Part shown: positions 1 to 64,000 of the stretch, one piece after another | How the letters are laid out: each line of letters opens with the position of its first letter | How positions within the stretch are numbered: position 1 is the stretch's first letter | Source: Galerina marginata | Taxonomy: Eukaryota; Basidiomycota; Agaricomycetes; Agaricales; Galerinaceae | Direction of reading: 5' to 3' | Length of the DNA: 64,000 nucleotides | NCBI GenBank assembly: GCA_023014335.1 | Contig: JAECYW010000020.1 | Location: 1,302,001 to 1,366,000, forward strand | Translations under genes and position numbers: made by a program | The notes under the pieces: model-generated | Told to the model about the DNA's origin: nothing | The model's database searches: none | The model's input: the letters and a program-made list of their open reading frames with translations, nothing else

Positions 1-759
1 GTCACGTGTCCCCCACCCGTAGGATTGGCAAAATGGGGACTGGCAAAATTCAAACAACGTACCGTCGGATTTTGCTCACCCGTCAAAATAAACCGGACGC
101 GGGAGTGTATTTCCGTATCCGCGTCAGTCCATAGCACAGCCACCAAGTGTCGATCTTTATCATGACCCGGATCAAACATGTTACAGGCTTGATTAGTGAT
201 GTCAGAGGAATATAACCCACCCCGGCAGTGACCAGTCCAGTGATAAGTAAGCATTATGTTGCATAGAAATTTCCCCTCCCCCTTCCGACCTTGACGATGG
301 GTTAACCCACCTGGCTTGAGTCGCTTGACTCCCGCACCATGTGCAAGAGATGACCTAAATATAGCAGTTTTAGCGTCACAACCTGCTCTCGATGAGCAAA
401 ACCGTAAGATTGCAGATGTAGTACACTTCATCTTATCAGCCACGATCAGCCACGAGGTCAGTTCACATATACCTAATGGTTTAAAGAGTATAATGGGTCC
501 TTTTTAGATTAATTAAAAATACCTGACGATTTTTCTGGTGTAGGTACAACGAGACACAATCTCTCGTTCAGGCAAACACAGACAAATAAACGGAAGGAAA
601 AATTCGATCTCTTCTACCACCACGCCTCCAGCAAGCGATCATGGGAAGTAGTGGTTTAGCGATATTAACCATGGGTCAAACTAGCGGGTCTCAACTATCT
701 TCGCGATCAAGTCGCCTTCTGTGACCGCTTCCGAACATTCACCTCCCCCCGACGAGTCT
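1..759. other. Intergenic DNA upstream of the first gene
   Basis: I see no supported gene here. An ATG at 641 in good context opens a short reading frame that stops at 721, so it is either an upstream ORF or a first exon joined by an intron I could not place. The frame of the following gene is open back to about 685. Confidence 0.5.
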
Positions 760-2479
760 ATGGAACGACCGAACACGTACGACTATGACCGGTCTCACCT
801 TCCGTCTCCAAATAAGACGGCTATCTCTACCGATTCAAAACATTCCACGCCCTCTCCGGATGAGTTCGTAGAAAGAATGAGGGCAGGTGAGTTGCGACAA
901 CATTTGCATGTTTTCTTCAACTGAAACGACGAAAACACAGAGAAGTCTTTGTACCGAATGTTAATGGATACAGAAGAGCCCGTGGTGTCACTTAAACAAA
1001 GCGAACCCTTGGAAGGTGATTTCCAGGCTTTGTCTAATTTGTGTATCAAACCTCGTCGCCGACGTCCTATTCTCCACAGTGAAAGATGTGTACGAGTCCC
1101 CGTACCCATCTTTTTGGACTCCATCGAATGACTCAACGAGCCAGATGGAGGAACTCGTGGATCATGATGCCGCTAGTCTGCAAGATCAGCAATTCTACGA
1201 GATTGATTCTAGTTCGACAGGGATTCTTCCAATTGATCGGGGTCCGGAGTTAGGAGATATAGCAATCGATTCAGACCCTCCCATTTCTTCCCGAGAGCAC
1301 ACCCACAGCGCTACCTTAGTAGGAACGCCTTTTTGTCAGAACAATATCAAGATAGTAGAAAGTATGTTTTTCCTCACGGTTACGGTAAAAAATGGTAAAA
1401 ACTGACAACCTCTTAAAAGAGACGCATTCTGTGGAAGAAAACGGAGTTTCAAAGTTCCACCGGTTGAACAACGCTACAGGCGCGTTCGCTGTAATATTAG
1501 AAGAAGTAGAAAGCTAACGATTGCATCAGTGAACGGCTCTGATGTTGAGCAGAAGACGTATACGAGGCCAAACACGCCTTTGATGGTTATTCCTGGAAAG
1601 CTGGCTGGTCTATCGGAATGGTTAAATGAAAAGTCCCTACCTGCCGACGTGATGGTTGTTTCAGACGGTAAAACTGCAAAAGACTGGCGAAGGAAACATC
1701 AACTGTTTTCAGTACTTTTTGCCTGGGACGACGGTGACCAGGTCGATCAAGACTCTTGCACGTCGGTGTGTAACATTTTCTCCCGCTAATAATATAGTCT
1801 GACATAAAAGACAGGCAATAAGAGAGCTGGCTGGGAAGAGATATCTAGACAGACGTGCTCCGAGATATGATGGAGGGTTATTCCGGAGTACATACACATC
1901 GTTTTCAGAAACCGTATTATTCTCGCTGTGCATTGAAGTCGAAATGTATGTCGTACAATCTCTGTTGAAATTCTCGGTTCACGTAACTTAACTAACAGGG
2001 ATATTTTAAATTGGGTCATTGTGACTCTGGGCGACGACAAAGTTGAAAGTTGTCCCATAATCCCGCACATCAAGTCTGGCCTTGGCAGGTTGCCCTCGAA
2101 TTGGACTACCAAGGAAATGGACCTCTTTATGACCAAAATATTCCAGGCCAGTGACCAGCCACAATCATTGGGTATAGTCTTAATAGGAAAGGCGACAGGG
2201 ACGGATGTACATGCGACGGTCAAGGAGTACTGTGGCGAAGACCAAGTTCTGCGACGAGGCGTGATCTTGCCAACTTGTCCCAACTGCAAAACGTCTAAGG
2301 ATTACCAGACCTCGAAAACGGCTGTTCATTGTCAGACGTGCCATGTATCCGGGGAAGTAGTAGGCCTGCCAAAAAAGACACGCTCGCTATCTCTGGCAAG
2401 TGGGGTATTGATATATGTTAAGGACTGGTACTGCCCCGACGTTCTAGATTTGCAGTGGAAAACTTTATCCCCGAATTAA
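760..2479 (+). CDS. Six-exon hypothetical protein with C-terminal CxxC...CxxC zinc-ribbon-like motif
   Basis: I rebuilt this gene from splice sites: exons 760-886, 941-1015, 1080-1361, 1422-1765, 1815-1945 and 1999-2479. The introns are 49-64 bp, GT-AG, and several show CTGAC or CTAAC branch points. All phases agree and give 1440 bp, 479 residues. I do not recognise the family. The N-terminus is Ser/Pro/Asp-rich, residues around 140-190 are rich in basic residues, and the last exon carries C413-P-N-C416 and C431-Q-T-C434, spaced like a zinc ribbon. The start at 760 is the first in-frame ATG after an in-frame stop at 682; a further 5' exon is possible. The gene converges on the Ulp1-type gene at 3111. 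Ulp1 proteases accompany some fungal DNA transposons, so both could be parts of one old element, but nothing in this protein proves that. Confidence 0.65.
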
Positions 2480-3110
2480 ATCACAAATCAGAGCTAGATT
2501 TTTGAAATTATATTCCATACTTTAAATTGTACATTCGTAGTTTATCTCGAGTACATCGACTGTGCATACATTCGTTATATGTGACGTGACAATTCGCTTA
2601 ATAAACCTTAGTGGCTATGCACCTGCCATTTTGACAGGTCAATTTAGCACGTGATAATAAACGCGGCGCGTAGCACACAGAAGCTAGACCAAAGCCGGAC
2701 TACTTTGACGAGAGTCGACGTGTCTGGGCACGTTAGAGTTTTGGGCTTTCGTTTTGCCATCCTGTGTACCCCTGAATTTTAAGGGCAAAATGCCTTTAAA
2801 TCTGCCAAGTGCAAGCGCCGTGACTCACCTTCTTGCTCGCCTGTTGACGAACGGCCAAAATTTCCCTCAATACCCCCATTATGGTATCGAATAACAGTAA
2901 TATCGTTCAAGTCGTATCCTATAACGCGTATTATGGTGGTGTCTCTACCAAACTCCTGATTGACGAAACTTGCGGCGGTAATCGCCATCATAACACATAT
3001 GATAGCAAAACAAAATCATGCCGAGGTGAATATGCACTTGACGCAATTTTGAATGGAACAAAACCAGTATATCATTGAATATGGTAATACCATCCCGTAA
3101 CATCTAGAAT
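2480..3110. other. Convergent intergenic spacer
   Basis: This spacer lies between the 3' ends of two convergent genes. It is AT-rich at 2490-2600, as expected of 3' ends. Short frames near 2779-3078 exist on both strands but lack splice structure or recognisable motifs. Confidence 0.5.
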
Positions 3111-4660
3111 CTATGCTTCCCATCTTAGGCTTCCCTCGAACAATTCCATGAATAAAACCCTTCTCAGTAGTTCAATTTCGCGTTTAGTCCAATTCTTTGG
3201 CAAGGTCCGTCCTAAGTAGGCGAATTTCATGAATTGGCATGTGAACACGCCGCAGTCGTCTGTGTTGTTTTGGGTGGGCGTTTGTATTTCATTCCAGGAC
3301 CAACCTTCTCCGAGTTCCAGATTAATCCGTAGTCTCTGAATAAAGCCTGGTCAGTAAGCTTAAACATTTACATTCAAGGGAAGAAATACGCACATTATAT
3401 ATTGCCTGTCTTCCAGAGTTTCCAGTACATCCCGGCAGGCTATCCATAAAGATCACCCTCTTTTTATGGGGGTATAGAACGGCTAAGAGCCAATGGTCAC
3501 TGCTCCAGTTAACCGGGATACAGACGACTTCGTAGCCACTGAGAAAACCCTCCCACAGACGAGGACGCCGGTCGGTGGAGTGAATAGTTTGCTTCGGATT
3601 TATCTGCAATTAAAAGTTGTCAGCGACAGGTTAAGGCAGCGGCGAGGAGCGTACCATTTGCTGCAAGGCAAATTTTCGTCTCTCTACATCTTGGCCATCG
3701 TCTATAAGCAACTTCCCCCAAAACCAGGTGGAAGAGAGTGCTCGTCCTTCAATATCGAGCTTTGAAAGGATATCCCGGTAGCCATTGATCACCTCGTCGT
3801 TTATCCACATTTTCGGTCTCAGCCTCTCAAAAGAAGTATGTTCAATTGTCTTACGCGTTGGATTCCCGTTAAGACGAGCGTCCCATGACCACTTCTTTTT
3901 CTCCGATTCGGATAGGAATAAGACCGTTTGAGGAGGTTCGCCTTCGCGAATCATCCGGCTTAAGGGCCCACCTTCCCCAGGGATTTCGATTGGATGTGAA
4001 AGGAACAAGGATTTAGTACCGGGACGGTATATACTAACATCCCATGAGCGGCTGGGCCGAATCCATCTAAAAGGAGTGTTTTTCCGCATGAGGTTTGCCA
4101 GCGTCGATGCCTCGACTCGAAGCTCGTCTTGTTGGAGAAGTCGCCCCAAAACTAATTCAGGAGAAGTATGAGGTGGATGGTAAGGATATCGGCGGGAAGA
4201 TTATAGATTTGCAAAACTTACGATCATCGTTCATGGGAGGTTTCTCCTTTATTTGGTATTTTTTTCTTCCTTCATCGTTGTGAAAGCAATAACATACGGT
4301 TCTTGATAGCCACGGTCTCAGAAGATCGGGGAAGTCCTGCGCCGTGGTTGTTTCGAGCAGATCTTCTTCGACGGACTTACGAAGGAAGCCATAGTACTTC
4401 CTCAGTCTTAAAAGTTCGTTACTCCCATTTGCTGACAACACTTGTGACAAGGCAGACTCGAAGTATATGTTAGCGTGTATGTCGAACAGGGATAGTGCTG
4501 CGTATGCGAGGTCCGTGAGTTTGAAGGTCCTAACTCTAGCGTTTTCGGGGATAAAAAGGTGAGCGCTGGCATCGTCGAAAAGCCACGTTGATTGATAAAC
4601 TCCTATTGTAGAATTTATAGAATTCTCCCAGAATTGAAGATCCCGAATCTCCGAACCCAT
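3111..4660 (-). CDS. Ulp1/SENP-type cysteine protease (peptidase family C48)
   Basis: Four exons on the minus strand: 4660-4222, 4151-3655, 3603-3394 and 3335-3111, with introns of 70, 51 and 58 bp and all phases consistent. The product is 456 residues. The C-terminal third has the C48 layout: W-I-N-D-E-V at 262-267, the catalytic His in W345-S-S-D-H349-W, the catalytic Asp in F-M-D366-S, the oxyanion Gln404 (Q-N-N) and the nucleophile in D-D-C410-G-V-F. This is known family knowledge: such enzymes cleave SUMO or similar ubiquitin-like proteins, and in fungi many copies are carried by DNA transposons. The start is provisional. The frame is open to 4753, where AAGCAG looks like a splice acceptor, so a missing 5' exon is likely. 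The last exon holds the Cys and Gln and is needed for activity. The active site appears intact. Confidence 0.85.
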
Positions 4661-5870
4661 GGCAGAACGTTCGTTTGTGGGTAGAAGCCGGGTTGGAGAT
4701 TTTTTGTCTGAACCCAATTCTAGGTGAGCTAAACATAACCAAATAGCAGGCACTGCTTAATAATTCGTTTCCCTTAACGTCTGAATGTAGGTTCAGTTAA
4801 CATGAGCAATACAAGTTTTCCGACCATTCGCGGTATGTATATATATTTAGTCTGTTACGACTTCCTCCATCGTCAACATCTTTCAACCATGTTACGTTCT
4901 GGTAAATCATATTTATTTGAATTCAGATTTTTCAACGAGCCCGATCACGAAAGTATTACTATTAGCGAGATTAATTGTCGGTGACGCGGGATAACTGCCA
5001 CTTCGTCAAAAAATTGCTCATTCAGTTCAACTTTTTTCTCAGCACCTCCAAAACGTTTAAAGCTGCCTGAGGTCAGGGTTAGACTATTTTCATTGAAACC
5101 TCATAATTCGACAAATACCTCTTGGAAAAAGACGAAAAGAAATACACGAAATTTATGGAGGAGAGAAAGAAAAATTGGGAACAGGGGTCGAAGATGTATT
5201 CGACGCTGAACGAACTCCTCGAGGTACTGTAGTCCATGTAGTAGATGAATCATAATAGCGTCGTGTCCGGGGGGGGTGGGGGTTTAGCCCGAGACACAAA
5301 TTCCAAATTGGGAATTTGTCGTGGGGGCGCGGCCGCATCAACGGATCGCAGAGGTTCGTATTCCAAATTGCTTCAGATAAGATAAAACAAGGTGACGGGA
5401 ATATTATTGTTGATTCAAAGAAATCAACGATTTCTGTTCCTAACCACCATTCGCCTGGCTACACTTGCCGCGAGTGTGGTTCTAGTTCCTCCTGCAGCCA
5501 GCAAATCGTGTGATGCCCGCTAATCGTACCTGTGTCACTGCTACCCATGTCCTGGTTGTGAATGCGTTCATCCCTGGACCCTAGACGTCCACTGTTGCAG
5601 GCCACCCGGGCACGAGGCGGAGAAGGGTTCACATCCGATTTCGCGTCCAATTTGAATATCTCGGGCACGCAGAATTTCCAATGCAATCATTCATACCAGA
5701 TTACCAAGTCCAACGCAAGTCAGATTTGGTGCACTAATCAAGCAGTACGTGAAGAGAAAAACTAAAAAACGGAACGGTGACATAGATCTCGTTTTTAGGC
5801 AGGGTGTTGTGAGGAATAAAACAGGCAGAGTTCATGCAAGCAGCGGGGCGAGAATATTCATATTTAGTCC
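4661..5870. other. Intergenic DNA, no supported gene
   Basis: I see no convincing coding sequence here. The interval probably includes the unplaced 5' end of the Ulp1-type gene on the minus strand. It contains a poly-G run near 5269-5281 and a NotI-like GCGGCCGC near 5329. Confidence 0.4.
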
Positions 5871-5879
5871 GATGGTGTT

Positions 5880-6186
5880 TACTGTACATGGAAAGAGCAA
5901 GTTATATACATCGTGAAATAACAAGGGAGAGATGATAACGAGTGGTACGCCAAGACGGTGAGGATCGACGAAAAGAAGAGGCACCCCCGACGAGTCAAGA
6001 AAACATCACTATCGAAAATATGAGTGGGTGACGAGGTATAGAAGGAAATGACTTGCAGAAATTTAACGAGTATTAAACGTCAAAGAAGCTGCTCCGACGG
6101 GTCAAGAACAAATCACTTTGAAAAACATAAGCCGGTGACGATGTATAAAAGGAAACAACTTGCAGGGATATAACGAGCATTACGCC
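5880..6186. repeat. Degenerate tandem duplication of the 3' end of the downstream minus-strand gene
   Basis: Two clearly alignable copies of about 110 bp lie head to tail (about 5971-6078 and 6079-6186). Shared landmarks are GACGRGTCAAGAA, GGTGACGANGTATA, ACTTGCAG and TAACGAG. A weaker partial copy ends near 5955 (TAACGAGTGGTACGCC). The rightmost copy contains the stop codon of the 6113-6702 gene, so the coding end and 3' flank were duplicated downstream of the gene. Confidence 0.7.
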
Positions 6187-6702
6187 GTCTGACGATTTCT
6201 CTGTGTTTCTCCTCAATGTCCTCCCAGGTAATGTTGAAGAGGTAATGCCCAAAGTTCGGGGGAGCGAATGTCGGTGGGTTTCCCGGTGTCGAAGTGCTGG
6301 CCCATATGGCGGGGCAGAAGAGTATCGTCTTGAGGGTGGTGAACAAGTCGGGGTTGCCGGGGACGTCGAAGTCATTGTAATGAAAGATAGCATAAGAGTA
6401 AACAACCTGGGGGTTTAAATGAGAGAGCAGCGACAGGTCCGCGTGATCGTCGAGCAGCGAGTGCAGTTGTCTCTGTAGAGACGGAAAAGGTCAGTGCGAC
6501 TAATATGACAAGGGATAGGGGGCGTTACAAAAGAAACTGCGACGTCCAGGAGAAGTTGTCGGCATTGCTCATGCCCTCTGGAGCCAAACGTCATTTCGAA
6601 ATATAAGGCGCGCATAGCATTCCCCAAGCCTTGCCCGAAATCCAGAATCACCGAATGTATGATATGTTGTTGTTTGAAAGGGTTAGATTCTGCAGAGGTC
6701 AT
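6113..6702 (-). CDS. Two-exon hypothetical protein, 177 aa
   Basis: Exon 1 is 6702-6529 and exon 2 is 6472-6113, joined in phase 0 over a 56-bp intron (GTAACG...CTACAG). The start ATG at 6702 follows an upstream CTATTTAA element about 60 bp away. I do not recognise the family. The protein is soluble-looking and aromatic-rich, with runs such as DFGQGLGNAMRALYFEM and FGHYLFNITWEDIEEKHREI, ending in a hydrophobic tail. Both exons stay open across the splice, which supports it as a real gene. The stop lies inside a tandemly duplicated block, and another reading frame through that block is open in both copies, so the C-terminus may have changed recently. Confidence 0.6.
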
Positions 6703-6791
6703 GTTAGACGGGTGGAGTTTGGCGAGAGATGTTAGGATGGGAAATATTTCGCATACGAGGCGAGGGTTAAATAGAGCAAGGCTCGAAGGCC

Positions 6792-6982
6792 CCCTACCAA
6801 ATTAGCTCGTATGTTTCGCGCGATAACATCGCGCTCGAAAGCGAGTTGGCACCTTTTCAAATTAACTTGATGTCGGATAACACCGCCGTACGTTTCATGC
6901 GTCAACCTCGCGCCCGATGGCGAGCCAGCTGCCCATCAAATTAGCTCTACCTGCCGTATGTTTCTCAACTTGGAGGGAAATA
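6792..6982. repeat. Degenerate tandem repeat with CAAATTA(G/A)CT starts
   Basis: Three imperfect copies begin at about 6796, 6858 and 6938 with CAAATTAGCT or CAAATTAACT. Each is followed by a CGTATGTTTC/CGTACGTTTC element. The first two end in GGCACC or a similar motif after a GCGAG motif. The period is about 65-80 bp. Confidence 0.5.
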
Positions 6983-7156
6983 AATCCAGACTGCGCGAAA
7001 CATCCACTCAAATTCTCGCCAGTGAAAACGAGGCCCAACGGCACGAATTCATTGTACAGGGAATGAGATAAAATAAAAACAAGCGGACGACTGTCGGAGG
7101 CTTTCATTTGTCCGAGCTTGCGGCTATTGTACGGAAAACGCGTCCTCCCAGCCGAG

Positions 7157-7475
7157 TAATGCCTTCTATGCAAGCAAACCTTTGCCCATAGAGAGCTATA
7201 CGAGAATTCCAAGTCCAGTATAATTCCGCAGATCTAACGCGGGCGATGCAATCTGACTCAAGCTGAACATAGGCTTTCCCAACATGCAGCCGGCCATATT
7301 CGCTTCTGTGACGACTCGTTGCCACAAACATACTTCAATGAACGGGCAAGGGAATCGGAGAGCCAGTCAAGGCTACACCATCGAGTCAGTTCGCCCTTAT
7401 CAACTGTGGTGCCTTCTATTCAAGTCAACCCTCGCTCATAGAGCTCCGCAGTGAAAATCGACTCTGCACAGTTCC
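7157..7475. repeat. Pair of diverged direct repeats
   Basis: TGCCTTCTATGCAAGCAAAC near 7159, with CCCATAGAGAGCT and later TTCCGCAGA, recurs near 7410 as TGCCTTCTATTCAAGTCAAC, with CTCATAGAGCT and TTCCGCGCG. The spacing is about 250 bp. No gene is supported in 6990-7890. Confidence 0.5.
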
Positions 7476-7897
7476 GCGCGGAGCTGCAAATATCGGCATA
7501 GAAGCACAAAATCGGCGAGTATCCGACTCTCTGCGTTTCCCTGCCGCGGTCTTTCATTGCTTTCTATTCGTCAACGTTATCTCAACCTTCCATTTGCGAT
7601 TCGTTCTCGAAGTCGGCTGGACAAGCCCCGGGAAAATCACATATATATCCAAGGCCGTCACGAACATCCACATCCTCTCCTTCCTTCCTTCCCCCGCCTT
7701 CCCCACCATCCCCTGCTCTGTCACCACTTCCTGCACATGCTCTCCCCATGCTACAGGCCTCTCAAATTCATTTCAAAGCTCGCCTGGCGTTATAGATGGG
7801 CACCCAGAGGCGTGCTAAGTTTGGCTGACGGGCTTGAGGTGAGTTCGGCCTCCTTTTAGACAAGTTTACTCTAATGGTTATGTGTACAGGCGACTGT

Positions 7898-8343
7898 ATG
7901 CACTCTCGTTACCCAAATGAACCTTCTTCTCGGCTCCAATTGGTGCATCTGACTGTTTCTTCCGCATATATGCGCTTTGTAACCGCAAGGTGAGCCCGTC
8001 TCGTTGTAGTTGAAGTAGTGCGCCCTCGGCCTACCACGGCCCACCGACGTCACCTCTCGCAGACTCTGTATCGGCGATTTGGCTCAAACGGCTTCTTTGC
8101 AACGTTGGATTTCTGTCCATTCCATGCCGGTATGTAGTTTTACGATTCGACGTTTTCTCCTTCGCTGACACTTCAATATCCTTCCGCTTACCCGCGCAAT
8201 TACCCCTAGAGCTCTCTGACGCGACCTCTATTCGCTTTATTTACCGTAAATTGTAAGGTGCGTTGCTTATTTTTGCTTATCATACTTATACTGAATCGTG
8301 GGGGTAGTAATCGGCTCAGAGCGACTACGAAAGCTTACATTAG
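7898..8343 (+). CDS. Candidate small four-exon gene, 76 aa
   Basis: Reading splice sites gives exons 7898-7989, 8063-8129, 8210-8257 and 8320-8343. The introns are 73, 80 and 62 bp with GTGAGC, GTATGT and GTGCGT donors, and the second has a CTGAC branch point. The joined frame is open across all junctions and ends at a TAG. A further GTGAGT...ACAG intron (7839-7889) would lie in the 5' leader and another (8363-8418) in the 3' part. The product resembles no family I know. An open frame over 230 bp with chosen splice sites can arise by chance, and the intron cluster could instead mark a spliced non-coding RNA or a decayed gene. Confidence 0.3.
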
Positions 8344-8496
8344 CTGCATTGATCAAACTCAGGTGAGCCTAACATCGTTCATCTAATACGTTCTATCCGA
8401 TCTCATTGGAATTTGCAGGTTTTCGGTCTCTCGACGACGGTCAGCCCAAGAATAGCACGGAGAGGACTGAGCTCAGGCGGCTGTAGGTACCAGCTA

Positions 8497-8556
8497 GTCG
8501 TAGGTAGGCGCAGGTAGACGCAGGTAGATGCAGGTAGATGCAGGTAGATGCAGATA
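8497..8556. repeat. Short tandem repeat, 10-bp unit GCAGGTAGAT
   Basis: Five to six tandem copies of a GTAG(A/G)(T/C)GCAG decamer. The right-hand copies (three GTAGATGCAG in a row) are perfect and the left ones diverged. TCGGATTCTC repeats follow at once near 8571-8595. Confidence 0.85.
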
Positions 8557-8621
8557 ATACATTTATTTTCTCGGATTCTCTCGGATTCTCTCAGATTAAA
8601 GCGGGAAAGTACAGGATACAA

Positions 8622-9830
8622 GAACGAATGGCAAGTCGAGGCTTACCGCAGAATATCGCGGATAACTAGGGGAAACGGCAGATAAATCTGATCCAAGTGC
8701 GAAAATTTGCGGGGAAAAATCAGCAAAAGGGACGAAATCCCACTTCATCTGCTAGTTTCTGATATCCCGACAGTCAACCAAATCTGCAGATAAAATCAGA
8801 GTCGACTTTCACTGGGCATAGAGATCTACACGAAAATCCCACAGGTTTAACTACTCAGATTAATCAAAACAGTACCAAAAAACTACTACTACTAGATTCT
8901 TATTTAAGGTGCGACCGCGTTATATGTCGTCGGAAAGGATATAATACCTCTTCTCGTGCAACGATGGGACGGCTATGTTGACTTCTTACGGTTGATACTC
9001 TCCCAGGTGATTGCCAGTGGAATTCAATGGCGATTAAAACATCCAAAAATGCCACTTTGGAGGTGCCGGTTTCGATACGTATACGTAGTAGCCACTATTC
9101 TAGTTATCCACTGGTTCAGTAAGCGCCGGGAGAAAGAAAGTAATGAACACTTAACAGAAGATCTGATTTAGGCCTAGCACTTCTTGACTCTTGAGAGGGA
9201 GTGGGGTCCTGTTAGGAGGATAGAAAGAGATACCACAGCGGGTGGCATCTCCACGGACATTGCAGGTCGAGAACAAGGAAGAGTTGGCGGCATTTGAAAT
9301 TCAAAGCGCGTTTCTTTTTGTTCCTTCACGTGATCGCGTGATCCGTGGCACGCCCATCCGCTTCTCAGTTTTATCCGAAGTCTACCTTTCCTCTTCACTT
9401 CCACTACCCCCTTTCTCCCTGTCGACAAAACACCTGCACCCTTTCTCCTACCCACATCGTTTATCCTGACTCTATGTGGCATCCTCTTAATGACCTGTAA
9501 GCATCTTAGCCCTTCATAACCAACCTCGCTGCCGTCACCTACGGTTTAGCTTGGAGTGGCATGCAGTAAGACCTACATACCACACCACCGCGCGCAAACA
9601 GTGCCCAACTCCCCTGGCCTTGCGTTTGGATTCCCTCGCCACCCCGTTTCGCACATGGCACCGTTGGGACTGCCGCCGACACCGAAAAACAGAAGCGACA
9701 TTTTATACCGGAAACCTTGATGGATATGTGGTATTACGAGCGTGGTGTGATAGATATTTGACGGTAAAGGTATTTATTCCCACCAGTTTACTCATAATCA
9801 CGTCTTCACGGTTCTGAATGGTTTGGTTTG
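8622..9830. other. Intergenic DNA, no supported gene
   Basis: Nothing recognisable codes here. Short frames at 8956-9171 and 9551-9817 lack ATG starts and family features. The stretch includes the palindromic site at 9327-9342. Confidence 0.4.
9327..9342. promoter_or_regulatory. Compound palindrome TCACGTGATCGCGTGA
   Basis: A CACGTG E-box core overlaps a longer inverted repeat, TCACG...CGTGA, centred on GATC. This is the type of site bound by fungal bHLH factors. No gene start close by tells which gene it would serve, so function is unproven. Confidence 0.3.
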
Positions 9831-9839
9831 ATCTAATCT

Positions 9840-10030
9840 TATAATCAGTATCTAGTAGTCCTTTACTGCTTTGAATTCGACGGTAGTTTATTTACTAGTT
9901 TAATCTGTCGCTGTTTAATCACCAAAGTAGATTAATCTGAAATGCCCCCAATTTTCCGGCTAAGCCAGTGAATGTGGATTAGATTAGTTTAATTAATCAA
10001 GAGCAGTTGGAGGCTCCGTTGTTTAATCAA
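9840..10030. repeat. TTTAATC/GATTAA-rich AT segment
   Basis: Many scattered copies of TTTAATC, ATTAATC and GATTAG in both orientations occur in under 200 bp, directly left of the foldback element. It may be the subterminal region of an old transposon, but I see no ends for it. Confidence 0.4.
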
Positions 10031-10050
10031 AATCCCTATGGATTTTTAGA

Positions 10051-10448
10051 GCAAACGAACTACTTCTGACGAAGTTAGGCTGTGACTCTGGCCACCAGAT
10101 GACATGGCACTAAATTACTTGGCTGGGAGGTTCCTTTTCGTTAAAGAAACTTATATATTGCATCGAGTACCATAGTCAGTGATCGATATCCATTCTTGGA
10201 GCCTTAGACATGTTTCCGACGACGAAACATAGACACCTGGGGCAGCACATAATTCCTACCATGTGAAAGTCCAACTTGAAATCTCTTACTTGTTTAAGTT
10301 CATATTGTGGTTTAAATGCTACTCGGGCAATGCATAGTGAGTTCTGTGAGTTATTGAAGGTAAAATGAGACAAGAATATCTAAGTTAGTGCACGTCATCT
10401 GGTGGCCAGATTGACGTATCCTAACTTTGTCAGAAGTAGTTCGTTTGC
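10051..10448. mobile_element. Foldback (MITE-like) element with about 63-bp inverted arms
   Basis: The left arm (10051-10113) and right arm (10386-10448) are inverted copies. They share GCAAACGAACTACTTCTGAC, then AAGTTAGG, then CTGGCCACCAGATGAC, with a few mismatches between. The interior is about 270 bp and has no transposase. The arms are not followed by a clear target-site duplication. Confidence 0.75.
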
Positions 10449-11082
10449 TATGATCTTTTTTTGAGCGCCTTTGGGACGTTTAGACAATAACAGAAAGTGG
10501 AAAAATATCCTTGAAATGTTGAAATTTGAGCTAAATACGCTAACAACTTTATCTACAGTCGACGTTTGGCCGTTTTCGCTAAAGCTCACTATTTCCACGA
10601 TTTCTGTACATTTTCTGGGGGGCTACCTTCTTACGATCCCGAATCACTCAATTTTGTAGCTCTAGCACGAATTCTTAGAGACGCAGGGCACTTACGGTGA
10701 GCCTGATCAGAAATTCCCGAAATTTGTTTGTGTGAACAAAATCCCCTTTCGCCGACTATTCTGAAAAAAGCTATAACACCCAGGCGAAGCTGCCTTTTTG
10801 GGCGAAGTCGTCAAATCCGAGCTGTCATTTTGGCCTTGCTGTAGCTCGCTCAATTGTTGGCCAAATTTAATAAATGTTCGTGCACTAGAATTGCCTTTAG
10901 CTAAGCTTCCGAATGATGTAAGAAACTTCAGGTAAATCGCGATTTTAGAAAAGGTGGTTCACTCTGCACCAAAGGAGGTTTCTCCGCACAGTCGGTCCAA
11001 AGACTCACATTTCAATAAAGTTTTTTATGTTTCCGTGCTCTATTAGATTATCTGAAGGTGCTCAAAAAAGAGTTGAAGGAAA
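10449..11082. other. Intergenic DNA between foldback element and its relict
   Basis: No gene is supported here. The segment separates the foldback element from a third, diverged arm copy. Confidence 0.4.
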
Positions 11083-11150
11083 CGGGTGACTTTTGACGAA
11101 GTTAGAGAATGTCAGTGTGGGCCATGGTGACCTGGCAGTGCTGGCACGGA
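11083..11150 (+). repeat. Diverged third copy of the foldback arm
   Basis: CTTTTGACGAAGTTAG followed by GGGCCATGGTGACCTGGCAG matches the left arm at 10062-10113 with substitutions and lies in the same orientation. It sits just upstream of the F-box-like gene and could overlap its promoter. Confidence 0.5.
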
Positions 11151-11177
11151 GCTGGGCGGTCCTAACAGCAATAAACA

Positions 11178-12522
11178 ATGAAAACATCGTCAAAATCTAT
11201 GCCCACACGCTTTCTTGTTTCCTCCTCGCTCATGTTTGCGCCTTCCTCTCTGTTCCGTTCCTTTCTACCTCCAATCTTCCAATGGGTTGGCCTCTTGCAT
11301 CTGAGCGACGACATTGCTCAGTACTTGTCGGACGATAGAGCCCTCGGAGCAATGGCCCAAGTCTGCAGGGCGTTTGCGCTATCCGTTTACAGGGTTCGCT
11401 ATCGTCGCTTGCACCTGTCGGGACCTCGCATCACCCTATGGTTAACCCGTGTGAAAGACTTCGCTGCTAAGCGCGACGACCACCCCCTTTTCGGCTTCAA
11501 CTTTGTTAGGGAGCTCTCTTTTGTGCTCGAAGGGTGGCACCGACGCGAATTCGAGGATCTAATTCAACGCATCACACCGATGTTCACCGGCATCCACACG
11601 ATCCGTGTCTTCGGATATGAAGGATTAGGAGCCACGTATCGTGATAATTGGTTCATTTCCCTCCTTAACTTTACCCAGCCTACGATTGTTTCGTTCAACG
11701 GCTCTGTCATCCCCTATTACGTCTTCAAATTCGATGTCCCGAGTCTACGGGTTGTTGAATTCAATTCCTGCCGGATTTTCTATCCCAACGCCGAGTGGAT
11801 TAGGCCCGAAGACCGCGAGGATATGATTGACGCCCATCTCACCCTGGCTCAAACTGGATCGGGCTGGAGCCGGGTCGTCTCTGTTACCAGTGGTGCTATT
11901 AATGCGGAGACACTAAGACTAGTGCACGCGACTCACGGATTACATTCTCTCGACTTACGCAGTGAGTCTTTTTTCGTCATTTTTGTCGGATTGACTTATG
12001 ATGTCAATACCAGTGACATTACATCAACGCGACAACGCACCGGGTATACGCCTGTCCTTCAACATCTCGTCCATCCAGTATCTATGTATTCGGGTTCCGA
12101 ATGATGCTGTTGGTGACATTCCAATGTTTCTTTTACAACATCTCCCAGTCGTGCCTTTCCTGGAGCATTTAGACATCGTTTTCGACGCAGGCTTGGACGA
12201 CCCCTCCAGCCCTCATTTACTTTTCGATGACATCCTTCCTACCCTCCTAGTAGCCACCAAAAGTATGACTCCCTGCCGGCTTGTGCGTATTAACCTTCGC
12301 TTCAAGGTGCCGGAGAATTTTCCACACTTAGGAACCATAGAATCATGGGTTTCTCCGACGGGAATTCACATTGAAGCGACGAATGAGATTATACAATCTC
12401 TCCGTTTTCCCGTAGAGCTCCCTTGTGACTTTATCATTCCTTTTACATTCCGAGGGTGGGACGACCATTCATGGGGAGACGCACGTTTGGTAGGAGTACC
12501 CTGGGGCAATATCAGTGACTGA
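11178..12522 (+). CDS. F-box/LRR-like protein, 430 aa
   Basis: Exon 1 is 11178-11961 and exon 2 is 12014-12522, joined over a 52-bp intron (GTGAGT...ACCAG) in phase 1. Residues about 38-80 resemble an F-box, with L-S-D-D-I-A-Q-Y-L, then the invariant-like V-C-R-A-F, then Y-R-R-L-H-L. The rest has irregular leucine-rich segments, e.g. LRVVEFNSC, LHSLDLR and LEHLDIVF, as in the expanded F-box families of Agaricomycetes. Such proteins usually serve as substrate receptors for SCF ubiquitin ligases. The start used is the first ATG; one at 11199 is an alternative. Just past the stop, another frame (about 12515-12610) reads LRR-like (LLRLDLERSLNSE). The gene may thus be longer through an intron I could not place, or be truncated by a frameshift. 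Confidence 0.7.
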
Positions 12523-13306
12523 TGCTTCATTTATGCATTTCTTATTAGTGTGTATGCTTCACCTTTTGCGCTTGGATCTTGAACGTAGCTTGAACTCCGA
12601 GTCAACCGGCGACGACTACATATCAACAGGTGTAACATTTTCTTTATTCCCGATTCGATCAGTTTTCTCCATGGGAACGTTGTGTATACATTTTCCCGTT
12701 CCTCTTCGGGTCAATTGATTGTCGAATATCTCGTTCCCCTTTTTGGTCTGTATCTTCTGCCTGTCACCTGAGCTCAAACAGATTTTTCCGCCTTCACCTA
12801 TCTAAGTCGAAAATTTGAGCTGCATATAGAAAGTCAAGTTTCTGGTGACGGTGACTCAAATACAAGTAGTAGTTACTCCCAGAGAGTGCTCTAGTACGAA
12901 TCGTCGACTGAAAGATGCTTCCCCCAGGTGTTTCTTTGTCCTCTCTGGATTTCCTTAAATAAGCGGAAGGATACCGTTCTTGGTATCGAATTCCCTTTTC
13001 CAACTAAACGGTCTTCTTCTTCCATCTTCCTCCACGAGCATCCATGTTCCAGGCTTTTTGCAGGTTTCCCATCAATACCGTGACACTAATTGGACACTAA
13101 TTTCACGGCCAAAAGTGATTTTGGCGGGAATTGATCGCGTTGCCATTGTTTGCATCCAATGACTTTGGCCACGGCACGTGCGATGTGAGTTGTGAATGTC
13201 ACACAGAATCACATATCTCACGTTGATCATACATCTCGCCCCCCTCCTCCTCCCCCACCGGTCCTCCCGTCCTCGCCAACGCGTCATACACGAGTCTCAC
13301 TCGTTG
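12523..13306. other. Intergenic DNA
   Basis: Apart from the LRR-like out-of-frame stretch next to the F-box-like gene, I see no coding sequence. The right part turns C/T-rich toward the promoter of the next gene. Confidence 0.4.
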
Positions 13307-13312
13307 TATAAA
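13307..13312 (+). promoter_or_regulatory. TATA box of the 893-aa gene
   Basis: TATAAA in a pyrimidine-rich promoter stretch, 572 bp upstream of the ATG. The distance is taken up by a 5' leader with introns. Confidence 0.5.
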
Positions 13313-13712
13313 GTCCACTAACCCTCTTATACCTTATCTCCGCCCCGCCTGCCGCTGCTGCTGCTCTTGACCCCGCATATTCGCAGTCTCACTGCCTATT
13401 CAAGCGTGCATCCCGGGTTTTGGGCACCACATCTGCGCTGCCGCTGCTGCCTGGCGAACTCCTCTTGCAGGTGAAGATCCTTGCGTGCCCGCACACAACG
13501 CCGCTCTCCGCGTGGGTCGCGCCGCTCGTCTCCCCCGCTGCTGCTGTTCTGCCCTCTGCCTGCCCGCCTGCCTTCTATTCGTAAGGGTCTTCCCCAGCCG
13601 AGCCGTACGCGTGAGCGCTGCCCCTTCTTCGTCGCCCCCGCCCGGAGAACGCCTCTATGGGCTTTTATTTGTAGCATTCTCATTCCCCAGTCTCCCGTTT
13701 ATCGCTCCTGTT

Positions 13713-13763
13713 GTAAGTCCTCACAAACTTCGTTGACGTTCAACTTACCGATCTTCGTCTCAG
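13713..13763 (+). other. 5'-UTR intron 1 of the 893-aa gene
   Basis: GTAAGT donor, CTTAC branch-like site and CGTCTCAG acceptor; 51 bp. Confidence 0.6.
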
Positions 13764-13815
13764 GTTCGCTCTTGTCATATACAGCCCTCCTCTCATTATA
13801 TTCTTGACTCTATCC

Positions 13816-13873
13816 GTAAGTCATCTGATAGTTTTTTTCGTCAATGTTGTAACTAGCTATCTAATCATTCTAG
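13816..13873 (+). other. 5'-UTR intron 2 of the 893-aa gene
   Basis: GTAAGT donor and TTCTAG acceptor, 58 bp, ending five bases before the ATG. It removes the N-terminal hydrophobic extension that would be read if translation began at the TTG at 13804. Confidence 0.65.
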
Positions 13874-13878
13874 TCATC

Positions 13879-16560
13879 ATGTCCTCCGAATCTGCACCTA
13901 CAAGCCGCAGGCTACCTGAAATCCGAAAGGTCGCGTTGTGGCATCCGTCTATGGGCCTCGTCGTCTCCCCTTCCGACGCCACGTTGCCTTCAGCCGTGGT
14001 CTCGGACGCTGCATCCACCAAGCTCGAAGACTTCACGAGGCCCCGTCTCCTCGGCGACGAAAACATTTACTATGCTTTTTACCCGCGCCGACTCATCCAC
14101 CGTGGGCCCTTGTTCTCTGTCCTGGCGGTGTCTCATGACGAGCTCGCTAAGTCGATTATGAAGGTCCCTGGTCCCTCGGGCACACCACCCCTGTACATCC
14201 TCGACCCTTCAATCCGAGTGCGGTGGAAGAATTTGGAGACTCCCCTGCTCGATGCTGCCCACACCCTCTTCACGACCCACCCATCCGTTTCCGCCTTCCC
14301 TCGCATTTCGTACCCCCGCTGGCCCCACGATCATGGATACGACGATGCTCACTCGAATTGGGACCTCGCCTACCACTGCGCCAAAAAATCATTGGCCGCT
14401 TTTTCTATGCTATCCGCGTTCGTTAGCTTCACGTTCGCGCTCTGGCTGTCGGAATTCGAAGAAGACTGTCTGCTTCGAGCTTTCAATGCCCTCAATCTGC
14501 ATCACTACACATTTCCTCGCGTCTGGCTGCAGTACGTTTTAAACTCCTTCATCGGCAATTTTGGGCCAGGGTTACGTGCTGGTGGATTCATCAATCCATA
14601 TACCACTCGTTGGGGCCCCTTTTTTTCGAAATTCATTGCTGCGAACGTGTCTATCTACTTGCTATGGGGTAATGAAGTACTCGATAGGCATCGCCTCACG
14701 CATTGGCGGATGGAGTGCTACTTCCCTCCACCACAATACATCCAGAATGCGAAGGACTACTACGCCAACTCAAACGTTGTCCTGCCTCACCAGGGGACGT
14801 ACGAGTTTACCCCGTCCTTCGCCAGCTCTTCCTCCGGTGATGCTGGCGACATGTTGGACGTGGATCAGTCTGCTTTCGACTATCCTGAGGCTTCCGTCGA
14901 TGAGCCGCCTTCTTCTCTCGCCGTCGCCGTCGCCCCGCAACCTTGCCTCGAGTCCGGCAGTGGCCAGCGCGACGGCGAAACCTGGGAGAATTTTTACGAG
15001 CGTCAAACGAAGAGCCTGGCGCAGCGAATGGAGAGGGAGACGCTGAAGGAGAGGCGGCGCCGAGAGGACATAGAGAAGGCATCAAAAAGTGGGCCCACAA
15101 GTCGGTCGGTCGTCTTCGTCTGGGAGAAGGACGCAGTCGTCACCGACTTTTATTGTCGCACACGCGTTATTTCATACCACGCCGTGACGGAGTGGGAAGC
15201 ACGCACAGAAAACCAGCGGTTCTTCTGGAGCCACACCAACGAGTGGGACCTCTGCCCCCAGCTGCCCATGTACCCGCCTGGCACTATCCCTCCTCCCCCG
15301 CGCGTCTATTCAGATGACGATGACGATGCGCCTATCCTCCCCGTCTCCACTCGCCCCGCGCAACCAAGCCAGCTGGTTAAGCCCACTGGCGCAACTGCCA
15401 TGATGGTCGAAGCTGTCAAGTCCATCGTCGCCAGAGACAAAACGCCTGAGGACGGGGGCAATTTCTTGCAGCGTTGGTCGCTCGAGGAGTACCTTGAGCT
15501 TCGGCATGGGTTTTCGGTACTCCCAGAATCTTGGAACTCAAACCTCCACAAGGACAGCTTCCGCCTGCAGAAGACGGGGGAGGTTTTGGCTATCAAAAAC
15601 CTCGTCCACGTTCCTGAAGAAATAATCCTTTCCTCCGCCGCCTATATTTCGCTCGTCGACTTCCATAACACGGCCGTGGCTGGGGACAAGCTGTCGTACC
15701 GCGAACTCCCTGCTGCTTGGGACTTGTCAGAGAAACTGAAATCCAGGATGTCTCGAATTCGTCTGCAGCGCGTCGCCAGCGCAATATATCCCAATACCGA
15801 CGTCTACATTTTACGGCCTCCTCCAGGATCCCGAGACCTTTCTCCATGGTTCGTCGCCACGACGAGTGCCACCGCGGTTCTGCTTGTATATCGAAAGGAA
15901 TGGACAACCATGCTCGAGATCGCACGCGGACTACTTGACTACGGCATCCCGTTCCACACCGTCGTCGAACGCCAGCGTCAGGCTGCTAGCCAGCCATTGA
16001 AGTCCAAGGTCATCGGGCTCGGTTATCGATTCAAAAACTTCCAGCCTGATGACCTGGATTTCGCGGCGTATGAAGCTGCCCGAGACGATATCTTTCGTTC
16101 GAGATTGGGACGTGTCGTTCTTATGATGGCTGGGCTTCCTGGAAGGATGGCGGCGGAGGTCGTCCCTGATTACGCAGTCCTCGATGGTCCGAATCTCGTT
16201 GATGTAGTGGTGGTAGGCACGCATGGTGACGTGGAGTTCGTCGACGACGCCATCGACGAGGAACACCTCGACATTATCTGCGGCGTATATGAGGTCGAGG
16301 GTGTTTATATCGAGTCGGCTCGGCACATGTCCTGGTGGCCAAAACACTCGACATTTGCCAAAGGCTGCTACGCCGCAGATCAGTGGCTGCCTGCTGCGGA
16401 GGTCTGGTACAAGGACCACCGCCGTAAACTTCGCAATGGAGAGTTTTTGCCGCAGACTGCAACATGGTGGTCGGGTTCGATGAAGCACAACGTCAAGAAG
16501 GTTACGCGTTTGCTTAACGGATCTGAGCACCTGGCCAACGATTTTATTCGCCGCGGCTAG
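13879..16560 (+). CDS. Large intronless hypothetical protein, 893 aa
   Basis: One uninterrupted reading frame of 894 codons; the ATG at 13879 follows a 5'-UTR intron directly. I do not recognise the family. It is probably a fungus-specific protein. Visible features: a hydrophobic stretch around residues 175-190; the motif HRLTHWRMECYFPPP at about 271-285; a charged, coiled-coil-prone segment (residues about 367-404, rich in E, R and K); an acidic run SDDDDDAP near 478; and a C-terminal half rich in W, Y and F with V-V-V-V-G-T-H-G-D-V near 775. No catalytic motif stands out. Codon use is GC-rich at third positions compared with the neighbouring DNA, as expected of an expressed gene. The transcript seems to have introns in both UTRs but none in the coding part. 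Confidence 0.85.
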   Translation: MSSESAPTSRRLPEIRKVALWHPSMGLVVSPSDATLPSAVVSDAASTKLEDFTRPRLLGDENIYYAFYPRRLIHRGPLFSVLAVSHDELAKSIMKVPGPSGTPPLYILDPSIRVRWKNLETPLLDAAHTLFTTHPSVSAFPRISYPRWPHDHGYDDAHSNWDLAYHCAKKSLAAFSMLSAFVSFTFALWLSEFEEDCLLRAFNALNLHHYTFPRVWLQYVLNSFIGNFGPGLRAGGFINPYTTRWGPFFSKFIAANVSIYLLWGNEVLDRHRLTHWRMECYFPPPQYIQNAKDYYANSNVVLPHQGTYEFTPSFASSSSGDAGDMLDVDQSAFDYPEASVDEPPSSLAVAVAPQPCLESGSGQRDGETWENFYERQTKSLAQRMERETLKERRRREDIEKASKSGPTSRSVVFVWEKDAVVTDFYCRTRVISYHAVTEWEARTENQRFFWSHTNEWDLCPQLPMYPPGTIPPPPRVYSDDDDDAPILPVSTRPAQPSQLVKPTGATAMMVEAVKSIVARDKTPEDGGNFLQRWSLEEYLELRHGFSVLPESWNSNLHKDSFRLQKTGEVLAIKNLVHVPEEIILSSAAYISLVDFHNTAVAGDKLSYRELPAAWDLSEKLKSRMSRIRLQRVASAIYPNTDVYILRPPPGSRDLSPWFVATTSATAVLLVYRKEWTTMLEIARGLLDYGIPFHTVVERQRQAASQPLKSKVIGLGYRFKNFQPDDLDFAAYEAARDDIFRSRLGRVVLMMAGLPGRMAAEVVPDYAVLDGPNLVDVVVVGTHGDVEFVDDAIDEEHLDIICGVYEVEGVYIESARHMSWWPKHSTFAKGCYAADQWLPAAEVWYKDHRRKLRNGEFLPQTATWWSGSMKHNVKKVTRLLNGSEHLANDFIRRG

Positions 16561-16619
16561 GTAAGTTCACATATTCATTCTCTGATAATGTAGTGCTAAT
16601 ATCTGTGATATTGTCGTAG
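16561..16619 (+). other. 3'-UTR intron starting right after the stop codon
   Basis: The stop TAG is followed at once by GTAAGT, and the intron ends in GTCGTAG at 16619 (59 bp). The exon junction would sit directly at the stop codon. Confidence 0.55.
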
Positions 16620-16859
16620 TTCTACGTTGTCGGCCAACTCAGTCGCGGTCATGTTTTTTGTTGTTCTATATACGTACCACACCGTTTGGGCCGCCGCATT
16701 TCATCATCTTCGTCTTGCGGCCCTTATGGTATCTTGTAATTCTTATTGCTCTTCAAAATATCTTGGTCTCCCCGGTTTTCGTGTGCACTTTTTGCGTGAA
16801 TATCTTCTGATGGCCGGTATTCGTTGCAAAGTTCTTAGAGCCGTGTGTGTGAATAGCAG

Positions 16860-17690
16860 GTACGCGAGGCATACGTTACGTGAATGGCCAAGGCTAGCTG
16901 GCTGGATTAAATCGAGTTTCAACGTCTTCCCTCTCTTACTCCCGCTTCAATTACGCCCTGTTGATCTAAGACTGAGACCCTCGACTACACTTCCTCCCTT
17001 AAGGTTATCAGTTCGGCGTGGACCCGTGGACGGCGACTGGACTACCCGACTTTCGGCAGACAATCTGCAAACTTTGGTCCTGGATTGGCCAGAAACATCT
17101 CGGATATTTAATCGCGATCTTCCAAAAATGAAATCAGTAAAATTGTTTGGTATGGTACTGGTTAAGTATTCTTGACAGGCAAGCTAACCACCGTCTTTAG
17201 GAAAATTCAAAGTAAATACACCGGGTTACGGATCAAGATCGATTGATTTACAATACTTGCAAACTTTACAGTGGTGTTGAATTTTTACGATACGGTAGAC
17301 GATTTCTCTAAAATCGTAAAGGCAATTCTAGCCTTTTTCTCTGGCGTTATGGCTTAGTCTCTCACACTCAAGCTCATCCTAGCTCTGGGGAAAGAGGAAC
17401 TGATCGATTAGTAGGGTGGGGTTCGGATACTTGACGCTAACTCTTTACGACCGCATATGAAATGCCCCAAAAGCAGCGCAGTGAATTGGAAGACCCCACA
17501 TATTTTAGCACCACGGGAAAGGCCCGTTTCTCGACAAAGACAGGTATAATAGGTTTCACGATGGAAATGAAGGGATGCAAGCAAATCCTGAAACTCACTT
17601 GGGAGCTTGGATGGGTTCCCGACTTAGTCCGCTCAGGCTCTCGCCACTCTGAAAACGCCGTCAAAATACAAAATCTTCAATTCCTAGTGA
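16860..17690 (+). pseudogene. Decayed F-box/LRR-like gene fragment
   Basis: Several reading-frame pieces look like the LRR part of an F-box protein: DNLQTLVLDWPETSR and LPKMKSVKLFG before 17155, then NFYDTVDDFSKIVKAILAFF near 17280-17335, which meets an in-frame TAG before SLTLKLILALGKEELID. A last piece with KIQNLQFL lies near 17670. No F-box part and no single intact frame joins them. I take it as a pseudogene related to the 11178-12522 type, but this rests on pattern resemblance only. Confidence 0.4.
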
Positions 17691-17759
17691 GTAGTCATTT
17701 TCAGTACCACAGTTACATTATGCGTAGAACCATGGCACACCGATCGTGCTTTACTATAG

Positions 17760-18053
17760 CTACTGGCTTAGTGATCCCACAATATGGCCCATTTTCGTCG
17801 TCCACTCAGCCGTCCTCTTTATCTTGTTCCTTTTTCGTTTAAGCTTCTTACATGCTGCTTTTTCCTCCTTGATGGTGGCATCGTCTTTCTCAACCTTCTG
17901 TCGCTTCTTCGCATGCAGGTCTGGCTGGCAAGTCAAACACGGGCAGCCTCCAGGCTCATCAGCGAACCACCCCTTCCCATAGTCCACGAGAATCTCTTGG
18001 CCAGGGGCGATATCTTCTGTCGCCTGGACGAAAAACCCGGAGGTTTCTGGGAC
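17760..18053 (-). pseudogene. C-terminal fragment of a SET-domain protein, truncated by the array
   Basis: The minus strand reads 97 residues ending at 17760. It carries the end of a SET domain: a V-Q-A-T-E-D-I-x-P-G-Q-E-I-L-V-D-Y-G core, with the conserved D-Y-G that closes the SET fold, then a post-SET-like G-C-P-C-L-T-C. A basic/acidic tail rich in K, R and E follows, likely nuclear. SET proteins methylate lysines, mostly on histones. The N-terminal part, with the cofactor-binding and NHS-type motifs, is absent: the frame runs into the repeat array at 18053/18054 and meets a stop soon after. Either the array is inserted in the gene, possibly in an intron, or the chromosome broke here. As it stands it cannot encode a working enzyme. 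Confidence 0.65.
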
Positions 18054-18296
18054 TAATAATCTAAGTCGTCAACTGGTACTACCAGTTTGTTCCCGTTCCC
18101 GGGAACAGCTTTTCAGTGACGGGAACACAATGGGAACAGAATTATGGGTTCAGTGGAACATGTGGATGTCTATGGGAACATGTTTCTAAGTTTTATGGAA
18201 CCAAAAATTGCTGAGAGGAACAATAACAACAGGTTTACATGTTTTGCACAGTATTATTTACATGACAGGAATACAACAGAAACAGAATCATAGTCC
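18054..18296. repeat. Module m1: head, hairpin AACTGGT-ACT-ACCAGTT, GGGAAC box
   Basis: The head is followed by a 7-bp-stem hairpin, then the perfect palindrome GTTCCCGGGAAC, then at least six more GGAAC copies spread over about 200 bp. Confidence 0.85.
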
Positions 18297-18505
18297 TAAT
18301 AATCTAAGTCGTGAAGCAGGGACCCTTATTGCATGCTGGCATAGATGCCAAAGCCCTCATATGATATGTCAAAAATAAAATTAAAAAGGCACTGGCATCA
18401 GCTATATATGTTCCATGGCACTTTGGCATCCAATAACAGTGCCAAAAAGATTAATTGAACTCGCTTTGGCATCTGATACATAAGATTCACAAAACCAAAC
18501 AGATC
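18297..18505. repeat. Module m2: head, weak hairpin, GGCAT box
   Basis: Head with GTGAAGCAG. The hairpin is degenerate here (AAGCA...CCCTT). TGGCAT, ATGCC and GGCAC recur at least six times. Confidence 0.8.
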
Positions 18506-18576
18506 TAATAATCTAAGTCATCAACTAGTCCTGCTAGTTGTGTTAAACGTAACAACTCCCACGGTAACAGATTCCT
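18506..18576. repeat. Module m3: head, hairpin CAACTAG-TCCTG-CTAGTTG, GGTAAC box
   Basis: A 71-bp module. After the 7-bp stem comes an imperfect TGTTA-AACGTAACA inverted repeat and one GGTAACAG. Confidence 0.85.
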
Positions 18577-18664
18577 TAATAATCTAAGTCGTCAACTAGT
18601 CCTGCTAGTTGTGTTACACGTAACAACTCCCATGGTAACAGACGGTAACAGATTCCTGAGAGTT
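18577..18664. repeat. Module m4: as m3, with two GGTAAC boxes
   Basis: Same hairpin as m3, with the inverted repeat TGTTAC-AC-GTAACA perfect. This is the point where B' units begin, right after each C unit. Confidence 0.85.
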
Positions 18665-18756
18665 TAATAATCTAAGTCTTCAATAACACCTTGTTATTTG
18701 TTCCGTTCCGGGGAACAGCTTTTCAGTGACGGGAACACAATGGGAACAGATTTCTT
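18665..18756. repeat. Module m5: head, hairpin AATAACA-CCT-TGTTATT, GGGAAC box
   Basis: It combines a different stem with the box class of m1. The inverted repeat is GTTCC-GG-GGAAC and is followed by the same CTTTTCAGTGACGGGAACAC tract as m1. Confidence 0.85.
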
Positions 18757-18844
18757 TAATAATATAAGTTGTCAATAACGAGGGGTTATTGAGTTACCCG
18801 TAACAACTCCCACGGTAACAGACGGTAACAGATTCCTGAGAGTT
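18757..18844. repeat. Module m6: variant head, hairpin CAATAAC-GAGGG-GTTATTG, GGTAAC box
   Basis: The head reads TAATAATATAAGT. A stem like that of m5 is combined with the box class of m3/m4; the inverted repeat is GTTAC-CC-GTAAC. Confidence 0.85.
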
Positions 18845-19122
18845 GAATAATATAAGTCATCAACTGGTACTACCAGTTTGTTCCTGTTTTCGGGAACAGC
18901 TTTTCAGTGACGGGAACACAACGGGAACAGATCTTTGGGTTCAATGGAACTTAGGGTTCCCTATGAGAACACGCAACATTTATCCTTTTTTTCTTTTCTT
19001 GGCTTCTGTAATTACTCAGCTGACCAACACGCTGATCAACATCTGCATGTTTTGTGAAACCAACAGCTTGATTCACATGTCTGTTCAATCTGAGATATCA
19101 GGGAGGGAAATTCAACAAGAAT
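18845..19122. repeat. Module m7: variant head, hairpin AACTGGT-ACT-ACCAGTT, GGGAAC box
   Basis: Stem and box as in m1, but with a head of the m6 type (AATAATATAAGTC) and a diverged inner inverted repeat (GTTCC...GGGAAC). It runs into the GCTTAGGC block. An open frame of 98 codons starting with TTG lies here and is not credible as a gene. Confidence 0.8.
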
Positions 19123-19350
19123 GCTTAGGCAACGCCTAAGCTAAAACCCTTGGCTTTTTTTTAAAAACTCCATCAAAAAGCCTTGCCGAGTCCGCACTTG
19201 CATACAGGTTGCCGGCGGTCGTCATCGGTTAGGTTCTGTTGTACAATTGCATTGGGAAAAAAACAAGTTGCGTCTACAAAAATAAATAGGGCCCGACCAA
19301 AGACTGATATTCCGCACTGTCATTGGGAAACACGTATGTGGTGCAACTAT
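19123..19350. repeat. GCTTAGGC block, copy 1 of the unit
   Basis: Begins with the hairpin GCTTAGGC-AAC-GCCTAAGC (8-bp stem). It continues through CCTTGCCGAGTCCGCACTTG, GTCGTCATCGGTTAGGTTCT and GACTGATATTCCGCAC. Diverged copies start at 20033 and 21058. Function unknown. Confidence 0.85.
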
Positions 19351-19646
19351 AAGTGAAATGGTGAAACTGAACTCAATCGTAGTGATTCATTTGCTTTTAG
19401 AACTAAGTATATCTCCAGGTATCTCTGAAAGTATCCAACGTTAATCCGACTTGCTCTGTTTACTGTCATTTATATCAAAGTTCCATGGAACCAAAGACTT
19501 TTGATACTGCCTCCAGCTTCTGTTGGGTGGACTGGGTATGGGTATGAACCTTGCTTTTAGAGTCATCGACCTTTTGGAGCATCAAAATTGGAACGAAATT
19601 TCAACATCTTGTAATCACTCTTCCCGACACGTCAACCAACAAGCTT

Positions 19647-19770
19647 TAATAATCTAAGTCGTGAAGCAGCAGTGCTTATTGCATGCCGGCATATATGCCA
19701 CTGGCATCATATGACATGTCAAAAAAGTCTTACATTGAATGTAAATTCTGAAGCAGTTGGCGACAGTCAC
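19647..19770. repeat. Module m8: head, hairpin AAGCA-GCAG-TGCTT, GGCAT box
   Basis: Sister of m2 with an intact stem and the perfect 12-bp palindrome GGCATATATGCC, followed by CTGGCAT. Confidence 0.8.
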
Positions 19771-19787
19771 AACAAGGACTCCTTGTT
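19771..19787. repeat. Headless hairpin AACAAGG-ACT-CCTTGTT
   Basis: A 7-bp stem with the ACT loop used by m1 and m7, but not preceded by the head. D units break inside this hairpin. Confidence 0.8.
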
Positions 19788-20032
19788 TAATAGTGCTCTT
19801 GCCATCAAGAATCTCCAATCTGCATGTTCCGTGAAACTTGCGGATGCTACTGCTATTAAAAATCATAGACTTGGTGACAGTTCACGTGGAAAGCTATTAA
19901 TGGTCAAAAAAACATATGGCAATGATATCTGAAAGTTCCATGACATCTGTAAATTCCCGTCAGATGTCAGAGTCATTGATACTATCAGTAACTTGCATAC
20001 TGCAGTTTATAATCAACTTGGTGAATCAGAAT

Positions 20033-20300
20033 GCTTAGGCAACGCCTAAGCTGAGACCCTTGAATTTTCTATTGAAATCTCATCAAAAACCTTGCCGAGT
20101 CCGCACTTGCATACAGGTCACCGGCGGTCGTCATCGGTTAGGTTCTGTTGTACAATTGCGTTAAGAAAAAACAAGTTGCGTCTACAAAATAAATAGGGCC
20201 TAACCAAAGACTGATATTCCGCACCCTCACCAAGAAACACGTGTGTCATCCATAAGTTCCATGAAACCTGTAGATCCACGTCAGATGTCTACTTGGTCAA
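20033..20300. repeat. GCTTAGGC block, copy 2 of the unit
   Basis: Same hairpin and landmarks as copy 1, with substitutions and a longer right part containing AGTTCCATGAAACCTGTAGA. Confidence 0.85.
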
Positions 20301-20742
20301 AGTATTGATCAAAAATTGTGTTAGAATGCTTGAGTGAATTCTGTTGAACTCCCGCAAACAGACCAGTGACTTTACGATGATTATGTAATCACTTTCCCCT
20401 TTGATATCTTCACTCCTGCGGGACAATCCTTGACTCGAGTCCTTCTTCCGAACCATCAAGTGAATTCCCGCAAACAAGTGAATTGACTTTATGTGGACGT
20501 GAGTTGTGTTTAAAGACTGATTTCTAAGTTCTGTGGAACCTACAGTTGATTGGCAAGCAAGTTCTGTTGTACTCCCGCAAACAGTGAATGTCTTCACTCT
20601 GAGTGCGTTGAAATTGCGTCTACAGGGCAGAATTAAATACTGATACCAGGAAATAAGTTCTGTTGATACCAAGTCTGTAGATCCATGTCAGGTCAGAGTA
20701 TTTGTATTAGAGTCTTCCTTTCCTTTGGTGATATACTTTCAC

Positions 20743-21000
20743 AACTAGGACTCCTAGTTTGATGGCGATGGCACCATCAAAATAAAGCAATATTCATGTT
20801 CCATGACACTTGCAGATCACTTTGCCATCAAACATTTTTTTTATCTCTTCGTTTCAAGCAACATCCAGATCTCTCTGCCATCGCATTGATGGCGCCATCA
20901 TCACAAAAACAGGTTCCAAAGTACTTGCAGATTACTTTGCCATCGGGATCCATCAAATAAACAGGTTCTGATATTCTGCATCTTCATCAGGAAATGCGTG
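20743..21000. repeat. Headless hairpin AACTAGG-ACT-CCTAGTT with CCATC box region
   Basis: After the 7-bp stem, GATGG/CCATC occurs repeatedly in both orientations, including the 12-bp palindrome GATGGCGCCATC. It fits the module layout with a fourth box class. Confidence 0.75.
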
Positions 21001-21057
21001 TGATCTGGAAGTTCCATGACACCTGTAGATCTACGTGAGTCATTGGTACATAAGAGT

Positions 21058-21107
21058 GCTTAGGCAACGCCTAAGCTGAGACCCTTGGCTTTTTAAATTG
21101 AAAACCC
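21058..21107. repeat. GCTTAGGC block, copy 3 of the unit (truncated here)
   Basis: Only the first 50 bp remain in A units. In B units it is complete, e.g. from 24112. Confidence 0.8.
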
Positions 21108-24100
21108 TAATAATCTAAGTCGTCAACTGGTACTACCAGTTTGTTCCCGTTCCCGGGAACAGCTTTTCAGTGACGGGAACACAATGGGAACAGAATTATG
21201 GGTTCAGTGGAACATGTGGATGTCTATGGGAACATGTTTCTAAGTTTTATGGAACCAAAAATTGCTGAGAGGAACAATAACAACAGGTTTACATGTTTTG
21301 CACAGTATTATTTACATGACAGGAATACAACAGAAACAGAATCATAGTCCTAATAATCTAAGTCGTGAAGCAGGGACCCTTATTGCATGCTGGCATAGAT
21401 GCCAAAGCCCTCATATGATATGTCAAAAATAAAATTAAAAAGGCACTGGCATCAGCTATATATGTTCCATGGCACTTTGGCATCCAATAACAGTGCCAAA
21501 AAGATTAATTGAACTCGCTTTGGCATCTGATACATAAGATTCACAAAACCAAACAGATCTAATAATCTAAGTCATCAACTAGTCCTGCTAGTTGTGTTAA
21601 ACGTAACAACTCCCACGGTAACAGATTCCTTAATAATCTAAGTCGTCAACTAGTCCTGCTAGTTGTGTTACACGTAACAACTCCCATGGTAACAGACGGT
21701 AACAGATTCCTGAGAGTTTAATAATCTAAGTCTTCAATAACACCTTGTTATTTGTTCCGTTCCGGGGAACAGCTTTTCAGTGACGGGAACACAATGGGAA
21801 CAGATTTCTTTAATAATATAAGTTGTCAATAACGAGGGGTTATTGAGTTACCCGTAACAACTCCCACGGTAACAGACGGTAACAGATTCCTGAGAGTTGA
21901 ATAATATAAGTCATCAACTGGTACTACCAGTTTGTTCCTGTTTTCGGGAACAGCTTTTCAGTGACGGGAACACAACGGGAACAGATCTTTGGGTTCAATG
22001 GAACTTAGGGTTCCCTATGAGAACACGCAACATTTATCCTTTTTTTCTTTTCTTGGCTTCTGTAATTACTCAGCTGACCAACACGCTGATCAACATCTGC
22101 ATGTTTTGTGAAACCAACAGCTTGATTCACATGTCTGTTCAATCTGAGATATCAGGGAGGGAAATTCAACAAGAATGCTTAGGCAACGCCTAAGCTGAAA
22201 CCCTTGGCTTTTTTTTAAAAACTCCATCAAAAAGCCTTGCCGAGTCCGCACTTGCATACAGGTTGCCGGCGGTCGTCATCGGTTAGGTTCTGTTGTACAA
22301 TTGCATTGGGAAAAAAACAAGTTGCGTCTACAAAAATAAATAGGGCCCGACCAAAGACTGATATTCCGCACTGTCATTGGGAAACACGTATGTGGTGCAA
22401 CTATAAGTGAAATGGTGAAACTGAACTCAATCGTAGTGATTCATTTGCTTTTAGAACTAAGTATATCTCCAGGTATCTCTGAAAGTATCCAACGTTAATC
22501 CGACTTGCTCTGTTTACTGTCATTTATATCAAAGTTCCATGGAACCAAAGACTTTTGATACTGCCTCCAGCTTCTGTTGGGTGGACTGGGTATGGGTATG
22601 AACCTTGCTTTTAGAGTCATCGACCTTTTGGAGCATCAAAATTGGAACGAAATTTCAACATCTTGTAATCACTCTTCCCGACACGTCAACCAACAAGCTT
22701 TAATAATCTAAGTCGTGAAGCAGCAGTGCTTATTGCATGCCGGCATATATGCCACTGGCATCATATGACATGTCAAAAAAGTCTTACATTGAATGTAAAT
22801 TCTGAAGCAGTTGGCGACAGTCACAACAAGGACTCCTTGTTTAATAGTGCTCTTGCCATCAAGAATCTCCAATCTGCATGTTCCGTGAAACTTGCGGATG
22901 CTACTGCTATTAAAAATCATAGACTTGGTGACAGTTCACGTGGAAAGCTATTAATGGTCAAAAAAACATATGGCAATGATATCTGAAAGTTCCATGACAT
23001 CTGTAAATTCCCGTCAGATGTCAGAGTCATTGATACTATCAGTAACTTGCATACTGCAGTTTATAATCAACTTGGTGAATCAGAATGCTTAGGCAACGCC
23101 TAAGCTGAGACCCTTGAATTTTCTATTGAAATCTCATCAAAAACCTTGCCGAGTCCGCACTTGCATACAGGTCACCGGCGGTCGTCATCGGTTAGGTTCT
23201 GTTGTACAATTGCGTTAAGAAAAAACAAGTTGCGTCTACAAAATAAATAGGGCCTAACCAAAGACTGATATTCCGCACCCTCACCAAGAAACACGTGTGT
23301 CATCCATAAGTTCCATGAAACCTGTAGATCCACGTCAGATGTCTACTTGGTCAAAGTATTGATCAAAAATTGTGTTAGAATGCTTGAGTGAATTCTGTTG
23401 AACTCCCGCAAACAGACCAGTGACTTTACGATGATTATGTAATCACTTTCCCCTTTGATATCTTCACTCCTGCGGGACAATCCTTGACTCGAGTCCTTCT
23501 TCCGAACCATCAAGTGAATTCCCGCAAACAAGTGAATTGACTTTATGTGGACGTGAGTTGTGTTTAAAGACTGATTTCTAAGTTCTGTGGAACCTACAGT
23601 TGATTGGCAAGCAAGTTCTGTTGTACTCCCGCAAACAGTGAATGTCTTCACTCTGAGTGCGTTGAAATTGCGTCTACAGGGCAGAATTAAATACTGATAC
23701 CAGGAAATAAGTTCTGTTGATACCAAGTCTGTAGATCCATGTCAGGTCAGAGTATTTGTATTAGAGTCTTCCTTTCCTTTGGTGATATACTTTCACAACT
23801 AGGACTCCTAGTTTGATGGCGATGGCACCATCAAAATAAAGCAATATTCATGTTCCATGACACTTGCAGATCACTTTGCCATCAAACATTTTTTTTATCT
23901 CTTCGTTTCAAGCAACATCCAGATCTCTCTGCCATCGCATTGATGGCGCCATCATCACAAAAACAGGTTCCAAAGTACTTGCAGATTACTTTGCCATCGG
24001 GATCCATCAAATAAACAGGTTCTGATATTCTGCATCTTCATCAGGAAATGCGTGTGATCTGGAAGTTCCATGACACCTGTAGATCTACGTGAGTCATTGG

Positions 24101-24508
24101 TACATAAGAGTGCTTAGGCAACGCCTAAGCTGAGACCCTTGGCTTTTTAAATTGAAAACCCATCAAAAACCTTGCCGAGTCCGCACTTGCGTCCAGGTGG
24201 CCGGCGGTCGTCATCGGTTAGGTTCTGTTGTACAATTGCGTTGGGAAAAAAACAAGTTGCATCTAGAAAAATAAATAAGGCCCAACCAAAGACTGATATT
24301 CCGCACCCTTACCAGGAAACGCGTGTGTCATCCGTAAGTTCCATGAAACCTGTAGATCCACGTCAGTTGATCAAAAATTGTATTAGAGTATTCTCTATGT
24401 AATCAATTTCCCATTTGAGTCCTTCTTCCCAAGTTCTGTAGAACCATCAGTTATTGGCGAGCAAATTCTATTGGACTCCCGCAAACAAGTGAATTGACTT
24501 TACGTGGA
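21108..24508. repeat. Array unit B (3401 bp, full length)
   Basis: The longest form and probably the complete unit. It ends in ACTTTACGTGGA directly before the next head. Carries the G variant at 22197. Confidence 0.9.
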
Positions 24509-26712
24509 TAATAATCTAAGTCGTCAACTGGTACTACCAGTTTGTTCCCGTTCCCGGGAACAGCTTTTCAGTGACGGGAACACAATGGGAACAGAATTAT
24601 GGGTTCAGTGGAACATGTGGATGTCTATGGGAACATGTTTCTAAGTTTTATGGAACCAAAAATTGCTGAGAGGAACAATAACAACAGGTTTACATGTTTT
24701 GCACAGTATTATTTACATGACAGGAATACAACAGAAACAGAATCATAGTCCTAATAATCTAAGTCGTGAAGCAGGGACCCTTATTGCATGCTGGCATAGA
24801 TGCCAAAGCCCTCATATGATATGTCAAAAATAAAATTAAAAAGGCACTGGCATCAGCTATATATGTTCCATGGCACTTTGGCATCCAATAACAGTGCCAA
24901 AAAGATTAATTGAACTCGCTTTGGCATCTGATACATAAGATTCACAAAACCAAACAGATCTAATAATCTAAGTCATCAACTAGTCCTGCTAGTTGTGTTA
25001 AACGTAACAACTCCCACGGTAACAGATTCCTTAATAATCTAAGTCGTCAACTAGTCCTGCTAGTTGTGTTACACGTAACAACTCCCATGGTAACAGACGG
25101 TAACAGATTCCTGAGAGTTTAATAATCTAAGTCTTCAATAACACCTTGTTATTTGTTCCGTTCCGGGGAACAGCTTTTCAGTGACGGGAACACAATGGGA
25201 ACAGATTTCTTTAATAATATAAGTTGTCAATAACGAGGGGTTATTGAGTTACCCGTAACAACTCCCACGGTAACAGACGGTAACAGATTCCTGAGAGTTG
25301 AATAATATAAGTCATCAACTGGTACTACCAGTTTGTTCCTGTTTTCGGGAACAGCTTTTCAGTGACGGGAACACAACGGGAACAGATCTTTGGGTTCAAT
25401 GGAACTTAGGGTTCCCTATGAGAACACGCAACATTTATCCTTTTTTTCTTTTCTTGGCTTCTGTAATTACTCAGCTGACCAACACGCTGATCAACATCTG
25501 CATGTTTTGTGAAACCAACAGCTTGATTCACATGTCTGTTCAATCTGAGATATCAGGGAGGGAAATTCAACAAGAATGCTTAGGCAACGCCTAAGCTAAA
25601 ACCCTTGGCTTTTTTTTAAAAACTCCATCAAAAAGCCTTGCCGAGTCCGCACTTGCATACAGGTTGCCGGCGGTCGTCATCGGTTAGGTTCTGTTGTACA
25701 ATTGCATTGGGAAAAAAACAAGTTGCGTCTACAAAAATAAATAGGGCCCGACCAAAGACTGATATTCCGCACTGTCATTGGGAAACACGTATGTGGTGCA
25801 ACTATAAGTGAAATGGTGAAACTGAACTCAATCGTAGTGATTCATTTGCTTTTAGAACTAAGTATATCTCCAGGTATCTCTGAAAGTATCCAACGTTAAT
25901 CCGACTTGCTCTGTTTACTGTCATTTATATCAAAGTTCCATGGAACCAAAGACTTTTGATACTGCCTCCAGCTTCTGTTGGGTGGACTGGGTATGGGTAT
26001 GAACCTTGCTTTTAGAGTCATCGACCTTTTGGAGCATCAAAATTGGAACGAAATTTCAACATCTTGTAATCACTCTTCCCGACACGTCAACCAACAAGCT
26101 TTAATAATCTAAGTCGTGAAGCAGCAGTGCTTATTGCATGCCGGCATATATGCCACTGGCATCATATGACATGTCAAAAAAGTCTTACATTGAATGTAAA
26201 TTCTGAAGCAGTTGGCGACAGTCACAACAAGGACTCCTTGTTTAATAGTGCTCTTGCCATCAAGAATCTCCAATCTGCATGTTCCGTGAAACTTGCGGAT
26301 GCTACTGCTATTAAAAATCATAGACTTGGTGACAGTTCACGTGGAAAGCTATTAATGGTCAAAAAAACATATGGCAATGATATCTGAAAGTTCCATGACA
26401 TCTGTAAATTCCCGTCAGATGTCAGAGTCATTGATACTATCAGTAACTTGCATACTAGCCCTATGGACGCGTATGAAAAATCCTTCGTTTCAGACCACCA
26501 AAGGCGTGGGAAATAAAATAATCTGATCGGAGATTCAAATTTCTTGGCATCAAATACCCCCCCTCAACATTTTACATCGAGAGAATCCGTCCAGTATAGC
26601 CCAAGATATGGCTATTACAGTTTTTTTGTCCTCCATTTTGTCCTCCATATTTGTCCTCCGTTTTCCGCCATTTCCGTCCTTTGTCCGCCCTGTCCTTCCC
26701 GGAAGGACGTCC
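24509..26712. repeat. Array unit C (2204 bp)
   Basis: It matches B up to CTTGCATACT and then switches to a foreign 256-bp segment. The following unit starts at module m4, not m1. Confidence 0.9.
26457..26712. other. Foreign 256-bp segment ending unit C
   Basis: This segment has no counterpart in B. Its right half carries five to six TGTCCTCC/TGTCCGCC-like direct repeats and closes with the palindrome GTCCTTCCCGGAAGGAC just before the next head. It looks like one end of an unrelated element. Confidence 0.8.
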
Positions 26713-29590
26713 TAATAATCTAAGTCGTCAACTAGTCCTGCTAGTTGTGTTACACGTAACAACTCCCATGGTAACAGACGGTAACAGATTCCTGAGAGTT
26801 TAATAATCTAAGTCTTCAATAACACCTTGTTATTTGTTCCGTTCCGGGGAACAGCTTTTCAGTGACGGGAACACAATGGGAACAGATTTCTTTAATAATA
26901 TAAGTTGTCAATAACGAGGGGTTATTGAGTTACCCGTAACAACTCCCACGGTAACAGACGGTAACAGATTCCTGAGAGTTGAATAATATAAGTCATCAAC
27001 TGGTACTACCAGTTTGTTCCTGTTTTCGGGAACAGCTTTTCAGTGACGGGAACACAACGGGAACAGATCTTTGGGTTCAATGGAACTTAGGGTTCCCTAT
27101 GAGAACACGCAACATTTATCCTTTTTTTCTTTTCTTGGCTTCTGTAATTACTCAGCTGACCAACACGCTGATCAACATCTGCATGTTTTGTGAAACCAAC
27201 AGCTTGATTCACATGTCTGTTCAATCTGAGATATCAGGGAGGGAAATTCAACAAGAATGCTTAGGCAACGCCTAAGCTGAAACCCTTGGCTTTTTTTTAA
27301 AAACTCCATCAAAAAGCCTTGCCGAGTCCGCACTTGCATACAGGTTGCCGGCGGTCGTCATCGGTTAGGTTCTGTTGTACAATTGCATTGGGAAAAAAAC
27401 AAGTTGCGTCTACAAAAATAAATAGGGCCCGACCAAAGACTGATATTCCGCACTGTCATTGGGAAACACGTATGTGGTGCAACTATAAGTGAAATGGTGA
27501 AACTGAACTCAATCGTAGTGATTCATTTGCTTTTAGAACTAAGTATATCTCCAGGTATCTCTGAAAGTATCCAACGTTAATCCGACTTGCTCTGTTTACT
27601 GTCATTTATATCAAAGTTCCATGGAACCAAAGACTTTTGATACTGCCTCCAGCTTCTGTTGGGTGGACTGGGTATGGGTATGAACCTTGCTTTTAGAGTC
27701 ATCGACCTTTTGGAGCATCAAAATTGGAACGAAATTTCAACATCTTGTAATCACTCTTCCCGACACGTCAACCAACAAGCTTTAATAATCTAAGTCGTGA
27801 AGCAGCAGTGCTTATTGCATGCCGGCATATATGCCACTGGCATCATATGACATGTCAAAAAAGTCTTACATTGAATGTAAATTCTGAAGCAGTTGGCGAC
27901 AGTCACAACAAGGACTCCTTGTTTAATAGTGCTCTTGCCATCAAGAATCTCCAATCTGCATGTTCCGTGAAACTTGCGGATGCTACTGCTATTAAAAATC
28001 ATAGACTTGGTGACAGTTCACGTGGAAAGCTATTAATGGTCAAAAAAACATATGGCAATGATATCTGAAAGTTCCATGACATCTGTAAATTCCCGTCAGA
28101 TGTCAGAGTCATTGATACTATCAGTAACTTGCATACTGCAGTTTATAATCAACTTGGTGAATCAGAATGCTTAGGCAACGCCTAAGCTGAGACCCTTGAA
28201 TTTTCTATTGAAATCTCATCAAAAACCTTGCCGAGTCCGCACTTGCATACAGGTCACCGGCGGTCGTCATCGGTTAGGTTCTGTTGTACAATTGCGTTAA
28301 GAAAAAACAAGTTGCGTCTACAAAATAAATAGGGCCTAACCAAAGACTGATATTCCGCACCCTCACCAAGAAACACGTGTGTCATCCATAAGTTCCATGA
28401 AACCTGTAGATCCACGTCAGATGTCTACTTGGTCAAAGTATTGATCAAAAATTGTGTTAGAATGCTTGAGTGAATTCTGTTGAACTCCCGCAAACAGACC
28501 AGTGACTTTACGATGATTATGTAATCACTTTCCCCTTTGATATCTTCACTCCTGCGGGACAATCCTTGACTCGAGTCCTTCTTCCGAACCATCAAGTGAA
28601 TTCCCGCAAACAAGTGAATTGACTTTATGTGGACGTGAGTTGTGTTTAAAGACTGATTTCTAAGTTCTGTGGAACCTACAGTTGATTGGCAAGCAAGTTC
28701 TGTTGTACTCCCGCAAACAGTGAATGTCTTCACTCTGAGTGCGTTGAAATTGCGTCTACAGGGCAGAATTAAATACTGATACCAGGAAATAAGTTCTGTT
28801 GATACCAAGTCTGTAGATCCATGTCAGGTCAGAGTATTTGTATTAGAGTCTTCCTTTCCTTTGGTGATATACTTTCACAACTAGGACTCCTAGTTTGATG
28901 GCGATGGCACCATCAAAATAAAGCAATATTCATGTTCCATGACACTTGCAGATCACTTTGCCATCAAACATTTTTTTTATCTCTTCGTTTCAAGCAACAT
29001 CCAGATCTCTCTGCCATCGCATTGATGGCGCCATCATCACAAAAACAGGTTCCAAAGTACTTGCAGATTACTTTGCCATCGGGATCCATCAAATAAACAG
29101 GTTCTGATATTCTGCATCTTCATCAGGAAATGCGTGTGATCTGGAAGTTCCATGACACCTGTAGATCTACGTGAGTCATTGGTACATAAGAGTGCTTAGG
29201 CAACGCCTAAGCTGAGACCCTTGGCTTTTTAAATTGAAAACCCATCAAAAACCTTGCCGAGTCCGCACTTGCGTCCAGGTGGCCGGCGGTCGTCATCGGT
29301 TAGGTTCTGTTGTACAATTGCGTTGGGAAAAAAACAAGTTGCATCTAGAAAAATAAATAAGGCCCAACCAAAGACTGATATTCCGCACCCTTACCAGGAA
29401 ACGCGTGTGTCATCCGTAAGTTCCATGAAACCTGTAGATCCACGTCAGTTGATCAAAAATTGTATTAGAGTATTCTCTATGTAATCAATTTCCCATTTGA
29501 GTCCTTCTTCCCAAGTTCTGTAGAACCATCAGTTATTGGCGAGCAAATTCTATTGGACTCCCGCAAACAAGTGAATTGACTTTACGTGGA
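26713..29590. repeat. Array unit B' (2878 bp)
   Basis: Equal to B without modules m1-m3 (523 bp). Carries the G variant. Confidence 0.9.
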
Positions 29591-31794
29591 TAATAATCTA
29601 AGTCGTCAACTGGTACTACCAGTTTGTTCCCGTTCCCGGGAACAGCTTTTCAGTGACGGGAACACAATGGGAACAGAATTATGGGTTCAGTGGAACATGT
29701 GGATGTCTATGGGAACATGTTTCTAAGTTTTATGGAACCAAAAATTGCTGAGAGGAACAATAACAACAGGTTTACATGTTTTGCACAGTATTATTTACAT
29801 GACAGGAATACAACAGAAACAGAATCATAGTCCTAATAATCTAAGTCGTGAAGCAGGGACCCTTATTGCATGCTGGCATAGATGCCAAAGCCCTCATATG
29901 ATATGTCAAAAATAAAATTAAAAAGGCACTGGCATCAGCTATATATGTTCCATGGCACTTTGGCATCCAATAACAGTGCCAAAAAGATTAATTGAACTCG
30001 CTTTGGCATCTGATACATAAGATTCACAAAACCAAACAGATCTAATAATCTAAGTCATCAACTAGTCCTGCTAGTTGTGTTAAACGTAACAACTCCCACG
30101 GTAACAGATTCCTTAATAATCTAAGTCGTCAACTAGTCCTGCTAGTTGTGTTACACGTAACAACTCCCATGGTAACAGACGGTAACAGATTCCTGAGAGT
30201 TTAATAATCTAAGTCTTCAATAACACCTTGTTATTTGTTCCGTTCCGGGGAACAGCTTTTCAGTGACGGGAACACAATGGGAACAGATTTCTTTAATAAT
30301 ATAAGTTGTCAATAACGAGGGGTTATTGAGTTACCCGTAACAACTCCCACGGTAACAGACGGTAACAGATTCCTGAGAGTTGAATAATATAAGTCATCAA
30401 CTGGTACTACCAGTTTGTTCCTGTTTTCGGGAACAGCTTTTCAGTGACGGGAACACAACGGGAACAGATCTTTGGGTTCAATGGAACTTAGGGTTCCCTA
30501 TGAGAACACGCAACATTTATCCTTTTTTTCTTTTCTTGGCTTCTGTAATTACTCAGCTGACCAACACGCTGATCAACATCTGCATGTTTTGTGAAACCAA
30601 CAGCTTGATTCACATGTCTGTTCAATCTGAGATATCAGGGAGGGAAATTCAACAAGAATGCTTAGGCAACGCCTAAGCTAAAACCCTTGGCTTTTTTTTA
30701 AAAACTCCATCAAAAAGCCTTGCCGAGTCCGCACTTGCATACAGGTTGCCGGCGGTCGTCATCGGTTAGGTTCTGTTGTACAATTGCATTGGGAAAAAAA
30801 CAAGTTGCGTCTACAAAAATAAATAGGGCCCGACCAAAGACTGATATTCCGCACTGTCATTGGGAAACACGTATGTGGTGCAACTATAAGTGAAATGGTG
30901 AAACTGAACTCAATCGTAGTGATTCATTTGCTTTTAGAACTAAGTATATCTCCAGGTATCTCTGAAAGTATCCAACGTTAATCCGACTTGCTCTGTTTAC
31001 TGTCATTTATATCAAAGTTCCATGGAACCAAAGACTTTTGATACTGCCTCCAGCTTCTGTTGGGTGGACTGGGTATGGGTATGAACCTTGCTTTTAGAGT
31101 CATCGACCTTTTGGAGCATCAAAATTGGAACGAAATTTCAACATCTTGTAATCACTCTTCCCGACACGTCAACCAACAAGCTTTAATAATCTAAGTCGTG
31201 AAGCAGCAGTGCTTATTGCATGCCGGCATATATGCCACTGGCATCATATGACATGTCAAAAAAGTCTTACATTGAATGTAAATTCTGAAGCAGTTGGCGA
31301 CAGTCACAACAAGGACTCCTTGTTTAATAGTGCTCTTGCCATCAAGAATCTCCAATCTGCATGTTCCGTGAAACTTGCGGATGCTACTGCTATTAAAAAT
31401 CATAGACTTGGTGACAGTTCACGTGGAAAGCTATTAATGGTCAAAAAAACATATGGCAATGATATCTGAAAGTTCCATGACATCTGTAAATTCCCGTCAG
31501 ATGTCAGAGTCATTGATACTATCAGTAACTTGCATACTAGCCCTATGGACGCGTATGAAAAATCCTTCGTTTCAGACCACCAAAGGCGTGGGAAATAAAA
31601 TAATCTGATCGGAGATTCAAATTTCTTGGCATCAAATACCCCCCCTCAACATTTTACATCGAGAGAATCCGTCCAGTATAGCCCAAGATATGGCTATTAC
31701 AGTTTTTTTGTCCTCCATTTTGTCCTCCATATTTGTCCTCCGTTTTCCGCCATTTCCGTCCTTTGTCCGCCCTGTCCTTCCCGGAAGGACGTCC
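29591..31794. repeat. Array unit C (2204 bp)
   Basis: Second C of HOR copy 1, with the A variant. Confidence 0.9.
31539..31794. other. Foreign segment of unit C
   Basis: Same segment as at 26457-26712, with the same junctions. Confidence 0.8.
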
Positions 31795-34672
31795 TAATAA
31801 TCTAAGTCGTCAACTAGTCCTGCTAGTTGTGTTACACGTAACAACTCCCATGGTAACAGACGGTAACAGATTCCTGAGAGTTTAATAATCTAAGTCTTCA
31901 ATAACACCTTGTTATTTGTTCCGTTCCGGGGAACAGCTTTTCAGTGACGGGAACACAATGGGAACAGATTTCTTTAATAATATAAGTTGTCAATAACGAG
32001 GGGTTATTGAGTTACCCGTAACAACTCCCACGGTAACAGACGGTAACAGATTCCTGAGAGTTGAATAATATAAGTCATCAACTGGTACTACCAGTTTGTT
32101 CCTGTTTTCGGGAACAGCTTTTCAGTGACGGGAACACAACGGGAACAGATCTTTGGGTTCAATGGAACTTAGGGTTCCCTATGAGAACACGCAACATTTA
32201 TCCTTTTTTTCTTTTCTTGGCTTCTGTAATTACTCAGCTGACCAACACGCTGATCAACATCTGCATGTTTTGTGAAACCAACAGCTTGATTCACATGTCT
32301 GTTCAATCTGAGATATCAGGGAGGGAAATTCAACAAGAATGCTTAGGCAACGCCTAAGCTGAAACCCTTGGCTTTTTTTTAAAAACTCCATCAAAAAGCC
32401 TTGCCGAGTCCGCACTTGCATACAGGTTGCCGGCGGTCGTCATCGGTTAGGTTCTGTTGTACAATTGCATTGGGAAAAAAACAAGTTGCGTCTACAAAAA
32501 TAAATAGGGCCCGACCAAAGACTGATATTCCGCACTGTCATTGGGAAACACGTATGTGGTGCAACTATAAGTGAAATGGTGAAACTGAACTCAATCGTAG
32601 TGATTCATTTGCTTTTAGAACTAAGTATATCTCCAGGTATCTCTGAAAGTATCCAACGTTAATCCGACTTGCTCTGTTTACTGTCATTTATATCAAAGTT
32701 CCATGGAACCAAAGACTTTTGATACTGCCTCCAGCTTCTGTTGGGTGGACTGGGTATGGGTATGAACCTTGCTTTTAGAGTCATCGACCTTTTGGAGCAT
32801 CAAAATTGGAACGAAATTTCAACATCTTGTAATCACTCTTCCCGACACGTCAACCAACAAGCTTTAATAATCTAAGTCGTGAAGCAGCAGTGCTTATTGC
32901 ATGCCGGCATATATGCCACTGGCATCATATGACATGTCAAAAAAGTCTTACATTGAATGTAAATTCTGAAGCAGTTGGCGACAGTCACAACAAGGACTCC
33001 TTGTTTAATAGTGCTCTTGCCATCAAGAATCTCCAATCTGCATGTTCCGTGAAACTTGCGGATGCTACTGCTATTAAAAATCATAGACTTGGTGACAGTT
33101 CACGTGGAAAGCTATTAATGGTCAAAAAAACATATGGCAATGATATCTGAAAGTTCCATGACATCTGTAAATTCCCGTCAGATGTCAGAGTCATTGATAC
33201 TATCAGTAACTTGCATACTGCAGTTTATAATCAACTTGGTGAATCAGAATGCTTAGGCAACGCCTAAGCTGAGACCCTTGAATTTTCTATTGAAATCTCA
33301 TCAAAAACCTTGCCGAGTCCGCACTTGCATACAGGTCACCGGCGGTCGTCATCGGTTAGGTTCTGTTGTACAATTGCGTTAAGAAAAAACAAGTTGCGTC
33401 TACAAAATAAATAGGGCCTAACCAAAGACTGATATTCCGCACCCTCACCAAGAAACACGTGTGTCATCCATAAGTTCCATGAAACCTGTAGATCCACGTC
33501 AGATGTCTACTTGGTCAAAGTATTGATCAAAAATTGTGTTAGAATGCTTGAGTGAATTCTGTTGAACTCCCGCAAACAGACCAGTGACTTTACGATGATT
33601 ATGTAATCACTTTCCCCTTTGATATCTTCACTCCTGCGGGACAATCCTTGACTCGAGTCCTTCTTCCGAACCATCAAGTGAATTCCCGCAAACAAGTGAA
33701 TTGACTTTATGTGGACGTGAGTTGTGTTTAAAGACTGATTTCTAAGTTCTGTGGAACCTACAGTTGATTGGCAAGCAAGTTCTGTTGTACTCCCGCAAAC
33801 AGTGAATGTCTTCACTCTGAGTGCGTTGAAATTGCGTCTACAGGGCAGAATTAAATACTGATACCAGGAAATAAGTTCTGTTGATACCAAGTCTGTAGAT
33901 CCATGTCAGGTCAGAGTATTTGTATTAGAGTCTTCCTTTCCTTTGGTGATATACTTTCACAACTAGGACTCCTAGTTTGATGGCGATGGCACCATCAAAA
34001 TAAAGCAATATTCATGTTCCATGACACTTGCAGATCACTTTGCCATCAAACATTTTTTTTATCTCTTCGTTTCAAGCAACATCCAGATCTCTCTGCCATC
34101 GCATTGATGGCGCCATCATCACAAAAACAGGTTCCAAAGTACTTGCAGATTACTTTGCCATCGGGATCCATCAAATAAACAGGTTCTGATATTCTGCATC
34201 TTCATCAGGAAATGCGTGTGATCTGGAAGTTCCATGACACCTGTAGATCTACGTGAGTCATTGGTACATAAGAGTGCTTAGGCAACGCCTAAGCTGAGAC
34301 CCTTGGCTTTTTAAATTGAAAACCCATCAAAAACCTTGCCGAGTCCGCACTTGCGTCCAGGTGGCCGGCGGTCGTCATCGGTTAGGTTCTGTTGTACAAT
34401 TGCGTTGGGAAAAAAACAAGTTGCATCTAGAAAAATAAATAAGGCCCAACCAAAGACTGATATTCCGCACCCTTACCAGGAAACGCGTGTGTCATCCGTA
34501 AGTTCCATGAAACCTGTAGATCCACGTCAGTTGATCAAAAATTGTATTAGAGTATTCTCTATGTAATCAATTTCCCATTTGAGTCCTTCTTCCCAAGTTC
34601 TGTAGAACCATCAGTTATTGGCGAGCAAATTCTATTGGACTCCCGCAAACAAGTGAATTGACTTTACGTGGA
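31795..34672. repeat. Array unit B' (2878 bp)
   Basis: Second B' of HOR copy 1, G variant. Confidence 0.9.
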
Positions 34673-36401
34673 TAATAATCTAAGTCGTCAACTGGTACTA
34701 CCAGTTTGTTCCCGTTCCCGGGAACAGCTTTTCAGTGACGGGAACACAATGGGAACAGAATTATGGGTTCAGTGGAACATGTGGATGTCTATGGGAACAT
34801 GTTTCTAAGTTTTATGGAACCAAAAATTGCTGAGAGGAACAATAACAACAGGTTTACATGTTTTGCACAGTATTATTTACATGACAGGAATACAACAGAA
34901 ACAGAATCATAGTCCTAATAATCTAAGTCGTGAAGCAGGGACCCTTATTGCATGCTGGCATAGATGCCAAAGCCCTCATATGATATGTCAAAAATAAAAT
35001 TAAAAAGGCACTGGCATCAGCTATATATGTTCCATGGCACTTTGGCATCCAATAACAGTGCCAAAAAGATTAATTGAACTCGCTTTGGCATCTGATACAT
35101 AAGATTCACAAAACCAAACAGATCTAATAATCTAAGTCATCAACTAGTCCTGCTAGTTGTGTTAAACGTAACAACTCCCACGGTAACAGATTCCTTAATA
35201 ATCTAAGTCGTCAACTAGTCCTGCTAGTTGTGTTACACGTAACAACTCCCATGGTAACAGACGGTAACAGATTCCTGAGAGTTTAATAATCTAAGTCTTC
35301 AATAACACCTTGTTATTTGTTCCGTTCCGGGGAACAGCTTTTCAGTGACGGGAACACAATGGGAACAGATTTCTTTAATAATATAAGTTGTCAATAACGA
35401 GGGGTTATTGAGTTACCCGTAACAACTCCCACGGTAACAGACGGTAACAGATTCCTGAGAGTTGAATAATATAAGTCATCAACTGGTACTACCAGTTTGT
35501 TCCTGTTTTCGGGAACAGCTTTTCAGTGACGGGAACACAACGGGAACAGATCTTTGGGTTCAATGGAACTTAGGGTTCCCTATGAGAACACGCAACATTT
35601 ATCCTTTTTTTCTTTTCTTGGCTTCTGTAATTACTCAGCTGACCAACACGCTGATCAACATCTGCATGTTTTGTGAAACCAACAGCTTGATTCACATGTC
35701 TGTTCAATCTGAGATATCAGGGAGGGAAATTCAACAAGAATGCTTAGGCAACGCCTAAGCTAAAACCCTTGGCTTTTTTTTAAAAACTCCATCAAAAAGC
35801 CTTGCCGAGTCCGCACTTGCATACAGGTTGCCGGCGGTCGTCATCGGTTAGGTTCTGTTGTACAATTGCATTGGGAAAAAAACAAGTTGCGTCTACAAAA
35901 ATAAATAGGGCCCGACCAAAGACTGATATTCCGCACTGTCATTGGGAAACACGTATGTGGTGCAACTATAAGTGAAATGGTGAAACTGAACTCAATCGTA
36001 GTGATTCATTTGCTTTTAGAACTAAGTATATCTCCAGGTATCTCTGAAAGTATCCAACGTTAATCCGACTTGCTCTGTTTACTGTCATTTATATCAAAGT
36101 TCCATGGAACCAAAGACTTTTGATACTGCCTCCAGCTTCTGTTGGGTGGACTGGGTATGGGTATGAACCTTGCTTTTAGAGTCATCGACCTTTTGGAGCA
36201 TCAAAATTGGAACGAAATTTCAACATCTTGTAATCACTCTTCCCGACACGTCAACCAACAAGCTTTAATAATCTAAGTCGTGAAGCAGCAGTGCTTATTG
36301 CATGCCGGCATATATGCCACTGGCATCATATGACATGTCAAAAAAGTCTTACATTGAATGTAAATTCTGAAGCAGTTGGCGACAGTCACAACAAGGACTC
36401 C
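34673..36401. repeat. Array unit D (1729 bp)
   Basis: Cut off inside the AACAAGG-ACT-CCTTGTT hairpin, after ACTCC. A new head (m1) follows at once. Confidence 0.9.
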
Positions 36402-39400
36402 TAATAATCTAAGTCGTCAACTGGTACTACCAGTTTGTTCCCGTTCCCGGGAACAGCTTTTCAGTGACGGGAACACAATGGGAACAGAATTATGGGTTCA
36501 GTGGAACATGTGGATGTCTATGGGAACATGTTTCTAAGTTTTATGGAACCAAAAATTGCTGAGAGGAACAATAACAACAGGTTTACATGTTTTGCACAGT
36601 ATTATTTACATGACAGGAATACAACAGAAACAGAATCATAGTCCTAATAATCTAAGTCGTGAAGCAGGGACCCTTATTGCATGCTGGCATAGATGCCAAA
36701 GCCCTCATATGATATGTCAAAAATAAAATTAAAAAGGCACTGGCATCAGCTATATATGTTCCATGGCACTTTGGCATCCAATAACAGTGCCAAAAAGATT
36801 AATTGAACTCGCTTTGGCATCTGATACATAAGATTCACAAAACCAAACAGATCTAATAATCTAAGTCATCAACTAGTCCTGCTAGTTGTGTTAAACGTAA
36901 CAACTCCCACGGTAACAGATTCCTTAATAATCTAAGTCGTCAACTAGTCCTGCTAGTTGTGTTACACGTAACAACTCCCATGGTAACAGACGGTAACAGA
37001 TTCCTGAGAGTTTAATAATCTAAGTCTTCAATAACACCTTGTTATTTGTTCCGTTCCGGGGAACAGCTTTTCAGTGACGGGAACACAATGGGAACAGATT
37101 TCTTTAATAATATAAGTTGTCAATAACGAGGGGTTATTGAGTTACCCGTAACAACTCCCACGGTAACAGACGGTAACAGATTCCTGAGAGTTGAATAATA
37201 TAAGTCATCAACTGGTACTACCAGTTTGTTCCTGTTTTCGGGAACAGCTTTTCAGTGACGGGAACACAACGGGAACAGATCTTTGGGTTCAATGGAACTT
37301 AGGGTTCCCTATGAGAACACGCAACATTTATCCTTTTTTTCTTTTCTTGGCTTCTGTAATTACTCAGCTGACCAACACGCTGATCAACATCTGCATGTTT
37401 TGTGAAACCAACAGCTTGATTCACATGTCTGTTCAATCTGAGATATCAGGGAGGGAAATTCAACAAGAATGCTTAGGCAACGCCTAAGCTAAAACCCTTG
37501 GCTTTTTTTTAAAAACTCCATCAAAAAGCCTTGCCGAGTCCGCACTTGCATACAGGTTGCCGGCGGTCGTCATCGGTTAGGTTCTGTTGTACAATTGCAT
37601 TGGGAAAAAAACAAGTTGCGTCTACAAAAATAAATAGGGCCCGACCAAAGACTGATATTCCGCACTGTCATTGGGAAACACGTATGTGGTGCAACTATAA
37701 GTGAAATGGTGAAACTGAACTCAATCGTAGTGATTCATTTGCTTTTAGAACTAAGTATATCTCCAGGTATCTCTGAAAGTATCCAACGTTAATCCGACTT
37801 GCTCTGTTTACTGTCATTTATATCAAAGTTCCATGGAACCAAAGACTTTTGATACTGCCTCCAGCTTCTGTTGGGTGGACTGGGTATGGGTATGAACCTT
37901 GCTTTTAGAGTCATCGACCTTTTGGAGCATCAAAATTGGAACGAAATTTCAACATCTTGTAATCACTCTTCCCGACACGTCAACCAACAAGCTTTAATAA
38001 TCTAAGTCGTGAAGCAGCAGTGCTTATTGCATGCCGGCATATATGCCACTGGCATCATATGACATGTCAAAAAAGTCTTACATTGAATGTAAATTCTGAA
38101 GCAGTTGGCGACAGTCACAACAAGGACTCCTTGTTTAATAGTGCTCTTGCCATCAAGAATCTCCAATCTGCATGTTCCGTGAAACTTGCGGATGCTACTG
38201 CTATTAAAAATCATAGACTTGGTGACAGTTCACGTGGAAAGCTATTAATGGTCAAAAAAACATATGGCAATGATATCTGAAAGTTCCATGACATCTGTAA
38301 ATTCCCGTCAGATGTCAGAGTCATTGATACTATCAGTAACTTGCATACTGCAGTTTATAATCAACTTGGTGAATCAGAATGCTTAGGCAACGCCTAAGCT
38401 GAGACCCTTGAATTTTCTATTGAAATCTCATCAAAAACCTTGCCGAGTCCGCACTTGCATACAGGTCACCGGCGGTCGTCATCGGTTAGGTTCTGTTGTA
38501 CAATTGCGTTAAGAAAAAACAAGTTGCGTCTACAAAATAAATAGGGCCTAACCAAAGACTGATATTCCGCACCCTCACCAAGAAACACGTGTGTCATCCA
38601 TAAGTTCCATGAAACCTGTAGATCCACGTCAGATGTCTACTTGGTCAAAGTATTGATCAAAAATTGTGTTAGAATGCTTGAGTGAATTCTGTTGAACTCC
38701 CGCAAACAGACCAGTGACTTTACGATGATTATGTAATCACTTTCCCCTTTGATATCTTCACTCCTGCGGGACAATCCTTGACTCGAGTCCTTCTTCCGAA
38801 CCATCAAGTGAATTCCCGCAAACAAGTGAATTGACTTTATGTGGACGTGAGTTGTGTTTAAAGACTGATTTCTAAGTTCTGTGGAACCTACAGTTGATTG
38901 GCAAGCAAGTTCTGTTGTACTCCCGCAAACAGTGAATGTCTTCACTCTGAGTGCGTTGAAATTGCGTCTACAGGGCAGAATTAAATACTGATACCAGGAA
39001 ATAAGTTCTGTTGATACCAAGTCTGTAGATCCATGTCAGGTCAGAGTATTTGTATTAGAGTCTTCCTTTCCTTTGGTGATATACTTTCACAACTAGGACT
39101 CCTAGTTTGATGGCGATGGCACCATCAAAATAAAGCAATATTCATGTTCCATGACACTTGCAGATCACTTTGCCATCAAACATTTTTTTTATCTCTTCGT
39201 TTCAAGCAACATCCAGATCTCTCTGCCATCGCATTGATGGCGCCATCATCACAAAAACAGGTTCCAAAGTACTTGCAGATTACTTTGCCATCGGGATCCA
39301 TCAAATAAACAGGTTCTGATATTCTGCATCTTCATCAGGAAATGCGTGTGATCTGGAAGTTCCATGACACCTGTAGATCTACGTGAGTCATTGGTACATA

Positions 39401-39802
39401 AGAGTGCTTAGGCAACGCCTAAGCTGAGACCCTTGGCTTTTTAAATTGAAAACCCATCAAAAACCTTGCCGAGTCCGCACTTGCGTCCAGGTGGCCGGCG
39501 GTCGTCATCGGTTAGGTTCTGTTGTACAATTGCGTTGGGAAAAAAACAAGTTGCATCTAGAAAAATAAATAAGGCCCAACCAAAGACTGATATTCCGCAC
39601 CCTTACCAGGAAACGCGTGTGTCATCCGTAAGTTCCATGAAACCTGTAGATCCACGTCAGTTGATCAAAAATTGTATTAGAGTATTCTCTATGTAATCAA
39701 TTTCCCATTTGAGTCCTTCTTCCCAAGTTCTGTAGAACCATCAGTTATTGGCGAGCAAATTCTATTGGACTCCCGCAAACAAGTGAATTGACTTTACGTG
39801 GA
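36402..39802. repeat. Array unit B (3401 bp)
   Basis: Full unit, but with the A variant, unlike the B and B' units that follow A or C. Confidence 0.9.
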
Positions 39803-42800
39803 TAATAATCTAAGTCGTCAACTGGTACTACCAGTTTGTTCCCGTTCCCGGGAACAGCTTTTCAGTGACGGGAACACAATGGGAACAGAATTATGGGTTC
39901 AGTGGAACATGTGGATGTCTATGGGAACATGTTTCTAAGTTTTATGGAACCAAAAATTGCTGAGAGGAACAATAACAACAGGTTTACATGTTTTGCACAG
40001 TATTATTTACATGACAGGAATACAACAGAAACAGAATCATAGTCCTAATAATCTAAGTCGTGAAGCAGGGACCCTTATTGCATGCTGGCATAGATGCCAA
40101 AGCCCTCATATGATATGTCAAAAATAAAATTAAAAAGGCACTGGCATCAGCTATATATGTTCCATGGCACTTTGGCATCCAATAACAGTGCCAAAAAGAT
40201 TAATTGAACTCGCTTTGGCATCTGATACATAAGATTCACAAAACCAAACAGATCTAATAATCTAAGTCATCAACTAGTCCTGCTAGTTGTGTTAAACGTA
40301 ACAACTCCCACGGTAACAGATTCCTTAATAATCTAAGTCGTCAACTAGTCCTGCTAGTTGTGTTACACGTAACAACTCCCATGGTAACAGACGGTAACAG
40401 ATTCCTGAGAGTTTAATAATCTAAGTCTTCAATAACACCTTGTTATTTGTTCCGTTCCGGGGAACAGCTTTTCAGTGACGGGAACACAATGGGAACAGAT
40501 TTCTTTAATAATATAAGTTGTCAATAACGAGGGGTTATTGAGTTACCCGTAACAACTCCCACGGTAACAGACGGTAACAGATTCCTGAGAGTTGAATAAT
40601 ATAAGTCATCAACTGGTACTACCAGTTTGTTCCTGTTTTCGGGAACAGCTTTTCAGTGACGGGAACACAACGGGAACAGATCTTTGGGTTCAATGGAACT
40701 TAGGGTTCCCTATGAGAACACGCAACATTTATCCTTTTTTTCTTTTCTTGGCTTCTGTAATTACTCAGCTGACCAACACGCTGATCAACATCTGCATGTT
40801 TTGTGAAACCAACAGCTTGATTCACATGTCTGTTCAATCTGAGATATCAGGGAGGGAAATTCAACAAGAATGCTTAGGCAACGCCTAAGCTAAAACCCTT
40901 GGCTTTTTTTTAAAAACTCCATCAAAAAGCCTTGCCGAGTCCGCACTTGCATACAGGTTGCCGGCGGTCGTCATCGGTTAGGTTCTGTTGTACAATTGCA
41001 TTGGGAAAAAAACAAGTTGCGTCTACAAAAATAAATAGGGCCCGACCAAAGACTGATATTCCGCACTGTCATTGGGAAACACGTATGTGGTGCAACTATA
41101 AGTGAAATGGTGAAACTGAACTCAATCGTAGTGATTCATTTGCTTTTAGAACTAAGTATATCTCCAGGTATCTCTGAAAGTATCCAACGTTAATCCGACT
41201 TGCTCTGTTTACTGTCATTTATATCAAAGTTCCATGGAACCAAAGACTTTTGATACTGCCTCCAGCTTCTGTTGGGTGGACTGGGTATGGGTATGAACCT
41301 TGCTTTTAGAGTCATCGACCTTTTGGAGCATCAAAATTGGAACGAAATTTCAACATCTTGTAATCACTCTTCCCGACACGTCAACCAACAAGCTTTAATA
41401 ATCTAAGTCGTGAAGCAGCAGTGCTTATTGCATGCCGGCATATATGCCACTGGCATCATATGACATGTCAAAAAAGTCTTACATTGAATGTAAATTCTGA
41501 AGCAGTTGGCGACAGTCACAACAAGGACTCCTTGTTTAATAGTGCTCTTGCCATCAAGAATCTCCAATCTGCATGTTCCGTGAAACTTGCGGATGCTACT
41601 GCTATTAAAAATCATAGACTTGGTGACAGTTCACGTGGAAAGCTATTAATGGTCAAAAAAACATATGGCAATGATATCTGAAAGTTCCATGACATCTGTA
41701 AATTCCCGTCAGATGTCAGAGTCATTGATACTATCAGTAACTTGCATACTGCAGTTTATAATCAACTTGGTGAATCAGAATGCTTAGGCAACGCCTAAGC
41801 TGAGACCCTTGAATTTTCTATTGAAATCTCATCAAAAACCTTGCCGAGTCCGCACTTGCATACAGGTCACCGGCGGTCGTCATCGGTTAGGTTCTGTTGT
41901 ACAATTGCGTTAAGAAAAAACAAGTTGCGTCTACAAAATAAATAGGGCCTAACCAAAGACTGATATTCCGCACCCTCACCAAGAAACACGTGTGTCATCC
42001 ATAAGTTCCATGAAACCTGTAGATCCACGTCAGATGTCTACTTGGTCAAAGTATTGATCAAAAATTGTGTTAGAATGCTTGAGTGAATTCTGTTGAACTC
42101 CCGCAAACAGACCAGTGACTTTACGATGATTATGTAATCACTTTCCCCTTTGATATCTTCACTCCTGCGGGACAATCCTTGACTCGAGTCCTTCTTCCGA
42201 ACCATCAAGTGAATTCCCGCAAACAAGTGAATTGACTTTATGTGGACGTGAGTTGTGTTTAAAGACTGATTTCTAAGTTCTGTGGAACCTACAGTTGATT
42301 GGCAAGCAAGTTCTGTTGTACTCCCGCAAACAGTGAATGTCTTCACTCTGAGTGCGTTGAAATTGCGTCTACAGGGCAGAATTAAATACTGATACCAGGA
42401 AATAAGTTCTGTTGATACCAAGTCTGTAGATCCATGTCAGGTCAGAGTATTTGTATTAGAGTCTTCCTTTCCTTTGGTGATATACTTTCACAACTAGGAC
42501 TCCTAGTTTGATGGCGATGGCACCATCAAAATAAAGCAATATTCATGTTCCATGACACTTGCAGATCACTTTGCCATCAAACATTTTTTTTATCTCTTCG
42601 TTTCAAGCAACATCCAGATCTCTCTGCCATCGCATTGATGGCGCCATCATCACAAAAACAGGTTCCAAAGTACTTGCAGATTACTTTGCCATCGGGATCC
42701 ATCAAATAAACAGGTTCTGATATTCTGCATCTTCATCAGGAAATGCGTGTGATCTGGAAGTTCCATGACACCTGTAGATCTACGTGAGTCATTGGTACAT

Positions 42801-42856
42801 AAGAGTGCTTAGGCAACGCCTAAGCTGAGACCCTTGGCTTTTTAAATTGAAAACCC
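39803..42856. repeat. Array unit A (3054 bp)
   Basis: First unit of HOR copy 2; counterpart of 18054-21107. Confidence 0.9.
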
Positions 42857-45800
42857 TAATAATCTAAGTCGTCAACTGGTACTACCAGTTTGTTCCCGTT
42901 CCCGGGAACAGCTTTTCAGTGACGGGAACACAATGGGAACAGAATTATGGGTTCAGTGGAACATGTGGATGTCTATGGGAACATGTTTCTAAGTTTTATG
43001 GAACCAAAAATTGCTGAGAGGAACAATAACAACAGGTTTACATGTTTTGCACAGTATTATTTACATGACAGGAATACAACAGAAACAGAATCATAGTCCT
43101 AATAATCTAAGTCGTGAAGCAGGGACCCTTATTGCATGCTGGCATAGATGCCAAAGCCCTCATATGATATGTCAAAAATAAAATTAAAAAGGCACTGGCA
43201 TCAGCTATATATGTTCCATGGCACTTTGGCATCCAATAACAGTGCCAAAAAGATTAATTGAACTCGCTTTGGCATCTGATACATAAGATTCACAAAACCA
43301 AACAGATCTAATAATCTAAGTCATCAACTAGTCCTGCTAGTTGTGTTAAACGTAACAACTCCCACGGTAACAGATTCCTTAATAATCTAAGTCGTCAACT
43401 AGTCCTGCTAGTTGTGTTACACGTAACAACTCCCATGGTAACAGACGGTAACAGATTCCTGAGAGTTTAATAATCTAAGTCTTCAATAACACCTTGTTAT
43501 TTGTTCCGTTCCGGGGAACAGCTTTTCAGTGACGGGAACACAATGGGAACAGATTTCTTTAATAATATAAGTTGTCAATAACGAGGGGTTATTGAGTTAC
43601 CCGTAACAACTCCCACGGTAACAGACGGTAACAGATTCCTGAGAGTTGAATAATATAAGTCATCAACTGGTACTACCAGTTTGTTCCTGTTTTCGGGAAC
43701 AGCTTTTCAGTGACGGGAACACAACGGGAACAGATCTTTGGGTTCAATGGAACTTAGGGTTCCCTATGAGAACACGCAACATTTATCCTTTTTTTCTTTT
43801 CTTGGCTTCTGTAATTACTCAGCTGACCAACACGCTGATCAACATCTGCATGTTTTGTGAAACCAACAGCTTGATTCACATGTCTGTTCAATCTGAGATA
43901 TCAGGGAGGGAAATTCAACAAGAATGCTTAGGCAACGCCTAAGCTGAAACCCTTGGCTTTTTTTTAAAAACTCCATCAAAAAGCCTTGCCGAGTCCGCAC
44001 TTGCATACAGGTTGCCGGCGGTCGTCATCGGTTAGGTTCTGTTGTACAATTGCATTGGGAAAAAAACAAGTTGCGTCTACAAAAATAAATAGGGCCCGAC
44101 CAAAGACTGATATTCCGCACTGTCATTGGGAAACACGTATGTGGTGCAACTATAAGTGAAATGGTGAAACTGAACTCAATCGTAGTGATTCATTTGCTTT
44201 TAGAACTAAGTATATCTCCAGGTATCTCTGAAAGTATCCAACGTTAATCCGACTTGCTCTGTTTACTGTCATTTATATCAAAGTTCCATGGAACCAAAGA
44301 CTTTTGATACTGCCTCCAGCTTCTGTTGGGTGGACTGGGTATGGGTATGAACCTTGCTTTTAGAGTCATCGACCTTTTGGAGCATCAAAATTGGAACGAA
44401 ATTTCAACATCTTGTAATCACTCTTCCCGACACGTCAACCAACAAGCTTTAATAATCTAAGTCGTGAAGCAGCAGTGCTTATTGCATGCCGGCATATATG
44501 CCACTGGCATCATATGACATGTCAAAAAAGTCTTACATTGAATGTAAATTCTGAAGCAGTTGGCGACAGTCACAACAAGGACTCCTTGTTTAATAGTGCT
44601 CTTGCCATCAAGAATCTCCAATCTGCATGTTCCGTGAAACTTGCGGATGCTACTGCTATTAAAAATCATAGACTTGGTGACAGTTCACGTGGAAAGCTAT
44701 TAATGGTCAAAAAAACATATGGCAATGATATCTGAAAGTTCCATGACATCTGTAAATTCCCGTCAGATGTCAGAGTCATTGATACTATCAGTAACTTGCA
44801 TACTGCAGTTTATAATCAACTTGGTGAATCAGAATGCTTAGGCAACGCCTAAGCTGAGACCCTTGAATTTTCTATTGAAATCTCATCAAAAACCTTGCCG
44901 AGTCCGCACTTGCATACAGGTCACCGGCGGTCGTCATCGGTTAGGTTCTGTTGTACAATTGCGTTAAGAAAAAACAAGTTGCGTCTACAAAATAAATAGG
45001 GCCTAACCAAAGACTGATATTCCGCACCCTCACCAAGAAACACGTGTGTCATCCATAAGTTCCATGAAACCTGTAGATCCACGTCAGATGTCTACTTGGT
45101 CAAAGTATTGATCAAAAATTGTGTTAGAATGCTTGAGTGAATTCTGTTGAACTCCCGCAAACAGACCAGTGACTTTACGATGATTATGTAATCACTTTCC
45201 CCTTTGATATCTTCACTCCTGCGGGACAATCCTTGACTCGAGTCCTTCTTCCGAACCATCAAGTGAATTCCCGCAAACAAGTGAATTGACTTTATGTGGA
45301 CGTGAGTTGTGTTTAAAGACTGATTTCTAAGTTCTGTGGAACCTACAGTTGATTGGCAAGCAAGTTCTGTTGTACTCCCGCAAACAGTGAATGTCTTCAC
45401 TCTGAGTGCGTTGAAATTGCGTCTACAGGGCAGAATTAAATACTGATACCAGGAAATAAGTTCTGTTGATACCAAGTCTGTAGATCCATGTCAGGTCAGA
45501 GTATTTGTATTAGAGTCTTCCTTTCCTTTGGTGATATACTTTCACAACTAGGACTCCTAGTTTGATGGCGATGGCACCATCAAAATAAAGCAATATTCAT
45601 GTTCCATGACACTTGCAGATCACTTTGCCATCAAACATTTTTTTTATCTCTTCGTTTCAAGCAACATCCAGATCTCTCTGCCATCGCATTGATGGCGCCA
45701 TCATCACAAAAACAGGTTCCAAAGTACTTGCAGATTACTTTGCCATCGGGATCCATCAAATAAACAGGTTCTGATATTCTGCATCTTCATCAGGAAATGC

Positions 45801-46257
45801 GTGTGATCTGGAAGTTCCATGACACCTGTAGATCTACGTGAGTCATTGGTACATAAGAGTGCTTAGGCAACGCCTAAGCTGAGACCCTTGGCTTTTTAAA
45901 TTGAAAACCCATCAAAAACCTTGCCGAGTCCGCACTTGCGTCCAGGTGGCCGGCGGTCGTCATCGGTTAGGTTCTGTTGTACAATTGCGTTGGGAAAAAA
46001 ACAAGTTGCATCTAGAAAAATAAATAAGGCCCAACCAAAGACTGATATTCCGCACCCTTACCAGGAAACGCGTGTGTCATCCGTAAGTTCCATGAAACCT
46101 GTAGATCCACGTCAGTTGATCAAAAATTGTATTAGAGTATTCTCTATGTAATCAATTTCCCATTTGAGTCCTTCTTCCCAAGTTCTGTAGAACCATCAGT
46201 TATTGGCGAGCAAATTCTATTGGACTCCCGCAAACAAGTGAATTGACTTTACGTGGA
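42857..46257. repeat. Array unit B (3401 bp)
   Basis: Counterpart of 21108-24508, G variant. Confidence 0.9.
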
Positions 46258-48461
46258 TAATAATCTAAGTCGTCAACTGGTACTACCAGTTTGTTCCCGT
46301 TCCCGGGAACAGCTTTTCAGTGACGGGAACACAATGGGAACAGAATTATGGGTTCAGTGGAACATGTGGATGTCTATGGGAACATGTTTCTAAGTTTTAT
46401 GGAACCAAAAATTGCTGAGAGGAACAATAACAACAGGTTTACATGTTTTGCACAGTATTATTTACATGACAGGAATACAACAGAAACAGAATCATAGTCC
46501 TAATAATCTAAGTCGTGAAGCAGGGACCCTTATTGCATGCTGGCATAGATGCCAAAGCCCTCATATGATATGTCAAAAATAAAATTAAAAAGGCACTGGC
46601 ATCAGCTATATATGTTCCATGGCACTTTGGCATCCAATAACAGTGCCAAAAAGATTAATTGAACTCGCTTTGGCATCTGATACATAAGATTCACAAAACC
46701 AAACAGATCTAATAATCTAAGTCATCAACTAGTCCTGCTAGTTGTGTTAAACGTAACAACTCCCACGGTAACAGATTCCTTAATAATCTAAGTCGTCAAC
46801 TAGTCCTGCTAGTTGTGTTACACGTAACAACTCCCATGGTAACAGACGGTAACAGATTCCTGAGAGTTTAATAATCTAAGTCTTCAATAACACCTTGTTA
46901 TTTGTTCCGTTCCGGGGAACAGCTTTTCAGTGACGGGAACACAATGGGAACAGATTTCTTTAATAATATAAGTTGTCAATAACGAGGGGTTATTGAGTTA
47001 CCCGTAACAACTCCCACGGTAACAGACGGTAACAGATTCCTGAGAGTTGAATAATATAAGTCATCAACTGGTACTACCAGTTTGTTCCTGTTTTCGGGAA
47101 CAGCTTTTCAGTGACGGGAACACAACGGGAACAGATCTTTGGGTTCAATGGAACTTAGGGTTCCCTATGAGAACACGCAACATTTATCCTTTTTTTCTTT
47201 TCTTGGCTTCTGTAATTACTCAGCTGACCAACACGCTGATCAACATCTGCATGTTTTGTGAAACCAACAGCTTGATTCACATGTCTGTTCAATCTGAGAT
47301 ATCAGGGAGGGAAATTCAACAAGAATGCTTAGGCAACGCCTAAGCTAAAACCCTTGGCTTTTTTTTAAAAACTCCATCAAAAAGCCTTGCCGAGTCCGCA
47401 CTTGCATACAGGTTGCCGGCGGTCGTCATCGGTTAGGTTCTGTTGTACAATTGCATTGGGAAAAAAACAAGTTGCGTCTACAAAAATAAATAGGGCCCGA
47501 CCAAAGACTGATATTCCGCACTGTCATTGGGAAACACGTATGTGGTGCAACTATAAGTGAAATGGTGAAACTGAACTCAATCGTAGTGATTCATTTGCTT
47601 TTAGAACTAAGTATATCTCCAGGTATCTCTGAAAGTATCCAACGTTAATCCGACTTGCTCTGTTTACTGTCATTTATATCAAAGTTCCATGGAACCAAAG
47701 ACTTTTGATACTGCCTCCAGCTTCTGTTGGGTGGACTGGGTATGGGTATGAACCTTGCTTTTAGAGTCATCGACCTTTTGGAGCATCAAAATTGGAACGA
47801 AATTTCAACATCTTGTAATCACTCTTCCCGACACGTCAACCAACAAGCTTTAATAATCTAAGTCGTGAAGCAGCAGTGCTTATTGCATGCCGGCATATAT
47901 GCCACTGGCATCATATGACATGTCAAAAAAGTCTTACATTGAATGTAAATTCTGAAGCAGTTGGCGACAGTCACAACAAGGACTCCTTGTTTAATAGTGC
48001 TCTTGCCATCAAGAATCTCCAATCTGCATGTTCCGTGAAACTTGCGGATGCTACTGCTATTAAAAATCATAGACTTGGTGACAGTTCACGTGGAAAGCTA
48101 TTAATGGTCAAAAAAACATATGGCAATGATATCTGAAAGTTCCATGACATCTGTAAATTCCCGTCAGATGTCAGAGTCATTGATACTATCAGTAACTTGC
48201 ATACTAGCCCTATGGACGCGTATGAAAAATCCTTCGTTTCAGACCACCAAAGGCGTGGGAAATAAAATAATCTGATCGGAGATTCAAATTTCTTGGCATC
48301 AAATACCCCCCCTCAACATTTTACATCGAGAGAATCCGTCCAGTATAGCCCAAGATATGGCTATTACAGTTTTTTTGTCCTCCATTTTGTCCTCCATATT
48401 TGTCCTCCGTTTTCCGCCATTTCCGTCCTTTGTCCGCCCTGTCCTTCCCGGAAGGACGTCC
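46258..48461. repeat. Array unit C (2204 bp)
   Basis: Counterpart of 24509-26712. Confidence 0.9.
48206..48461. other. Foreign segment of unit C
   Basis: Third copy of the 256-bp segment. Confidence 0.8.
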
Positions 48462-51339
48462 TAATAATCTAAGTCGTCAACTAGTCCTGCTAGTTGTGTT
48501 ACACGTAACAACTCCCATGGTAACAGACGGTAACAGATTCCTGAGAGTTTAATAATCTAAGTCTTCAATAACACCTTGTTATTTGTTCCGTTCCGGGGAA
48601 CAGCTTTTCAGTGACGGGAACACAATGGGAACAGATTTCTTTAATAATATAAGTTGTCAATAACGAGGGGTTATTGAGTTACCCGTAACAACTCCCACGG
48701 TAACAGACGGTAACAGATTCCTGAGAGTTGAATAATATAAGTCATCAACTGGTACTACCAGTTTGTTCCTGTTTTCGGGAACAGCTTTTCAGTGACGGGA
48801 ACACAACGGGAACAGATCTTTGGGTTCAATGGAACTTAGGGTTCCCTATGAGAACACGCAACATTTATCCTTTTTTTCTTTTCTTGGCTTCTGTAATTAC
48901 TCAGCTGACCAACACGCTGATCAACATCTGCATGTTTTGTGAAACCAACAGCTTGATTCACATGTCTGTTCAATCTGAGATATCAGGGAGGGAAATTCAA
49001 CAAGAATGCTTAGGCAACGCCTAAGCTGAAACCCTTGGCTTTTTTTTAAAAACTCCATCAAAAAGCCTTGCCGAGTCCGCACTTGCATACAGGTTGCCGG
49101 CGGTCGTCATCGGTTAGGTTCTGTTGTACAATTGCATTGGGAAAAAAACAAGTTGCGTCTACAAAAATAAATAGGGCCCGACCAAAGACTGATATTCCGC
49201 ACTGTCATTGGGAAACACGTATGTGGTGCAACTATAAGTGAAATGGTGAAACTGAACTCAATCGTAGTGATTCATTTGCTTTTAGAACTAAGTATATCTC
49301 CAGGTATCTCTGAAAGTATCCAACGTTAATCCGACTTGCTCTGTTTACTGTCATTTATATCAAAGTTCCATGGAACCAAAGACTTTTGATACTGCCTCCA
49401 GCTTCTGTTGGGTGGACTGGGTATGGGTATGAACCTTGCTTTTAGAGTCATCGACCTTTTGGAGCATCAAAATTGGAACGAAATTTCAACATCTTGTAAT
49501 CACTCTTCCCGACACGTCAACCAACAAGCTTTAATAATCTAAGTCGTGAAGCAGCAGTGCTTATTGCATGCCGGCATATATGCCACTGGCATCATATGAC
49601 ATGTCAAAAAAGTCTTACATTGAATGTAAATTCTGAAGCAGTTGGCGACAGTCACAACAAGGACTCCTTGTTTAATAGTGCTCTTGCCATCAAGAATCTC
49701 CAATCTGCATGTTCCGTGAAACTTGCGGATGCTACTGCTATTAAAAATCATAGACTTGGTGACAGTTCACGTGGAAAGCTATTAATGGTCAAAAAAACAT
49801 ATGGCAATGATATCTGAAAGTTCCATGACATCTGTAAATTCCCGTCAGATGTCAGAGTCATTGATACTATCAGTAACTTGCATACTGCAGTTTATAATCA
49901 ACTTGGTGAATCAGAATGCTTAGGCAACGCCTAAGCTGAGACCCTTGAATTTTCTATTGAAATCTCATCAAAAACCTTGCCGAGTCCGCACTTGCATACA
50001 GGTCACCGGCGGTCGTCATCGGTTAGGTTCTGTTGTACAATTGCGTTAAGAAAAAACAAGTTGCGTCTACAAAATAAATAGGGCCTAACCAAAGACTGAT
50101 ATTCCGCACCCTCACCAAGAAACACGTGTGTCATCCATAAGTTCCATGAAACCTGTAGATCCACGTCAGATGTCTACTTGGTCAAAGTATTGATCAAAAA
50201 TTGTGTTAGAATGCTTGAGTGAATTCTGTTGAACTCCCGCAAACAGACCAGTGACTTTACGATGATTATGTAATCACTTTCCCCTTTGATATCTTCACTC
50301 CTGCGGGACAATCCTTGACTCGAGTCCTTCTTCCGAACCATCAAGTGAATTCCCGCAAACAAGTGAATTGACTTTATGTGGACGTGAGTTGTGTTTAAAG
50401 ACTGATTTCTAAGTTCTGTGGAACCTACAGTTGATTGGCAAGCAAGTTCTGTTGTACTCCCGCAAACAGTGAATGTCTTCACTCTGAGTGCGTTGAAATT
50501 GCGTCTACAGGGCAGAATTAAATACTGATACCAGGAAATAAGTTCTGTTGATACCAAGTCTGTAGATCCATGTCAGGTCAGAGTATTTGTATTAGAGTCT
50601 TCCTTTCCTTTGGTGATATACTTTCACAACTAGGACTCCTAGTTTGATGGCGATGGCACCATCAAAATAAAGCAATATTCATGTTCCATGACACTTGCAG
50701 ATCACTTTGCCATCAAACATTTTTTTTATCTCTTCGTTTCAAGCAACATCCAGATCTCTCTGCCATCGCATTGATGGCGCCATCATCACAAAAACAGGTT
50801 CCAAAGTACTTGCAGATTACTTTGCCATCGGGATCCATCAAATAAACAGGTTCTGATATTCTGCATCTTCATCAGGAAATGCGTGTGATCTGGAAGTTCC
50901 ATGACACCTGTAGATCTACGTGAGTCATTGGTACATAAGAGTGCTTAGGCAACGCCTAAGCTGAGACCCTTGGCTTTTTAAATTGAAAACCCATCAAAAA
51001 CCTTGCCGAGTCCGCACTTGCGTCCAGGTGGCCGGCGGTCGTCATCGGTTAGGTTCTGTTGTACAATTGCGTTGGGAAAAAAACAAGTTGCATCTAGAAA
51101 AATAAATAAGGCCCAACCAAAGACTGATATTCCGCACCCTTACCAGGAAACGCGTGTGTCATCCGTAAGTTCCATGAAACCTGTAGATCCACGTCAGTTG
51201 ATCAAAAATTGTATTAGAGTATTCTCTATGTAATCAATTTCCCATTTGAGTCCTTCTTCCCAAGTTCTGTAGAACCATCAGTTATTGGCGAGCAAATTCT
51301 ATTGGACTCCCGCAAACAAGTGAATTGACTTTACGTGGA
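48462..51339. repeat. Array unit B' (2878 bp)
   Basis: Counterpart of 26713-29590. Confidence 0.9.
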
Positions 51340-53543
51340 TAATAATCTAAGTCGTCAACTGGTACTACCAGTTTGTTCCCGTTCCCGGGAACAGCTTTTC
51401 AGTGACGGGAACACAATGGGAACAGAATTATGGGTTCAGTGGAACATGTGGATGTCTATGGGAACATGTTTCTAAGTTTTATGGAACCAAAAATTGCTGA
51501 GAGGAACAATAACAACAGGTTTACATGTTTTGCACAGTATTATTTACATGACAGGAATACAACAGAAACAGAATCATAGTCCTAATAATCTAAGTCGTGA
51601 AGCAGGGACCCTTATTGCATGCTGGCATAGATGCCAAAGCCCTCATATGATATGTCAAAAATAAAATTAAAAAGGCACTGGCATCAGCTATATATGTTCC
51701 ATGGCACTTTGGCATCCAATAACAGTGCCAAAAAGATTAATTGAACTCGCTTTGGCATCTGATACATAAGATTCACAAAACCAAACAGATCTAATAATCT
51801 AAGTCATCAACTAGTCCTGCTAGTTGTGTTAAACGTAACAACTCCCACGGTAACAGATTCCTTAATAATCTAAGTCGTCAACTAGTCCTGCTAGTTGTGT
51901 TACACGTAACAACTCCCATGGTAACAGACGGTAACAGATTCCTGAGAGTTTAATAATCTAAGTCTTCAATAACACCTTGTTATTTGTTCCGTTCCGGGGA
52001 ACAGCTTTTCAGTGACGGGAACACAATGGGAACAGATTTCTTTAATAATATAAGTTGTCAATAACGAGGGGTTATTGAGTTACCCGTAACAACTCCCACG
52101 GTAACAGACGGTAACAGATTCCTGAGAGTTGAATAATATAAGTCATCAACTGGTACTACCAGTTTGTTCCTGTTTTCGGGAACAGCTTTTCAGTGACGGG
52201 AACACAACGGGAACAGATCTTTGGGTTCAATGGAACTTAGGGTTCCCTATGAGAACACGCAACATTTATCCTTTTTTTCTTTTCTTGGCTTCTGTAATTA
52301 CTCAGCTGACCAACACGCTGATCAACATCTGCATGTTTTGTGAAACCAACAGCTTGATTCACATGTCTGTTCAATCTGAGATATCAGGGAGGGAAATTCA
52401 ACAAGAATGCTTAGGCAACGCCTAAGCTAAAACCCTTGGCTTTTTTTTAAAAACTCCATCAAAAAGCCTTGCCGAGTCCGCACTTGCATACAGGTTGCCG
52501 GCGGTCGTCATCGGTTAGGTTCTGTTGTACAATTGCATTGGGAAAAAAACAAGTTGCGTCTACAAAAATAAATAGGGCCCGACCAAAGACTGATATTCCG
52601 CACTGTCATTGGGAAACACGTATGTGGTGCAACTATAAGTGAAATGGTGAAACTGAACTCAATCGTAGTGATTCATTTGCTTTTAGAACTAAGTATATCT
52701 CCAGGTATCTCTGAAAGTATCCAACGTTAATCCGACTTGCTCTGTTTACTGTCATTTATATCAAAGTTCCATGGAACCAAAGACTTTTGATACTGCCTCC
52801 AGCTTCTGTTGGGTGGACTGGGTATGGGTATGAACCTTGCTTTTAGAGTCATCGACCTTTTGGAGCATCAAAATTGGAACGAAATTTCAACATCTTGTAA
52901 TCACTCTTCCCGACACGTCAACCAACAAGCTTTAATAATCTAAGTCGTGAAGCAGCAGTGCTTATTGCATGCCGGCATATATGCCACTGGCATCATATGA
53001 CATGTCAAAAAAGTCTTACATTGAATGTAAATTCTGAAGCAGTTGGCGACAGTCACAACAAGGACTCCTTGTTTAATAGTGCTCTTGCCATCAAGAATCT
53101 CCAATCTGCATGTTCCGTGAAACTTGCGGATGCTACTGCTATTAAAAATCATAGACTTGGTGACAGTTCACGTGGAAAGCTATTAATGGTCAAAAAAACA
53201 TATGGCAATGATATCTGAAAGTTCCATGACATCTGTAAATTCCCGTCAGATGTCAGAGTCATTGATACTATCAGTAACTTGCATACTAGCCCTATGGACG
53301 CGTATGAAAAATCCTTCGTTTCAGACCACCAAAGGCGTGGGAAATAAAATAATCTGATCGGAGATTCAAATTTCTTGGCATCAAATACCCCCCCTCAACA
53401 TTTTACATCGAGAGAATCCGTCCAGTATAGCCCAAGATATGGCTATTACAGTTTTTTTGTCCTCCATTTTGTCCTCCATATTTGTCCTCCGTTTTCCGCC
53501 ATTTCCGTCCTTTGTCCGCCCTGTCCTTCCCGGAAGGACGTCC
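51340..53543. repeat. Array unit C (2204 bp)
   Basis: Counterpart of 29591-31794. Confidence 0.9.
53288..53543. other. Foreign segment of unit C
   Basis: Fourth copy of the 256-bp segment. Confidence 0.8.
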
Positions 53544-56421
53544 TAATAATCTAAGTCGTCAACTAGTCCTGCTAGTTGTGTTACACGTAACAACTCCCAT
53601 GGTAACAGACGGTAACAGATTCCTGAGAGTTTAATAATCTAAGTCTTCAATAACACCTTGTTATTTGTTCCGTTCCGGGGAACAGCTTTTCAGTGACGGG
53701 AACACAATGGGAACAGATTTCTTTAATAATATAAGTTGTCAATAACGAGGGGTTATTGAGTTACCCGTAACAACTCCCACGGTAACAGACGGTAACAGAT
53801 TCCTGAGAGTTGAATAATATAAGTCATCAACTGGTACTACCAGTTTGTTCCTGTTTTCGGGAACAGCTTTTCAGTGACGGGAACACAACGGGAACAGATC
53901 TTTGGGTTCAATGGAACTTAGGGTTCCCTATGAGAACACGCAACATTTATCCTTTTTTTCTTTTCTTGGCTTCTGTAATTACTCAGCTGACCAACACGCT
54001 GATCAACATCTGCATGTTTTGTGAAACCAACAGCTTGATTCACATGTCTGTTCAATCTGAGATATCAGGGAGGGAAATTCAACAAGAATGCTTAGGCAAC
54101 GCCTAAGCTGAAACCCTTGGCTTTTTTTTAAAAACTCCATCAAAAAGCCTTGCCGAGTCCGCACTTGCATACAGGTTGCCGGCGGTCGTCATCGGTTAGG
54201 TTCTGTTGTACAATTGCATTGGGAAAAAAACAAGTTGCGTCTACAAAAATAAATAGGGCCCGACCAAAGACTGATATTCCGCACTGTCATTGGGAAACAC
54301 GTATGTGGTGCAACTATAAGTGAAATGGTGAAACTGAACTCAATCGTAGTGATTCATTTGCTTTTAGAACTAAGTATATCTCCAGGTATCTCTGAAAGTA
54401 TCCAACGTTAATCCGACTTGCTCTGTTTACTGTCATTTATATCAAAGTTCCATGGAACCAAAGACTTTTGATACTGCCTCCAGCTTCTGTTGGGTGGACT
54501 GGGTATGGGTATGAACCTTGCTTTTAGAGTCATCGACCTTTTGGAGCATCAAAATTGGAACGAAATTTCAACATCTTGTAATCACTCTTCCCGACACGTC
54601 AACCAACAAGCTTTAATAATCTAAGTCGTGAAGCAGCAGTGCTTATTGCATGCCGGCATATATGCCACTGGCATCATATGACATGTCAAAAAAGTCTTAC
54701 ATTGAATGTAAATTCTGAAGCAGTTGGCGACAGTCACAACAAGGACTCCTTGTTTAATAGTGCTCTTGCCATCAAGAATCTCCAATCTGCATGTTCCGTG
54801 AAACTTGCGGATGCTACTGCTATTAAAAATCATAGACTTGGTGACAGTTCACGTGGAAAGCTATTAATGGTCAAAAAAACATATGGCAATGATATCTGAA
54901 AGTTCCATGACATCTGTAAATTCCCGTCAGATGTCAGAGTCATTGATACTATCAGTAACTTGCATACTGCAGTTTATAATCAACTTGGTGAATCAGAATG
55001 CTTAGGCAACGCCTAAGCTGAGACCCTTGAATTTTCTATTGAAATCTCATCAAAAACCTTGCCGAGTCCGCACTTGCATACAGGTCACCGGCGGTCGTCA
55101 TCGGTTAGGTTCTGTTGTACAATTGCGTTAAGAAAAAACAAGTTGCGTCTACAAAATAAATAGGGCCTAACCAAAGACTGATATTCCGCACCCTCACCAA
55201 GAAACACGTGTGTCATCCATAAGTTCCATGAAACCTGTAGATCCACGTCAGATGTCTACTTGGTCAAAGTATTGATCAAAAATTGTGTTAGAATGCTTGA
55301 GTGAATTCTGTTGAACTCCCGCAAACAGACCAGTGACTTTACGATGATTATGTAATCACTTTCCCCTTTGATATCTTCACTCCTGCGGGACAATCCTTGA
55401 CTCGAGTCCTTCTTCCGAACCATCAAGTGAATTCCCGCAAACAAGTGAATTGACTTTATGTGGACGTGAGTTGTGTTTAAAGACTGATTTCTAAGTTCTG
55501 TGGAACCTACAGTTGATTGGCAAGCAAGTTCTGTTGTACTCCCGCAAACAGTGAATGTCTTCACTCTGAGTGCGTTGAAATTGCGTCTACAGGGCAGAAT
55601 TAAATACTGATACCAGGAAATAAGTTCTGTTGATACCAAGTCTGTAGATCCATGTCAGGTCAGAGTATTTGTATTAGAGTCTTCCTTTCCTTTGGTGATA
55701 TACTTTCACAACTAGGACTCCTAGTTTGATGGCGATGGCACCATCAAAATAAAGCAATATTCATGTTCCATGACACTTGCAGATCACTTTGCCATCAAAC
55801 ATTTTTTTTATCTCTTCGTTTCAAGCAACATCCAGATCTCTCTGCCATCGCATTGATGGCGCCATCATCACAAAAACAGGTTCCAAAGTACTTGCAGATT
55901 ACTTTGCCATCGGGATCCATCAAATAAACAGGTTCTGATATTCTGCATCTTCATCAGGAAATGCGTGTGATCTGGAAGTTCCATGACACCTGTAGATCTA
56001 CGTGAGTCATTGGTACATAAGAGTGCTTAGGCAACGCCTAAGCTGAGACCCTTGGCTTTTTAAATTGAAAACCCATCAAAAACCTTGCCGAGTCCGCACT
56101 TGCGTCCAGGTGGCCGGCGGTCGTCATCGGTTAGGTTCTGTTGTACAATTGCGTTGGGAAAAAAACAAGTTGCATCTAGAAAAATAAATAAGGCCCAACC
56201 AAAGACTGATATTCCGCACCCTTACCAGGAAACGCGTGTGTCATCCGTAAGTTCCATGAAACCTGTAGATCCACGTCAGTTGATCAAAAATTGTATTAGA
56301 GTATTCTCTATGTAATCAATTTCCCATTTGAGTCCTTCTTCCCAAGTTCTGTAGAACCATCAGTTATTGGCGAGCAAATTCTATTGGACTCCCGCAAACA
56401 AGTGAATTGACTTTACGTGGA
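53544..56421. repeat. Array unit B' (2878 bp)
   Basis: Counterpart of 31795-34672. Confidence 0.9.
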
Positions 56422-58150
56422 TAATAATCTAAGTCGTCAACTGGTACTACCAGTTTGTTCCCGTTCCCGGGAACAGCTTTTCAGTGACGGGAACACAATG
56501 GGAACAGAATTATGGGTTCAGTGGAACATGTGGATGTCTATGGGAACATGTTTCTAAGTTTTATGGAACCAAAAATTGCTGAGAGGAACAATAACAACAG
56601 GTTTACATGTTTTGCACAGTATTATTTACATGACAGGAATACAACAGAAACAGAATCATAGTCCTAATAATCTAAGTCGTGAAGCAGGGACCCTTATTGC
56701 ATGCTGGCATAGATGCCAAAGCCCTCATATGATATGTCAAAAATAAAATTAAAAAGGCACTGGCATCAGCTATATATGTTCCATGGCACTTTGGCATCCA
56801 ATAACAGTGCCAAAAAGATTAATTGAACTCGCTTTGGCATCTGATACATAAGATTCACAAAACCAAACAGATCTAATAATCTAAGTCATCAACTAGTCCT
56901 GCTAGTTGTGTTAAACGTAACAACTCCCACGGTAACAGATTCCTTAATAATCTAAGTCGTCAACTAGTCCTGCTAGTTGTGTTACACGTAACAACTCCCA
57001 TGGTAACAGACGGTAACAGATTCCTGAGAGTTTAATAATCTAAGTCTTCAATAACACCTTGTTATTTGTTCCGTTCCGGGGAACAGCTTTTCAGTGACGG
57101 GAACACAATGGGAACAGATTTCTTTAATAATATAAGTTGTCAATAACGAGGGGTTATTGAGTTACCCGTAACAACTCCCACGGTAACAGACGGTAACAGA
57201 TTCCTGAGAGTTGAATAATATAAGTCATCAACTGGTACTACCAGTTTGTTCCTGTTTTCGGGAACAGCTTTTCAGTGACGGGAACACAACGGGAACAGAT
57301 CTTTGGGTTCAATGGAACTTAGGGTTCCCTATGAGAACACGCAACATTTATCCTTTTTTTCTTTTCTTGGCTTCTGTAATTACTCAGCTGACCAACACGC
57401 TGATCAACATCTGCATGTTTTGTGAAACCAACAGCTTGATTCACATGTCTGTTCAATCTGAGATATCAGGGAGGGAAATTCAACAAGAATGCTTAGGCAA
57501 CGCCTAAGCTAAAACCCTTGGCTTTTTTTTAAAAACTCCATCAAAAAGCCTTGCCGAGTCCGCACTTGCATACAGGTTGCCGGCGGTCGTCATCGGTTAG
57601 GTTCTGTTGTACAATTGCATTGGGAAAAAAACAAGTTGCGTCTACAAAAATAAATAGGGCCCGACCAAAGACTGATATTCCGCACTGTCATTGGGAAACA
57701 CGTATGTGGTGCAACTATAAGTGAAATGGTGAAACTGAACTCAATCGTAGTGATTCATTTGCTTTTAGAACTAAGTATATCTCCAGGTATCTCTGAAAGT
57801 ATCCAACGTTAATCCGACTTGCTCTGTTTACTGTCATTTATATCAAAGTTCCATGGAACCAAAGACTTTTGATACTGCCTCCAGCTTCTGTTGGGTGGAC
57901 TGGGTATGGGTATGAACCTTGCTTTTAGAGTCATCGACCTTTTGGAGCATCAAAATTGGAACGAAATTTCAACATCTTGTAATCACTCTTCCCGACACGT
58001 CAACCAACAAGCTTTAATAATCTAAGTCGTGAAGCAGCAGTGCTTATTGCATGCCGGCATATATGCCACTGGCATCATATGACATGTCAAAAAAGTCTTA
58101 CATTGAATGTAAATTCTGAAGCAGTTGGCGACAGTCACAACAAGGACTCC
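56422..58150. repeat. Array unit D (1729 bp)
   Basis: Counterpart of 34673-36401, with the same break inside the hairpin. Confidence 0.9.
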
Positions 58151-61100
58151 TAATAATCTAAGTCGTCAACTGGTACTACCAGTTTGTTCCCGTTCCCGGG
58201 AACAGCTTTTCAGTGACGGGAACACAATGGGAACAGAATTATGGGTTCAGTGGAACATGTGGATGTCTATGGGAACATGTTTCTAAGTTTTATGGAACCA
58301 AAAATTGCTGAGAGGAACAATAACAACAGGTTTACATGTTTTGCACAGTATTATTTACATGACAGGAATACAACAGAAACAGAATCATAGTCCTAATAAT
58401 CTAAGTCGTGAAGCAGGGACCCTTATTGCATGCTGGCATAGATGCCAAAGCCCTCATATGATATGTCAAAAATAAAATTAAAAAGGCACTGGCATCAGCT
58501 ATATATGTTCCATGGCACTTTGGCATCCAATAACAGTGCCAAAAAGATTAATTGAACTCGCTTTGGCATCTGATACATAAGATTCACAAAACCAAACAGA
58601 TCTAATAATCTAAGTCATCAACTAGTCCTGCTAGTTGTGTTAAACGTAACAACTCCCACGGTAACAGATTCCTTAATAATCTAAGTCGTCAACTAGTCCT
58701 GCTAGTTGTGTTACACGTAACAACTCCCATGGTAACAGACGGTAACAGATTCCTGAGAGTTTAATAATCTAAGTCTTCAATAACACCTTGTTATTTGTTC
58801 CGTTCCGGGGAACAGCTTTTCAGTGACGGGAACACAATGGGAACAGATTTCTTTAATAATATAAGTTGTCAATAACGAGGGGTTATTGAGTTACCCGTAA
58901 CAACTCCCACGGTAACAGACGGTAACAGATTCCTGAGAGTTGAATAATATAAGTCATCAACTGGTACTACCAGTTTGTTCCTGTTTTCGGGAACAGCTTT
59001 TCAGTGACGGGAACACAACGGGAACAGATCTTTGGGTTCAATGGAACTTAGGGTTCCCTATGAGAACACGCAACATTTATCCTTTTTTTCTTTTCTTGGC
59101 TTCTGTAATTACTCAGCTGACCAACACGCTGATCAACATCTGCATGTTTTGTGAAACCAACAGCTTGATTCACATGTCTGTTCAATCTGAGATATCAGGG
59201 AGGGAAATTCAACAAGAATGCTTAGGCAACGCCTAAGCTAAAACCCTTGGCTTTTTTTTAAAAACTCCATCAAAAAGCCTTGCCGAGTCCGCACTTGCAT
59301 ACAGGTTGCCGGCGGTCGTCATCGGTTAGGTTCTGTTGTACAATTGCATTGGGAAAAAAACAAGTTGCGTCTACAAAAATAAATAGGGCCCGACCAAAGA
59401 CTGATATTCCGCACTGTCATTGGGAAACACGTATGTGGTGCAACTATAAGTGAAATGGTGAAACTGAACTCAATCGTAGTGATTCATTTGCTTTTAGAAC
59501 TAAGTATATCTCCAGGTATCTCTGAAAGTATCCAACGTTAATCCGACTTGCTCTGTTTACTGTCATTTATATCAAAGTTCCATGGAACCAAAGACTTTTG
59601 ATACTGCCTCCAGCTTCTGTTGGGTGGACTGGGTATGGGTATGAACCTTGCTTTTAGAGTCATCGACCTTTTGGAGCATCAAAATTGGAACGAAATTTCA
59701 ACATCTTGTAATCACTCTTCCCGACACGTCAACCAACAAGCTTTAATAATCTAAGTCGTGAAGCAGCAGTGCTTATTGCATGCCGGCATATATGCCACTG
59801 GCATCATATGACATGTCAAAAAAGTCTTACATTGAATGTAAATTCTGAAGCAGTTGGCGACAGTCACAACAAGGACTCCTTGTTTAATAGTGCTCTTGCC
59901 ATCAAGAATCTCCAATCTGCATGTTCCGTGAAACTTGCGGATGCTACTGCTATTAAAAATCATAGACTTGGTGACAGTTCACGTGGAAAGCTATTAATGG
60001 TCAAAAAAACATATGGCAATGATATCTGAAAGTTCCATGACATCTGTAAATTCCCGTCAGATGTCAGAGTCATTGATACTATCAGTAACTTGCATACTGC
60101 AGTTTATAATCAACTTGGTGAATCAGAATGCTTAGGCAACGCCTAAGCTGAGACCCTTGAATTTTCTATTGAAATCTCATCAAAAACCTTGCCGAGTCCG
60201 CACTTGCATACAGGTCACCGGCGGTCGTCATCGGTTAGGTTCTGTTGTACAATTGCGTTAAGAAAAAACAAGTTGCGTCTACAAAATAAATAGGGCCTAA
60301 CCAAAGACTGATATTCCGCACCCTCACCAAGAAACACGTGTGTCATCCATAAGTTCCATGAAACCTGTAGATCCACGTCAGATGTCTACTTGGTCAAAGT
60401 ATTGATCAAAAATTGTGTTAGAATGCTTGAGTGAATTCTGTTGAACTCCCGCAAACAGACCAGTGACTTTACGATGATTATGTAATCACTTTCCCCTTTG
60501 ATATCTTCACTCCTGCGGGACAATCCTTGACTCGAGTCCTTCTTCCGAACCATCAAGTGAATTCCCGCAAACAAGTGAATTGACTTTATGTGGACGTGAG
60601 TTGTGTTTAAAGACTGATTTCTAAGTTCTGTGGAACCTACAGTTGATTGGCAAGCAAGTTCTGTTGTACTCCCGCAAACAGTGAATGTCTTCACTCTGAG
60701 TGCGTTGAAATTGCGTCTACAGGGCAGAATTAAATACTGATACCAGGAAATAAGTTCTGTTGATACCAAGTCTGTAGATCCATGTCAGGTCAGAGTATTT
60801 GTATTAGAGTCTTCCTTTCCTTTGGTGATATACTTTCACAACTAGGACTCCTAGTTTGATGGCGATGGCACCATCAAAATAAAGCAATATTCATGTTCCA
60901 TGACACTTGCAGATCACTTTGCCATCAAACATTTTTTTTATCTCTTCGTTTCAAGCAACATCCAGATCTCTCTGCCATCGCATTGATGGCGCCATCATCA
61001 CAAAAACAGGTTCCAAAGTACTTGCAGATTACTTTGCCATCGGGATCCATCAAATAAACAGGTTCTGATATTCTGCATCTTCATCAGGAAATGCGTGTGA

Positions 61101-61551
61101 TCTGGAAGTTCCATGACACCTGTAGATCTACGTGAGTCATTGGTACATAAGAGTGCTTAGGCAACGCCTAAGCTGAGACCCTTGGCTTTTTAAATTGAAA
61201 ACCCATCAAAAACCTTGCCGAGTCCGCACTTGCGTCCAGGTGGCCGGCGGTCGTCATCGGTTAGGTTCTGTTGTACAATTGCGTTGGGAAAAAAACAAGT
61301 TGCATCTAGAAAAATAAATAAGGCCCAACCAAAGACTGATATTCCGCACCCTTACCAGGAAACGCGTGTGTCATCCGTAAGTTCCATGAAACCTGTAGAT
61401 CCACGTCAGTTGATCAAAAATTGTATTAGAGTATTCTCTATGTAATCAATTTCCCATTTGAGTCCTTCTTCCCAAGTTCTGTAGAACCATCAGTTATTGG
61501 CGAGCAAATTCTATTGGACTCCCGCAAACAAGTGAATTGACTTTACGTGGA
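58151..61551. repeat. Array unit B (3401 bp)
   Basis: Counterpart of 36402-39802, A variant. Confidence 0.9.
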
Positions 61552-63755
61552 TAATAATCTAAGTCGTCAACTGGTACTACCAGTTTGTTCCCGTTCCCGG
61601 GAACAGCTTTTCAGTGACGGGAACACAATGGGAACAGAATTATGGGTTCAGTGGAACATGTGGATGTCTATGGGAACATGTTTCTAAGTTTTATGGAACC
61701 AAAAATTGCTGAGAGGAACAATAACAACAGGTTTACATGTTTTGCACAGTATTATTTACATGACAGGAATACAACAGAAACAGAATCATAGTCCTAATAA
61801 TCTAAGTCGTGAAGCAGGGACCCTTATTGCATGCTGGCATAGATGCCAAAGCCCTCATATGATATGTCAAAAATAAAATTAAAAAGGCACTGGCATCAGC
61901 TATATATGTTCCATGGCACTTTGGCATCCAATAACAGTGCCAAAAAGATTAATTGAACTCGCTTTGGCATCTGATACATAAGATTCACAAAACCAAACAG
62001 ATCTAATAATCTAAGTCATCAACTAGTCCTGCTAGTTGTGTTAAACGTAACAACTCCCACGGTAACAGATTCCTTAATAATCTAAGTCGTCAACTAGTCC
62101 TGCTAGTTGTGTTACACGTAACAACTCCCATGGTAACAGACGGTAACAGATTCCTGAGAGTTTAATAATCTAAGTCTTCAATAACACCTTGTTATTTGTT
62201 CCGTTCCGGGGAACAGCTTTTCAGTGACGGGAACACAATGGGAACAGATTTCTTTAATAATATAAGTTGTCAATAACGAGGGGTTATTGAGTTACCCGTA
62301 ACAACTCCCACGGTAACAGACGGTAACAGATTCCTGAGAGTTGAATAATATAAGTCATCAACTGGTACTACCAGTTTGTTCCTGTTTTCGGGAACAGCTT
62401 TTCAGTGACGGGAACACAACGGGAACAGATCTTTGGGTTCAATGGAACTTAGGGTTCCCTATGAGAACACGCAACATTTATCCTTTTTTTCTTTTCTTGG
62501 CTTCTGTAATTACTCAGCTGACCAACACGCTGATCAACATCTGCATGTTTTGTGAAACCAACAGCTTGATTCACATGTCTGTTCAATCTGAGATATCAGG
62601 GAGGGAAATTCAACAAGAATGCTTAGGCAACGCCTAAGCTAAAACCCTTGGCTTTTTTTTAAAAACTCCATCAAAAAGCCTTGCCGAGTCCGCACTTGCA
62701 TACAGGTTGCCGGCGGTCGTCATCGGTTAGGTTCTGTTGTACAATTGCATTGGGAAAAAAACAAGTTGCGTCTACAAAAATAAATAGGGCCCGACCAAAG
62801 ACTGATATTCCGCACTGTCATTGGGAAACACGTATGTGGTGCAACTATAAGTGAAATGGTGAAACTGAACTCAATCGTAGTGATTCATTTGCTTTTAGAA
62901 CTAAGTATATCTCCAGGTATCTCTGAAAGTATCCAACGTTAATCCGACTTGCTCTGTTTACTGTCATTTATATCAAAGTTCCATGGAACCAAAGACTTTT
63001 GATACTGCCTCCAGCTTCTGTTGGGTGGACTGGGTATGGGTATGAACCTTGCTTTTAGAGTCATCGACCTTTTGGAGCATCAAAATTGGAACGAAATTTC
63101 AACATCTTGTAATCACTCTTCCCGACACGTCAACCAACAAGCTTTAATAATCTAAGTCGTGAAGCAGCAGTGCTTATTGCATGCCGGCATATATGCCACT
63201 GGCATCATATGACATGTCAAAAAAGTCTTACATTGAATGTAAATTCTGAAGCAGTTGGCGACAGTCACAACAAGGACTCCTTGTTTAATAGTGCTCTTGC
63301 CATCAAGAATCTCCAATCTGCATGTTCCGTGAAACTTGCGGATGCTACTGCTATTAAAAATCATAGACTTGGTGACAGTTCACGTGGAAAGCTATTAATG
63401 GTCAAAAAAACATATGGCAATGATATCTGAAAGTTCCATGACATCTGTAAATTCCCGTCAGATGTCAGAGTCATTGATACTATCAGTAACTTGCATACTA
63501 GCCCTATGGACGCGTATGAAAAATCCTTCGTTTCAGACCACCAAAGGCGTGGGAAATAAAATAATCTGATCGGAGATTCAAATTTCTTGGCATCAAATAC
63601 CCCCCCTCAACATTTTACATCGAGAGAATCCGTCCAGTATAGCCCAAGATATGGCTATTACAGTTTTTTTGTCCTCCATTTTGTCCTCCATATTTGTCCT
63701 CCGTTTTCCGCCATTTCCGTCCTTTGTCCGCCCTGTCCTTCCCGGAAGGACGTCC
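61552..63755. repeat. Array unit C (2204 bp) in place of A
   Basis: The next-period position that held A in copies 1 and 2 holds C here. Confidence 0.9.
63500..63755. other. Foreign segment of unit C
   Basis: Fifth copy of the 256-bp segment. Confidence 0.8.
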
Positions 63756-64000
63756 TAATAATCTAAGTCGTCAACTAGTCCTGCTAGTTGTGTTACACGT
63801 AACAACTCCCATGGTAACAGACGGTAACAGATTCCTGAGAGTTTAATAATCTAAGTCTTCAATAACACCTTGTTATTTGTTCCGTTCCGGGGAACAGCTT
63901 TTCAGTGACGGGAACACAATGGGAACAGATTTCTTTAATAATATAAGTTGTCAATAACGAGGGGTTATTGAGTTACCCGTAACAACTCCCACGGTAACAG
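63756..64000. repeat. Array unit B', cut by the window end
   Basis: Starts at module m4 and reaches into m6. Confidence 0.85.

What the first reader, a model, noticed from the sequence alone, without database searches (positions are those of the whole stretch)
18054..19770. Modular grammar: constant head, covarying hairpin, class-specific box
At least eight modules start with (T)AATAATCTAAGTC or its TAATAATATAAGT variant. Directly after it lies a hairpin with different stems (AACTGGT/ACCAGTT, CAACTAG/CTAGTTG, AATAACA/TGTTATT, CAATAAC/GTTATTG, AAGCA/TGCTT). The changes on the two sides compensate each other, so pairing rather than sequence is kept. Next comes an inverted repeat made of a box (GGGAAC, GGTAAC or GGCAT), and then more copies of the same box. 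Stem type and box type are combined freely: m5 and m6 share a stem type but differ in box. This looks like an assortment of address-like modules, for example binding sites for different members of one protein family.
Basis: partly seen in the sequence, partly recalled or inferred. Interest (0 to 1): 0.9.

Follow-up and report, generated by a model that had tools for sequence, protein, structure and literature searches.

The report
Chopped ends of telomere helicase elements
The repeated head-hairpin-box modules near this fungal chromosome tip look like cut-off front ends of mobile DNA elements that attach towards chromosome ends and, when longer, carry a helicase gene with a recombinase-like region; if so, a familiar telomere gene family is itself a mobile element.

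Summary
A full array unit has eight modules with a constant head (127 heads in the window, all on +), a paired hairpin in 6 of 8 module types (m2 and m8 not above chance), and class-specific boxes. Copies are near-identical clones, so covariation rests on few stem classes.

The head is the fixed proximal end of a subtelomeric element. It joins different, truncated genes at the same base; three intact counterpart sites were found. The C13 and C7 arrays end in TTAGGG caps. Outside the arrays, two head types precede telomere-linked RecQ helicase genes on the same strand (C1, C39). The helicase's middle region has a predicted tyrosine-recombinase-like fold and conserved R/K/R/H/Y; I did not find this reported in the papers I could search.

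Best reading: the modules are distally truncated proximal ends of one-ended, chromosome-end-capturing helicase elements, strung together and amplified. Anatomy, joins and helicase linkage are shown; catalysis by the recombinase-like region and recognition of hairpin or box are inferred. Passive microhomology-primed end repair is the main rival.

The parts
18054..64000 (+). Tandem array of modules, continuing beyond the window to C13:1397234 where TTAGGG-type repeats begin
18054..18296 (+). Module m1: head 18054-18067, stem 18071-18077/18081-18087, palindromic GTTCCC/GGGAAC box, GGAAC repeats; first 246 bp 99% identical to the C1 element B leader
18297..18505 (+). Module m2: head, no significant stem, GGCAT boxes
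18506..18576 (+). Module m3: head, stem CAACTAG/CTAGTTG, GTAAC box
18577..18664 (+). Module m4: head, stem CAACTAG/CTAGTTG, GGTAAC boxes
18665..18756 (+). Module m5: head, stem AATAACA/TGTTATT, GGAAC boxes
18757..18844 (+). Module m6: variant head, stem TCAATAAC/GTTATTGA, GGTAAC boxes
18845..19646 (+). Module m7: variant head, m1-type stem, GGAAC boxes, then a palindrome (GCTTAGGCAACGCCTAAGC) that recurs in the unit
19647..21107 (+). Module m8: head, weak stem, GGCAT boxes; occurs with outer lengths of 83 (C26 only), 136, 611, 1461 and 1808 bp, each followed by a precise head
20731..20960 (+). Second head family inside m8 (ATATACTTTCACAAC, stem AACTAGG/CCTAGTT, GATGGC/GCCATC boxes); also at C2 and C7
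17760..18053 (-). Remnant of a SET-domain gene cut off by the first head; weak Pfam match to SET positions 84-105
26457..26712 (.). Segment between a shortened m8 and an m4 head; its first part is also the last array sequence before the C13 telomere

Best explanation
The modules are distally truncated proximal ends of subtelomeric mobile elements. A longer element reads, from the interior towards the tip: head (C)CTAATAATCTAAGT, hairpin, (usually) palindromic box, a leader of degenerate repeats, then on the same strand a telomere-linked helicase gene with zinc-finger/OrsD-type, tyrosine-recombinase-like and RecQ regions. The head is joined to a C or C(C)T in a gene or in an older element, and what lay distal to that point is replaced. 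Later joins cut older elements short, giving the chain m1 to m8; block amplification then made the 77 kb array. Shown: fixed terminus, three intact counterpart sites, short C(T) identity at joins, common polarity, helicase genes behind two head types. Inferred: that the recombinase-like region makes the join and that hairpin and boxes are its class-specific sites.
For: m1's head follows eight different sequences, always from the same base. Intact counterparts exist for the C1, C13 and C26 joins, and for C1 the 406 bases beyond the join occur only on C39. Of 9 joins with a counterpart, 8 have C just before the head and in 6 the next base of the intact site is T, as in the head. Genome-wide, the head pattern gives 255 forward and 1 reverse match, all 255 accounted for by C1, C7, C13 and C26; the second head gives 30 exact matches, all forward. 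On C1 the head is followed by box repeats and a helicase gene; a second head type starts element A, shared from L033:1856-1857 by C1, C39 and C40, with helicase regions behind it on C39. 11 of 12 helicase relatives read towards their nearest contig end. Recombinase-like fold: 24 of the first 24 and 20 of the first 20 VIA rows are tyrosine recombinases or topoisomerase IB; R, K, R, H, Y kept in 53-54 of 54 sequences. Helicase and recombinase-like regions are one predicted protein in Pholiota.
Confidence: 0.6

Rival explanations
1. Passive end repair: broken chromosome ends are healed by microhomology-primed copying from existing subtelomeres, and the array is an ordinary satellite grown by recombination. 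No encoded machinery is used; hairpins merely make the head a frequent starting point.
For: Shared bases at the joins are few (0-3 after the join point); the distal side is replaced, not flanked; telomere repeats have been added straight onto array sequence on C13 and C7; block amplification is plain.
Against: Copying from random points would not begin at the same base at eight m1 junctions and at element A on three contigs; the head gives no homology to the interrupted genes beyond a few bases.
Confidence: 0.22
2. A chromosome-end retroelement read from the minus strand: fixed 3' end with stem-loop facing the interior and variable 5' truncation, as in HeT-A type arrays (recalled).
For: Fixed inner end, variable outer end and uniform orientation fit; many reverse transcriptase matches exist in the genome.
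Against: The gene found behind two head types is a helicase on the opposite strand; translated ORFs of the array give no Pfam reverse transcriptase among those scanned; no ORF above 127 aa was listed in the array at the 100-aa cut-off.
Confidence: 0.1
3. Regulatory reading: head, hairpin and boxes are promoter or insulator sequence of helicase genes, multiplied by ordinary duplication, and the boxes bind transcription factors.
For: In element B the repeats end about 150 bp before the first ATG; box enrichment is class-specific.
Against: A promoter has no reason to begin at one exact base inside unrelated truncated genes. In element A the head lies about 2.9 kb before the first zinc-finger-like ORF. 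This reading can also be true together with the best one.
Confidence: 0.08

Closest known systems
Fungal telomere-linked / subtelomeric RecQ helicase genes (Agaricus PMC7473861, Ganoderma PMC10817607, Fusarium TLH-containing regions PMC12857005; passages seen)
   Same: RecQ-like helicase genes near chromosome ends, with full and truncated copies reported in Agaricus and Fusarium
   Different: Here a fixed head terminus with intact counterpart sites, a leader of repeats, and a recombinase-like region before the helicase; PMC7473861 states that no domain other than the helicase core was found in the subtelomeric helicases
Tyrosine-recombinase elements: Starships and Cryptons (features recalled)
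   Same: A tyrosine-recombinase-like gene reads inwards from one defined element end; short identity at the join
   Different: RecQ domain in the same gene, distal end not defined, distal flank replaced; no Pfam match to a recombinase family in 54 members
MoTeR and FoTeR telomere retrotransposons (FoTeR passages in PMC12857005; MoTeR through it)
   Same: Truncated copies at chromosome ends; in Fusarium they occur together with helicase genes
   Different: Those carry reverse transcriptase and sit in telomere repeats; the joins here are in genes and older modules
HeT-A/TART arrays and yeast Y' elements (recalled)
   Same: Head-to-tail, single-orientation copies at chromosome ends; Y' elements also encode a helicase
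   Different: No reverse transcriptase linked here; the terminus is fixed at broken genes
Helitrons (features from passages of PMC4289320)
   Same: Hairpin near one end, no target duplication
   Different: End sequence and target do not fit

Membership tests
Telomere-linked helicase genes | RecQ-like helicase domain | tested here: met
   C1:4306060-4307169 TIGR00614 90 bits, E 2.3e-24, below the family's curated cut-off of 219.8 bits, as are all 32 matches in this genome
Telomere-linked helicase genes | Position near chromosome ends | tested here: inconclusive
   12 relatives lie 9.7 to 212 kb from the nearest contig end; 11 read towards it; only some of those ends carry telomere repeats
Tyrosine recombinases | Catalytic fold | tested here: inconclusive
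   VIA rows strongly favour it; Foldseek E-values are not significant; no Pfam match
Tyrosine recombinases | Conserved R, K, H, R, H/W, Y set | tested here: inconclusive
   R291, K326, R417, H450, Y459 kept in 53-54 of 54; the second-motif H position is N/A/Q/S/R. Assignment of these residues to the motifs is mine, by pattern, not by superposition
Starships | Captain of the DUF3435 type (recalled) | tested here: not met
   Not among the Pfam families matched by any of the 54 members at E 0.1
Cryptons | Tyrosine recombinase element with short flanking repeats on both sides (recalled) | tested here: inconclusive
   The far side of the interrupted gene is missing at C1; not tested for C13 and C26
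Telomeric non-LTR retroelements | Linked reverse transcriptase on the strand whose 3' end is the head | tested here: inconclusive
   None seen in the array ORFs listed or within the loci held; the distal ends of longer elements were not read
Helitrons | 3' CTRR end with upstream hairpin, insertion between A and T | tested here: not met
   On the minus strand the end reads CTTAGATTATTAG, with joins at C or CT; definition from passages of PMC4289320

The most novel reading that the evidence does not exclude
Telomere-linked helicases of mushrooms are recombinases: a tyrosine-recombinase/RecQ protein joins its own head site to a C(C)T in another chromosome arm and swaps in a whole chromosome end. 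Hairpin and box classes are the address that each protein type recognises, and arrays like this one are its scars.
Probability: 0.35. Interest if true: 0.92.

Novelty: new variant of a known kind. Interest (0 to 1): 0.78.

Why it matters
Helicase genes sit near chromosome ends in several fungi and their role is debated (PMC7473861, passages). A fixed terminus with intact counterpart sites makes mobility directly testable, and a recombinase-like region in the same gene would explain how the genes spread and why chromosome tips are so variable. It would add a way of exchanging chromosome ends next to telomerase, homologous recombination and retroelements.

Tried and rejected
Retroelement model: my leading idea around, moved to a rival after because the gene behind the head reads the other way. 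Helitron: end sequence does not fit. Simple satellite: does not explain the common exact start. Known RNA or tRNA genes: no Rfam match at gathering scores and no tRNA in the window. F-box-like ORF left of the array (Pfam E 0.029, below cut-off): no homologue at E 0.001. Viral-contig scan with one helicase-family protein: nothing. Profile search of solved-structure sequences: nothing. A C28 stretch fetched to look for a head showed other GGGTA-type repeats and no such head.

Literature: searches listed no relevant paper on a recombinase region in these helicases, but 95 and 106 listed only 15 of 279 and 15 of 730, and 94 listed 25 of 38 holding 'telomere-linked helicase'; the library holds open-licence papers only, so absence from print is not shown.

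Rows dropped: of 63 homologues 54 entered alignment A4 (9 short or partial ones left out); of the junction list, the C7 m8 row (9-base match) and rows matching only an error-bearing C26 copy were left out, leaving 9 joins; m2 and m8 were left out of the pair counts.

Full report
Setting. The window is G000:C13:1302001-1366000 of a 69.3 Mb, 43-contig genome. The few named relatives of its helicase gene come from Phlegmacium, Pholiota, Obba, Athelia and Pisolithus, so a mushroom-type fungus is likely; the species is not known. From 18054 on, the window is one tandem array.

Array anatomy. 211 heads were found on C13 from 18054 to 94723 in window numbering, and TTAGGG-type repeats begin after C13:1397234. 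C13's modules fall into 14 distinct head-to-head sequences, 71 to 1808 bp long. Module m8 ends at several outer points (83 bp on C26; 136, 1461 and 1808 bp; and 355 bp followed by a 256 bp segment), each time followed by a precise head. C26 carries a second array that runs off its contig end; C7 has a short degenerate one capped by TTAGGG; C2 has a second-family module 1.8 kb from its capped end; C41 shows only a distant repeat similarity. TTAGGG caps were seen at 6 of 22 right ends read (C1, C2, C7, C10, C13, C41) and at none of 43 left ends, one of which reads N.

Statistics. Hairpins and boxes are real and class-specific with the exceptions in the observation check, including two covariation measures that do not exceed shuffles. 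The genome-wide pattern AATAATATAAGTYNTCAA with up to one mismatch gave 255 forward and 1 reverse match, against 2 and 0 for the reversed control (listing cut short). Counted on the loci in hand, 162 lie on C13, 90 on C26, 2 on C7 and 1 on C1, which makes up the 255.

The head is a terminus. In front of m1's head lie eight different sequences: the C13, C26 and C1 flanks and five array contexts; 7 of 8 end in C, one in A. Three chromosomal joins have an intact counterpart. C1: the join cuts a helicase-family gene; C39 carries it uncut, 99% identical over the 394 bases aligned up to the join, and the 406 bases beyond the join occur only on C39. C13: the left flank recurs at C13:1226009-1227162 with 100% identity, and there the sequence continues across the point; the two sides match SET-domain positions 84-105 and 4-79, both below Pfam's cut-off. 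C26: C40:106069-106639 is 98% identical up to the join and then continues differently. In all three the intact site reads C, then T where the head begins. With six in-array joins (m1-m2, m3-m4, a shortened m7, m8 at 83, 136 and 1461, judged against untruncated copies), 8 of 9 have C just before the head (the ninth CCT) and 6 of 9 have T next in the counterpart.

The helicase link. On C1 an m1-type head is followed by about 900 bp of GGGAAC-type repeats, then on the same strand by a zinc-finger-like ORF, a weak OrsD match (E 0.0059, below cut-off), a 614-aa ORF and a RecQ-like domain. The gene cut by this element (B) belongs to a second element, A. Homology of C1 with C39 and with C40 begins at L033:1856 and 1857 (97% and 93%), exactly where CCTAATAATCTTAAGT followed by a hairpin lies. 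Its leader also holds degenerate repeats, seven 35-mers mostly 37 bp apart. C39 has the 614-like region and a RecQ domain behind it; the part of C40 beyond the leader was not examined. So two head types precede helicase genes, and C1 shows one element truncated by the next, as in the array. Of 12 places related to the 614-aa ORF, 11 read towards the nearest contig end; the exception is on a 21 kb contig.

How it may work. A head-bearing end is joined to C or C(C)T in another arm; the old distal part is lost; repeats of this on top of older copies truncate them from the outside. The m1 head, whose leader matches the element that still has a helicase gene behind it, has the most junction contexts (8, against 1 or 2 for the others), as expected if the cognate protein acts in trans. 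Whether the join is made by the recombinase-like region or by repair enzymes is open.

Against known systems. Subtelomeric helicase genes are known in Agaricus (PMC7473861; passages and one section seen), Ganoderma (PMC10817607; passages) and Fusarium (PMC12857005; passages). The Agaricus paper says that no domain besides the helicase core was found in them. The reference list shown from PMC4289320 names a 2008 report of a RecQ-like gene in the CPA element of Tolypocladium; I have not read it, and it may already treat such a gene as part of a repeat.

Noticed in passing
window 16900-18053: Identical 1154 bp copy at C13:1226009-1227162, 93 kb towards the interior, and an 87% partial inverted copy at C13:1247188; the left flank of the array is itself a recent duplication of unknown extent.
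   Followed up: partly
L024 end; window 26457-26590: The last array sequence before the C13 telomere also occurs inside the array; telomere repeats start straight after it, as after healing of a broken end.
   Followed up: partly
window 5110-7229: 77-83% similar stretches in the C41 subtelomere (L035 2133-4067), so the sequence left of the array is also shared between chromosome ends.
   Followed up: no
window 13804-16560: 918-aa open frame in a GC-rich stretch without a Pfam match.
   Followed up: no
window 19118, 20028, 21056: Palindrome GCTTAGGCAACGCCTAAGC with conserved surroundings, several times per unit and diverged on C41; possibly another element part.
   Followed up: no
L030 (C26 end): The last about 2 kb of C26 carry many small differences from the array, as expected from uncorrected reads at a contig end.
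   Followed up: no
L044 and L046, L045 and L077, L059 and L063: Pairs of contigs (C7/C9, C8/C40, C22/C26) begin with the same bases.
   Followed up: no
L098: C28 stretch with GGGTA-type repeats between short inverted ends and an 8 bp flanking repeat, resembling a small DNA transposon (read by eye).
   Followed up: no
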